Origin: Malachius bipustulatus
Lineage: Eukaryota; Arthropoda; Insecta; Coleoptera; Melyridae
Reading direction: 5' to 3'
DNA: 64,000 nucleotides
Assembly (NCBI GenBank): GCA_910589415.1
Contig: OU342636.1
Location: 6,306,437-6,370,436 of the forward strand
In this document: positions 1 to 64,000 of the stretch, in pieces
Layout of the letters: each line of letters opens with the position of its first letter
How positions within the stretch are numbered: the first letter of the stretch is position 1
Translations under genes and position numbers: made by a program
The notes under the pieces: model-generated
Told to the model about the DNA's origin: nothing
Databases searched by the model: none
What the model saw: only the letters and a program-made list of their open reading frames with translations

Positions 1-222
1 TTAAATTATTTTAAAGGGAGGTCATGGATTACCCATCATTGCGGTTCCAATAGAGTTGTTTATGAAAATTTAGAGACAATAAACCGGATCATCTTTTGTT
101 TCACATGCGCAATTTTGCAAAGTTTTTTCTTTTTTTCAAAGACTTTGTAGTTGAAAGACGCAAGTTTTTTTAAAAGAACAATGCAGGTACATAACCAAAT
201 ATTGTCTATTCAAAATATTGAT

Positions 223-238
223 GGCCCTGAAAAGGGCC
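223..238 (-). promoter_or_regulatory. Histone-type mRNA 3' stem-loop (copy 1; repeated in every unit)
   Basis: On the mRNA (minus) strand this reads GGCCCTTTTCAGGGCC: a perfect 6-bp stem and a UUUC loop, fitting the metazoan replication-dependent histone stem-loop GGCYCUUUUCAGRGCC. The 3' flank is ATCAA, close to the usual ACCA-type flank. In histone genes SLBP binds this hairpin and cleavage occurs a few nucleotides downstream, giving a mRNA without poly(A). The element lies 31-46 bases beyond the stop codon in every copy I read and showed no base change by eye, while poly(A) hexamers nearby vary. Confidence 0.85.
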
Positions 239-268
239 GGGTTTTAAATGATGATAGTTCAAGACCGA

Positions 269-499
269 CTAGCGGTGGATTTGTTTCTCCAACATCACCA
301 ACTCTTTGAACAGCGTGTTCACCAGTTTCCGTATCCCATCGATTAACGACAAGAGTACGAGGTATTCCGTGTATCTCGTCACCTCGTCGTTTTCAATCAT
401 TTCTTCTATTTCGTAGCGTATCTCTTGGATATTGGTGTCTAGAATTTTATTAAGCCGCCATCTCTGTTCGATTTGCTTCTTTACATCGGATGTGTTCAT
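269..499 (-). CDS. Array gene copy 1: 76-aa helical protein of unknown function with histone-type mRNA 3' end
   Basis: Reference copy for the array. I do not recognise the protein. It looks like two long helices, about residues 4-36 and 40-74, separated by an N-D-E turn at 37-39. The first has heptad spacing at I10, I17, L20, I24, I27, I31 and M34 with a lone W14; the second has L52, I56, L59, L63 and L70. This suggests a coiled-coil hairpin. Charges nearly cancel (14 D/E, 12 K/R), so it is not a histone, and no signal peptide or membrane segment is seen. The start codon is the first ATG after the predicted transcription start. TATA 549-556 implies a 5' leader of only about 20-30 nt. After the TAG stop, a 30-nt 3' leader runs to the histone-type hairpin at 223-238. 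No intron is needed. This copy differs from the consensus by I17N. Translation is inferred from frame conservation only. Confidence 0.72.
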   Translation of the reverse strand: MNTSDVKKQIEQRWRLNKILDTNIQEIRYEIEEMIENDEVTRYTEYLVLLSLIDGIRKLVNTLFKELVMLEKQIHR

Positions 500-548
500 C
501 TTGAACGTCTGCAGTACTCTGTTGCGGTTGTGATCATCTCTACGCCTA

Positions 549-556
549 CTTATATA
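549..556 (-). promoter_or_regulatory. TATA box of copy 1
   Basis: TATATAAG on the minus strand, 50-57 bases upstream of the ATG, placing transcription start near 525-531 (GATCACAACC). The same box is at the same offset in nearly all copies. Copies 11 and 14 carry a T-to-A change that makes it GAATATAAG. Confidence 0.8.
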
Positions 557-575
557 CCTTTCCTAATGTTAGCGC

Positions 576-591
576 AACCGACGGTTACCGT
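576..591 (-). promoter_or_regulatory. Two overlapping dyads upstream of the TATA box
   Basis: Plus strand AACCGACGGTT (576-586) and ACGGTTACCGT (581-591) are each 5-1-5 inverted repeats that share a half-site. AACCG fits the general Myb half-site AACNG. They sit 20-35 bp upstream of the TATA box, where an activator site is expected. They are conserved in most units. Single changes occur in copies 11 and 14 (ATCCG), 49 and 51 (AACCC), 26 (GGTCACC) and 47 (ACCTT). The factor is unknown. Confidence 0.45.
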
Positions 592-647
592 GGCGCCCCG
601 ACTGAATGCTAATTGATATGGCGCTCACGAGAACTTCAACGAGATGA

Positions 648-659
648 AGCGTAAACGCT
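648..659. promoter_or_regulatory. Palindrome AGCGTAAACGCT in the distal promoter
   Basis: A 5-2-5 inverted repeat about 92-103 bp upstream of the TATA box of copy 1. It is present at the same offset throughout the array. It may be a protein site or may have no function. Confidence 0.35.
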
Positions 660-1252
660 AAAATTTGTTATTTTTTTTTTATAAACCTATTTCGTTGAAA
701 TATGATAAAGGCGCATCACTTATACGTTTACATGGCAACTTTCGAAGATGAAACACTTGTTTTTATATCTACAGCCACTAGCCCCTAAATCCGAAAATAT
801 ATCCCCGAGAAATTTTTTTCAATTTTAAATCGGTCTATGAATGATAAGGGAAGTTACATCTTTTTGTATTGCTTTTATCATCGTTCCAATGATAAATACG
901 TAGACTCTAATCCCGGGATAAATGCAAATTCATTTTCTGGGAATATAAAACTCGAAGACTTTATTCGCCATTTTCGCTTCATAATTAAATTATTTTAAAG
1001 GGAGGTCATGGATTACCCATCATTGCGGTTCCAATAGAGTTGTTTATGAAAATTTAGAGACAATAAACCGGATCATCTTTTGTTTCACATGCGCAATTTT
1101 GCAAAGTTTTTTCTTTTTTTCAAAGACTTTGTAGTTGAAAGACGCAAGTTTTTTTAAAAGAACAATGCAGGTACATAACCAAATATTGTCTATTCAAAAT
1201 ATTGATGGCCCTGAAAAGGGCCGGGTTTTAAATGATGATAGTTCAAGACCGA

Positions 1253-1483
1253 CTAGCGGTGGATTTGTTTCTCCAACATCACCAACTCTTTGAACAGCGT
1301 GTTCACCAGTTTCCGTATCCCATCGATTAACGATAAGAGTACGAGGTATTCCGTGTATCTCGTCACCTCGTCGTTGTCAATCATTTCTTCTATTTCGTAG
1401 CGTATCTCTTGGATATTGGTGTCTAGAATTTTAATAAGCCGCCATCTCTGTTCGATTTGCTTCTTTACATCGGATGTGTTCAT
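1253..1483 (-). CDS. Array gene copy 2
   Basis: Full length, with E36D shared with copies 7 and 9. Hairpin 1207-1222, TATA 1533-1540. The 5' leader has CTGTTGGGG instead of CTGTTGCGG, also seen in copies 7, 9, 32 and 34. Confidence 0.68.
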   Translation of the reverse strand: MNTSDVKKQIEQRWRLIKILDTNIQEIRYEIEEMIDNDEVTRYTEYLVLLSLIDGIRKLVNTLFKELVMLEKQIHR

Positions 1484-2232
1484 CTTGAACGTCTGCAGTA
1501 CTCTGTTGGGGTTGTGATCGTCCCTACGCCTACTTATATACCTTTCCTAATGTTAGCGCAACCGACGGTTACCGTGGCGCCCCGACTGAATGCTAATTGA
1601 TATGGCGCTCACGAGAACTACAACGAGATGAAGCGTAAACGCTAAAATTTGTTATTTTTTTTTATAAACCTATTTCGTTGAAATATGATAAAAGGCGCAT
1701 CACTTATACGTTTACATGGCAACTTTCGAAGATGAAACACTTGTTTTTATATCTACAGCCACTAGCCCCTAAATCCGAAAATATATCCCCGAGAAATTTT
1801 TTTCAATTTTAAATCGGTCTATAAATGATAAGGGAAGTTACATCTTTTTGTATTGCTTTTATCATCGTTCCAATGATAAATACGTAGACTTTAATTCTGG
1901 GATAAATGCAAATTCATATTCTGGGAATATAAAACTCGAAGAGTTTTTTCGCCATTTTCGCTTCATAATTAAATTATTTTAAAGGTAGGTCATGGATTAC
2001 CCATCATTGCGGTTCCAATAGAGTTGTTTATGAAAATTTAGAGACAATAAACCGGATCATCTTTTGTTTCACATGCGCAATTTTGCAAAGTTTTTTCTTT
2101 CAAAGACTTTGTAGTTGAAAGACGCAAGTTTTTTTAAAAGAACAATGCAGGTACATAACCAAATATTGTCTATTCAAAATATTGATGGCCCTGAAAAGGG
2201 CCGGGTTTTAAATGATGATAGTTCAAGACCGA

Positions 2233-2463
2233 CTAGCGGTGGATTTGTTTCTCCAACATCACCAACTCTTTGAACAGCGTGTTCACCAGTTTCCGTATCC
2301 CATCGATTAACGACAAGAGTACGAGGTATTCCGTGTATCTCGTCACCTCGTCGTTTTCAATCATTTCTTCTATTTCGTAGCGTATCTATTGGATATTGGT
2401 GTCTAGAATTTTAATAAGCCGCCATCTCTGTTCGATTTGCTTCTTTACATCGGATGTGTTCAT
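2233..2463 (-). pseudogene. Array gene copy 3, E26 nonsense
   Basis: Codon 26 (2386-2388) is TAG instead of GAG, so only 25 residues can be made from the normal start. Start, frame, stop, hairpin (2187-2202) and TATA (2513-2520) are otherwise intact, so the lesion is a single recent substitution. Confidence 0.8.
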
Positions 2464-3215
2464 CTTGAACGTCTGCAGTACTCTGTTGCGGTTGTGATCG
2501 TCCCTACGCCTACTTATATACCTTTCCTAATTTTAGCGCAACCGACGGTTACCGTGGCGCCTCGACTGAATGCTAATTGATATGGCGCTCACGAGAACTA
2601 CAACGAGATGAAGCGTAAACGCTAAAATTTGTTATTTTTTTTTATAAACCTATTTCGTTGAAATATGATAAAGGCGCACCACTTATACGTTTACATGGCA
2701 ACTTTCGAAGATGAAACACTTGTTTTTATATCTACAGCCACTAGCCCCTAAATCCGAAAATATATCCCCGAGAAATTTTTTTCAATTTTAAATCGGTCTA
2801 TGAATGATAAGGGAAGCTACATCTTTTTGTATTGCTTTTATCATCGTTCCAATGATAAATACGTAGACTTTAATCCCGGGATAAATGCAAATTCATATTC
2901 TGGGAATATAAAACTCGAAGAGTTTATTCGCCATTTTCGCTTCATAATTAAATTATTTTAAAGGGAGGTCATGGATTACCCATCATTGCGGTTCCAATAG
3001 AGTTGTTTATGAAAATTTAGAGACAATAAACCGGATCATCTTTTGTTTCACATGCGCAATTTTGCAAAGTTTTTTCTTTTTTTCAAAGACTTTGTAGTTG
3101 AAAGACGCAAGTTTTTTTAAAAGAACAATGCAGGTACATAACCAAATATTGTCTATTCAAAATATTGATGGCCCTGAAAAGGGCCGGGTTTTAAATGATG
3201 ATAGTTCAAGACCGA

Positions 3216-3446
3216 CTAGCGGTGGATTTGTTTCTCCAACATCACCAACTCTTTGAACAGCGTGTTCACCAGTTTCCGTATCCCATCGATTAACGATAAG
3301 AGTACGAGGTATTCCGTGTATCTCGTCACCTCGTCGTTTTCAATCATTTCTTCTATTTCGTAGCGTATCTCTTGGATATTGGTGTCTAGAATTTTAATAA
3401 GCCGCCATCTCTGTTCGATTTGCTTCTTTACATCGGATGTGTTCAT
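3216..3446 (-). CDS. Array gene copy 4
   Basis: Consensus 76-aa protein. Hairpin 3170-3185, TATA 3496-3503. Confidence 0.68.
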   Translation of the reverse strand: MNTSDVKKQIEQRWRLIKILDTNIQEIRYEIEEMIENDEVTRYTEYLVLLSLIDGIRKLVNTLFKELVMLEKQIHR

Positions 3447-4198
3447 CTTGAACGTCTGCAGTACTCTGTTGCGGTTGTGATCGTCCCTACGCCTACTTAT
3501 ATACCTTTCCTAATGTTAGCGCAACCGACGGTTACCGTGGCGCCCCGACTGAATGCTAATTGATATGGCGCTCACGAGAACTTCAACGAGATGAAGCGTA
3601 AACGCTAAAATTTGTTATTTTTTTTTATAAATCTATTTCGTTGAAATATGATAAAGGCGCATCACTTATACGTTTACATGGCAACTTTCGAAGATGAAAC
3701 ACTTGTTTTTATATCTACAGCCACTAGCCCCTAAATCCGAAAATATATCCCCGAGAAATTTTTTTCAATTTTAAATCGGTCTATGAATGATAAGGGAAGT
3801 TACATCTTTTTGTATTGCTTTTATCATCGTTCCAATGATAAATACGTAGACTTTAATCCCGGGATAAATGCAAATTCATATTCTGGGAATATAAAACTCG
3901 AAGAGTTTATTCGCCATTTTCGCTTCATAATTAAATTATTTTAAAGGGAGGTCATGGATTACCCATCATTGCGGTTCCAATAGAGTTGTTTATGAAAATT
4001 TAGAGACAATAAACCGGATCATCTTTTGTTTCACATGCGCAATTTTGCAAAGTTTTTTCTTTTTTTCAAAGACTTTGTAGTTGAAAGACGCAAGTTTTTT
4101 TAAAAGAACAATGCAGATATATAACCAAATATTGTCTATTCAAAATATTGATGGCCCTGAAAAGGGCCGGGTTTTAAATGATGATAGTTCAAGACCGA

Positions 4199-4429
4199 CT
4201 AGCGGTGGATTTGTTTCTCCAACATCACCAACTCTTTGAACAGCGTGTTCACCAGTTTCCGTATCCCATCGATTAACGACAAGAGTACGAGGTATTCCGT
4301 GTATCTCGTCACCTCGTCGTTTTCAATCATTTCTTCTATTTCGTAGCGTATCTCTTGGATATTGGTGTCTAGAATTTTAATAAGCCGCCATCTCTGTTCG
4401 ATTTGCTTCTTTACATCGGATGTGTTCAT
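4199..4429 (-). CDS. Array gene copy 5
   Basis: Consensus protein. Hairpin 4153-4168, TATA 4479-4486. Downstream of the hairpin it has GCAGATATATAACC in place of GCAGGTACATAACC, a marker shared with copies 10, 12 and 15. Confidence 0.68.
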   Translation of the reverse strand: MNTSDVKKQIEQRWRLIKILDTNIQEIRYEIEEMIENDEVTRYTEYLVLLSLIDGIRKLVNTLFKELVMLEKQIHR

Positions 4430-5177
4430 CTTGAACGTCTGCAGTACTCTGTTGCGGTTGTGATCGTCCCTACGCCTACTTATATACCTTTCCTAATGTT
4501 AGCGCAACCGACGGTTACCGTGGCGCCCCGACTGAATGCTAATTGATATGGCGCTCACGAGAACTACAACGAGATGAAGCGTAAACGCTAAAATTTGTTA
4601 TTTTTTTTTATAAACCTATTTCGTTGAAATATGATAAAGGCGCATCACTTATACGTTTACATGGCAACTTTCGAAGATGAAACACTTGTTTTTATATCTA
4701 CAGCCACTAGCCCCTAAATCCGAAAATATATCCCCGAGAAATTTTTTTCAATTTTAAATCGGTCTATGAATGATAAGGGAAGTTACATCTTTTTGTATTG
4801 CTTTCATCATCGTTCCAATGATAAATACGTAGACTGTAATCCCGGGATAAATGCAAATTCATATTCTGGGAATATAAAACTCGAAGAGTTTATTCGCCAT
4901 TTTCGCTTCATAATTAAATTATTTTAAAGGGAGGTCATGGATTACCCATCATTACGGTTCCAATAGAGTTGTTTATGAAAATTTAGAGACAATAAACCGG
5001 ATCATCTTTTGTTTCACATGCGCAATTTTGCAAAGTTTTTTCTTTCAAAGACTTTGTAGTTGAAAGACGCAAGTTTTTTTAAAAGAACAATGCAGGTACA
5101 TAACCAAATATTTTCTATTCAAAATATTGATGGCCCTGAAAAGGGCCGGGTTTTAAATGATGATAGTTCAAGACCGA

Positions 5178-5408
5178 CTAGCGGTGGATTTGTTTCTCCA
5201 ACATCACCAACTCTTTGAACAGCGTGTTCACCAGTTTCCGTATCCCATCGATTAACGACAAGAGTACGAGGTATTCCGTGTATCTCGTCACCTCGTCGTT
5301 TTCAATCATTTCTTCTATTTCGTAGCGTATCTCTTGGATATTGGTGTCTAGAATTTTAATAAGCCGCCATCTCTGTTCGATTTGCTTCTTTACATCGGAT
5401 GTGTTCAT
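5178..5408 (-). CDS. Array gene copy 6
   Basis: Consensus protein. Hairpin 5132-5147, TATA 5458-5465. The unit has the short form of the pyrimidine stretch (4 bp fewer). Confidence 0.68.
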   Translation of the reverse strand: MNTSDVKKQIEQRWRLIKILDTNIQEIRYEIEEMIENDEVTRYTEYLVLLSLIDGIRKLVNTLFKELVMLEKQIHR

Positions 5409-6160
5409 CTTGAACGTCTGCAGTACTCTGTTGCGGTTGTGATCGTCCCTACGCCTACTTATATACCTTTCCTAATGTTAGCGCAACCGACGGTTACCGT
5501 GGCGCCCCGACTGAATGCTAATTGATATGGCGCTCACGAGAACTACAACGAGATGAAGCGTAAACGCTAAAATTTGTTATTTTTTTTATAAACCTATTTC
5601 GTTGAAATATGATAAAAGGCGCATCACTTATACGTTTACATGGCAACTTTCGAAGATGAAACACTTGTTTTTATATCTACAGCCACTAGCCCCTAAATCC
5701 GAAAATATATCCCCGAGAAATTTTTTTCAATTTTAAATCGGTCTATGAATGATAAGGGAAGTTACATCTTTTTGTATTGCTTTTATCATCGTTCCAATGA
5801 TAAATACGTAGACTCTAATCCCGGGATAAATGCAAATTCATTTTCTGGGAATATAAAACTCGAAGACTTTATTCGCCATTTTCGCTTCATAATTAAATTA
5901 TTTTAAAGGGAGGTCATGGATTACCCATCATTGCGGTTCCAATAGAGTTGTTTATGAAAATTTAGAGACAATAAACCGGATCATCTTTTGTTTCACATGC
6001 GCAATTTTGCAAAGTTTTTTCTTTTTTTCAAAGACTTTGTAGTTGAAAGACGCAAGTTTTTTTAAAAGAACAATGCAGGTACATAACCAAATATTGTCTA
6101 TTCAAAATATTGATGGCCCTGAAAAGGGCCGGGTTTTAAATGATGATAGTTCAAGACCGA

Positions 6161-6391
6161 CTAGCGGTGGATTTGTTTCTCCAACATCACCAACTCTTTG
6201 AACAGCGTGTTCACCAGTTTCCGTATCCCATCGATTAACGATAAGAGTACGAGGTATTCCGTGTATCTCGTCACCTCGTCGTTGTCAATCATTTCTTCTA
6301 TTTCGTAGCGTATCTCTTGGATATTGGTGTCTAGAATTTTAATAAGCCGCCATCTCTGTTCGATTTGCTTCTTTACATCGGATGTGTTCAT
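6161..6391 (-). CDS. Array gene copy 7
   Basis: E36D variant, near-duplicate of copy 2 at a distance of five units (4908 bp). Hairpin 6115-6130, TATA 6441-6448. Confidence 0.68.
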   Translation of the reverse strand: MNTSDVKKQIEQRWRLIKILDTNIQEIRYEIEEMIDNDEVTRYTEYLVLLSLIDGIRKLVNTLFKELVMLEKQIHR

Positions 6392-7151
6392 CTTGAACGT
6401 CTGCAGTACTCTGTTGGGGTTGTGATCGTCCCTACGCCTACTTATATACCTTTCCTAATGTTAGCGCAACCGACGGTTACCGTGGCGCCCCGACTGAATG
6501 CTAATTGATATGGCGCTCACGAGAACTACAACGAGATGAAGCGTAAACGCTAAAATTTGTTATTTTTTTTATAAACCTATTTCGTTGAAATATGATAAAA
6601 GGCGCATCACTTATACGTTTACATGGCAACTTTCGAAGATGAAACACTTGTTTTTATATCTACAGCCACTAGCCCCTAAATCCGAAAATATATCCCCGAG
6701 AAATTTTTTTCAATTTTAAATCGGTCTATAAATGATAAGGGAAGTTACATCTTTTTGTATTGCTTTTATCATCGTTCCAATGATAAATACGTAGACTTTA
6801 ATCCCGGGATAAATGCAAATTCATATTCTGGGAATATAAAACTCGAAGAGTTTTTTCGCCATTTTCGCTTCATAATTAAATTATTTTAAAGGTAGGTCAT
6901 GGATTACCCATCATTGCGGTTCCAATAGAGTTGTTTATGAAAATTTAGAGACAATAAACCGGATCATCTTTTGTTTCACATGCGCAATTTTGCAAAGTTT
7001 TTTCTTTCAAAGACTTTGTAGTTGAAAGACGCAAGTTTTTTTGAAAGAACAATGCAGGTACATAACCAAATATTGTCTATTCAAAATATTGATGGCCCTG
7101 AAAAGGGCCGGATTTTAAATGATGATAGTTCAAGACCGACTAGCGGTGGAT

Positions 7152-7370
7152 TTATTTCTCCAACATCACCAACTCTTTGAACAGCGTGTTCACCAGTTTC
7201 CGTATCCCATCGATTAACGATAAGAGTACGAGGTATTCCGTGTATCTCGTCACCTCGTCGTTTTCAATCATTTCTTCTATTTCGTAGCGTATCTCTTGGA
7301 TATTGGTGTCTAGAATTTTAATAAGCCGCCATCTCTGTTCGATTTGCTTCTTTACATCGGATGTGTTCAT
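7152..7370 (-). CDS. Array gene copy 8, truncated at residue 72
   Basis: Q73 is changed to TAA, removing the last four residues (Q-I-H-R). The old stop position is 7140-7142. Hairpin 7094-7109, TATA 7420-7427. The lost residues lie at the end of helix 2, so the protein may still fold. Copy 32 has the same nonsense change. Confidence 0.6.
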   Translation of the reverse strand: MNTSDVKKQIEQRWRLIKILDTNIQEIRYEIEEMIENDEVTRYTEYLVLLSLIDGIRKLVNTLFKELVMLEK

Positions 7371-8122
7371 CTTGAACGTCTGCAGTACTCTGTTGCGGTT
7401 GTGATCGTCCCTACGCCTACTTATATACCTTTCCTAATGTTAGCGCAACCGACGGTTACCGTGGCGCCCCGACTGAATGCTAATTGATATGGCGCTCACG
7501 AGAACTTCAACGAGATGAAGCGTAAACGCTAAAATTTGTTATTTTTTTTTTATAAACCTATTTCGTTGAAATATGATAAAGGCGCATCACTTATACGTTT
7601 ACATGCAACTTTCGAAGATGAAACACTTGTTTTTATATCTACAGCCACTAGCCCCTAAATCCGAAAATATATCCCCGAGAAATTTTTTTCAATTTTAAAT
7701 CGGTCTATGAATGATAAGGGAAGTTACATCTTTTTGTATTGCTTTTATCATCGTTCCAATGATAAATACGTAGACTCTAATCCCGGGATAAATGCAAATT
7801 CATTTTCTGGGAATATAAAACTCGAAGACTTTATTCGCCATTTTCGCTTCATAATTAAATTATTTTAAAGGGAGGTCATGGATTACCCATCATTGCGGTT
7901 CCAATAGAGTTGTTTATGAAAATTTAGAGACAATAAACCGGATCATCTTTTGTTTCACATGCGCAATTTTGCAAAGTTTTTTCTTTTTTTCAAAGACTTT
8001 GTAGTTGAAAGACGCAAGTTTTTTTAAAAGAACAATGCAGGTACATAACCAAATATTGTCTATTCAAAATATTGATGGCCCTGAAAAGGGCCGGGTTTTA
8101 AATGATGATAGTTCAAGACCGA

Positions 8123-8353
8123 CTAGCGGTGGATTTGTTTCTCCAACATCACCAACTCTTTGAACAGCGTGTTCACCAGTTTCCGTATCCCATCGATTAA
8201 CGATAAGAGTACGAGGTATTCCGTGTATCTCGTCACCTCGTCGTTGTCAATCATTTCTTCTATTTCGTAGCGTATCTCTTGGATATTGGTGTCTAGAATT
8301 TTAATAAGCCGCCATCTCTGTTCGATTTGCTTCTTTACATCGGATGTGTTCAT
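8123..8353 (-). CDS. Array gene copy 9
   Basis: E36D variant. Hairpin 8077-8092, TATA 8403-8410. Confidence 0.68.
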   Translation of the reverse strand: MNTSDVKKQIEQRWRLIKILDTNIQEIRYEIEEMIDNDEVTRYTEYLVLLSLIDGIRKLVNTLFKELVMLEKQIHR

Positions 8354-9105
8354 CTTGAACGTCTGCAGTACTCTGTTGGGGTTGTGATTGTCCCTACGCC
8401 TACTTATATACCTTTCCTAATGTTAGCGCAACCGACGGTTACCGTGGCGCCCCGACTGAATGCTAATTGATATGGCGCTCACGAGAACTTCAACGAGATG
8501 AAGCGTAAACGCTAAAATTTGTTATTTTTTTTTATAAATCTATTTCGTTGAAATATGATAAAGGCGCATCACTTATACGTTTACATGGCAACTTTCGAAG
8601 ATGAAACACTTGTTTTTATATCTACAGCCACTAGCCCCTAAATCCGAAAATATATCCCCGAGAAATTTTTTTCAATTTTAAATCGGTCTATGAATGATAA
8701 GGGAAGTTACATCTTTTTGTATTGCTTTTATCATCGTTCCAATGATAAATACGTAGACTTTAATCCCGGGATAAATGCAAATTCATATTCTGGGAATATA
8801 AAACTCGAAGAGTTTATTCGCCATTTTCGCTTCATAATTAAATTATTTTAAAGGGAGGTCATGGATTACCCATCATTGCGGTTCCAATAGAGTTGTTTAT
8901 GAAAATTTAGAGACAATAAACCGGATCATCTTTTGTTTCACATGCGCAATTTTGCAAAGTTTTTTCTTTTTTTCAAAGACTTTGTAGTTGAAAGACGCAA
9001 GTTTTTTTAAAAGAACAATGCAGATATATAACCAAATATTGTCTATTCAAAATATTGATGGCCCTGAAAAGGGCCGGGTTTTAAATGATGATAGTTCAAG
9101 ACCGA

Positions 9106-9336
9106 CTAGCGGTGGATTTGTTTCTCCAACATCACCAACTCTTTGAACAGCGTGTTCACCAGTTTCCGTATCCCATCGATTAACGACAAGAGTACGAGGT
9201 ATTCCGTGTATCTCGTCACCTCGTCGTTTTCAATCATTTCTTCTATTTCGTAGCGTATCTCTTGGATATTGGTGTCTAGAATTTTAATAAGCCGCCATCT
9301 CTGTTCGATTTGCTTCTTTACATCGGATGTGTTCAT
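9106..9336 (-). CDS. Array gene copy 10
   Basis: Consensus protein. Hairpin 9060-9075, TATA 9386-9393. It carries the ATATATAACC marker, five units (4907 bp) from copy 5. Confidence 0.68.
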   Translation of the reverse strand: MNTSDVKKQIEQRWRLIKILDTNIQEIRYEIEEMIENDEVTRYTEYLVLLSLIDGIRKLVNTLFKELVMLEKQIHR

Positions 9337-10084
9337 CTTGAACGTCTGCAGTACTCTGTTGCGGTTGTGATCGTCCCTACGCCTACTTATATACCTTTCC
9401 TAATGTTAGCGCAACCGACGGTTACCGTGGCGCCCCGACTGAATGCTAATTGATATGGCGCTCACGAGAACTACAACGAGATGAAGCGTAAACGCTAAAA
9501 TTTGTTATTTTTTTTTATAAACCTATTTCGTTGAAATATGATAAAGGCGCATCACTTATACGTTTACATGGCAACTTTCGAAGATGAAACACTTGTTTTT
9601 ATATCTACAGCCACTAGCCCCTAAATCCGAAAATATATCCCCGAGAAATTTTTTTCAATTTTAAATCGGTCTATGAATGATAAGGGAAGTTACATCTTTT
9701 TGTATTGCTTTCATCATCGTTCCAATGATAAATACGTAGACTTTAATCCCGGGATAAATGCAAATTCATATTCTGGGAATATAAAACTCGAAGAGTTTAT
9801 TCGCCATTTTCGCTTCATAATTAAATTATTTTAAAGGGAGGTCATGGATTACCCATCATTACGGTTCCAATAGAGTTGTTTATGAAAATTTAGAGACAAT
9901 AAACCGGATCATCTTTTGTTTCACATGCGCAATTTTGCAAAGTTTTTTCTTTCAAAGACTTTGTAGTTGAAAGACGCAAGTTTTTTTAAAAGAACAATGC
10001 AGGTACATAACCAAATATTGTCTATTCAAAATATTGATGGCCCTGAAAAGGGCCGGGTTTTAAATGATGATAGTTCAAGACCGA

Positions 10085-10315
10085 CTAGCGGTGGATTTGT
10101 TTCTCCAACATCACCAACTCTTTGAACAGCGTGTTCACCAGTTTCCGTATCCCATCGATTAACGACAAGAGTACGAGGTATTCCGTGTATCTCGTCACCT
10201 CGTCGTTTTCAATCATTTCTTCTATTTCGTAGCGTATCTCTTGGATATTGGTGTCTAGAATTTTAATAAGCCGCCATCTCTGTTCGATTTGCTTCTTTAC
10301 ATCGGATGTGTTCAT
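10085..10315 (-). CDS. Array gene copy 11, altered promoter
   Basis: Consensus protein. Hairpin 10039-10054. The TATA region (10365-10372) reads GAATATAAG and the upstream dyad has ATCCG for AACCG, so this copy may be transcribed differently. Copy 14 has the same promoter haplotype. Confidence 0.65.
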   Translation of the reverse strand: MNTSDVKKQIEQRWRLIKILDTNIQEIRYEIEEMIENDEVTRYTEYLVLLSLIDGIRKLVNTLFKELVMLEKQIHR

Positions 10316-11067
10316 CTTGAACGTCTGCAGTACTCTGTTGCGGTTGTGATCGTCTCTACGCCTACTTATATTCCTTTCCTAATGTTAGCGCATCCGACGG
10401 TTACCGTGGCGCCCCGACTGAATGCTAATTGATATGGCGCTCACGAGAACTACAACGAGATGAAGCGTAAACGCTAAAATTTGTTATTTTTTTTTATAAA
10501 CCTATTTCGTCGAAATATGATAAAGGCGCATCACTTATACGTTTACATGGCAACTTTCGAAGATGAAACACTTGTTTTTATATCTACAGCCACTAGCCCC
10601 TAAATCCGAAAATATATCCCCGAGAAATTTTTTTCAATTTTAAATCGGTCTATAAATGATAAGGGAAGTTACATCTTTTTGTATTGCTTTTATCATCGTT
10701 CCAATGATAAATACGTAGACTTTAATCCCGGGATAAATGCAAATTCATATTCTGGGAATATAAAACTCGAAGAGTTTATTCGCCATTTTCGCTTCATAAT
10801 TAAATTATTTTAAAGGTAGGTCATGGATTACCCATCATTGCGGTTCCAATAGAGTTGTTTATGAAAATTTAGAGACAATAAACCGGATCATCTTTTGTTT
10901 CACATGCGCAATTTTGCAAAGTTTTTTCTTTTTTTCAAAGACTTTGTAGTTGAAAGACGCAAGTTTTTTTAAAAGAACAATGCAGATATATAACCAAATA
11001 TTGTCTATTCAAAATATTGATGGCCCTGAAAAGGGCCGGGTTTTAAATGATGATAGTTCAAGACCGA

Positions 11068-11298
11068 CTAGCGGTGGATTTGTTTCTCCAACATCACCAA
11101 CTCTTTGAACAGCGTGTTCACCAGTTTCCGTATCCCATCGATTAACGACAAGAGTACGAGGTATTCCGTGTATCTCGTCACCTCGTCGTTTTCAATCATT
11201 TCTTCTATTTCGTAGCGTATCTCTTGGATATTGGTGTCTAGAATTTTAATAAGCCGCCATCTCTGTTCGATTTGCTTCTTTACATCGGATGTGTTCAT
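11068..11298 (-). CDS. Array gene copy 12
   Basis: Consensus protein. Hairpin 11022-11037, TATA 11348-11355. A 1-bp insertion near 11637 (CTATGTAATG) is shared with copy 15. Confidence 0.68.
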   Translation of the reverse strand: MNTSDVKKQIEQRWRLIKILDTNIQEIRYEIEEMIENDEVTRYTEYLVLLSLIDGIRKLVNTLFKELVMLEKQIHR

Positions 11299-12051
11299 CT
11301 TGAACGTCTGCAGTACTCTGTTGCGGTTGTGATCGTCCCTACGCCTACTTATATACCTTTCCTAATGTTAGCGCAACCGACGGTTACCGTGGCGCCCCGA
11401 CTGAATGCTAATTGATATGGCGCTCACGAGAACTACAACGAGATGAAGCGTAAACGCTAAAATTTGTTATTTTTTTTTATAAACCTATTTCGTTGAAATA
11501 TGATAAAGGCGCATCACTTATACGTTTACATGGCAACTTTCGAAGATGAAACACTTGTTTTTATATCTACAGCCACTAGCCCCTAAATCCGAAAATATAT
11601 CCCCGAGAAATTTTTTTCAATTTTAAATCGGTCTATGTAATGATAAGGGAAGTTACATCTTTTTGTATTGCTTTTATCATCGTTCCAATGATAAATACGT
11701 AGACTTTAATCCCGGGATAAATGCAAATTCATATTCTGGGAATATAAAACTCGAAGAGTTTATTCGCCATTTTCGCTTCGTAATTAAATTATTTTAAAGG
11801 GAGGTCATGGATTACCCATCATTGCGGTTCCAATAGAGTTGTTTATGAAAATTTAGAGACAATAAACCGGATCATCTTTTGTTTCACATGCGCAATTTTG
11901 CAAAGTTTTTTCTTTTTTTCAAAGACTTTGTAGTTGAAAGACGCAAGTTTTTTTAAAAGAACAATGCAGGTACATAACCAAATATTGTCTATTCAAAATA
12001 TTGATGGCCCTGAAAAGGGCCGGGTTTTAAATGATGATAGTTCAAGACCGA

Positions 12052-12282
12052 CTAGCGGTGGATTTGTTTCTCCAACATCACCAACTCTTTGAACAGCGTG
12101 TTCACCAGTTTCCGTATCCCATCGATTAACGACAAGAGTACGAGGTATTCCGTGTATCTCGTCACCTCGTCGTTTTCAATCATTTCTTCTATTTCGTAGC
12201 GTATCTCTTGGATATTGGTGTCTAGAATTTTAATAAGCCGCCATCTCTGTTCGATTTGCTTCTTTACATCGGATGTGTTCAT
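12052..12282 (-). CDS. Array gene copy 13
   Basis: Consensus protein. Hairpin 12006-12021, TATA 12332-12339. Confidence 0.68.
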   Translation of the reverse strand: MNTSDVKKQIEQRWRLIKILDTNIQEIRYEIEEMIENDEVTRYTEYLVLLSLIDGIRKLVNTLFKELVMLEKQIHR

Positions 12283-13029
12283 CTTGAACGTCTGCAGTAC
12301 TCTGTTGCGGTTGTGATCGTCCCTACGCCTACTTATATACCTTTCCTAATGTTAGCGCAACCGACGGTTACCGTGGCGCCTCGACTGAATGCTAATTGAT
12401 ATGGCGCTCACGAGAACTACAACGAGATGAAGCGTAAACGCTAAAATTTGTTATTTTTTTTATAAACCTATTTCGTTGAAATATGATAAAGGCGCATCAC
12501 TTATACGTTTACATGGCAACTTTCGAAGATGAAACACTTGTTTTTATATCTACAGCCACTAGCCCCTAAATCCGAAAATATATCCCCGAGAAATTTTTTT
12601 CAATTTTAAATCGGTCTATGAATGATAAGGGAAGTTACATCTTTTTGTATTGCTTTTATCATCGTTCCAATGATAAATACGTAGACTTTAATCCCGGGAT
12701 AAATGCAAATTCATATTCTGGGAATATAAAACTCGAAGAGTTTTTTCGTCATTTTCGCTTCATAATTAAATTATTTTAAAGGGAGGTCATGGATTACCCA
12801 TCATTGCGGTTCCAATAGAGTTGTTTATGAAAATTTAGAGACAATAAACCGGATCATCTTTTGTTTCACATGCGCAATTTTGCAAAGTTTTTTCTTTCAA
12901 AGACTTTGTAGTTGAAAGACGCAAGTTTTTTTAAAAGAACAATGCAGGTACATAACCAAATATTGTCTATTCAAAATATTGATGGCCCTGAAAAGGGCCG
13001 GGTTTTAAATGATGATAGTTCAAGACCGA

Positions 13030-13260
13030 CTAGCGGTGGATTTGTTTCTCCAACATCACCAACTCTTTGAACAGCGTGTTCACCAGTTTCCGTATCCCAT
13101 CGATTAACGACAAGAGTACGAGGTATTCCGTGTATCTCGTCACCTCGTCGTTTTCAATCATTTCTTCTATTTCGTAGCGTATCTCTTGGATATTGGTGTC
13201 TAGAATTTTAATAAGCCGCCATCTCTGTTCGATTTGCTTCTTTACATCGGATGTGTTCAT
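13030..13260 (-). CDS. Array gene copy 14, altered promoter
   Basis: Consensus protein. Hairpin 12984-12999. It has the same altered TATA (13310-13317) and dyad as copy 11, three units (2945 bp) away. Confidence 0.65.
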   Translation of the reverse strand: MNTSDVKKQIEQRWRLIKILDTNIQEIRYEIEEMIENDEVTRYTEYLVLLSLIDGIRKLVNTLFKELVMLEKQIHR

Positions 13261-14012
13261 CTTGAACGTCTGCAGTACTCTGTTGCGGTTGTGATCGTCT
13301 CTACGCCTACTTATATTCCTTTCCTAATGTTAGCGCATCCGACGGTTACCGTGGCGCCCCGACTGAATGCTAATTGATATGGCGCTCACGAGAACTACAA
13401 CGAGATGAAGCGTAAACGCTAAAATTTGTTATTTTTTTTTATAAACCTATTTCGTCGAAATATGATAAAGGCGCATCACTTATACGTTTACATGGCAACT
13501 TTCGAAGATGAAACACTTGTTTTTATATCTACAGCCACTAGCCCCTAAATCCGAAAATATATCCCCGAGAAATTTTTTTCAATTTTAAATCGGTCTATAA
13601 ATGATAAGGGAAGTTACATCTTTTTGTATTGCTTTTATCATCGTTCCAATGATAAATACGTAGACTTTAATCCCGGGATAAATGCAAATTCATATTCTGG
13701 GAATATAAAACTCGAAGAGTTTATTCGCCATTTTCGCTTCATAATTAAATTATTTTAAAGGTAGGTCATGGATTACCCATCATTGCGGTTCCAATAGAGT
13801 TGTTTATGAAAATTTAGAGACAATAAACCGGATCATCTTTTGTTTCACATGCGCAATTTTGCAAAGTTTTTTCTTTTTTTCAAAGACTTTGTAGTTGAAA
13901 GACGCAAGTTTTTTTAAAAGAACAATGCAGATATATAACCAAATATTGTCTATTCAAAATATTGATGGCCCTGAAAAGGGCCGGGTTTTAAATGATGATA
14001 GTTCAAGACCGA

Positions 14013-14243
14013 CTAGCGGTGGATTTGTTTCTCCAACATCACCAACTCTTTGAACAGCGTGTTCACCAGTTTCCGTATCCCATCGATTAACGACAAGAGT
14101 ACGAGGTATTCCGTGTATCTCGTCACCTCGTCGTTTTCAATCATTTCTTCTATTTCGTAGCGTATCTCTTGGATATTGGTGTCTAGAATTTTAATAAGCC
14201 GCCATCTCTGTTCGATTTGCTTCTTTACATCGGATGTGTTCAT
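14013..14243 (-). CDS. Array gene copy 15
   Basis: Consensus protein. Hairpin 13967-13982, TATA 14293-14300. Three-unit duplicate of copy 12. Confidence 0.68.
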   Translation of the reverse strand: MNTSDVKKQIEQRWRLIKILDTNIQEIRYEIEEMIENDEVTRYTEYLVLLSLIDGIRKLVNTLFKELVMLEKQIHR

Positions 14244-14996
14244 CTTGAACGTCTGCAGTACTCTGTTGCGGTTGTGATCGTCCCTACGCCTACTTATATA
14301 CCTTTCCTAATGTTAGCGCAACCGACGGTTACCGTGGCGCCCCGACTGAATGCTAATTGATATGGCGCTCACGAGAACTACAACGAGATGAAGCGTAAAC
14401 GCTAAAATTTGTTATTTTTTTTTATAAACCTATTTCGTTGAAATATGATAAAGGCGCATCACTTATACGTTTACATGGCAACTTTCGAAGATGAAACACT
14501 TGTTTTTATATCTACAGCCACTAGCCCCTAAATCCGAAAATATATCCCCGAGAAATTTTTTTCAATTTTAAATCGGTCTATGTAATGATAAGGGAAGTTA
14601 CATCTTTTTGTATTGCTTTTATCATCGTTCCAATGATAAATACGTAGACTTTAATCCCGGGATAAATGCAAATTCATATTCTGGGAATATAAAACTCGAA
14701 GAGTTTATTCGCCATTTTCGCTTCATAATTAAATTATTTTAAAGGGAGGTCATGGATTACCCATCATTGCGGTTCCAATAGAGTTGTTTATGAAAATTTA
14801 GAGACAATAAACCGGATCATCTTTTGTTTCACATGCGCAATTTTGCAAAGTTTTTTCTTTTTTTCAAAGACTTTGTAGTTGAAAGACGCAAGTTTTTTTA
14901 AAAGAACAATGCAGGTACATAACCAAATATTGTCTATTCAAAATATTGATGGCCCTGAAAAGGGCCGGGTTTTAAATGATGATAGTTCAAGACCGA

Positions 14997-15227
14997 CTAG
15001 CGGTGGATTTGTTTCTCCAACATCACCAACTCTTTGAACAGCGTGTTCACCAGTTTCCGTATCCCATCGATTAACGACAAGAGTACGAGGTATTCCGTGT
15101 ATCTCGTCACCTCGTCGTTTTCAATCATTTCTTCTATTTCGTAGCGTATCTCTTGGATATTGGTGTCTAGAATTTTAATAAGCCGCCATCTCTGTTCGAT
15201 TTGCTTCTTTACATCGGATGTGTTCAT
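14997..15227 (-). CDS. Array gene copy 16
   Basis: Consensus protein. Hairpin 14951-14966, TATA 15277-15284. Three-unit duplicate of copy 13. Confidence 0.68.
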   Translation of the reverse strand: MNTSDVKKQIEQRWRLIKILDTNIQEIRYEIEEMIENDEVTRYTEYLVLLSLIDGIRKLVNTLFKELVMLEKQIHR

Positions 15228-15978
15228 CTTGAACGTCTGCAGTACTCTGTTGCGGTTGTGATCGTCCCTACGCCTACTTATATACCTTTCCTAATGTTAG
15301 CGCAACCGACGGTTACCGTGGCGCCTCGACTGAATGCTAATTGATATGGCGCTCACGAGAACTACAACGAGATGAAGCGTAAACGCTAAAATTTGTTATT
15401 TTTTTTATAAACCTATTTCGTTGAAATATGATAAAGGCGCATCACTTATACGTTTACATGGCAACTTTCGAAGATGAAACACTTGTTTTTATATCTACAG
15501 CCACTAGCCCCTAAATCCGAAAATATATCCCCGAGAAATTTTTTTCAATTTTAAATCGGTCTATGAATGATAAGGGAAGTTACATCTTTTTGTATTGCTT
15601 TTATCATCGTTCCAATGATAAATACGTAGACTTTAATCCCGGGATAAATGCAAATTCATATTCTGGGAATATAAAACTCGAAGAGTTTATTCGCCATTTT
15701 CGCTTCATAATTAAATTATTTTAAAGGGAGGTCATGGATTACCCATCATTGCGGTTCCAATAGAGTTGTTTATGAAAATTTAGAGACAATAAACCGGATC
15801 ATCTTTTGTTTCACATGCGCAATTTTGCAAAGTTTTTTCTTTTTTTCAAAGACTTTGTAGTTGAAAGACGCAAGTTTTTTTAAAAGAACAATGCAGGTAC
15901 ATAACCAAATATTGTCTATTCAAAATATTGATGGCCCTGAAAAGGGCCGGGTTTTAAATGATGATAGTTCAAGACCGA

Positions 15979-16209
15979 CTAGCGGTGGATTTGTTTCTCC
16001 AACATCACCAACTCTTTGAACAGCGTGTTCACCAGTTTCCGTATCCCATCGATTAACGACAAGAGTACGAGGTATTCCGTGTATCTCGTCACCTCGTCGT
16101 TTTCAATCATTTCTTCTATTTCGTAGCGTATCTCTTGGATATTGGTGTCTAGAATTTTAATAAGCCGCCATCTCTGTTCGATTTGCTTCTTTACATCGGA
16201 TGTGTTCAT
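15979..16209 (-). CDS. Array gene copy 17
   Basis: Consensus protein. Hairpin 15933-15948, TATA 16259-16266. Confidence 0.68.
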   Translation of the reverse strand: MNTSDVKKQIEQRWRLIKILDTNIQEIRYEIEEMIENDEVTRYTEYLVLLSLIDGIRKLVNTLFKELVMLEKQIHR

Positions 16210-16961
16210 CTTGAACGTCTGCAGTACTCTGTTGCGGTTGTGATCGTCCCTACGCCTACTTATATACCTTTCCTAATGTTAGCGCAACCGACGGTTACCG
16301 TGGCGCCCCGACTGAATGCTAATTGATATGGCGCTCACGAGAACTACAACGAGATGAAGCGTAAACGCTAAAATTTGTTATTTTTTTTTATAAACCTATT
16401 TCGTTGAAATATGATAAAGGCGCATCACTTATACGTTTACATGGCAACTTTCGAAGATGAAACACTTGTTTTTATATCTACAGCCACTAGCCCCTAAATC
16501 CGAAAATATATCCCCGAGAAATTTTTTTCAATTTTAAATCGGTCTATGAATGATAAGGGAAGTTACATCTTTTTGTATTGCTTTTATCATCGTTCCAATG
16601 ATAAATACGTAGACTTTAATCCCGGGATAAATGCAAATTCATATTCTGGGAATATAAAACTCGAAGAGTTTATTCGCCATTTTCGCTTCATAATTAAATT
16701 ATTTTAAAGGGAGGTCATGGATTACCCATCATTGCGGTTCCAATAGAGTTGTTTATGAAAATTTAGAGACAATAAACCGGATCATCTTTTGTTTCACATG
16801 CGCAATTTTGCAAAGTTTTTTCTTTTTTTCAAAGACTTTGTAGTTGAAAGACGCAAGTTTTCTTAAAAGAACAATGCAGGTACATAACCAAATATTGTCT
16901 ATTCAAAATATTGATGGCCCTGAAAAGGGCCGGGTTTTAAATGATGATAGTTCAAGACCGA

Positions 16962-17192
16962 CTAGCGGTGGATTTGTTTCTCCAACATCACCAACTCTTT
17001 GAACAGCGTGTTCACCAGTTTCCGTATCCCATCGATTAACGACAAGAGTACGAGGTATTCCGTGTATCTCGTCACCTCGTCGTTTTCAATCATTTCTTCT
17101 ATTTCGTAGCGTATCTCTTGGATATTGGTGTCTAGAATTTTAATAAGCCGCCATCTCTGTTCGATTTGCTTCTTTACATCGGATGTGTTCAT
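16962..17192 (-). CDS. Array gene copy 18
   Basis: Consensus protein. Hairpin 16916-16931, TATA 17242-17249. Confidence 0.68.
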   Translation of the reverse strand: MNTSDVKKQIEQRWRLIKILDTNIQEIRYEIEEMIENDEVTRYTEYLVLLSLIDGIRKLVNTLFKELVMLEKQIHR

Positions 17193-17944
17193 CTTGAACG
17201 TCTGCAGTACTCTGTTGCGGTTGTGATCGTCCCTACGCCTACTTATATACCTTTCCTAATGTTAGCGCAACCGACGGTTACCGTGGCGCCTCGACTGAAT
17301 GCTAATTGATATGGCGCTCACGAGAACTACAACGAGATGAAGCGTAAACGCTAAAATTTGTTATTTTTTTTTATAAACCTATTTCGTTGAAATATGATAA
17401 AGGCGCATCACTTATACGTTTACATGGCAACTTTCGAAGATGAAACACTTGTTTTTATATCTACAGCCACTAGCCCCTAAATCCGAAAATATATCCCCGA
17501 GAAATTTTTTTCAATTTTAAATCGGTCTATGAATGATAAGGGAAGTTACATCTTTTTGTATTGCTTTTATCATCGTTCCAATGATAAATACGTAGACTTT
17601 AATCCCGGGATAAATGCAAATTCATATTCTGGGAATATAAAACTCGAAGAGTTTTTTCGCCATTTTCGCTTCATAATTAAATTATTTTAAAGGGAGGTCA
17701 TGGATTACCCATCATTGCGGTTCCAATAGAGTTGTTTATGAAAATTTAGAGACAATAAACCGGATCATCTTTTGTTTCACATGCGCAATTTTGCAAAGTT
17801 TTTTCTTTTTTTTAAAGACTTTGTAGTTGAAAGACGCAAGTTTTTTTAAAAGAACAATGCAGGTACATAACCAAATATTGTCTATTCAAAATATTGATGG
17901 CCCTGAAAAGGGCCGGGTTTTAAATGATGATAGTTCAAGACCGA

Positions 17945-18175
17945 CTAGCGGTGGATTTGTTTCTCCAACATCACCAACTCTTTGAACAGCGTGTTCACCA
18001 GTTTCCGTATCCCATCGATTAACGACAAGAGTACGAGGTATTCCGTGTATCTCGTCACCTCGTCGTTTTCAATCATTTCTTCTATTTCGTAGCGTATCTC
18101 TTGGATATTGGTGTCTAGAATTTTAATAAGCCGCCATCTCTGTTCGATTTGCTTCTTTACATCGGATGTGTTCAT
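17945..18175 (-). CDS. Array gene copy 19
   Basis: Consensus protein. Hairpin 17899-17914, TATA 18225-18232. Confidence 0.68.
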   Translation of the reverse strand: MNTSDVKKQIEQRWRLIKILDTNIQEIRYEIEEMIENDEVTRYTEYLVLLSLIDGIRKLVNTLFKELVMLEKQIHR

Positions 18176-18927
18176 CTTGAACGTCTGCAGTACTCTGTTG
18201 CGGTTGTGATCGTCCCTACGCCTACTTATATACCTTTCCTAATGTTAGCGCAACCGACGGTTACCGTGGCGCCTCGACTGAATGCTAATTGATATGGCGC
18301 TCACGAGAACTACAACGAGATGAAGCGTAAACGCTAAAATTTGTTATTTTTTTTTATAAACCTATTTCGTTGAAATATGATAAAGGCGCATCACTTATAC
18401 GTTTACATGGCAACTTTCGAAGATGAAACACTTGTTTTTATATCTACAGCCACTAGCCCCTAAATCCGAAAATATATCCCCGAGAAATTTTTTTCAATTT
18501 TAAATCGGTCTATGAATGATAAGGGAAGTTACATCTTTTTGTATTGCTTTTATCATCGTTCCAATGATAAATACGTAGACTTTAATCCCGGGATAAATGC
18601 AAATTCATATTCTGGGAATATAAAACTCGAAGAGTTTATTCGCCATTTTCGCTTCATAATTAAATTATTTTAAAGGGAGGTCATGGATTACCCATCATTG
18701 CGGTTCCAATAGAGTTGTTTATGAAAATTTAGAGACAATAAACCGGATCATCTTTTGTTTCACATGCGCAATTTTGCAAAGTTTTTTCTTTTTTTCAAAG
18801 ACTTTGTAGTTGAAAGACGCAAGTTTTTTTAAAAGAACAATGCAGGTACATAACCAAATATTGTCTATTCAAAATATTGATGGCCCTGAAAAGGGCCGGG
18901 TTTTAAATGATGATAGTTCAAGACCGA

Positions 18928-19158
18928 CTAGCGGTGGATTTGTTTCTCCAACATCACCAACTCTTTGAACAGCGTGTTCACCAGTTTCCGTATCCCATCG
19001 ATTAACGACAAGAGTACGAGGTATTCCGTGTATCTCGTCACCTCGTCGTTTTCAATCATTTCTTCTATTTCGTAGCGTATCTCTTGGATATTGGTGTCTA
19101 GAATTTTAATAAGCCGCCATCTCTGTTCGATTTGCTTCTTTACATCGGATGTGTTCAT
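18928..19158 (-). CDS. Array gene copy 20
   Basis: Consensus protein. Hairpin 18882-18897, TATA 19208-19215. Confidence 0.68.
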   Translation of the reverse strand: MNTSDVKKQIEQRWRLIKILDTNIQEIRYEIEEMIENDEVTRYTEYLVLLSLIDGIRKLVNTLFKELVMLEKQIHR

Positions 19159-19910
19159 CTTGAACGTCTGCAGTACTCTGTTGCGGTTGTGATCGTCCCT
19201 ACGCCTACTTATATACCTTTCCTAATGTTAGCGCAACCGACGGTTACCGTGGCGCCCCGACTGAATGCTAATTGATATGGCGCTCACGAGAACTACAACG
19301 AGATGAAGCGTAAACGCTAAAATTTGTTATTTTTTTTTATAAACCTATTTCGTTGAAATATGATAAAGGCGCATCACTTATACGTTTACATGGCAACTTT
19401 CGAAGATGAAACACTTGTTTTTATATCTACAGCCACTAGCCCCTAAATCCGAAAATATATCCCCGAGAAATTTTTTTCAATTTTAAATCGGTCTATGAAT
19501 GATAAGGGAAGTTACATCTTTTTGTATTGCTTTTATCATCGTTCCAATGATAAATACGTAGACTTTAATCCCGGGATAAATGCAAATTCATATTCTGGGA
19601 ATATAAAACTCGAAGAGTTTATTCGCCATTTTCGCTTCATAATTAAATTATTTTAAAGGGAGGTCATGGATTACCCATCATTGCGGTTCCAATAGAGTTG
19701 TTTATGAAAATTTAGAGACAATAAACCGGATCATCTTTTGTTTCACATGCGCAATTTTGCAAAGTTTTTTCTTTTTTTCAAAGACTTTGTAGTTGAAAGA
19801 CGCAAGTTTTTTTAAAAGAACAATGCAGGTACATAACCAAATATTGTCTATTCAAAATATTGATGGCCCTGAAAAGGGCCGGGTTTTAAATGATGATAGT
19901 TCAAGACCGA

Positions 19911-20141
19911 CTAGCGGTGGATTTGTTTCTCCAACATCACCAACTCTTTGAACAGCGTGTTCACCAGTTTCCGTATCCCATCGATTAACGACAAGAGTAC
20001 GAGGTATTCCGTGTATCTCGTCACCTCGTCGTTTTCAATCATTTCTTCTATTTCGTAGCGTATCTCTTGGATATTGGTGTCTAGAATTTTAATAAGCCGC
20101 CATCTCTGTTCGATTTGCTTCTTTACATCGGATGTGTTCAT
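19911..20141 (-). CDS. Array gene copy 21
   Basis: Consensus protein. Hairpin 19865-19880, TATA 20191-20198. Confidence 0.68.
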   Translation of the reverse strand: MNTSDVKKQIEQRWRLIKILDTNIQEIRYEIEEMIENDEVTRYTEYLVLLSLIDGIRKLVNTLFKELVMLEKQIHR

Positions 20142-20893
20142 CTTGAACGTCTGCAGTACTCTGTTGCGGTTGTGATCGTCCCTACGCCTACTTATATACC
20201 TTTCCTAATGTTAGCGCAACCGACGGTTACCGTGGCGCCTCGACTGAATGCTAATTGATATGGCGCTCACGAGAACTACAACGAGATGAAGCGTAAACGC
20301 TAAAATTTGTTATTTTTTTTTATAAACCTATTTCGTTGAAATATGATAAAGGCGCATCACTTATACGTTTACATGGCAACTTTCGAAGATGAAACACTTG
20401 TTTTTATATCTACAGCCACTAGCCCCTAAATCCGAAAATATATCCCCGAGAAATTTTTTTCAATTTTAAATCGGTCTATGAATGATAAGGGAAGTTACAT
20501 CTTTTTGTATTGCTTTTATCATCGTTCCAATGATAAATACGTAGACTTTAATCCCGGGATAAATGCAAATTCATATTCTGGGAATATAAAACTCGAAGAG
20601 TTTTTTCGCCATTTTCGCTTCATAATTAAATTATTTTAAAGGGAGGTCATGGATTACCCATCATTGCGGTTCCAATAGAGTTGTTTATGAAAATTTAGAG
20701 ACAATAAACCGGATCATCTTTTGTTTCACATGCGCAATTTTGCAAAGTTTTTTCTTTTTTTCAAAGACTTTGTAGTTGAAAGACGCAAGTTTTTTTAAAA
20801 GAACAATGCAGGTACATAACCAAATATTGTCTATTCAAAATATTGATGGCCCTGAAAAGGGCCGGGTTTTAAATGATGATAGTTCAAGACCGA

Positions 20894-21124
20894 CTAGCGG
20901 TGGATTTGTTTCTCCAACATCACCAACTCTTTGAACAGCGTGTTCACCAGTTTCCGTATCCCATCGATTAACGACAAGAGTACGAGGTATTCCGTGTATC
21001 TCGTCACCTCGTCGTTTTCAATCATTTCTTCTATTTCGTAGCGTATCTCTTGGATATTGGTGTCTAGAATTTTAATAAGCCGCCATCTCTGTTCGATTTG
21101 CTTCTTTACATCGGATGTGTTCAT
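20894..21124 (-). CDS. Array gene copy 22
   Basis: Consensus protein. Hairpin 20848-20863, TATA 21174-21181. Confidence 0.68.
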   Translation of the reverse strand: MNTSDVKKQIEQRWRLIKILDTNIQEIRYEIEEMIENDEVTRYTEYLVLLSLIDGIRKLVNTLFKELVMLEKQIHR

Positions 21125-21875
21125 CTTGAACGTCTGCAGTACTCTGTTGCGGTTGTGATCGTCCCTACGCCTACTTATATACCTTTCCTAATGTTAGCGC
21201 AACCGACGGTTACCGTGGCACCTCGACTGAATGCTAATTGATATGGCGCTAACGAGAACTACAACGAGATGAAGCGTAAACGCTAAAATTTGTTATTTTT
21301 TTTATAAACCTATTTCGTTGAAATATGATAAAGGCGCATCACTTATACGTTTACATGGCAACTTTCGAAGATGAAACACTTGTTTTTATATCTACAGCCA
21401 CTAGCCCCTAAATCCGAAAATATATCCCCGAGAAATTTTTTTCAATTTTAAATCGGTCTATGAATGATAAGGGAAGTTAAATCTTTTTGTATTGCTTTTA
21501 TCATCGTTCCAATGATAAATACGTAGACTTTAATCCCGGGATAAATGCAAATTCATATTCTGGGAATATAAAACTCGAAGAGTTTATTCGCCATTTTCGC
21601 TTCATAATTAAATTATTTTAAAGGGAGGTCATGGATTACCCATCATTGCGGTTCCAATAGAGTTGTTTATGAAAATTTAGAGACAATAAACCGGATCATC
21701 TTTTGTTTCACATGCGCAATTTTGCAAAGTTTTTTCTTTTTTTCAAAGACTTTGTAGTTGAAAGACGCAAGTTTTTTTAAAAGAACAATGCAGGTACATA
21801 ACCAAATATTGTCTATTCAAAATATTGATGGCCCTGAAAAGGGCCGGGTTTTAAATGATGATAGTTCAAGACCGA

Positions 21876-22106
21876 CTAGCGGTGGATTTGTTTCTCCAAC
21901 ATCACCAACTCTTTGAACAGCGTGTTCACCAGTTTCCGTATCCCATCGATTAACGACAAGAGTACGAGGTATTCCGTGTATCTCGTCACCTCGTCGTTTT
22001 CAATCATTTCTTCTATTTCGTAGCGTATCTCTTGGATATTGGTGTCTAGAATTTTAATAAGCCGCCATCTCTGTTCGATTTGCTTCTTTACATCGGATGT
22101 GTTCAT
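21876..22106 (-). CDS. Array gene copy 23
   Basis: Consensus protein. Hairpin 21830-21845, TATA 22156-22163. The 5' leader change CATCTCGAACG and the distal ATATGTAGCTC marker are shared with copy 25. Confidence 0.68.
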   Translation of the reverse strand: MNTSDVKKQIEQRWRLIKILDTNIQEIRYEIEEMIENDEVTRYTEYLVLLSLIDGIRKLVNTLFKELVMLEKQIHR

Positions 22107-22858
22107 CTCGAACGTCTGCAGTACTCTGTTGCGGTTGTGATCGTCCCTACGCCTACTTATATACCTTTCCTAATGTTAGCGCAACCGACGGTTACCGTGG
22201 CGCCTCGACTGAATGCTAATTGATATGTAGCTCACGAGAACTACAACGAGATGAAGCGTAAACGCTAAAATTTGTTATTTTTTTTTATAAACCTATTTCG
22301 TTGAAATATGATAAAGGCGCATCACTTATACGTTTACATGGCAACTTTCGAAGATGAAACACTTGTTTTTATATCTACAGCCACTAGCCCCTAAATCCGA
22401 AAATATATCCCCGAGAAATTTTTTTCAATTTTAAATCGGTCTATGAATGATAAGGGAAGTTACATCTTTTTGTATTGCTTTTATCATCGTTCCAATGATA
22501 AATACGTAGACTTTAATCCCGGGATAAATGCAAATTCATATTCTGGGAATATAAAACTCGAAGAGTTTATTCGCCATTTTCGCTTCATAATTAAATTATT
22601 TTAAAGGGAGGTCATGGATTACCCATCATTGCGGTTCCAATAGAGTTGTTTATGAAAATTTAGAGACAATAAACCGGATCATCTTTTGTTTCACATGCGC
22701 AATTTTGCAAAGTTTTTTCTTTTTTTCAAAGACTTTGTAGTTGAAAGACGCAAGTTTTTTTAAAAGAACAATGCAGGTACATAACCAAATATTGTCTATT
22801 CAAAATATTGATGGCCCTGAAAAGGGCCGGGTTTTAAATGATGATAGTTCAAGACCGA

Positions 22859-23089
22859 CTAGCGGTGGATTTGTTTCTCCAACATCACCAACTCTTTGAA
22901 CAGCGTGTTCACCAGTTTCCGTATCCCATCGATTAACGACAAGAGTACGAGGTATTCCGTGTATCTCGTCACCTCGTCGTTTTCAATCATTTCTTCTATT
23001 TCGTAGCGTATCTCTAGGATATTGGTGTCTAGAATTTTAATAAGCCGCCATCTCTGTTCGATTTGCTTCTTTACATCGGATGTGTTCAT
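22859..23089 (-). CDS. Array gene copy 24
   Basis: Q25L variant, which places a hydrophobic residue beside the heptad positions I24 and I27. Hairpin 22813-22828, TATA 23139-23146. The same substitution is in copies 26, 27, 29 and 30. Confidence 0.68.
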   Translation of the reverse strand: MNTSDVKKQIEQRWRLIKILDTNILEIRYEIEEMIENDEVTRYTEYLVLLSLIDGIRKLVNTLFKELVMLEKQIHR

Positions 23090-23840
23090 CTTGAACGTCT
23101 GCAGTACTCTGTTGCGGTTGTGATCGTCTCTACGCCTACTTATATACCTTTCCTAATGTTGGCGCAACCGACGGTTACCGTGGCGCCTCGACTGAATGCT
23201 AATTGATATGGCGCTCACGAGAACTACAACGAGATGAAGCGTAAACGCTAAAATTTGTTATTTTTTTTATAAACCTATTTCGTTGAAATATGATAAAGGC
23301 GCATCACTTATACGTTTACATGGCAACTTTCGAAGATGAAACACTTGTTTTTATATCTACAGCCACTAGCCCCTAAATCCGAAAATATATCCCCGAGAAA
23401 TTTTTTTCAATTTTAAATCGGTCTATGAATGATAAGGGAAGTTACATCTTTTTGTATTGCTTTTATCATCGTTCCAATGATAAATACGTAGACTTTAATC
23501 CCGGGATAAATGCAAATTCATATTCTGGGAATATAAAACTCGAAGAGTTTATTCGCCATTTTCGCTTCATAATTAAATTATTTTAAAGGGAGGTCATGGA
23601 TTACCCATCATTGCGGTTCCAATAGAGTTGTTTATGAAAATTTAGAGACAATAAACCGGATCATCTTTTGTTTCACATGCGCAATTTTGCAAAGTTTTTT
23701 CTTTTTTTCAAAGACTTTGTAGTTGAAAGACGCAAGTTTTTTTAAAAGAACAATGCAGGTACATAACCAAATATTGTCTATTCAAAATATTGATGGCCCT
23801 GAAAAGGGCCGGGTTTTAAATGATGATAGTTCAAGACCGA

Positions 23841-24071
23841 CTAGCGGTGGATTTGTTTCTCCAACATCACCAACTCTTTGAACAGCGTGTTCACCAGTTT
23901 CCGTATCCCATCGATTAACGACAAGAGTACGAGGTATTCCGTGTATCTCGTCACCTCGTCGTTTTCAATCATTTCTTCTATTTCGTAGCGTATCTCTTGG
24001 ATATTGGTGTCTAGAATTTTAATAAGCCGCCATCTCTGTTCGATTTGCTTCTTTACATCGGATGTGTTCAT
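23841..24071 (-). CDS. Array gene copy 25
   Basis: Consensus protein. Hairpin 23795-23810, TATA 24121-24128. Two-unit duplicate (1965 bp) of copy 23. Confidence 0.68.
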   Translation of the reverse strand: MNTSDVKKQIEQRWRLIKILDTNIQEIRYEIEEMIENDEVTRYTEYLVLLSLIDGIRKLVNTLFKELVMLEKQIHR

Positions 24072-24823
24072 CTCGAACGTCTGCAGTACTCTGTTGCGGT
24101 TGTGATCGTCCCTACGCCTACTTATATACCTTTCCTAATGTTAGCGCAACCGACGGTTACCGTGGCGCCTCGACTGAATGCTAATTGATATGTAGCTCAC
24201 GAGAACTACAACGAGATGAAGCGTAAACGCTAAAATTTGTTATTTTTTTTTATAAACCTATTTCGTTGAAATATGATAAAGGCGCATCACTTATACGTTT
24301 ACATGGCAACTTTCGAAGATGAAACACTTGTTTTTATATCTACAGCCACTAGCCCCTAAATCCGAAAATATATCCCCGAGAAATTTTTTTCAATTTTAAA
24401 TCGGTCTATGAATGATAAGGGAAGTTACATCTTTTTGTATTGCTTTTATCATCGTTCCAATGATAAATACGTAGACTTTAATCCCGGGATAAATGCAAAT
24501 TCATATTCTGGGAATATAAAACTCGAAGAGTTTATTCGCCATTTTCGCTTCATAATTAAATTATTTTAAAGGGAGGTCATGGATTACCCATCATTGCGGT
24601 TCCAATAGAGTTGTTTATGAAAATTTAGAGACAATAAACCGGATCATCTTTTGTTTCACATGCGCAATTTTGCAAAGTTTTTTCTTTTTTTCAAAGACTT
24701 TGTAGTTGAAAGACGCAAGTTTTTTTAAAAGAACAATGCAGGTACATAACCAAATATTGTCTATTCAAAATATTGATGGCCCTGAAAAGGGCCGGGTTTT
24801 AAATGATGATAGTTCAAGACCGA

Positions 24824-25054
24824 CTAGCGGTGGATTTGTTTCTCCAACATCACCAACTCTTTGAACAGCGTGTTCACCAGTTTCCGTATCCCATCGATTA
24901 ACGACAAGAGTACGAGGTATTCCATGTATCTCGTCACCTCGTCGTTTTCAATCATTTCTTCTATTTCGTAGCGTATCTCTAGGATATTGGTGTCTAGAAT
25001 TTTAATAAGCCGCCATCTCTGTTCGATTTGCTTCTTTACATCGGATGTGTTCAT
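24824..25054 (-). CDS. Array gene copy 26
   Basis: Q25L and T44M. Hairpin 24778-24793, TATA 25104-25111. The upstream dyad has a T-to-C change (GGTCACC). Confidence 0.67.
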   Translation of the reverse strand: MNTSDVKKQIEQRWRLIKILDTNILEIRYEIEEMIENDEVTRYMEYLVLLSLIDGIRKLVNTLFKELVMLEKQIHR

Positions 25055-25805
25055 CTTGAACGTCTGCAGTACTCTGTTGCGGTTGTGATCGTCTCTACGC
25101 CTACTTATATACCTTTCCTAATGTTAGCGCAACCGACGGTCACCGTGGCGCCTCGACTGAATGCTAATTGATATGGCGCTCACGAGAACTACAACGAGAT
25201 GAAGCGTAAACGCTAAAATTTGTTATTTTTTTTATAAACCTATTTCGTTGAAATATGATAAAGGCGCATCACTTATACGTTTACATGGCAACTTTCGAAG
25301 ATGAAACACTTGTTTTTATATCTACAGCCACTAGCCCCTAAATCCGAAAATATATCCCCGAGAAATTTTTTTCAATTTTAAATCGGTCTATGAATGATAA
25401 GGGAAGTTACATCTTTTTGTATTGCTTTTATCATCGTTCCAATGATAAATACGTAGACTTTAATCCCGGGATAAATGCAAATTCATATTCTGGGAATATA
25501 AAACTCGAAGAGTTTATTCGCCATTTTCGCTTCATAATTAAATTATTTTAAAGGGAGGTCATGGATTACCCATCATTGCGGTTCCAATAGAGTTGTTTAT
25601 GAAAATTTAGAGACAATAAACCGGATCATCTTTTGTTTCACATGCGCAATTTTGCAAAGTTTTTTCTTTTTTTCAAAGACTTTGTAGTTGAAAGACGCAA
25701 GTTTTTTTAAAAGAACAATGCAGGTACATAACCAAATATTGTCTATTCAAAATATTGATGGCCCTGAAAAGGGCCGGGTTTTAAATGATGATAGTTCAAG
25801 ACCGA

Positions 25806-26036
25806 CTAGCGGTGGATTTGTTTCTCCAACATCACCAACTCTTTGAACAGCGTGTTCACCAGTTTCCGTATCCCATCGATTAACGACAAGAGTACGAGGT
25901 ATTCCGTGTATCTCGTCACCTCGTCGTTTTCAATCATTTCTTCTATTTCGTAGCGTATCTCTAGGATATTGGTGTCTAGAATTTTAATGAGCCGCCATCT
26001 CTGTTCGATTTGCTTCTTTACATCGGATGTGTTCAT
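25806..26036 (-). CDS. Array gene copy 27
   Basis: Q25L plus one silent change at L16. Hairpin 25760-25775, TATA 26086-26093. Confidence 0.68.
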   Translation of the reverse strand: MNTSDVKKQIEQRWRLIKILDTNILEIRYEIEEMIENDEVTRYTEYLVLLSLIDGIRKLVNTLFKELVMLEKQIHR

Positions 26037-26787
26037 CTTGAACGTCTGCAGTACTCTGTTGCGGTTGTGATCGTCTCTACGCCTACTTATATACCTTTCC
26101 TAATGTTAGCGCAATCGACGGTTACCGTGGCGCCTCGACTGAATGCTAATTGATATGGCGCTCACGAGAACTACAACGAGATGAAGCGTAAACGCTAAAA
26201 TTTGTTATTTTTTTTATAAACCTATTTCGTTGAAATATGATAAAGGCGCATCACTTATACGTTTACATGGCAACTTTCGAAGATGAAACACTTGTTTTTA
26301 TATCTACAGCCACTAGCCCCTAAATCCGAAAATATATCCCCGAGAAATTTTTTTCAATTTTAAATCGGTCTATGAATGATAAGGGAAGTTACATCTTTTT
26401 GTATTGCTTTTATCATCGTTCCAATGATAAATACGTAGACTTTAATCCCGGGATAAATGCAAATTCATATTCTGGGAATATAAAACTCGAAGAGTTTATT
26501 CGCCATTTTCGCTTCATAATTAAATTATTTTAAAGGGAGGTCATGGATTACCCATCATTGCGGTTCCAATAGAGTTGTTTATGAAAATTTAGAGACAATA
26601 AACCGGATCATCTTTTGTTTCACATGCGCAATTTTGCAAAGTTTTTTCTTTTTTTCAAAGACTTTGTAGTTGAAAGACGCAAGTTTTTTTAAAAGAACAA
26701 TGCAGGTACATAACCAAATATTGTCTATTCAAAATATTGATGGCCCTGAAAAGGGCCGGGTTTTAAATGATGATAGTTCAAGACCGA

Positions 26788-27018
26788 CTAGCGGTGGATT
26801 TGTTTCTCCAACATCACCAACTCTTTGAACAGCGTGTTCACCAGTTTCCGTATCCCATCGATTAACGACAAGAGTACGAGGTATTCCGTGTATCTCGTCA
26901 CCTCGTCGTTTTCAATCATTTCTTCTATTTCGTAGCGTATCTCTTGGATATTGGTGTCTAGAATTTTAATAAGCCGCCATCTCTGTTCGATTTGCTTCTT
27001 TACATCGGATGTGTTCAT
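26788..27018 (-). CDS. Array gene copy 28
   Basis: Consensus protein. Hairpin 26742-26757, TATA 27068-27075. Its upstream flank shares GTGACGCCCC and ACTAGTTCC with the adjacent copy 29. Confidence 0.68.
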   Translation of the reverse strand: MNTSDVKKQIEQRWRLIKILDTNIQEIRYEIEEMIENDEVTRYTEYLVLLSLIDGIRKLVNTLFKELVMLEKQIHR

Positions 27019-27770
27019 CTTGAACGTCTGCAGTACTCTGTTGCGGTTGTGATCGTCCCTACGCCTACTTATATACCTTTCCTAATGTTAGCGCAACCGA
27101 CGGTTACCGTGACGCCCCGACTGAATGCTAATTGATATGGCGCTCACGAGAACTACAACGAGATGAAGCGTAAACGCTAAAATTTGTTATTTTTTTTTAT
27201 AAACCTATTTCGTTGAAATATGATAAAGGCGCATCACTTATACGTTTACATGGCAACTTTCGAAGATGAAACACTTGTTTTTATATCTACAGCCACTAGT
27301 TCCTAAATCCGAAAATATATCCCCGAGAAATTTTTTTCAATTTTAAATCGGTCTATGAATGATAAGGGAAGTTAAATCTTTTTGTATTGCTTTTATCATC
27401 GTTCCAATGATAAATACGTAGACTTTAATCCCGGGATAAATGCAAATTCATATTCTGGGAATATAAAACTCGAAGAGTTTATTCGCCATTTTCGCTTCAT
27501 AATTAAATTATTTTAAAGGGAGGTCATGGATTACCCATCATTGCGGTTCCAATAGAGTTGTTTATGAAAATTTAGAGACAATAAACCGGATCATCTTTTG
27601 TTTCACATGCGCAATTTTGCAAAGTTTTTTCTTTTTTTCAAAGACTTTGTAGTTGAAAGACGCAAGTTTTTTTAAAAGAACAATGCAGGTACATAACCAA
27701 ATATTGTCTATTCAAAATATTGATGGCCCTGAAAAGGGCCGGGTTTTAAATGATGATAGTTCAAGACCGA

Positions 27771-28001
27771 CTAGCGGTGGATTTGTTTCTCCAACATCAC
27801 CAACTCTTTGAACAGCGTGTTCACCAGTTTCCGTATCCCATCGATTAACGACAAGAGTACGAGGTATTCCGTGTATCTCGTCACCTCGTCGTTTTCAATC
27901 ATTTCTTCTATTTCGTAGCGTATCTCTAGGATATTGGTGTCTAGAATTTTAATAAGCCGCCATCTCTGTTCGATTTGCTTCTTTACATCGGATGTGTTCA
28001 T
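27771..28001 (-). CDS. Array gene copy 29
   Basis: Q25L. Hairpin 27725-27740, TATA 28051-28058. The coding part resembles copy 30, the upstream flank copy 28: a recombinant unit. Confidence 0.68.
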   Translation of the reverse strand: MNTSDVKKQIEQRWRLIKILDTNILEIRYEIEEMIENDEVTRYTEYLVLLSLIDGIRKLVNTLFKELVMLEKQIHR

Positions 28002-28753
28002 CTTGAACGTCTGCAGTACTCTGTTGCGGTTGTGATCGTCTCTACGCCTACTTATATACCTTTCCTAATGTTAGCGCAACCGACGGTTACCGTGACGCCC
28101 CGACTGAATGCTAATTGATATGGCGCTCACGAGAACTACAACGAGATGAAGCGTAAACGCTAAAATTTGTTATTTTTTTTTATAAACCTATTTCGTTGAA
28201 ATATGATAAAGGCGCATCACTTATACGTTTACATGGCAACTTTCGAAGATGAAACACTTGTTTTTATATCTACAGCCACTAGTTCCTAAATCCGAAAATA
28301 TATCCCCGAGAAATTTTTTTCAATTTTAAATCGGTCTATGAATGATAAGGGAAGTTAAATCTTTTTGTATTGCTTTTATCATCGTTCCAATGATAAATAC
28401 GTAGACTTTAATCCCGGGATAAATGCAAATTCATATTCTGGGAATATAAAACTCGAAGAGTTTATTCGCCATTTTCGCTTCATAATTAAATTATTTTAAA
28501 GGGAGGTCATGGATTACCCATCATTGCGGTTCCAATAGAGTTGTTTATGAAAATTTAGAGACAATAAACCGGATCATCTTTTGTTTCACATGCGCAATTT
28601 TGCAAAGTTTTTTCTTTTTTTCAAAGACTTTGTAGTTGAAAGACGCAAGTTTTTTTAAAAGAACAATGCAGGTACATAACCAAATATTGTCTATTCAAAA
28701 TATTGATGGCCCTGAAAAGGGCCGGGTTTTAAATGATGATAGTTCAAGACCGA

Positions 28754-28984
28754 CTAGCGGTGGATTTGTTTCTCCAACATCACCAACTCTTTGAACAGCG
28801 TGTTCACCAGTTTCCGTATCCCATCGATTAACGACAAGAGTACGAGGTATTCCGTGTATCTCGTCACCTCGTCGTTTTCAATCATTTCTTCTATTTCGTA
28901 GCGTATCTCTAGGATATTGGTGTCTAGAATTTTAATAAGCCGCCATCTCTGTTCGATTTGCTTCTTTACATCGGATGTGTTCAT
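28754..28984 (-). CDS. Array gene copy 30
   Basis: Q25L. Hairpin 28708-28723, TATA 29034-29041. Confidence 0.68.
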   Translation of the reverse strand: MNTSDVKKQIEQRWRLIKILDTNILEIRYEIEEMIENDEVTRYTEYLVLLSLIDGIRKLVNTLFKELVMLEKQIHR

Positions 28985-29726
28985 CTTGAACGTCTGCAGT
29001 ACTCTGTTGCGGTTGTGATCGTCTCTACGCCTACTTATATACCTTTCCTAATGTTAGCGCAACCGACGGTTACCGTGGCGCCTCGACTGAATGCTAATTG
29101 ATATGGCGCTCACGAGAACTACAACGAGATGAAGCGTAAACGCTAAAATTTGTTATTTTTTTTATAAACCTATTTCGTTGAAATATGATAAAGGCGCATC
29201 ACTTATACGTTTACATGGCAACTTTCGAAGATGAAACACTTGTTTTTATATCTACAGCCACTAGCCCCTAAATCCGAAAATATATCCCCGAGAAATTTTT
29301 TTCAATTTTAAATCGGTCTATGAATGATAAGGGAAGTTACATCTTTTTGTATTGCTTTTATCATCGTTCCAATGATAAATACGTAGACTCTAATCCCGGG
29401 ATAAATGCAAATTCATATTCTGGGAATATAAAACTCGAAGACTTTATTCGCCATTTTCGCTTCATAATTAAATTATTTTAAAGGGAGGTCATGGATTACC
29501 CATCATTGCGGTTCCAATAGAGTTGTTTATGAAAATTTAGAGACAATAAACCGGATCATCTTTTGTTTCACATGCGCAAGTTTTTTCTTTTTTTCAAAGA
29601 CTTTGTAGTTGAAAGACGCAAGTTTTTTTAAAAGAACAATGCAGGTACATAACCAAATATTGTCTATTCAAAATATTGATGGCCCTGAAAAGGGCCGGGT
29701 TTTAAATGATGATAGTTCAAGACCGA

Positions 29727-29957
29727 CTAGCGGTGGATTTGTTTCTCCAACATCACCAACTCTTTGAACAGCGTGTTCACCAGTTTCCGTATCCCATCGA
29801 TTAACGACAAGAGTACGAGGTATTCCGTGTATCTCGTCACCTCGTCGTTTTCAATCATTTCTTCTATTTCGTAGCGTATCTCTTGGATATTGGTGTCTAG
29901 AATTTTAATAAGCCGCCATCTCTGTTCGATTTGCTTCTTTACATCGGATGTGTTCAT
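29727..29957 (-). CDS. Array gene copy 31
   Basis: Consensus protein. Hairpin 29681-29696, TATA 30007-30014. The unit is about 10 bp short because of a deletion at about 29579, beyond the hairpin. Confidence 0.68.
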   Translation of the reverse strand: MNTSDVKKQIEQRWRLIKILDTNIQEIRYEIEEMIENDEVTRYTEYLVLLSLIDGIRKLVNTLFKELVMLEKQIHR

Positions 29958-30721
29958 CTTGAACGTCTGCAGTACTCTGTTGCGGTTGTGATCGTCCCTA
30001 CGCCTACTTATATACCTTTCCTAATGTTAGCGCAACCGACGGTTACCGTGGCGCCCCGACTGAATGCTAATTGATATGGCGCTCACGAGAACTACAACGA
30101 GATGAAGCGTAAACGCTAAAATTTGTTATTTTTTTTTATAAACCTATTTCGTTGAAATATGATAAAGGCGCATCACTTATACGTTTACATGGCAACTTTC
30201 GAAGATGAAACACTTGTTTTTATATCTACAGCCACTAGCCCCTAAATCCGAAAATATATCCCCGAGAAATTTTTTTCAATTTTAAATCGGTCTATGAATG
30301 ATAAGGGAAGTTACATCTTTTTGTATTGCTTTTATCATCGTTCCAATGATAAATACGTAGACTTTAATCCCGGGATAAATGCAAATTCATATTCTGGGAA
30401 TATAAAACTCGAAGAGTTTATTCGCCATTTTCGCTTCATAATTAAATTATTTTAAAGGGAGGTCATGGATTACCCATCATTGCGGTTCCAATAGAGTTGT
30501 TTATGAAAATTTAGAGACAATAAACCGGATCATCTTTTGTTTCACATGCGCAATTTTGCAAAGTTTTTTCTTTTTTTCAAAGAATTTGTAGTTGAAAGAC
30601 GCAAGTTTTTTTAAAAGAACAATGCAGGTACATAACCAAATATTGTCTATTCAAAATATTGATGGCCCTGAAAAGGGCCGGGTTTTAAATGATGATAGTT
30701 CAAGACCGACTAGCGGTGGAT

Positions 30722-30940
30722 TTATTTCTCCAACATCACCAACTCTTTGAACAGCGTGTTCACCAGTTTCCGTATCCCATCGATTAACGATAAGAGTACG
30801 AGGTATTCCGTGTATCTCGTCACCTCGTCGTTTTCAATCATTTCTTCTATTTCGTAGCGTATCTCTTGGATATTGGTGTCTAGAATTTTAATAAGCCGCC
30901 ATCTCTGTTCGATTTGCTTCTTTACATCGGATGTGTTCAT
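30722..30940 (-). CDS. Array gene copy 32, truncated at residue 72
   Basis: Same Q73 nonsense (TAA) as copy 8. The old stop lies at 30710-30712. Hairpin 30664-30679. A 3-bp deletion in the 5' leader moves the TATA to 30987-30994. Confidence 0.6.
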   Translation of the reverse strand: MNTSDVKKQIEQRWRLIKILDTNIQEIRYEIEEMIENDEVTRYTEYLVLLSLIDGIRKLVNTLFKELVMLEK

Positions 30941-31686
30941 CTTGAACGTCTGCAGTACTCTGTTGGGGTTGTGATCCCTACGCCTACTTATATACCTTTC
31001 CTAATGTTAGCGCAACCGACGGTTACCGTGGCGCCCCGACTGAATGCTAATTGATATGGCGCTCACGAGAACTACAACGAGATGAAGCGTAAACGCTAAA
31101 ATTTGTTATTTTTTTTTATAAACCTATTTCGTTGAAATATGATAAAAGGCGCATCACTTATACGTTTACATGGCAACTTTCGAAGATGAAACACTTGTTT
31201 TTATATCTACAGCCACTAGCCCCTAAATCCGAAAATATATCCCCGAGAAATTTTTTTCAATTTTAAATCGGTCTATAAATGATAAGGGAAGTTACATCTT
31301 TTTGTATTGCTTTTATCATCGTTCCAATGATAAATACGTAGACTTTAATCCCGGGATAAATGCAAATTCATATTCTGGGAATATAAAACTCGAAGAGTTT
31401 TTTCGCCATTTTCGCTTCATAATTAAATTATTTTAAAGGTAGGTCATGGATTACCCATCATTGCGGTTCCAATAGAGTTGTTTATGAAAATTTAGAGACA
31501 ATAAACCGGATCATCTTTTGTTTCACATGCGCAATTTTGCAAAGTTTTTTCTTTCAAAGACTTTGTAGTTGAAAGACGCAAGTTTTTTTAAAAGAACAAT
31601 GCAGGTACATAACCAAATATTGTCTATTCAAAATATTGATGGCCCTGAAAAGGGCCGGGTTTTAAATGATGATAGTTCAAGACCGA

Positions 31687-31917
31687 CTAGCGGTGGATTT
31701 GTTTCTCCAACATCACCAACTCTTTGAACAGCGTGTTCACCAGTTTCCGTATCCCATCGATTAACGACAAGAGTACGAGGTATTCCGTGTATCTCGTCAC
31801 CTCGTCGTTTTCAATCATTTCTTCTATTTCGTAGCGTATCTCTTGGATATTGGTGTCTAGAATTTTAATAAGCCGCCATCTCTGTTCGATTTGCTTCTTT
31901 ACATCGGATGTGTTCAT
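31687..31917 (-). CDS. Array gene copy 33, separated from its promoter by the retrotransposon
   Basis: Consensus protein and hairpin (31641-31656). The 11.57-kb insertion starts 21 bp upstream of the ATG, inside the predicted 5' leader. The gene's own TATA is now at 43539-43546. The element is transcribed in the opposite direction, so normal expression is unlikely. Confidence 0.6.
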   Translation of the reverse strand: MNTSDVKKQIEQRWRLIKILDTNIQEIRYEIEEMIENDEVTRYTEYLVLLSLIDGIRKLVNTLFKELVMLEKQIHR

Positions 31918-31938
31918 CTTGAACGTCTGCAGTACTCT

Positions 31939-33642
31939 TGTAACGTGAATACGTCACCTGTTGTCCTTTTTGCAAAGCTTCCCTCGTTTTAAAGAGAATT
32001 GTAAAATTACAGTTCCCTACAACTCCCTATAATATAGATCGCATCTTTGAACTGACTACCCACACCATATTCTGGCGCTGGTACTGTCTGGATAATTCAC
32101 TACTAGATGGCATTGCACGTTTCGTTTCACTAGGATTTTGAGTTCCTTTCAGGAACCAAATAAGTTGTCGTTTCAGTCCGATCCTGAGTTCCTTTCAGGA
32201 ACCAAATAAGTTGTCAACTGTCAATCAGATTTCAGTATCTGCCCGTGACATTTCTCCTTTCACCAACCGAAGGCGGATTTCCTCTCCAGTTCACGGAACT
32301 GAATTCACTTCCTTTTTATCTGTCCATCAAGAAAGTTGATTCTCTTGATCGTTCCCATCGAAGCCTGTTGTTCAGGGTAAGTCGCCATTACAGATATTTT
32401 TGAAGAGAAGCTCTAATTTGATTATTACTTATTTTTAGCTTCTGGGATATCTTCTGGGATTTCCTTCAATCCTTCGGGGATTCTATCTCAACATTACCTT
32501 ATACCTTATTTTTACCTTTATCTCTGGTAAATACCTTGTTTTCTCCGGTATTTACTAATTATCTGGATTAATTGCCTATTGCGACCGAGGAAGCCATCTT
32601 GAACTAAGAAACAAAGGGAGCATGACCCATTTTTATTCTCCAACTATCTAATTCATCCTTCCACCGTTTTCATTCATCCAAGGTGAAATAAATCAACATT
32701 TCGAAGATCTCCAATAACAACAGAACATTTTCCCGGTGCTAGTGCTGTTTACGACCTTTCAACCCCAGGAGCCTCGTCAGGGCGCGGTCCCTACACCTGC
32801 TGGTTTTCTTCTGGAGATTTCAATGCCTGACTAAGCACCACACCTAGTAAAGTCCAGGAGTTATTAATATCCTTTTTACTGTCAAAATAAAGACAGTTTT
32901 TACCTCAATCAGCTTCATCCCGGAAACTGTAAGTGTTGTCTTTTATTTTATTTCACCGATCATGACGAAGAAGGACTAGAAGATCAGTGCTAACTTAGTA
33001 AATTAATTAATTATCACTCACGAACTTTATCTTTCCCGATATAAATGATATCGGAAGTATCTTATTCTTTTGTACACAGCTGTACAAGATAAAGGATCCT
33101 TTATTTTCAAACAAACTGATTGTTTAAACATATTTATATCAGATTTAAAGCTTTTAAAATAAGACAGGATAATTATTTGATTTTAATTAAACAGGAAATG
33201 TAAACCATAATTTGCTCATTAAACATCTGTCCATTTTAACTTATTCTTTGAAAATCACATTAACATCTTTATAACCCTAAATCTACTTTTTATTAGTTCT
33301 TCATAGAGTTTAGGTAGCACAATAAAAATAAGAACTCGAGCAAATCGAGTTAATAAGAACTGAAGAACTCTTTGGCATCCCTAATCTACCTTAGATACCT
33401 ATATATAGGGTGTACCTTTTAAATAATTAAAGCAGCAGAATAACTAGCACTCTGATAGTATTTGATTCAGTTTTCAAGTTATTCAACTTCATTATCTTCA
33501 GAGAAATTTGTCGTGAAAGTTTCTTTTGCAGTATTATCGTTTTGCCGAAACAACATTTTGCCCTTCGCTTGCACTGCAAGCTCTCGTTACTGCTACTTTC
33601 GACATTCCCTGAATCATAATTAATTATTTTGCTCACGCTGCA
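31939..33642 (+). repeat. 5' LTR
   Basis: 1704 bp, TGTAACG...GCTGCA. It contains two copies of a 30-bp motif with an internal palindrome (32140-32169, 32186-32215), AATAAA hexamers (for example near 32681 and 32883) and a palindromic TATA-like site CCTATATATAGG at 33398-33409 that could be its promoter. A 69-codon minus-strand frame (33427-33636) has no support as a gene. Confidence 0.96.
33398..33409 (+). promoter_or_regulatory. Candidate TATA box of the 5' LTR
   Basis: CCTATATATAGG, a perfect 12-bp palindrome about 235 bp before the LTR end. Its twin in the 3' LTR is 43262-43273. It is the clearest TATA-like site I saw in the LTR. The direction and the transcription start are inferred. Confidence 0.4.
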
Positions 33643-33644
33643 AT

Positions 33645-33662
33645 TGGCATTTCCCCGGCGGG
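33645..33662 (+). other. Primer binding site
   Basis: Starts with TGG (pairs with tRNA CCA) two bases after the LTR. The complement continues into a T-arm-like stretch: AATCGAA at 33663-33669 pairs with a TTCGATT loop. The tail is closest, from memory, to a tRNA-Asp type end (GCCGGGGA then GCCA) but with extra bases, so the primer tRNA is not settled. Confidence 0.65.
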
Positions 33663-34760
33663 AATCGAATTCACCCTCAAACTTTGGATTAGAAACTACC
33701 TTAATTAAATAAAAGCACTTGATCTCTTCCTAGTTCCCATTATAAATGGAAAATTGATATTAACGTCATAAATTACTTTGTTCAGATGTATCGTACAGTT
33801 ATCTTACTTTTTTAATGCATGATTATTATAGTTGCATGAACTCGCATGTTAGTCTAAGAATGTCTTAGTTAGTTATTGTGTTTTTTACTGCTGGTGAATA
33901 ATAGTGTCGTGACGCGAAAATACCTTATCTTCTTACCGCTACACTGCCGCTAAAGGGTAACCTTGCAAAAGGAGCTTTACGGAGTGGTTGTTAATACTGT
34001 CGCGAAGGTCTCGAGTAAGCTTTGGGAGAAGTTTGACTCCGTGCAAAGAGGATACTCTTAAGAGAGCTCTGCGATCAAACTGTCTTTGAAAGTTACATCC
34101 AAACATTTCCTTCATTAACATTATCCCATACCTTCGCTCATGAATTTTATGTTAAATTCGAAATATCTGAATTATCGATCAGCTGTTCCAACTGGTGTCC
34201 CTCTGTCATTGTCATACGCTGACAGACTGCTAAAGCAACAACAATTCTTTACGTCTAACGTAGAAAGTGAATTCTTTACGTGTAAAGATACGTCATGGTG
34301 ACATGTACTTCTTCCGATCCCTACCTTACCGACTCTAGAGAATATCTGTTCTTACCGACATACCTATGCATATTTAAATATTGCCTTATCTTATCTTAGT
34401 ATCTCTCTAGATTACCTTTATCTCTCTCTCTACTAAGAAATTATATCTTATATCGGTATTTTAGTTTTTTTGAAATACCGTGACCTATTTTTTCGTTTTA
34501 AAACGAAGGGAATTCTTTTGAATTTAAATCTCTCTCTCTCTCACTTGTACTGGTGACGCGACGTCACAGCCAAGTCAAGTAGGCCAGGTTTATTCTTTCT
34601 TTATATAGGCCAGGTTCATTCTTTCCTTATTTAGGCCAGGTACACTAGGTGCTACGTTGCCTACCTGTGCTGATAATACTACTGTCTTCTCTCTAGAATA
34701 AAATAAAAAATTTTATTCTCATCTATCTATACTATATTATAGTACCTACATTTTTCTAAA
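33663..34760 (+). other. Retrotransposon leader, non-coding
   Basis: Almost 1.1 kb between the primer site and gag with no supported gene. It holds TC microsatellite runs (about 34422-34432 and 34530-34542), TTATC-rich sequence (about 34384-34400) and a 26-bp periodic motif starting TAGGCCAGG at 34580, 34606 and 34632. It probably contains the packaging signal, which I cannot locate. Confidence 0.6.
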
Positions 34761-36152
34761 ATGAATCCCGCTTCAGCCCTGCTCAGCGATGAGCTTACCT
34801 ATGAGATTGCGTTGAGGAACCAAACACCTCAAAGTACGCAAGACAAGCGAAGGAAACAATTCCGAGCGCTTATTAATAGGGAAGATTCTACAGTAGCGTT
34901 AGATTCACCCTATGATTTTGATAAGGATCTTTCTGAAATCAAAGCAACTTTGTTAGATTTAAAGAAAAAGATTCCTGAAGCTTCTGGATTGTTCACTGAT
35001 CTTGCAAGCAGACGTATCCCTTTTCGAGTGGATCATGTTATCGCTCGAATAAACAGATTAAATGTTGAAGCTGATGCTTCTAAGAAATTTCATAGAGATG
35101 AGGCTTATGGAGAAGCACTCCAGTTGGAGGGAGAATGGCTTCTGAAGTTGGATGAGAATGAACCAGTCGTTCCTCCTGTTTCTGATATCTCGCAATCATC
35201 CACCTCAACAGCTAGTACCAAGTACAGTGTCCCTGTACATAAGTGGAACCTAAGGTTTTCAGGCTCTAATAAAGACAACCTGATTTATTTCCTAGAAAGG
35301 GTTCGTGAATTGCAAATCTCGCGGAATGTTTCCGATGAAAATCTTTTTACTTCAGCAGTTGACTTATTTGAGGATAAGGCCCTCACCTGGTATCGCAGTG
35401 TTGCCGGTTCGTTAAAATCTTGGCAGGAAATTAAGTTAAAGTTGAAGGAAACTTTCTTACCCCTATCTTACGATGATGATCTTCTCAATGAGATAAATCA
35501 TCGCACTCAAGGAGAAGAGGAGCTAGTAGCCCTGTATGTAGCCTCCATGAAAGAACTTTTCAAAAGACTTTCAATTATTCCCTCAGAGGAGGAACAGTTT
35601 AAGATCATAAAGCGGAATCTACACCCCTACTTCTTGAACCATTTGGCTCTGGTTGAAGTGTCAACTGCCAATGAGATTATCTCTATATGCAAGAAGCTAG
35701 AAGACAATAGGGCCATGATTTCTAAATATCGACCCCCTCCCTCAAAGAAGGTGCATAGTCTCCTTAGTTCAGACCTGGCATGTCCAGATGAGGCCATTCT
35801 AACATCGGCAAAACATTCCTTTGTCACTTCAAGGTCAACTTCTCGTCTTTCAGGAAAACGTGATGCAGGTCACGACCAAGCTTCTTTACCTTTCTGTTGG
35901 AATTGTTCTAACCAGGGTCATCTTTACCCTAAATGTCGAAAACCCAGAACTATTTTCTGCTACGGTTGTGGAAAGAGAGATGTTTTTAAGCCAAAATGTC
36001 CCTCTTGCTCACCGAACTATTCTCGCCCAAAAAACGAGAAGACTGCGCGTCAGGGTGCAACGCAGCAGGAGTCAAGACACCCAAAAGTATCTCTCCCTTC
36101 GAAGAGGCCCGTGGATACAAACCACGCAAGCCCCTCCGAAAACCAAAAGTAA
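34761..36152 (+). CDS. gag: Gag polyprotein of the Ty3/gypsy element
   Basis: 463 aa; structural protein that forms the virus-like particle and binds the element's RNA. Residues about 160-292 fit a retrotransposon Gag capsid domain (start K-W-N-L-R-F near 161-166, A-L-T-W-Y near 210, N-L-H-P-Y near 286-290). A canonical zinc knuckle C379-x2-C382-x4-H387-x4-C392 is followed by a second Cys motif, C400-x2-C403-x9-C413-x2-C416, with no histidine at the CCHC position. The C-terminal 40 residues are basic and low in complexity. The start ATG is the first in this frame after the leader. The last 124 bases overlap the expressed part of pol in the -1 frame. Confidence 0.93.
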   Translation: MNPASALLSDELTYEIALRNQTPQSTQDKRRKQFRALINREDSTVALDSPYDFDKDLSEIKATLLDLKKKIPEASGLFTDLASRRIPFRVDHVIARINRLNVEADASKKFHRDEAYGEALQLEGEWLLKLDENEPVVPPVSDISQSSTSTASTKYSVPVHKWNLRFSGSNKDNLIYFLERVRELQISRNVSDENLFTSAVDLFEDKALTWYRSVAGSLKSWQEIKLKLKETFLPLSYDDDLLNEINHRTQGEEELVALYVASMKELFKRLSIIPSEEEQFKIIKRNLHPYFLNHLALVEVSTANEIISICKKLEDNRAMISKYRPPPSKKVHSLLSSDLACPDEAILTSAKHSFVTSRSTSRLSGKRDAGHDQASLPFCWNCSNQGHLYPKCRKPRTIFCYGCGKRDVFKPKCPSCSPNYSRPKNEKTARQGATQQESRHPKVSLPSKRPVDTNHASPSENQK

Positions 36153-39100
36153 ATATATTTACGACTGCGGACCTCCACCATCAAAGGAATATGTGGAAGG
36201 TCTGGTTAAATAGAGTCTCTGATTTCTATCGGACTCCAATTGTAATCCCTAAAAATAAACCTAGTAGGTCTACGACCCCTGAAATGATACCCCCAATCGT
36301 GTCTCAAATTCTACAACCCGATCCAGTAGATAATCGTCCCTATATCTCGGTGGATATGCAAGGAAAGCGTTTCACTGCTCTTTTTGACACCGGAGCGAAT
36401 ATTTCGGTTTGTGATGTTGAAGTCATAAAAGAAATTTTCGGCAGAACCCATGATTCCTCTGGAAATTCAGATCTCTTATGTTCCCTTCGAAATGCAGATG
36501 GTTCACCATTACCTGTCACTTCAATCTTGGACCTTACCTTAACTATTGATGACGTCACTAAAGTTGTTCGTTTTCATGTTGTACCTTCTATCTTGCCCGA
36601 GATTATCTTAGGTATGAACGTGGCCATAGCTTTCAATATCTCTATTGATTTTTCCAGAGATTCATTTGAGGTTAGAGACCGAGTGGATCCTCCCTCTTGT
36701 TTTGAAGAACCCCAGGTTAGCACCATAAGTAGAATCCATGATTTTTCTACTCTTCCTCCTGAAGATGTCGTGAAATTGAACCCGATTATCGAAAAATTTC
36801 AAATTTTATCTCCTATCGATGTGCTGCCCGAAACTTCCGTTCTCTGTCATTCTATAGAGACCCCGAATGCCAAACCTTTTAGACAAAGGCAGTATCCCTT
36901 GTCTCCGGCAGTTCAAAAATTTCTAAATGAGGAAATTGATAAGCTTTTGAAACTTAACATCATAGAGAAAAGTAATTCCCCCTGGTGTTCGCCAGTCCTT
37001 TTAGTGAAGAAAAAGGATAATACCTATCGCATGTGCTTTGATGGGAGAAAACTAAACGAAGTTACCACCCATGATGCATACCCTCTACCTAGGATTGATT
37101 CCATTCTCTGTAAACTGCGAGACGCAAATTTTCTTTCCTCTATAGACTTAAAGCAAGCCTTTTTCCAAGTACCTCTAGACGCTGATTCACGTCCAAAGAC
37201 AGCTTTTATAGTACCCGGAAGGGGTTTATACCAGTTCCGGCGTATGCCTTTTGGTTTGCGGAACAGCGCACAAACGCAACAACGTCTCATGGACAGGATC
37301 ATTGGACCTGACCTCGAGCCGTTTGTTTTTGTTTATCTGGATGACATAATTGTTGTCACCCATACCTTTGAGAAACATCTTGAAGTTCTAAACGAAGTCT
37401 ATGAAAGGTTACGTAAGGCCAACCTCACTGTGAATTTTAAGAAGTGTCAATTTTGTCGTGACTCTCTTTCTTTCCTTGGATTTATTGTAGACAAACAAGG
37501 TCTCCGTGTTTGTGAAGACAAAGTAAAGTCAATCACAGAAGCTCCCATTCCTCGCAACACCACAGGTGTCAGGCACATTCTAGGCATTTTGCAATACTAT
37601 CGTAGATTCGTCAAAGACTTTTCCACTATTAGTGCCCCTATCTCTGCACTTTTGCACAATAGAAAGAAGGGACAGTCTATTACTTGGACTTCAGAAGCTG
37701 ACCAAGCCTTTAAACTTCTTAAAGAACGCCTAACATCGGCCCCTGTCTTGGCTAGCCCTGATTTTTCCAAGCCTTTCTGCATACAAACTGATGCGAGTGA
37801 CTATGGAATCGGCGCAGTTCTGTATCAAGAAGACGAAGGTTTCGAACACCCAATAGCCTACGCTAGTCGCACTCTCTCTAAGGCAGAGAGGAAATACTAT
37901 GCTACCGAAAAAGAATGCCTCGGAGTCCTTTTCGGCATAGAGCATTTTCGTCCCTATGTTGAAGGCACCAAATTCACGGTCTATACCGACCATGCCTCTC
38001 TTCTCTGGCTTAAAAATTTTAAGGAGCCCACAGGTCGTTTAGCTAGGTGGTGTGTACGACTTAGCCAGTTCAATTACGAGATGAAACATCGCAAGGGATC
38101 TTGTAATGTTCCAGCAGATTTCCTTTCTCGAAATATCTCTCTCTTAACCGCGAATGATCTTACACCAGATGAGTGGTATAGGAAAATGGTGGAAAACGTC
38201 ACGGGAAATCCAGATAGTTACCCAAATTTCACGGTTGAAAACGGTCTTCTTCTCAAACATCTGAAGCCGAACCATTCTTTATCGTCAAATCTCTCCAATT
38301 GGAAAATAGTCATACCTACACCAAATAGGGATGATGTTGTTGCGTCTTTTCATAATCCCCCTACTTCGGCCCATTTCGGCGTAAGAAAAACCAAGGCACG
38401 AATATCGGAATTCTACTATTGGCCCAAAATGGACCTAACGGTAAAGAAATTCATACGAAATTGTCAGGTTTGCGGTGCTCACAAATCGACTAATGTCGCT
38501 CGTGCTGGTTTAATGGGTGGTTACAAAAGCATAAGCTTTCCTTTCCAATTTATCTCCATAGATTTTATGGGTCCCTTTCCTAGGTCGAAAGCCAGGAATA
38601 CACAACTTCTCGTAGTCACAGATTGGTTCTCTAAGTTCGTACTGGTAAAACCCATGCCGAACGCGACCGCAGCTGCAGTTGTAAAATACCTCGAAAATCA
38701 AGTTTTCTTGATCTTTGGTGTCCCTCAAATTGTTCTCTGCGACAATGCTCAGATTTTTAAGAGTACTCAGTTCATCAAGTTATTGGAAGAGTACCAAGTT
38801 AATTTGTGGTATAGTGCTAGGCACTTGTCACAGGTTAACCCTACCGAGAGAACCAATCGAACTTTGCTTACCGCTATCTCGTCTTATGTGAAAGATAATC
38901 ACAAAGACTGGGATAAAAATGTCTACAAGGTGGCCCAGGCAATTAATTTGTCTGTGAACGAAGTCACCAAACATTTTCCTGCTTTTCTTGTTTTCGCACG
39001 AAACATACCTATTGACGGAACCTTTTATGGTCCTGTCGAAAATAACTACCTTGCCCTACCAGAAGATCTTTCTTATGTGCATAGGGAAAATGATATCTCT

Positions 39101-39421
39101 AGATTGCCTCCTATCTTTGAAGACGTCAGAGTCAAATTAAAAAAGGCTTATGACGTAAATAAAAAGTATTATGATCTGCGTAAGCGCCCAGATGTTTTCC
39201 AGGAAGGAGAGTTAGTATGGAAACATACTTACCCCCTTTCGAATGCTGCAAAGAACTTTGCTGCTAAACTGGCCCCCAAATTCGTACTTTGCCGAATTTC
39301 CAAGGCAATATCTAAATTAGTGTACGAACTACAGGATCAGGAAGGCAACCCGCTAGGTCGCTGGCATGTGAAGGACTTAAAGGCGTATGGAGGCGTAGAT
39401 CCGCCTCAAACTGATGAATAG
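35996..39421 (+). CDS. pol: Pol polyprotein (protease, reverse transcriptase, RNase H, integrase)
   Basis: 1141 codons from the first ATG, but the frame is probably entered by frameshift at 36035, so the first 13 or so codons may not be used. Aspartic protease: D131-T-G. Reverse transcriptase: D384 in the S-I-D-L-K-Q-A-F motif, F-G-L-R-N motif B, and Y447-L-D449-D450. RNase H: D599 (Q-T-D-A-S-D), the T-E-K-E motif at 637-640, D665 (Y-T-D-H). Integrase: zinc site H786-x6-H793-x29-C823-x2-C826 and catalytic D856, D916, E951, with 34 residues between the last two, one fewer than the usual 35. The second Asp lies in C-D-N-A rather than D-N-G. The C-terminus, ending W-H-V-K-D-L-K, resembles a GPY/F-type tail. 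No chromodomain or env follows. Positions are numbered from the ATG at 35996. Confidence 0.95.
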   Translation: MSLLLTELFSPKKREDCASGCNAAGVKTPKSISPFEEARGYKPRKPLRKPKVNIFTTADLHHQRNMWKVWLNRVSDFYRTPIVIPKNKPSRSTTPEMIPPIVSQILQPDPVDNRPYISVDMQGKRFTALFDTGANISVCDVEVIKEIFGRTHDSSGNSDLLCSLRNADGSPLPVTSILDLTLTIDDVTKVVRFHVVPSILPEIILGMNVAIAFNISIDFSRDSFEVRDRVDPPSCFEEPQVSTISRIHDFSTLPPEDVVKLNPIIEKFQILSPIDVLPETSVLCHSIETPNAKPFRQRQYPLSPAVQKFLNEEIDKLLKLNIIEKSNSPWCSPVLLVKKKDNTYRMCFDGRKLNEVTTHDAYPLPRIDSILCKLRDANFLSSIDLKQAFFQVPLDADSRPKTAFIVPGRGLYQFRRMPFGLRNSAQTQQRLMDRIIGPDLEPFVFVYLDDIIVVTHTFEKHLEVLNEVYERLRKANLTVNFKKCQFCRDSLSFLGFIVDKQGLRVCEDKVKSITEAPIPRNTTGVRHILGILQYYRRFVKDFSTISAPISALLHNRKKGQSITWTSEADQAFKLLKERLTSAPVLASPDFSKPFCIQTDASDYGIGAVLYQEDEGFEHPIAYASRTLSKAERKYYATEKECLGVLFGIEHFRPYVEGTKFTVYTDHASLLWLKNFKEPTGRLARWCVRLSQFNYEMKHRKGSCNVPADFLSRNISLLTANDLTPDEWYRKMVENVTGNPDSYPNFTVENGLLLKHLKPNHSLSSNLSNWKIVIPTPNRDDVVASFHNPPTSAHFGVRKTKARISEFYYWPKMDLTVKKFIRNCQVCGAHKSTNVARAGLMGGYKSISFPFQFISIDFMGPFPRSKARNTQLLVVTDWFSKFVLVKPMPNATAAAVVKYLENQVFLIFGVPQIVLCDNAQIFKSTQFIKLLEEYQVNLWYSARHLSQVNPTERTNRTLLTAISSYVKDNHKDWDKNVYKVAQAINLSVNEVTKHFPAFLVFARNIPIDGTFYGPVENNYLALPEDLSYVHRENDISRLPPIFEDVRVKLKKAYDVNKKYYDLRKRPDVFQEGELVWKHTYPLSNAAKNFAAKLAPKFVLCRISKAISKLVYELQDQEGNPLGRWHVKDLKAYGGVDPPQTDE
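36029..36035 (+). promoter_or_regulatory. -1 ribosomal frameshift slippery heptamer
   Basis: AAAAAAC, read in the gag frame as A_AAA_AAC (codons CCA AAA AAC). This is a textbook -1 slip site. A one-base backward slip here enters the pol frame and joins Gag, after both zinc motifs, to the protease region. I have not established a downstream pseudoknot. Confidence 0.8.
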
Positions 39422-39917
39422 TTCACTTCCTTCTCTCTCCAGAAATCTTATTTCTACCTAATTTCTATCTTCTCTACAGCATATACAAACTCCTGTTTGG
39501 AATGAGGTTAGACAATACGCGAATTGAGAAGGCTATGTCTTTTGTCGTATCTAGAATGAATGAAGAATGTATGCAGAATGAAAACCGTATCTTTCAAAGC
39601 ATTTCTCAAGGATCTCGAAACTAGCTGTGTGAATGTGAGCTCAAAGTATAAATGTTGCTAATTTTGGGATCGGTATCTGTTATCCTCAGTCTCTTATCTT
39701 GTACTATCGCTCAATTTTTGAGAACCCATATTTTTTCTGGTTATCTAAACTTTTACCTTAAGAAGGAGCTATTTATCTATCTTATCTGGCTAACGTTTAC
39801 AAGTCTAATGTTATCTCTTAAGTTTTCTTGTGTTCATTGAACCAACGAAAAACACTATCTTACCGTTGTATCTACCTTATCTTTTCCTTTACCTCTATCT
39901 TATCTACTATCTATTAC

Positions 39918-40240
39918 GGGTGCTTTCCCGACAGTTTCCGCCCTGCTTTAGGCTAAAGAGAAAACTGCCCTGTTTGTCCAAACAAGAGACAACAGGTTAT
40001 CTTTATCTTACTTACCATCTCTTTTAAAGACGGGTGCTTTCCCGACAGTTTCCGCCCTGCTTTAGGCTAAAGAGAAAACTGCCCTGTTCGTCCAAACAAA
40101 AGACAGCAGGTTATCTTTATCTTACCCACCATCTTTTAAAGTAGGGTGCTTTCCCGACAGTTTCCGCCCTGCTACGTGCTAAAGTGAAAACTGCTCTGCT
40201 TGTCCAATCAGACGACAGCAGATACCTTTTATCTTATCTT
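39918..40240 (+). repeat. Three tandem ~113-bp repeats in the retrotransposon 3' region
   Basis: Copies start GGGTGCTTTCCCGACAG at 39918, 40032 and 40144 (periods 114 and 112). Each holds CAGTTT...AAAACTG inverted segments and a CCAAACA/CCAATCA block. The third copy is more diverged and incomplete. Confidence 0.85.
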
Positions 40241-40255
40241 CCCTTACCTTATTTA

Positions 40256-40554
40256 TTAGCACCACAGTAAAATGGTGGCTAATGCTTATCTTAGATATTC
40301 TTTTCAATGAAGGAAAGAAACTATCTTATCTTATCTTATCTATACCTATTAGTACCATAATGGAATGGTGACTAATGTTTATCTTAGATATTCTTTTCAA
40401 AGAAGAAAAGAAATTATCTTATCTTACCTTATTAGCACCACAGTAAAATGGTGGCTAATGCTTATCTTAGATATTCTTTTCAATGAAGAAAAGAAATTAT
40501 CTTATCTTACCTTAATACCTTTACCTATTAGCTTCATAATGAAATGATAGCTAA
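40256..40554 (+). repeat. Four-copy hairpin repeat with compensating changes
   Basis: 27-nt hairpins at 40256-40282, 40349-40375, 40432-40458 and 40528-40554, spaced 83-96 bp. The outer stem is TTAGC/GCTAA in copies 1, 3 and 4 but TTAGT/ACTAA in copy 2. The inner stem pairs C-G in copies 1-3 and T-A in copy 4. The first three are followed by a shared CTTAGATATTCTTTTCAA segment. Confidence 0.75.
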
Positions 40555-41791
40555 TCATTATCTTCTCTGCGAATATTTTCCCAGATGGAAAATAGAAATC
40601 TATGTGAATTCGAGTTCTGAATTTGCAAAGGTGGCCTTAGATATTCAGTGCTGATGTAAAGGAATCTGAACACTGATATCAAATACCCCTACCTCAGTGA
40701 TGAAAATGGTTTTCCCATTTCGTCTTATCTTTCCGAGTGATTGAGCTATCTTACTGTGTCTTTGATGAATATCTAGTAATCCAGGCGATTATTGATGATT
40801 TCTTGAAGTGATTATTGGAAGTATCCAAGTAATTTGTTCCGTATGACCTTTGAGATTTTGTCCGACAAGGACACGTAAAGTGATTCTTAGCGATCAATTT
40901 GACCAATTATCTTAGTTTTGTCCCCTTGTAACTAGTAGTAGTTAGAACAACTACTTATCTATTTCGAAACTTTCCCATAAAGGAGTAGAATTATCTACAT
41001 CTCGTTTTCTTACATTTATATCTTCCCCTATCTATTTTCATTGTAAGGAATGAAAATTATGTACATTATCTCTTCCCATTCGCATATGTTTGCGAATACC
41101 TTTTGAGTTATCTGTATATATGTCTAATTATATCTATTCCGTTACCTTGACTTTTTATGATGAAGTCAGAATTTCTGGATTTATTTAGTTGTCCATTCTA
41201 TCGAGTAGCAGCCCTGTTTCCGAGAGTTTTAGTTTGTGTGAAAACTCCCATAGCAATTTTCTTAGTCCTTCAGTGTTGGCGGTTTTTGAAACCCCAGGCT
41301 GAAGTAGTGTTCAAAACTATGGGTGGTTGAACATCAAACGGAACAGCGCAGCTCTATTAACAGCGAGCCTGTTATACCGAAATGTAATAACTTAATTTTA
41401 ATTCTTGTATATACAATATCTAATTATAAGTGTTTATAATAATAATCAACTTAGTAGCATGTTATCTAGAAAGAATGCATGTACATTTTCTTTTATCTAC
41501 TTAGCATTAAGGTTTTGTAATTATAAATTTAATCTGCATGAGCGAGTTAAATATTTCTTTTTGTATTGTATAGCTAGTTAAAGTGACTAACTGTGCAATA
41601 TTATCTGAACAAATAGTAAACATGGTAGAAAACTTTTACAAAGTTTGTTTTTGTAAAACACTATTCTCTCTCTTTTTCGATTTGTGTTGTCCTTGTTGGT
41701 CATCCACAATCATACCTTCATGTATACCCTTCTACGGGTATAGAAAGAACTAGAATTTTCTTCTAGTTTTTGAATTTTCTCTTGCATCGGT

Positions 41792-41800
41792 AAGGGGAGG
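41792..41800 (+). other. Polypurine tract
   Basis: AAGGGGAGG, two bases before the 3' LTR. It is the usual primer site for plus-strand DNA synthesis. Confidence 0.85.
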
Positions 41801-41802
41801 TG

Positions 41803-43506
41803 TGTAACGTGAATACGTCACCTGTTGTCCTTTTTGCAAAGCTTCCCTCGTTTTAAAGAGAATTGTAAAATTACAGTTCCCTACAACTCCCTATAATATA
41901 GATCGCATCTTTGAACTGACTACCCACACCATATTCTGGCGCTGGTACTGTCTGGATAATTCACTACTAGATGGCATTGCACGTTTCGTTTCACTAGGAT
42001 TTTGAGTTCCTTTCAGGAACCAAATAAGTTGTCGTTTCAGTCCGATCCTGAGTTCCTTTCAGGAACCAAATAAGTTGTCAACTGTCAATCAGATTTCAGT
42101 ATCTGCCCGTGACATTTCTCCTTTCACCAACCGAAGGCGGATTTCCTCTCCAGTTCACGGAACTGAATTCACTTCCTTTTTATCTGTCCATCAAGAAAGT
42201 TGATTCTCTTGATCGTTCCCATCGAAGCCTGTTGTTCAGGGTAAGTCGCCATTACAGATATTTTTGAAGAGAAGCTCTAATTTGATTATTACTTATTTTT
42301 AGCTTCTGGGATATCTTCTGGGATTTCCTTCAATCCTTCGGGGATTCTATCTCAACATTACCTTATACCTTATTTTTACCTTTATCTCTGGTAAATACCT
42401 TGTTTTCTCCGGTATTTACTAATTATCTGGATTAATTGCCTATTGCGACCGAGGAAGCCATCTTGAACTAAGAAACAAAGGGAGCATGACCCATTTTTAT
42501 TCTCCAACTATCTAATTCATCCTTCCACCGTTTTCATTCATCCAAGGTGAAATAAATCAACATTTCGAAGATCTCCAATAACAACAGAACATTTTCCCGG
42601 TGCTAGTGCTGTTTACGACCTTTCAACCCCAGGAGCCTCGTCAGGGCGCGGTCCCTACACCTGCTGGTTTTCTTCTGGAGATTTCAATGCCTGACTAAGC
42701 ACCACACCTAGTAAAGTCCAGGAGTTATTAATATCCTTTTTACTGTCAAAATAAAGACAGTTTTTACCTCAATCAGCTTCATCCCGGAAACTGTAAGTGT
42801 TGTCTTTTATTTTATTTCACCGATCATGACGAAGAAGGACTAGAAGATCAGTGCTAACTTAGTAAATTAATTAATTATCACTCACGAACTTTATCTTTCC
42901 CGATATAAATGATATCGGAAGTATCTTATTCTTTTGTACACAGCTGTACAAGATAAAGGATCCTTTATTTTCAAACAAACTGATTGTTTAAACATATTTA
43001 TATCAGATTTAAAGCTTTTAAAATAAGACAGGATAATTATTTGATTTTAATTAAACAGGAAATGTAAACCATAATTTGCTCATTAAACATCTGTCCATTT
43101 TAACTTATTCTTTGAAAATCACATTAACATCTTTATAACCCTAAATCTACTTTTTATTAGTTCTTCATAGAGTTTAGGTAGCACAATAAAAATAAGAACT
43201 CGAGCAAATCGAGTTAATAAGAACTGAAGAACTCTTTGGCATCCCTAATCTACCTTAGATACCTATATATAGGGTGTACCTTTTAAATAATTAAAGCAGC
43301 AGAATAACTAGCACTCTGATAGTATTTGATTCAGTTTTCAAGTTATTCAACTTCATTATCTTCAGAGAAATTTGTCGTGAAAGTTTCTTTTGCAGTATTA
43401 TCGTTTTGCCGAAACAACATTTTGCCCTTCGCTTGCACTGCAAGCTCTCGTTACTGCTACTTTCGACATTCCCTGAATCATAATTAATTATTTTGCTCAC
43501 GCTGCA
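41803..43506 (+). repeat. 3' LTR
   Basis: 1704 bp, same length and, as far as I can see, same sequence as the 5' LTR, offset 9864. Internal 30-bp motifs at 42004-42033 and 42050-42079. Confidence 0.96.
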
Positions 43507-44242
43507 CTCTGTTGCGGTTGTGATCGTCCCTACGCCTACTTATATACCTTTCCTAATGTTAGCGCAACCGACGGTTACCGTGGCGCCCCGACTGAATGCT
43601 AATTGATATGGCGCTCACGAGAACTACAACGAGATGAAGCGTAAACGCTAAAATTTGTTATTTTTTTTTTATAAACCTATTTCGTTGAAATATGATAAAG
43701 GCGCATCACTTATACGTTTACATGGCAACTTTCGAAGATGAAACACTTGTTTTTATATCTACAGCCACTAGCCCCTAAATCCGAAAATATATCCCCGAGA
43801 AATTTTTTTCAATTTTAAATCGGTCTATGAATGATAAGGGAAGTTACATCTTTTTGTATTGCTTTTATCATCGTTCCAATGATAAATACGTAGACTTTAA
43901 TCCCGGGATAAATGCAAATTCATATTCTGGGAATATAAAACTCGAAGAGTTTATTCGCCATTTTCGCTTCATAATTAAATTATTTTAAAGGGACGTCATG
44001 GATTACCCATCATTGCGGTTCCAATAGAGTTGTTTATGAAAATTTAGAGACAATAAACCGGATCATCTTTTGTTTCACATGCGCAATTTTGCAAAGTTTT
44101 TTCTTTTTTTCAAAGACTTTGTAGTTGAAAGACGCAAGTTTTTTTAAAAGAACAATGCAGGTACATAACCAAATATTGTCTATTCAAAATATTGATGGCC
44201 CTGAAAAGGGCCGGGTTTTAAATGATGATAGTTCAAGACCGA

Positions 44243-44473
44243 CTAGCGGTGGATTTGTTTCTCCAAAATCACCAACTCTTTGAACAGCGTGTTCACCAGT
44301 TTCCGTATCCCATCGATTAACGACAAGAGTACGAGGTATTCCGTGTATCTCGTCACCTCGTCGTTTTCAATCATTTCTTCTATTTCGTAGCGTATCTCTT
44401 GGATATTGGTGTCTAGAATTTTAATAAGCCGCCATCTCTGTTCGATTTGCTTCTTTACATCGGATGTGTTCAT
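44243..44473 (-). CDS. Array gene copy 34
   Basis: M69I. Hairpin 44197-44212, TATA 44523-44530. The 5' leader has the CTGTTGGGG form. Confidence 0.67.
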   Translation of the reverse strand: MNTSDVKKQIEQRWRLIKILDTNIQEIRYEIEEMIENDEVTRYTEYLVLLSLIDGIRKLVNTLFKELVILEKQIHR

Positions 44474-45226
44474 CTTGAACGTCTGCAGTACTCTGTTGGG
44501 GTTGTGATCGTCCCTACGCCTACTTATATACCTTTCCTAATGTTAGCGCAACCGACGGTTACCGTGGCGCCCCGACTGAATGCTAATTGATATGGCGCTC
44601 ACGAGAACTACAACAAGATGAAGCGTAAACGCTAAAATTTGTTATTTTTTTTTATAAACCTATTTCGTTGAAATATGATAAAAGGCGCATCACTTATACG
44701 TTTACATGGCAACTTTCGAAGATGAAACACTTGTTTTTATATCTACAGCCACTAGCCCCTAAATCCGAAAATATATCCCCGAGAAATTTTTTTCAATTTT
44801 AAATCGGTCTATAAATGATAAGGGAAGTTACATCTTTTTGTATTGCTTTTATCATCGTTCCAATGATAAATACGTAGACTTTAATCCCGGGATAAATGCA
44901 AATTCATATTCTGGGAATATAAAACTCGAAGAGTTTATTCGCCATTTTCGCTTCATAATTAAATTATTTTAAAGGTAGGTCATGGATTACCCATCATTGC
45001 GGTTCCAATAGAGTTGTTTATGAAAATTTAGAGACAATAAACCGGATCATCTTTTGTTTCACATGCGCAATTTTGCAAAGTTTTTTCTTTTTTTCAAAGA
45101 CTTTGTAGTTGAAAGACGCAAGTTTTTTTAAAAGAACAATGCAGGTACATAACCAAATATTGTCTATTCAAAATATTGATGGCCCTGAAAAGGGCCGGGT
45201 TTTAAATGATGATAGTTCAAGACCGA

Positions 45227-45457
45227 CTAGCGGTGGATTTGTTTCTCCAACATCACCAACTCTTTGAACAGCGTGTTCACCAGTTTCCGTATCCCATCGA
45301 TTAACGACAAGAGTACGAGGTATTCCGTGTATCTCGTCACCTCGTCGTTTTCAATCATTTCTTCTATTTCGTAGCGTATCTCTTGGATATTGGTGTCTAG
45401 AATTTTAATAAGCCGCCATCTCTGTTCGATTTGCTTCTTTACATCGGATGTGTTCAT
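45227..45457 (-). CDS. Array gene copy 35
   Basis: Consensus protein. Hairpin 45181-45196, TATA 45507-45514. Confidence 0.68.
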   Translation of the reverse strand: MNTSDVKKQIEQRWRLIKILDTNIQEIRYEIEEMIENDEVTRYTEYLVLLSLIDGIRKLVNTLFKELVMLEKQIHR

Positions 45458-46209
45458 CTTGAACGTCTGCAGTACTCTGTTGCGGTTGTGATCGTCCCTA
45501 CGCCTACTTATATACCTTTCCTAATGTTAGCGCAACCGACGGTTACCGTGGCGCCCCGACTGAATGCTAATTGATATGGCGCTCACGAGAACTACAACGA
45601 GATGAAGCGTAAACGCTAAAATTTGTTATTTTTTTTTATAAACCTATTTCGTTGAAATATGATAAAGGCGCATCACTTATACGTTTACATGGCAACTTTC
45701 GAAGATGAAACACTTGTTTTTATATCTACAGCCACTAGCCCCTAAATCCGAAAATATATCCCCGAGAAATTTTTTTCAATTTTAAATCGGTCTATGAATG
45801 ATAAGGGAAGTTACATCTTTTTGTATTGCTTTTATCATCGTTCCAATGATAAATACGTAGACTTTAATCCCGGGATAAATGCAAATTCATATTCTGGGGA
45901 TATAAAACTCGAAGACTTTATTCGCCATTTTCGCTTCATAATTAAATTATTTTAAAGCGAGGTCATGGATTACCCATCATTGCGGTTCCAATAGAGTTGT
46001 TTATGAAAATTTAGAGACAATAAACCGGATCATCTTTTGTTTCACATGCGCAATTTTGCAAAGTTTTTTCTTTTTTTCAAAGACTTTGTAGTTGAAAGAC
46101 GCAAGTTTTTTTAAAAGAACAATGCAGGTACATAACCAAATATTGTCTATTCAAAATATTGATGGCCCTGAAAAGGGCCGGGTTTTAAATGATGATAGTT
46201 CAAGACCGA

Positions 46210-46440
46210 CTAGCGGTGGATTTGTTTCTCCAACATCACCAACTCTTTGAACAGCGTGTTCACCAGTTTCCGTATCCCATCGATTAACGACAAGAGTACG
46301 AGGTATTCCGTGTATCTCGTCACCTCGTCGTTTTCAATCATTTCTTCTATTTCGTAGCGTATCTCTTGGATATTGGTGTCTAGAATTTTAATAAGCCGCC
46401 ATCTCTGTTCGATTTGCTTCTTTACATCGGATGTGTTCAT
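46210..46440 (-). CDS. Array gene copy 36
   Basis: Consensus protein. Hairpin 46164-46179, TATA 46490-46497. Confidence 0.68.
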   Translation of the reverse strand: MNTSDVKKQIEQRWRLIKILDTNIQEIRYEIEEMIENDEVTRYTEYLVLLSLIDGIRKLVNTLFKELVMLEKQIHR

Positions 46441-47192
46441 CTTGAACGTCTGCAGTACTCTGTTGCGGTTGTGATCGTCCCTACGCCTACTTATATACCT
46501 TTCCTAATGTTAGCGCAACCGACGGTTACCGTGGCGCCCCGACTGAATGCTAATTGATATGGCGCTCACGAGAACTACAACGAGATGAAGCGTAAACGCT
46601 AAAATTTGTTATTTTTTTTTATAAACCTATTTCGTTGAAATATGATAAAGGCGCATCACTTATACGTTTACATGGCAACTTTCGAAGATGAAACACTTGT
46701 TTTTATATCTACAGCCACTAGCCCCTAAATCCGAAAATATATCCCCGAGAAATTTTTTTCAATTTTAAATCGGTCTATGAATGATAAGGGAAGTTACATC
46801 TTTTTGTATTGCTTTTATCATCGTTCCAATGATAAATACGTAGACTTTAATCCCGGGATAAATGCAAATTCATATTCTGGGAATATAAAACTCGAAGAGT
46901 TTATTCGCCATTTTCGCTTCATAATTAAATTATTTTAAAGGGACGTCATGGATTACCCATCATTGCGGTTCCAATAGAGTTGTTTATGAAAATTTAGAGA
47001 CAATAAACCGGATCATCTTTTGTTTCACATGCGCAATTTTGCAAAGTTTTTTCTTTTTTTCAAAGACTTTGTAGTTGAAAGACGCAAGTTTTTTTAAAAG
47101 AACAATGCAGGTACATAACCAAATATTGTCTATTCAAAATATTGATGGCCCTGAAAAGGGCCGGGTTTTAAATGATGATAGTTCAAGACCGA

Positions 47193-47423
47193 CTAGCGGT
47201 GGATTTGTTTCTCCAACATCACCAACTCTTTGAACAGCGTGTTCACCAGTTTCCGTATCCCATCGATTAACGACAAGAGTACGAGGTATTCCGTGTATCT
47301 CGTCACCTCGTCGTTTTCAATCATTTCTTCTATTTCGTAGCGTATCTCTTGGATATTGGTGTCTAGAATTTTAATAAGCCGCCATCTCTGTTCGATTTGC
47401 TTCTTTACATCGGATGTGTTCAT
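47193..47423 (-). CDS. Array gene copy 37
   Basis: Consensus protein. Hairpin 47147-47162, TATA 47473-47480. The unit shares the GGACGTCATGG marker with the copy 34 unit, three units away. Confidence 0.68.
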   Translation of the reverse strand: MNTSDVKKQIEQRWRLIKILDTNIQEIRYEIEEMIENDEVTRYTEYLVLLSLIDGIRKLVNTLFKELVMLEKQIHR

Positions 47424-48174
47424 CTTGAACGTCTGCAGTACTCTGTTGCGGTTGTGATCGTCCCTACGCCTACTTATATACCTTTCCTAATGTTAGCGCA
47501 ACCGACGGTTACCGTGGCGCCCCGACTGAATGCTAATTGATATGGCGGTCACGAGAACTACAACGAGATGAAGCGTAAACGCTAAAATTTGTTATTTTTT
47601 TTTATAAACCTATTTCGTTGAAATATGATAAAGGCGCATCACTTATACGTTTACATGGCAACTTTCGAAGATGAAACACTTGTTTTTATATCTACAGCCA
47701 CTAGCCCCTAAATCCGAAAATATATCCCCGAGAAATTTTTTTCAATTTTAAATCGGTCTATGAATGATAAGGGAAGTTACATCTTTTTGTATTGCTTTTA
47801 TCATCGTTCCAATGATAAATACGTAGACTTTAGTCCCGGGATAAATGCAAATTCATATTCTGGGAATATAAAACTCGAAGAGTTTTTTCGCCATTTTCGC
47901 TTCATAATTAAATTATTTTAAAGGGAGGTCATGGATTACCCATCATTGCGGTTCCAATAGAGTTGTTTATGAAAATTTAGAGACAATAAACCGGATCATC
48001 TTTTGTTTCACATGCGCAATTTTGCAAAGTTTTTTCTTTTTTTCAAAGACTTTGTAGTTGAAAGACGCAAGTTTTTTAAAAGAACAATGCAGGTACATAA
48101 CCAAATATTGTCTATTCAAAATATTGATGGCCCTGAAAAGGGCCGGGTTTTAAATGATGATAGTTCAAGACCGA

Positions 48175-48405
48175 CTAGCGGTGGATTTGTTTCTCCAACA
48201 TCACCAACTCTTTGAACAGCGTGTTCACCAGTTTCCGTATCCCATCGATTAACGACAAGAGTACGAGGTATTCCGTGTATCTCGTCACCTCGTCGTTTTC
48301 AATCATTTCTTCTATTTCGTAGCGTATCTCTTGGATATTGGTGTCTAGAATTTTAATAAGCCGCCATCTCTGTTCGATTTGCTTCTTTACATCGGATGTG
48401 TTCAT
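48175..48405 (-). CDS. Array gene copy 38
   Basis: Consensus protein. Hairpin 48129-48144, TATA 48455-48462. A one-T deletion beyond the hairpin opens a chance 70-codon plus-strand frame (48003-48215) that is not a gene. Confidence 0.68.
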   Translation of the reverse strand: MNTSDVKKQIEQRWRLIKILDTNIQEIRYEIEEMIENDEVTRYTEYLVLLSLIDGIRKLVNTLFKELVMLEKQIHR

Positions 48406-49153
48406 CTTGAACGTCTGCAGTACTCTGTTGCGGTTGTGATCGTCCCTACGCCTACTTATATACCTTTCCTAATGTTAGCGCAACCGACGGTTACCGTGGC
48501 GCCTCGACTGAATGCTAATTGATATGGCGCTCACGAGAACTACAACGAGATGAAGCGTAAACGCTAAAATTTGTTATTTTTTTTTATAAACCTATTTCGT
48601 TGAAATATGATAAAGGCACATCACTTATACGTTTACATGGCAACTTTCGAAGATGAAACACTTGTTTTCATATCTACAGCCACTAGCCCCTAAATCCGAA
48701 AATATATCCCCGAGAAATTTTTTTCAATTTAAAATCGGTCTATGAATGATAAGGGAAGTTACATCTTTTTGTATTGCTTTTATCATCGTTCCAATGATAA
48801 ATACGTAGACTTTAATCCCGGGATAAATGCAAATTCATATTCTGGGAATATAAAACTCGAAGAGTTTATTCGCCATTTTCGCTTCATAATTAAATTATTT
48901 TAAAGGGAGGTCATGGATTACCCATCATTGCGGTTCCAATAGAGTTGTTTATGAAAATTTAGAGACAATAAACCGGATCATCTTTTGTTTCACATGCGCA
49001 ATTTTGCAAAGTTTTTTCTTTCAAAGACTTTGTAGTTGAAAGACGCAAGTTTTTTTAAAAGAACAATGCAGGTACATAACCAAATATTGTCTATTCAAAA
49101 TATTGATGGCCCTGAAAAGGGCCGGGTTTTAAATGATGATAGTTCAAGACCGA

Positions 49154-49384
49154 CTAGCGGTGGATTTGTTTCTCCAACATCACCAACTCTTTGAACAGCG
49201 TGTTCACCAGTTTCCGTATCCCATCGATTAACGACAAGAGTACGAGGTATTCCGTGTATCTCGTCACCTCGTCGTTTTCAATCATTTCTTCTATTTCGTA
49301 GCGTATCTCTTGGATATTGGTGTCTAGAATTTTAATAAGCCGCCATCTCTGTTCGGTTTGCTTCTTTACATCGGATGTGTTCAT
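49154..49384 (-). CDS. Array gene copy 39
   Basis: I10T, which alters the first heptad position. Hairpin 49108-49123, TATA 49434-49441. Confidence 0.66.
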   Translation of the reverse strand: MNTSDVKKQTEQRWRLIKILDTNIQEIRYEIEEMIENDEVTRYTEYLVLLSLIDGIRKLVNTLFKELVMLEKQIHR

Positions 49385-50137
49385 CTTGAACGTCTGCAGT
49401 ACTCTGTTGCGGTTGTGATCGTCTCTACGCCTACTTATATACCTTTCCTAATGTTAGCGCAACCGACGGTTACCGTGGCGCCCCGACTGAATGCTAATTG
49501 ATATGGCGCTCACGAGAACTACAACGAGATGAAGCGTAAACGCTAAAATTTGTTATTTTTTTTTATAAACCTATTTCGTTGAAATATGATAAAAGGCGCA
49601 TCACTTATACGTTTACATGGCAACTTTCGAAGATGAAACACTTGTTTTTATATCTACAGCCACTAGCCCCTAAATCCGAAAATATATCCCCGAGAAATTT
49701 TTTTCAATTTTAAATCGGTCTATAAATGATAAGGGAAGTTACATCTTTTTGTATTGCTTTTATCATCGTTCCAATGATAAATACGTAGACTTTAATCCCG
49801 GGATAAATGCAAATTCATATTCTGGGAATATGAAACTCGAAGAGTTTATTCGCCATTTTCGCTTCATAATTAAATTATTTTAAAGGGAGGTCATGGATTA
49901 CCCATCATTGCGGTTCCAATAGAGTTGTTTATGAAAATTTAGAGACAATAAACCGGATCATCTTTTGTTTCACATGCGCATTTTTGCAAAGTTTTTTCTT
50001 TTTTTCAAAGACTTTGTAGTTGAATGACGCAAGTTTTTTTAAAAGAACAATGCAGGTACATAACCAAATATTGTCTATTCAAAATATTGATGGCCCTGAA
50101 AAGGGCCGGGTTTTAAATGATGATAGTTCAAGACCGA

Positions 50138-50368
50138 CTAGCGGTGGATTTGTTTCTCCAACATCACCAACTCTATGAACAGCGTGTTCACCAGTTTCCG
50201 TATCCCATCGATTAACGACAAGAGTACGAGGTATTCCGTGTATCTCGTCACCTCGTCGTTTTCAATCATTTCTTCTATTTCGTAGCGTATCTCTTGGATA
50301 TTGGTGTCTAGAATTTTAATAAGCCGCCATCTCTGTTCGATTTGCTTCTTTACATCGGATGTGTTCAT
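50138..50368 (-). CDS. Array gene copy 40
   Basis: K65I. Hairpin 50092-50107, TATA 50418-50425. Confidence 0.66.
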   Translation of the reverse strand: MNTSDVKKQIEQRWRLIKILDTNIQEIRYEIEEMIENDEVTRYTEYLVLLSLIDGIRKLVNTLFIELVMLEKQIHR

Positions 50369-51116
50369 CTTGAACGTCTGCAGTACTCTGTTGCGGTTGT
50401 GATCGTCCCTACGCCTACTTATATACCTTTCCTAATGTTAGCGCAACCGACGGTTACCGTGGCGCCCCGACTGAATGCTAATTGATATGGCGCTCACGAG
50501 AACTACAACGAGATGAAGCGTAAACGCTAAAATTTGTTATTTTTTTTATAAACCTATTTCGTTGAAATATGGTAAAGGCGCATCACTTATACGTTTACAT
50601 GGCAACTTTCGAAGATGAAACACTTGTTTTTATATCTACAGCCACTAGCCCCTAAATCCGAAAATATATCCCCGAGAAATTTTTTTCAATTTTAAATCGG
50701 TCTATGAATGATAAGGGAAGTTACATCTTTTTGTATTGCTTTTATCATCGTTCCAATGATAAATACGTAGACTTTAATCCCGGGATAAATGCAAATTCAT
50801 ATTCTGGGAATATAAAACTCGAAGAGTTTTTTCGCCATTTTCGCTTCATAATTAAATTATTTTAAAGGGAGGTCATGGATTACCCATCATTGCGGTTCCA
50901 ATAGAGTTGTTTATGAAAATTTAGAGACAATAAACCGGATCATCTTTTGTTTCACATGCGCAATTTTGCAAAGTTTTTTCTTTCAAAGACTTTGTAGTTG
51001 AAAGACGCAAGTTTTTTTTAAAAGAACAATGCAGCTACATAACCAAATATTGTCTATTCAAAATATTGATGGCCCTGAAAAGGGCCGGGTTTTAAATGAT
51101 GATAGTTCAAGACCGA

Positions 51117-51347
51117 CTAGCGGTGGATTTGTTTCTCCAACATCACCAACTCTTTGAACAGCGTGTTCACCAGTTTCCGTATCCCATCGATTAACGACAA
51201 GAGTACGAGGTATTCCGTGTATCTCGTCACCTCGTCGTTTTCAATCATTTCTTCTATTTCGTAGCGTATCTCTTGGATATTGGTGTCTAGAATTTTAATA
51301 AGCCGCCATCTCTGTTCGATTTGCTTCTTTACATCGGATGTGTTCAT
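51117..51347 (-). CDS. Array gene copy 41
   Basis: Consensus protein. Hairpin 51071-51086, TATA 51397-51404. Confidence 0.68.
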   Translation of the reverse strand: MNTSDVKKQIEQRWRLIKILDTNIQEIRYEIEEMIENDEVTRYTEYLVLLSLIDGIRKLVNTLFKELVMLEKQIHR

Positions 51348-52086
51348 CTTGAACGTCTGCAGTACTCTGTTGCGGTTGTGATCGTCTCTACGCCTACTTA
51401 TATACCTTTCCTAATGTTAGCGCAACCGACGGTTACCGTGGCGCCCCGACTGAATGCTAATTGATATGGCGCTCACGAGAACTACAACGAGATGAAGCGT
51501 AAACGCTAAAATTTGTTATTTTTTTTTATAAACCTATTTCGTTGAAATATGATAAAAGGCGCATCACTTATACGTTTACATGGCAACTTTCGAAGATGAA
51601 ACACTTGTTTTTATATCTACAGCCACTAGCCCCTAAATCCGAAAATATATCCCCGAGAAATTTTTTTCAATTTTAAATCGGTCTATAAATGATAAGGGAA
51701 GTTACATCTTTTTGTATTGCTTTTATCATCGTTCCAATGATAAATACGTAGACTTTAATCCCGGGATAAATGCAAATTCATATTCTGGGAATATAAAACT
51801 CGAAGAGTTTTTTCGCCATTTTCGCTTCATAATTAAATTATTTTAAAGGGAGGTCATGGATTACCCATCATTGCGGTTCCAATAGAGTTGTTTATGAAAA
51901 TTTAGAGACAATAAACCGGATCATCTTTTGTTTCACATGCGCAATTTTGCAAAGTTTTTTCTTTCAAAGACTTTGTAGTTGAAAGACGCAAGTTTTTTTA
52001 AAAGAACAATGCAGGTACATAACCAAATATTGTCTATTCAAAATATTGATGGCCCTGAAAAGGGCCGGGTTTTAAATGATGATAGT

Positions 52087-52326
52087 TCAAGACCGACTAG
52101 CGGTGATTTGTTTCTCCAACATCACCAACTCTTTGAACAGCGTGTTCACCAGTTTCCGTATCCCATCGATTAACGACAAGAGTACGAGGTATTCCGTGTA
52201 TCTCGTCACCTCGTCGTTTTCAATCATTTCTTCTATTTCGTAGCGTATCTCTTGGATATTGGTGTCTAGAATTTTAATAAGCCGCCATCTCTGTTCGATT
52301 TGCTTCTTTACATCGGATGTGTTCAT
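52087..52326 (-). CDS. Array gene copy 42, C-terminal frameshift
   Basis: One G is missing from the GGTGGATTTG stretch (about 52104), so the frame passes the normal stop (52097-52099) and ends at 52087. The last residues I-H-R become I-T-A-S-R-S (79 aa). The altered stop still lies before the hairpin (52051-52066). TATA 52376-52383. Confidence 0.6.
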   Translation of the reverse strand: MNTSDVKKQIEQRWRLIKILDTNIQEIRYEIEEMIENDEVTRYTEYLVLLSLIDGIRKLVNTLFKELVMLEKQITASRS

Positions 52327-53104
52327 CTTGAACGTCTGCAGTACTCTGTTGCGGTTGTGATCGTCTCTACGCCTACTTATATACCTTTCCTAATGTTAGC
52401 GCAACCGACGGTTACCGTGGCGCCCCGACTGAATGCTAATTGATATGGCGCTCACGAGAACTACAACGAGATGAAGCGTAAACGCTAAAATTTGTTACTT
52501 TTTTTATAAACCTATTTCGTTGAAATATGATAAAGGCGCATCACTTATACGTTTACATGGCAACTTTCGAAGATGAAACACTTGTTTTTATATCTACAGC
52601 CACTAGCCCCTAAATCCGAAAATATATCCCCGAGAAATTTTTTTCAATTTTAAATCGGTCTATGAATGATAAGGGAAGTTACATCTTTTTGTATTGCTTT
52701 TATCATCGTTCCAATGATAAATACGTAGACTTTAATCCCGGGATAAATGCAAATTCATATTCTGGGAATATAAAACTCGAAGAGTTTATTCGCCATTTTC
52801 GCTTCATAATTAAATTATTTTAAAGGGAGGTCATGGATTACCCATCATTGCGGTTCCAATAGAGTTGTTTATGAAAATTTAGAGACAATAAACCGGATCA
52901 TCTTTTGTTTCACATGCGCAATTTTGCAAAGTTTTTTCTTTCAAAGACTTTGTAGTTGAAAGACGCAAGTTTTTTTTAAAAGAACAATGCAGGTACATAA
53001 CCAAATATTGTCTATTCAAAATATTGATGGCCCTGAAAAGGGCCGGGTTTTAAATGATGATAGTTCAAGACCGACTAGCGGTGGATTTGTTTCTCCAACT
53101 TCAC

Positions 53105-53305
53105 CTACTCTTTGAACAGCGTGTTCACCAGTTTCCGTATCCCATCGATTAACGACAAGAGTACGAGGTATTCCGTGTATCTCGTCACCTCGTCGTTTTC
53201 AATCATTTCTTCTATTTCGTAGCGTATCTCTTGGATATTGGTGTCTAGAATTTTAATAAGCCGCCATCTCTGTTCGATTTGCTTCTTTACATCGGATGTG
53301 TTCAT
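53105..53305 (-). pseudogene. Array gene copy 43, L67 nonsense
   Basis: L67 (TTG) is TAG, giving 66 residues and losing the last turns of helix 2. A second change nearby would make M69K. The normal stop would be at 53075. Hairpin 53029-53044, TATA 53355-53362. About 113 bp of the distal upstream region is deleted near 53486. Possibly still translated. Confidence 0.6.
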
Positions 53306-53943
53306 CTTGAACGTCTGCAGTACTCTGTTGCGGTTGTGATCGTCTCTACGCCTACTTATATACCTTTCCTAATGTTAGCGCAACCGACGGTTACCGTGGC
53401 GCCCCGACTGAATGCTAATTGATATGGCGCTCACGAGAACTACAACGAGATGAAGCGTAAACGCTAAAATTTGTTATTTTTTTTTATATATATCCCCGAG
53501 AAATTTTTTTCAATTTTAAATCGGTCTATGAATGATAAGGGAAGTTACATCTTTTTGTATTGCTTTTATCATCGTTCCAATGATAAATACGTAGACTTTA
53601 ATCCCGGGATAAATGCAAATTCATATTCTGAGAATCTAAAACTCGAAGAGTTTTTTCGCCATTTTCGCTTCATAATTAAATTATTTTAAAGGGAGGTCAT
53701 GGATTACCCATCATTGCGGTTCCAATAGAGTTGTTTATGAAAATTTAGAGACAATAAACCGGATCATCTTTTGTTTCACATGCGCAATTTTGCAAAGTTT
53801 TTTCTTTTTTTCAAAGACTTTGTAGTTGAAAGACGCAAGTTTTTTTAAAAGAACAATGCAGGTACATAACCAAATATTGTCTATTCAAAATATTGATGGC
53901 CCTGAAAAGGGCCGGGTTTTAAATGATGATAGTTCAAGACCGA

Positions 53944-54174
53944 CTAGCGGTGGATTTGTTTCTCCAACATCACCAACTCTTTGAACAGCGTGTTCACCAG
54001 TTCCCGTATCCCATCGATTAACGACAAGAGTACGAGGTATTCCGTGTATCTCGTCACCTCGTCGTTTTCAATCATTTCTTCTATTTCGTAGCGTATCTCT
54101 TGGATATTGGCGTCTAGAATTTTAATAAGCCGCCATCTCTGTTCGATTTGCTTCTTTACACCGGATGTGTTCAT
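53944..54174 (-). CDS. Array gene copy 44, D5G/T22A/K58E variant
   Basis: Three substitutions shared with copies 47 and 48. K58E reverses charge in helix 2. Hairpin 53898-53913, TATA 54224-54231. Confidence 0.66.
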   Translation of the reverse strand: MNTSGVKKQIEQRWRLIKILDANIQEIRYEIEEMIENDEVTRYTEYLVLLSLIDGIRELVNTLFKELVMLEKQIHR

Positions 54175-54926
54175 CTTGAACGTCTGCAGTACTCTGTTGC
54201 GGTTGTGATCGTCCCTACGCCTACTTATATACCTTTCCTAATGTTAGCGCAACCGACGGTTACCGTGGCGCCTCGACTGAATGCTAATTGATATGGCGCT
54301 CACGAGAACTACAACGAGATGAAGCGTAAACGCTAAAATTTGTTATTTTTTTTTATAAACCTATTTCGTTGAAATATGATAAAGGCGCATCACTTATACG
54401 TTTACATGGCAACTTTCGAAGATGAAACACTTGTTTTTATATCTACAGCCACTAGCCCCTAAATCCGAAAATATATCCCCGAGAAATTTTTTTCAATTTT
54501 AAATCGGTCTATGAATGATAAGGGAAGTTACATCTTTTTGTATTGATTTTATCATCGTTTCAATGATAAATACGTAGACTTTTATCCCGGGATAAATGCA
54601 AATTCATATTCTGGGAATATAAAACTCGAAGAGTTTATTCGCCATTTTCGCTTCATAATTAAATTATTTTAAAGGGAGGTCATGGATTACCCATCATTGC
54701 GGTTCCAATAGAGTTGTTTATGAAAATTTAGAGACAATAAACCGGATCATCTTTTGTTTCACATGCGCAATTTTGCAAAGTTTTTTCTTTTTTTCAAAGA
54801 CTTTGTAGTTGAAAGACGCAAGTTTTTTTAAAAGAACAATGCAGGTACATAACCAAATATTGTCTATTCAAAATATTGATGGCCCTGAAAAGGGCCGGGT
54901 TTTAAATGATGATAGTTCAAGACCGA

Positions 54927-55157
54927 CTAGCGGTGGATTTGTTTCTCCAACATCACCAACTCTTTGAACAGCGTGTTCACCAGTTTCCGTATCCCATCGA
55001 TTAACGACAAGAGTACGAGGTATTCCGTGTATCTCGTCACCTCGTCGTTTTCAATCATTTCTTCTATTTCGTAGCGTATCTCTTGGATATTGGTGTCTAG
55101 AATTTTAATAAGCCGCCATCTCTGTTCGATTTGCTTCTTTACATCGGATGTGTTCAT
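54927..55157 (-). CDS. Array gene copy 45
   Basis: Consensus protein. Hairpin 54881-54896, TATA 55207-55214. The upstream TTGTTACTTTT marker matches copy 42, three units (2830 bp) away. The copy 42 frameshift is absent. Confidence 0.68.
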   Translation of the reverse strand: MNTSDVKKQIEQRWRLIKILDTNIQEIRYEIEEMIENDEVTRYTEYLVLLSLIDGIRKLVNTLFKELVMLEKQIHR

Positions 55158-55935
55158 CTTGAACGTCTGCAGTACTCTGTTGCGGTTGTGATCGTCTCTA
55201 CGCCTACTTATATACCTTTCCTAATGTTAGCGCAACCGACGGTTACCGTGGCGCCCCGACTGAATGCTAATTGATATGGCGCTCACGAGAACTACAACGA
55301 GATGAAGCGTAAACGCTAAAATTTGTTACTTTTTTTATAAACCTATTTCGTTGAAATATGATAAAGGCGCATCACTTATACGTTTACATGGCAACTTTCG
55401 AAGATGAAACACTTGTTTTTATATCTACAGCCACTAGCCCCTAAATCCGAAAATATATCCCCGAGAAATTTTTTTCAATTTTAAATCGGTCTATGAATGA
55501 TAAGGGAAGTTACATCTTTTTGTATTGCTTTTATCATCGTTCCAATGATAAATACGTAGACTTTAATCCCGGGATAAATGCAAATTCATATTCTGGGAAT
55601 ATAAAACTCGAAGAGTTTATTCGCCATTTTCGCTTCATAATTAAATTATTTTAAAGGGAGGTCATGGATTACCCATCATTGCGGTTCCAATAGAGTTGTT
55701 TATGAAAATTTAGAGACAATAAACCGGATCATCTTTTGTTTCACATGCGCAATTTTGCAAAGTTTTTTCTTTCAAAGACTTTGTAGTTGAAAGACGCAAG
55801 TTTTTTTTAAAAGAACAATGCAGGTACATAACCAAATATTGTCTATTCAAAATATTGATGGCCCTGAAAAGGGCCGGGTTTTAAATGATGATAGTTCAAG
55901 ACCGACTAGCGGTGGATTTGTTTCTCCAACTTCAC

Positions 55936-56136
55936 CTACTCTTTGAACAGCGTGTTCACCAGTTTCCGTATCCCATCGATTAACGACAAGAGTACGAGGT
56001 ATTCCGTGTATCTCGTCACCTCGTCGTTTTCAATCATTTCTTCTATTTCGTAGCGTATCTCTTGGATATTGGTGTCTAGAATTTTAATAAGCCGCCATCT
56101 CTGTTCGATTTGCTTCTTTACATCGGATGTGTTCAT
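55936..56136 (-). pseudogene. Array gene copy 46, L67 nonsense
   Basis: Duplicate of copy 43 with the same nonsense codon and the same upstream deletion (near 56317). Normal stop position 55906. Hairpin 55860-55875, TATA 56186-56193. Confidence 0.6.
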
Positions 56137-56774
56137 CTTGAACGTCTGCAGTACTCTGTTGCGGTTGTGATCGTCTCTACGCCTACTTATATACCTTTCC
56201 TAATGTTAGCGCAACCGACGGTTACCGTGGCGCCCCGACTGAATGCTAATTGATATGGCGCTCACGAGAACTACAACGAGATGAAGCGTAAACGCTAAAA
56301 TTTGTTATTTTTTTTTATATATATCCCCGAGAAATTTTTTTCAATTTTAAATCGGTCTATGAATGATAAGGGAAGTTACATCTTTTTGTATTGCTTTTAT
56401 CATCGTTCCAATGATAAATACGTAGACTTTAATCCCGGGATAAATGCAAATTCATATTCTGAGAATCTAAAACTCGAAGAGTTTTTTCGCCATTTTCGCT
56501 TCATAATTAAATTATTTTAAAGGGAGGTCATGGATTACCCATCATTGCGGTTCCAATAGAGTTGTTTATGAAAATTTAGAGACAATAAACCGGATCATCT
56601 TTTGTTTCACATGCGCAATTTTGCAAAGTTTTTTCTTTTTTTCAAAGACTTTGTAGTTGAAAGACGCAAGTTTTTTTAAAAGAACAATGCAGGTACATAA
56701 CCAAATATTGTCTATTCAAAATATTGATGGCCCTGAAAAGGGCCGGGTTTTAAATGATGATAGTTCAAGACCGA

Positions 56775-57005
56775 CTAGCGGTGGATTTGTTTCTCCAACA
56801 TCACCAACTCTTTGAACAGCGTGTTCACCAGTTCCCGTATCCCATCGATTAACGACAAGAGTACGAGGTATTCCGTGTATCTCGTCACCTCGTCGTTTTC
56901 AATCATTTCTTCTATTTCGTAGCGTATCTCTTGGATATTGGCGTCTAGAATTTTAATAAGCCGCCATCTCTGTTCGATTTGCTTCTTTACACCGGATGTG
57001 TTCAT
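56775..57005 (-). CDS. Array gene copy 47, D5G/T22A/K58E variant
   Basis: Duplicate of copy 44, 2831 bp away. Hairpin 56729-56744, TATA 57055-57062. The upstream dyad has ACCTT for ACCGT. Confidence 0.66.
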   Translation of the reverse strand: MNTSGVKKQIEQRWRLIKILDANIQEIRYEIEEMIENDEVTRYTEYLVLLSLIDGIRELVNTLFKELVMLEKQIHR

Positions 57006-57757
57006 CTTGAACGTCTGCAGTACTCTGTTGCGGTTGTGATCGTCCCTACGCCTACTTATATACCTTTCCTAATGTTAGCGCAACCGACGGTTACCTTGGC
57101 GCCTCGACTGAATGCTAATTGATATGGCGCTCACGAGAACTACAACGAGATGAAGCGTAAACGCTAAAATTTGTTATTTTTTTTTATAAACCTATTTCGT
57201 TGAAATATGATAAAGGCGCATCACTTATACGTTTACATGGCAACTTTCGAAGATGAAACACTTGTTTTTATATCTACAGCCACTAGCCCCTAAATCCGAA
57301 AATATATCCCCGAGAAATTTTTTTCAATTTTAAATCGGTCTATGAATGATAAGGGAAGTTACATCTTTTTGTATTGCTTTTATCATCGTTCCAATGATAA
57401 ATACGTAGACTTTAATCCCGGGATAAATGCAAATTCATATTCTGGGAATATAAAACTCGAAGAGTTTTTTCGCCATTTTCGCTTCATAATTAAATTATTT
57501 TAAAGGGAGGTCATGGATTACCCATCATTGCGGTTCCAATAGAGTTGTTTATGAAAATTTAGAGACAATAAACCGGATCATCTTTTGTTTCACATGCGCA
57601 ATTTTGCAAAGTTTTTTCTTTTTTTCAAAGACTTTGTAGTTGAAAGACGCAGGTTTTTTTAAAAGAACAATGCAGGTACATAACCAAATATTGTCTATTC
57701 AAAATATTGATGGCCCTGAAAAGGGCCGGGTTTTAAATGATGATAGTTCAAGACCGA

Positions 57758-57988
57758 CTAGCGGTGGATTTGTTTCTCCAACATCACCAACTCTTTGAAC
57801 AGCGTGTTCACCAGTTCCCGTATCCCATCGATTAACGACAAGAGTACGAGGTATTCCGTGTATCTCGTCACCTCGTCGTTTTCAATCATTTCTTCTATTT
57901 CGTAGCGTATCTCTTGGATATTGGCGTCTAGAATTTTAATAAGCCGCCATCTCTGTTCGATTTGCTTCTTTACACCGGATGTGTTCAT
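57758..57988 (-). CDS. Array gene copy 48, D5G/T22A/K58E variant
   Basis: Same protein as copy 47. Hairpin 57712-57727, TATA 58038-58045. Confidence 0.66.
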   Translation of the reverse strand: MNTSGVKKQIEQRWRLIKILDANIQEIRYEIEEMIENDEVTRYTEYLVLLSLIDGIRELVNTLFKELVMLEKQIHR

Positions 57989-58740
57989 CTTGAACGTCTG
58001 CAGTACTCTGTTGCGGTTGTGATCGTCCCTACGCCTACTTATATACCTTTCCTAATGTTAGCGCAACCGACGGTTACCGTGGCGCCTCGACTGAATGCTA
58101 ATTGATATGGCGCTCACGAGAACTACAACGAGATGAAGCGTAAACGCTAAAATTTGTTATTTTTTTTTATAAACCTATTTCGTTGAAATATGATAAAGGC
58201 GCATCACTTATACGTTTACATGGCAACTTTCGAAGATGAAACACTTGTTTTTATATCTACAGCCACTAGCCCCTAAATCCGAAAATATATCCCCGAGAAA
58301 TTTTTTTCAATTTTAAATCGGTCTATGAATGATAAGGGAAGTTACATCTTTTTGTATTGCTTTTATCATCGTTCCAATGATAAATACGTAGACTTTAATC
58401 CCGGGATAAATGAAAATTCATATTCTGGGAATATAAAACTCGAAGAGTTTTTTCGCCATTTTCGCTTCATAATTAAATTATTTTAAAGGGAGGTCATGGA
58501 TTACCCATCATTGCGGTTCCAATAGAGTTGTTTATGAAAATTTAGAGACAATAAACCGGATCATCTTTTGTTTCACATGCGCAATTTTGCAAAGTTTTTT
58601 CTTTTTTTCAAAGACTTTGTAGTTGAAAGACGCAAGTTTTTTTAAAAGAACAATGCAGGTACATAACCAAATATTGTCTATTCAAAATATTGATGGCCCT
58701 GAAAAGGGCCGGGTTTTAAATGATGATAGTTCAAGACCGA

Positions 58741-58971
58741 CTAGCGGTGGATTTGTTTCTCCAACGTCACCAACTCTTTGAACAGCGTGTTCACCAGTTC
58801 CCGTATCCCATCGATTAACGACAAGAGTACGAGGTATTCCGTGTATCTCGTCACCTCGTCGTTTTCAATCATTTCTTCTATTTCGTAGCGTATCTCTTGG
58901 ATATTGGGGTCTAGAATTTTAATAAGCCGCCATCTCTGTTCGATTTGCTTCTTTACATCGGATGTGTTCAT
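58741..58971 (-). CDS. Array gene copy 49, T22P/K58E/M69T variant
   Basis: T22P puts a proline in helix 1 and could disturb it. Hairpin 58695-58710, TATA 59021-59028. The upstream dyad is altered (AACCCACGG), as in copy 51. Confidence 0.63.
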   Translation of the reverse strand: MNTSDVKKQIEQRWRLIKILDPNIQEIRYEIEEMIENDEVTRYTEYLVLLSLIDGIRELVNTLFKELVTLEKQIHR

Positions 58972-59723
58972 CTTGAACGTCTGCAGTACTCTGTTGCGGT
59001 TGTGATCGTCCCTACGCCTACTTATATACCTTTCCTAATGTTAGCGCAACCCACGGTTACCGTGGCGCCGCGACTGAATGCTAATTGATATGGCGCTCAC
59101 GAGAACTACAACGAGATGAAGCGTAAACGCTAAAATTTGTTATTTTTTTTTATAAACCTATTTCGTTGAAATATGATAAAGGCGCATCACTTATACGTTT
59201 ACATGGCAACTTTCGAAGATGAAACACTTGTTTTTATATCTACAGCCACTAGCCCCTAAATCCGAAAATATATCCCCGAGAAATTTTTTTCAATTTTAAA
59301 TCGGTCTATGAATGATAAGGGAAGTTACATCTTTTTGTATTGCTTTTATCATCGTTCCAATGATAAATACGTAGACTTTAATCCCGGGATAAATGCAAAT
59401 TCATATTCTGGGAATATAAAACTCGAAGAGTTTTTTCGCCAGTTTCGCTTCATAATTAAATTATTTTAAAGGGAGGTCATGGATTACCCATCATTGCGGT
59501 TCCAATAGAGTTGTTTATGAAAATTTAGAGACAATAAACCGGATCATCTTTTGTTTCACATGCGCAATTTTGCAAAGTTTTTTCTTTTTTTCAAAGACTT
59601 TGTAGTTGAAAGACGCAAGTTTTTTTAAAAGAACAATGCAGGTACATAACCAAATATTGTCTATTCAAAATATTGATGGCCCTGAAAAGGGCCGGGTTTT
59701 AAATGATGATAGTTCAAGACCGA

Positions 59724-59954
59724 CTAGCGGTGGATTTGTTTCTCCAACATCACCAACTCTTTGAACAGCGTGTTCACCAGTTTCCGTATCCCATCGATTA
59801 ACGACAAGAGTACGAGGTATTCCGTGTATCTCGTCACCTCGTCGTTTTCAATCATTTCTTCTATTTCGTAGCGTATCTCTTGGATATTGGTGTCTAGAAT
59901 TTTAATAAGCCGCCATCTCTGTTCGATTTGCTTCTTTACATCGGATGTGTTCAT
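59724..59954 (-). CDS. Array gene copy 50
   Basis: Consensus protein between two variant copies. Hairpin 59678-59693, TATA 60004-60011. Confidence 0.68.
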   Translation of the reverse strand: MNTSDVKKQIEQRWRLIKILDTNIQEIRYEIEEMIENDEVTRYTEYLVLLSLIDGIRKLVNTLFKELVMLEKQIHR

Positions 59955-60705
59955 CTTGAACGTCTGCAGTACTCTGTTGCGGTTGTGATCGTCTCTACGC
60001 CTACTTATATACCTTTCCTAATGTTAGCGCAACCGACGGTTACCGTGGCGCCTCGACTGAATGCTAATTGATATGGCGCTCACGAGAACTACAACGAGAT
60101 GAAGCGTAAACGCTAAAATTTGTTATTTTTTTTATAAACCTATTTCGTTGAAATATGATAAAGGCGCATCACTTATACGTTTACATGGCAACTTTCGAAG
60201 ATGAAACACTTGTTTTTATATCTACAGCCACTAGCCCCTAAATCCGAAAATATATCCCCGAGAAATTTTTTTCAATTTTAAATCGGTCTATGAATGATAA
60301 GGGAAGTTACATCTTTTTGTATTTCTTTTATCATCGTTCCAATGATAAATACGTAGACTTTAATCCCGGGATAAATGCAAATTCATATTCTGGGAATATA
60401 AAACTCGAAGAGTTTTTTCGCCATTTTCGCTTCATAATTAAATTATTTTAAAGGGAGGTCATGGATTACCCATCATTGCGGTTCCAATAGAGTTGTTTAT
60501 GAAAATTTAGAGACAATAAACCGGATCATCTTTTGTTTCACATGCGCAATTTTGCAAAGTTTTTTCTTTTTTTCAAAGACTTTGTAGTTGAAAGACGCAA
60601 GTTTTTTTAAAAGAACAATGCAGGTACATAACCAAATATTGTCTATTCAAAATATTGATGGCCCTGAAAAGGGCCGGGTTTTAAATGATGATAGTTCAAG
60701 ACCGA

Positions 60706-60936
60706 CTAGCGGTGGATTTGTTTCTCCAACGTCACCAACTCTTTGAACAGCGTGTTCACCAGTTCCCGTATCCCATCGATTAACGACAAGAGTACGAGGT
60801 ATTCCGTGTATCTCGTCACCTCGTCGTTTTCAATCATTTCTTCTATTTCGTAGCGTATCTCTTGGATATTGGTGTCTAGAATTTTTATAAGCCGCCATCT
60901 CTGTTCGATTTGCTTCTTTACATCGGATGTGTTCAT
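60706..60936 (-). CDS. Array gene copy 51, K58E/M69T variant
   Basis: Hairpin 60660-60675, TATA 60986-60993. Its unit is cut by the insertion at 61416, far upstream of the promoter. Confidence 0.66.
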   Translation of the reverse strand: MNTSDVKKQIEQRWRLIKILDTNIQEIRYEIEEMIENDEVTRYTEYLVLLSLIDGIRELVNTLFKELVTLEKQIHR

Positions 60937-61415
60937 CTTGAACGTCTGCAGTACTCTGTTGCGGTTGTGATCGTCCCTACGCCTACTTATATACCTTTCC
61001 TAATGTTAGCGCAACCCACGGTTACCGTGGCGCCGCGACTGAATGCTAATTGATATGGCGCTCACGAGAACTACAACGAGATGAAGCGTAAACGCTAAAA
61101 TTTGTTATTTTTTTTTATAAACCTATTTCGTTGAAATATGATAAAGGCGCATCACTTATACGTTTACATGGCAACTTTCGAAGATGAAACACTTGTTTTT
61201 ATATCTACAGCCACTAGCCCCTAAATCCGAAAATATATCCCCGAGAAATTTTTTTCAATTTTAAATCGGTCTATGAATGATAAGGGAAGTTACATCTTTT
61301 TGTATTGCTTTTATCATCGTTCCAATGATAAATACGTAGACTTTAATCCCGGGATAAATGCAAATTCATATTCTGGGAATATAAAACTCGAAGAGTTTTT
61401 TCGCCATTTTCGCTT

Positions 61416-63083
61416 ATAGCATGTGAAAAATCACAGGCTATTATTGTTCTTCTTTTATGTAATATTATTATATTATTGTATATATTTATTATGTCTCCTA
61501 TTATTATTATAGGTATCATAGTTTGTTGATATTATGGGTTATATAAATATTTATTTATTTATCTCCATTTGCTAGATTATTCTAGTTATTATTGTTGTTA
61601 CTGGTTATTTATTCATCCACCTTCATGAGATTTGGATCCCCCTGTATGGCACTAGAGTTAAGATTTCAGGAGTGGAACTTTTGATAAGCTGAGGTTTTTT
61701 GTGGGTTGTGCTGATAAGGCAGGAGAAGGTAGCCATCTTGAAGAAGTAGAAATTGCCTTTTTCTTGTGTAGAATCCATGAAGTTTGACTAGGAAATTCTC
61801 ACAAAAGACACTTAATAATAATATTGGCAGTAGTCCCTAGTTAGATTGGCCATTTTAGTTGTTTTACTATTGTGATTCGGTAAAGGGGAACCCTTAATAG
61901 TTTAAGGTAAGTCTTCTTGAGCTCTCCTATTTTTGCTAGCATAGAACTGCATGGATGTGATGTATTTGCAGGGTTTTAGTTAAGGTTACATATTGAGTTG
62001 CACCCCTAGCCAAGTAATTGTGGCCTGCAGTTCGGCTACTGACCAGGATTTGATTCGCCCATTCTTCAAATTTGCAATTTCATCATCCACTCCAGCAAGG
62101 CCCTTCCTGGAAGCTGTCACTGTCTCACTGTACCGGATTAGACACCTTGGTCTGAGACCCAAAGCACACCAGTTCCTTTATACAAGTTATTATCGCTTGG
62201 CGAGCTCTAGCTGATCCCTCGACCAACGAACGGCCGAACAACCACCGCTGGATCCAGGCTGAGTCAAACTATTTCCTCTTGTATTTATTTCGATTACTCT
62301 ATTCAAGATTAGCCATACCGTTTACTTCATATGATATTTGGTTGATAAATTGTTACAATCACAGCTAACCTGAAAGTTTACAATTTTTAAATTACTAGTT
62401 CTTGAGCCACCATTCGTGATAAATTGGCTGTGATATTGGCCTTGTAAACTTACTCTTGCGTGCACGGAAGACGGAGTACAAATACCCAGATGTAATTTTA
62501 TATCCTTTGTTACTTTATTTACAAATTTATATTATACCATTAAATTTATATTGTTGAAGTAGGTAGTTGATCCTTTCGACACTCTCCTGATAATAATTAA
62601 ATAGGTAATCTCCGTATTAATTAGACCAGACAACTGGTCAGTGATAATAATAATCATTGTTACTGCGAGTTTATTTTTCATTCTTTGAAATAGTAATAAT
62701 TAGTAAGTTTTGCGATAATAATACTAGACTGGGAAACTTTGTAGGGTTAGAGTGCTGAGTATAGTAAGAATAATAATTATTAGGCCTGACCCAGTGGTGT
62801 ATTCAGCCAGCACTTTTATTGCGCAGCTTTTGCCATGGTAAACTTATTGTTCCCTTCGCTGTTGTGACAATAATGATCTCTTGAAACATACCCTTAAGTA
62901 TAAGTAACAGCGTGGCGCCCCATTAGACCTTCTAGCACCAAGTTTTTTTTATTCCAGCCGAATCGCAGAGGTTTGTATTTCGAGATCCGAGATTTATTCA
63001 AATCTGAGTTATTCCCACTCCCTTTTGTGCCATAAAACGAGCTAGCCGAGACAAACTTATAAAGTGTGCGAAAGAACGGCACA
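61416..63083. mobile_element. 1.67-kb insertion of unknown type in the array
   Basis: Non-array sequence flanked by CGCTT on both sides (61411-61415 and 63084-63088). Array sequence continues without loss, so this is an insertion with a 5-bp target duplication. It is AT-rich with TAATAATAAT-type runs, ends in CACA, and has no terminal inverted repeats or coding region I can support (frames 61993-62214 and 62894-63091 look random). The length and the 5-bp duplication would fit a solo LTR, but the left end is ATAGC or TATAGC rather than TG. Confidence 0.6.
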
Positions 63084-64000
63084 CGCTTCATAATTAAATT
63101 ATTTTAAAGGGAGGTCATGGATTACCCATCATTGCGGTTCCAATAGAGTTGTTTATGGAAATTTAGAGACAATAAAACGGATCATTTTTTGTTTCACATG
63201 CGCAATTTTGCAAAGTTTTTTCTTTTTTTCAAAGACTTTGTAGTTGAAAGACGCAAGTTTTTTTAAAAGAACAATGCAGGTACATAACCAAATATTGTCT
63301 ATTCAAAATATTGATGGCCCTGAAAAGGGCCGGGTTTTAAATGATGATAGTTCAAGACCGACTAGCGGTGGATTTGTTTCTCCAACATCACCAACTCTTT
63401 GAACAGCGTGTTCACCAGTTCCCGTATCCCATCGATTAACGACAAGAGTACGAGGTATTCCGTGTATCTCGTCACCTCGTCGTTTTCAATTCATTTCTTC
63501 TATTTAGTAGCGTATCTCTTGGATATTGGTGTCTAGAATTTTAATAAGCCGCCATCTCTGTTCTATTTGCTTCTTTACATCGGATGTGTTCATCTTGAAC
63601 GTCTGCAGTACTCTGTTGCGGTTGTGATCGTCTCTACGCCTACTTATATACCTTTCCTAATGTTAGCGGAACCGACGGTTACCGTGGCGCCTCGACTGAA
63701 TGCTAATTGATATGACGCTCTCGAGAACTACAACGAGATGAAGCGTAAACGCTAAAATTTGCTATTTTATTTTATAAACGTATTTCGTTGAAATATGATA
63801 AAGGCGCATCACTACTTATACGTTTACATGGCAACGTTCAAAGATGAAACACTTGTTTTTATATCTACAGCCACTAGCCCCTAAATCCGAAAATATATCC
63901 CCGAGAAATTTTTTTCAATTTTAAATCGGTCTATGAATGATAAGGGAAGTTACATCTTTTTGTATTGCTTTCATTATCGTTCCAAAGATAAATACGTAGA
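63084..64000 (-). repeat. Tandem gene array, right segment (copy 52), diverged
   Basis: One partial unit with many private changes compared with copies 1-51, for example GCGGAACCG, TATGACGCTCTCG, TATTTTATTTTATAAACG and a CACTACTTATACG duplication. The window ends inside it. Confidence 0.93.
63362..63593 (-). pseudogene. Array gene copy 52, nonsense and frameshift
   Basis: Codon 30 (63504-63506) is TAA for GAA, and an extra T at about 63491 shifts the frame. The start codon, stop position, hairpin (63316-63331) and TATA (63643-63650) remain recognisable. Confidence 0.85.

What the first reader, a model, noticed from the sequence alone, without database searches (positions are those of the whole stretch)
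223..238. Histone-type 3' stem-loop on a multicopy gene that is not a histone
Seen: a 16-nt hairpin GGCCCTTTTCAGGGCC at a fixed 31-46 bases after the stop of all 52 copies, with no substitution noticed while the surrounding sequence varies. Known: this matches the metazoan replication-dependent histone mRNA stem-loop, bound by SLBP; genes other than histones that rely on it are rare. Inference: the array makes large amounts of non-polyadenylated, S-phase or germline/embryonic mRNA for a small non-histone protein. This would be a new member of the histone-type mRNA class.
Basis: partly seen in the sequence, partly recalled or inferred. Interest (0 to 1): 0.93.

Follow-up and report, generated by a model that had tools for sequence, protein, structure and literature searches.

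The report
Histone-style endings on non-histone gene arrays
A genome, likely an animal's, carries hundreds of copies of a small non-histone reading frame, and several unrelated small ones elsewhere, that are followed by the same hairpin that ends histone messages, so their messages would likely be made and processed like histone messages, by machinery thought to be reserved for histones.

Summary
All 52 copies in the window carry GGCCCTTTTCAGGGCC on the minus strand, and all pass Rfam's Histone3 cut-off. The 76-codon frame ends 30 nt before the hairpin and is intact in 45 of 52 copies. Its codon-position G+C bias was matched in 0 of 3000 shuffles; no relative was found. The genome encodes an SLBP domain and an ordinary histone quintet on another contig, whose hairpins score 21-35 bits in that model, against 34.6 or more here.

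A hairpin search uncovered further non-histone genes of the same build on contig C14: short frame, TATA-like site 55-81 nt before the ATG, stop 22-34 nt before the hairpin. A transposase-like family carries a similar hairpin just downstream of its coding end, with one compensatory stem change. This is probably a small class of histone-type, non-histone mRNAs.

Against: variation among array copies shows no purifying selection on protein or hairpin, and no RNA data were available. Non-polyadenylation, S-phase timing and protein function are inferred.

The parts
223..238 (-). histone-type stem-loop of the first copy, GGCCCTTTTCAGGGCC; 51 further identical copies, the last at 63316-63331
   Evidence: 52 exact matches; 52 of 52 over the RF00032 cut-off
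269..499 (-). 76-codon frame with its stop codon, first copy; 30 nt between stop and hairpin; the same frame is intact in 45 of the 52 copies
   Evidence: (G+C by codon position 0.461/0.197/0.605 in the consensus)
549..556 (-). TATA-like site TATATAAG, 57 nt before the ATG (predicted promoter)
   Evidence: sequence; distance (consensus unit)
168..222 (-). 55 nt downstream of the hairpin, predicted to hold the histone downstream (U7-pairing) element
   Evidence: the consensus stretch resembles that of histone H2B and of gene type B (0 of 500 shuffles each)
1..31938 (-). tandem array of about 983-bp units, left block (33 hairpins)
43507..61418 (-). tandem array, second block (18 hairpins), after a retroelement insertion
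63084..64000 (-). tandem array continues after a second insertion (1 hairpin)

Best explanation
The window is part of a tandem array of a small predicted non-histone gene whose copies carry a histone-type stem-loop 30 nt after the stop codon, and its messages are predicted to be cut by the U7 machinery and bound by SLBP, as histone messages are, rather than polyadenylated. Shown by sequence: the unit (TATA-like site, 76-codon frame with codon-phase composition, stem-loop, histone-like downstream stretch), its repetition, an SLBP domain in the genome, and separate canonical histone genes. Also shown: three other small non-histone gene types of the same build on contig C14. Inferred: polymerase II transcription from the TATA site, 3' cleavage a few nt after the hairpin, coupling of the mRNA to S phase or to oocyte/embryo stores, and high output from many copies. 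The product is predicted to be a two-helix hairpin protein of near-neutral charge, so probably not a DNA-packaging protein; its task is unknown.
For: 52 of 52 exact hairpins, all over the Rfam cut-off. In the one histone unit fetched, 5 of 5 histone genes end in hairpins of this type 51-81 nt after their stops; of its six Rfam matches only one (H2B, 35.1 bits) passes the cut-off, so the array's hairpins score about as high as the best real ones. SLBP RNA-binding domain at C13. Codon-phase composition, 0 of 3000 shuffles. Downstream stretch like that of H2B and type B. Genes found on C14 by the hairpin alone: type A intact in 8 of 8 fetched copies, type C frame in 3 of 5, type B intact in 1 of 5, with TATA-like sites 55-81 nt before the ATG in the five copies measured. 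A diverged type A relative (L084) keeps the stop-hairpin layout and a similar downstream stretch.
Against: Within the array, 40 of 50 distinct coding variants are non-synonymous and 10 synonymous, ratio 1.23 after weighting, so no purifying selection on the protein is visible among copies. The hairpin is no more constant than the frame. Frame length alone is not unusual: 157 of 1000 shuffles reach 76 codons. An AATAAA lies 241 nt after the hairpin. The U7 search gave no hit, in the controls either. The C14 hairpins were found by exact match, so their identity is by construction, and most type B copies are broken. No RNA data.
Confidence: 0.68

Rival explanations
1. The array is a satellite that froze a once working gene. 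It is homogenised by unequal exchange and gene conversion, is largely silent, and the hairpin is a relic that stays identical only because the copies are young.
For: Copies differ little and the hairpin is not specially conserved; non-synonymous changes are as free as synonymous ones; the array lies next to transposon-like frames (read from the translations) and is itself invaded by elements.
Against: 191 of 209 frames are intact; codon-phase composition; the same build recurs with unrelated frames on C14, type A being intact in 8 of 8.
Confidence: 0.2
2. The messages are ordinary polyadenylated mRNAs that use the AATAAA 241 nt further on, and the hairpin only serves SLBP-dependent translation or stability, or is used in some tissues only.
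For: AATAAA at 241 nt after the hairpin in the consensus unit.
Against: The hairpin is close behind the stop and followed by a histone-like downstream stretch, as in the genome's own histone genes.
Confidence: 0.1
3. The hairpin is a selfish-element feature: array and transposons took up the histone 3' end separately to time their expression to DNA replication.
For: A dispersed transposase-like family carries GGTCCTTTTCAGGACC or a near variant just downstream of its coding end (18 of 23 fetched pattern sites outside the histone cluster), and a diverged relative has GGCCCTTTTCAGGGCC at the matching place.
Against: The 76-aa, A and B proteins have no Pfam match at cut-off; the C14 genes form mixed clusters of several gene types. 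The transposon hairpins score below the Rfam cut-off (20-30 bits).
Confidence: 0.07

Closest known systems
Metazoan replication-dependent histone genes (stem-loop mRNA, SLBP and U7 snRNP)
   Same: 16-nt stem-loop, stop close to the hairpin, TATA-like site, short single-frame unit, tandem multicopy arrangement; compared directly with one histone unit of the same genome. The C7 unit has CC before the stem like H3, H4, H2A and H2B.
   Different: No histone family is recognised in the products; the genes lie on C7 and C14, the core histone cluster on C2; stop-to-hairpin distance 22-34 nt against 51-81 nt.
Tandem multicopy genes of insects such as Stellate (recalled, not tested)
   Same: Hundreds of near-identical short genes in transposon-rich DNA.
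   Different: No histone-type 3' end is recalled for Stellate; no sequence relation was tested.

Membership tests
Replication-dependent histone-type mRNA (by 3' end) | 6-bp stem, UUUC-type loop, matching the Rfam Histone3 model | tested here: met
   52 of 52 over the gathering score
Replication-dependent histone-type mRNA (by 3' end) | Hairpin shortly after the stop codon, same strand | tested here: met
   30 nt in intact copies; own histones 51-81 nt
Replication-dependent histone-type mRNA (by 3' end) | Histone downstream element that pairs with U7 snRNA | tested here: inconclusive
   Resembles the H2B stretch; no U7 found, and the controls did not ring either
Replication-dependent histone-type mRNA (by 3' end) | SLBP present in the organism | tested here: met
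   PF15247 over cut-off at C13, two adjoining matches
Replication-dependent histone-type mRNA (by 3' end) | mRNA without poly(A), ending a few nt after the hairpin | not testable with these tools
   no RNA data
Replication-dependent histone-type mRNA (by 3' end) | S-phase or maternal/embryonic accumulation | not testable with these tools
   no RNA data
Histone gene family | Encodes a core or linker histone | tested here: not met
   no Pfam family at cut-off; no homologue found; predicted two-helix protein with 12 K/R and 14 D/E
Histone gene family | Lies in the histone cluster | tested here: not met
   core histone cluster at C2:61.17-61.76 Mb, array on C7 from about 6.07 Mb

The most novel reading that the evidence does not exclude
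This animal runs a whole second class of histone-type mRNAs. Several unrelated small proteins (the C7 array protein and gene types A, B and C in mixed clusters on C14) are made from multicopy arrays under SLBP/U7 control, so that their supply follows DNA replication and histone supply. They may be partners in one replication-linked or early-embryo chromatin or chromosome complex, and a transposase-like family has taken over the same ending to time its own expression to S phase.
Probability: 0.3. Interest if true: 0.93.

Novelty: new variant of a known kind. Interest (0 to 1): 0.8.

Why it matters
[quoted passage not shown] Arrays of non-histone genes with the same ending would break that rule. 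They would give a natural test of what SLBP and U7 need, and point to proteins whose amount must follow DNA replication. A transposon with the same ending would be a new way for a mobile element to tie expression to S phase.

Tried and rejected
Protein searches: the 76-aa protein had no candidate in about 5.8 billion proteins; type A had 4 candidates, none at E <= 1; Pfam gave nothing at cut-off (type B to HAUS-augmin3 at E 0.028, below cut-off). Type C was not searched. PDB sequences gave TFAM at E 0.5, judged chance. Fold search gave 0 of 360 matches at E <= 0.001; the 50 shown have E 1 or more and are mostly helical proteins. Viral contigs: no relative of the 76-aa protein or of the transposase-like piece, and no copy of the transposon hairpin.

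Promoter link: a 9-mer, CGGTAACCG, is shared with the H3/H4 promoter, but shuffles reach 9 bases in 15-21% of trials, so it is rejected as evidence. Frame length alone is not significant. Hairpin invariance is rejected as evidence of selection. Paper searches for non-histone stem-loop genes, stem-loop transposons or tandem stem-loop genes (listed 0, 20 of 30, 20 of 137, 15 of 23, 10 of 27, 2 of 2, 8 of 9 and 6 of 6 papers) listed no report that I recognised as such. Only listings and abstract starts were read, and the library lacks most subscription journals. The species was not identified and not searched for.

Full report
What is there. The window is C7:6306437-6370436 of a 544-Mb genome in 52 contigs. 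It holds 52 copies of a unit of about 983 bp, all pointing to the minus strand and each with the exact hairpin GGCCCTTTTCAGGGCC. All 52 pass the Rfam Histone3 gathering score, 34.6 bits or more against a cut-off of 34. Genome-wide the exact 16-mer occurs 305 times, 17 forward and 288 reverse; the first 100 places were listed. A protein search for the 76-aa frame had 282 first-look candidates; 150 were scored, and all 150 listed matches lie on the C7 minus strand.

The coding unit. On the minus strand a TATA-like site lies 57 nt before an ATG. The frame encodes 76 residues and its stop is 30 nt before the hairpin. Length alone is not special: 157 of 1000 dinucleotide shuffles hold a frame that long. 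Its G+C by codon position (0.461, 0.197, 0.605) is special: 0 of 3000 shuffles gave a frame of at least 76 codons with that third-position value, out of 599 such frames. Over 209 copies (52 in the window, 157 in 200 kb of the same array) 191 frames are intact, 11 have an early stop and 7 an indel or cut. One search, which did not count insertions, gave 195 intact.

What variation among copies says. In 195 full-length copies I saw 50 distinct coding variants, 10 synonymous and 40 non-synonymous (6 of these stops), a ratio of 1.23 after correcting for opportunity. The hairpin differs from consensus at 0.0019 per base, the frame at 0.0025, the DNA further downstream at 0.0022. The array is homogenised, so it cannot show selection on protein or hairpin. 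This is a result against reading hairpin constancy as evidence of function.

The host has the machinery. An SLBP RNA-binding domain (PF15247) is matched in two adjoining pieces on C13. Core histones form a separate repeated cluster at C2:61.17-61.76 Mb. One unit of it (L041) holds H3, H4, H2A, H2B and H1 frames. All five end in hairpins of this type: GGTTCTTTTCAGAACC for H3, H4 and H2B; GGCCCTTCTCAGGGCC for H2A; GGTCCTTTTCAGGACC for H1. Their Rfam scores are 35.1 (H2B), 33.9 (H4), 30.6 (H3), 27.4 (H2A) and 21 bits (H1), so the array's hairpins score about as high as the best of the real ones. The Rfam U7 model found nothing, but it found nothing in the controls either.

Downstream stretch. I compared the 55 nt after the hairpin among 14 sequences (91 pairs) against 500 letter shuffles each. 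The unit matches histone H2B and gene type B (0 of 500 each). Other pairs at 0 of 500 are A-C, A-transposon, C-L084 and C-H2A; four more reach 0.002-0.008 (C-transposon, L083-H2B, H3-H2B, H3-H1). With 91 pairs about 0.2 results at 0 of 500 are expected by chance; the matches to the transposon show that the likeness is not peculiar to histones. AGAC stands 13-16 nt after the hairpin in H3, H4, H1 and the unit, but not at that place in H2A or H2B (read from the sequences). A histone-like downstream element is therefore plausible but not proven.

Not alone. The hairpin followed by A and any base but T occurs 23 times genome-wide. Of these, 19 lie in two clusters on C14 (27.58-27.64 and 39.57-39.67 Mb), one more on C14, one on C13, and two are L001 and L002. 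I fetched 20 of the 21 on C13 and C14; C14:27635514 was left out. Upstream of the hairpin they show unrelated short frames. Type A is 96-99 aa, intact in 8 of 8, stop 22 nt before the hairpin. Type B has its stop 31 nt before, with 1 of 5 intact (93 aa, or 69 aa from a later ATG, which fits the TATA distance better); one of the five partly reads N. Type C is a basic 59-aa frame, stop 24-34 nt before, present in 3 of 5. L084 holds the tail of a diverged type A relative, stop 28 nt before. L083 shows no such gene. TATA-like sites lie 64 nt (A, measured in L066), 81 nt (B, later ATG, in L072; only 9 nt from the first ATG), 55-61 nt (C, in L069, L074, L077) and 57 nt (C7 unit) before the ATG. In Rfam, L069 and L077 (C) and L072 (B) pass the cut-off; L066 (A, 31.6), L084 (33.4) and L083 (28.4) do not. 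The hairpin identity among these loci is by construction; the small frames, the stop distance, the TATA distance and the shared downstream stretch are not. The unit aligns to B and C copies from the hairpin into the downstream stretch (for example 77% over 62 nt, E 5e-8, of which the hairpin is 16 nt by construction), while the proteins do not align convincingly (C7 to A: 10 residues, E 0.08).

A transposon too. The wider pattern GGYYYTTTTCARRRCC, not preceded by C, occurs 158 times, against 16 for its reversed control; 100 places were listed. Of these 100, 41 lie in the histone cluster, and the two inside L041 are H1 hairpins. Of the other 59 I fetched 23: 18 lie just downstream of the C-terminal coding stretch of a transposase-like frame, some of whose copies have lost the stop by a frameshift, and 5 do not. 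'Transposase-like' is recalled from motifs; Pfam gave no hit, while four database proteins are relatives without names. In Rfam these hairpins score 20-30 bits, below the cut-off. L002, a diverged relative, aligns through the frame end and the hairpin (score 117, best of 200 shuffles 47), with T-A replaced by C-G in the stem. That is one compensatory change in one comparison. These sites were picked by the pattern, so their conservation is not measured.

Product. AlphaFold2 on the single sequence gives two helices (3-36, 43-74), mean pLDDT 83, pTM 0.54. Fold search found nothing significant. By count of the sequence the protein has 12 K/R and 14 D/E, so it is not a basic packaging protein.

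How it most likely works. Shown: gene-like units with histone-type 3' ends, in arrays, in a genome with an SLBP domain and normal histones. Inferred: transcription from the TATA site, cleavage after the hairpin guided by SLBP and U7, mRNA without poly(A) that accumulates in S phase or in oocytes and embryos. What the protein does is unknown; a supply that follows DNA replication is the natural guess. That the host is an animal is inferred from SLBP and the histone stem-loops.

Known literature. Eight answered searches of the open library listed nothing that I recognised as a report of non-histone genes or transposons with a genuine histone stem-loop. I read listings and abstract starts only, several lists were cut, and most subscription papers are missing, so priority is not established.

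Open points. The 15 forward exact hairpins outside the 23 were not located. The right end of the array, the species, U7, and copies of A, B and C without a hairpin remain unknown, in part because the genome search was mostly unavailable.

Noticed in passing
L042, L043, L044 and 15 of the 20 loci L045-L064; L002: A dispersed transposase-like family carries GGTCCTTTTCAGGACC (or a near variant) with an ACAAC 3' flank just downstream of its coding end; a diverged relative has GGCCCTTTTCAGGGCC at the matching place.
   Followed up: partly
window 31939-43506: Ty3/Gypsy-type LTR element inserted in one array unit; its two LTRs are 100% identical over 1704 bp and CTCT flanks both ends, so the insertion looks recent.
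   Followed up: partly
window about 61419-63083: A second insertion of about 1.7 kb interrupts a unit; its content was not analysed.
   Followed up: no
window 53029-53898 and 55860-56729: Two hairpin spacings of 869 bp instead of about 983 bp.
   Followed up: no
L041 (C2:61426600-61435500): Complete histone quintet in a unit of about 8.5 kb with a long spacer; the H2A hairpin has TTCTCA where the others have TTTTCA.
   Followed up: partly
L083 (C13:31922346-31923256): Two histone-like hairpins in tandem about 19 nt apart, without a recognised gene upstream.
   Followed up: no
L001 (C2:56275814-56278829): Isolated exact hairpin (Rfam 24 bits) without a recognised upstream frame.
   Followed up: no
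window 32141-32212 and 42005-42076: Each LTR holds two copies of GAGTTCCTTTCAGGAACCAAATAAG, a hairpin much like the histone type but shorter; Rfam does not list it at the gathering score.
   Followed up: no
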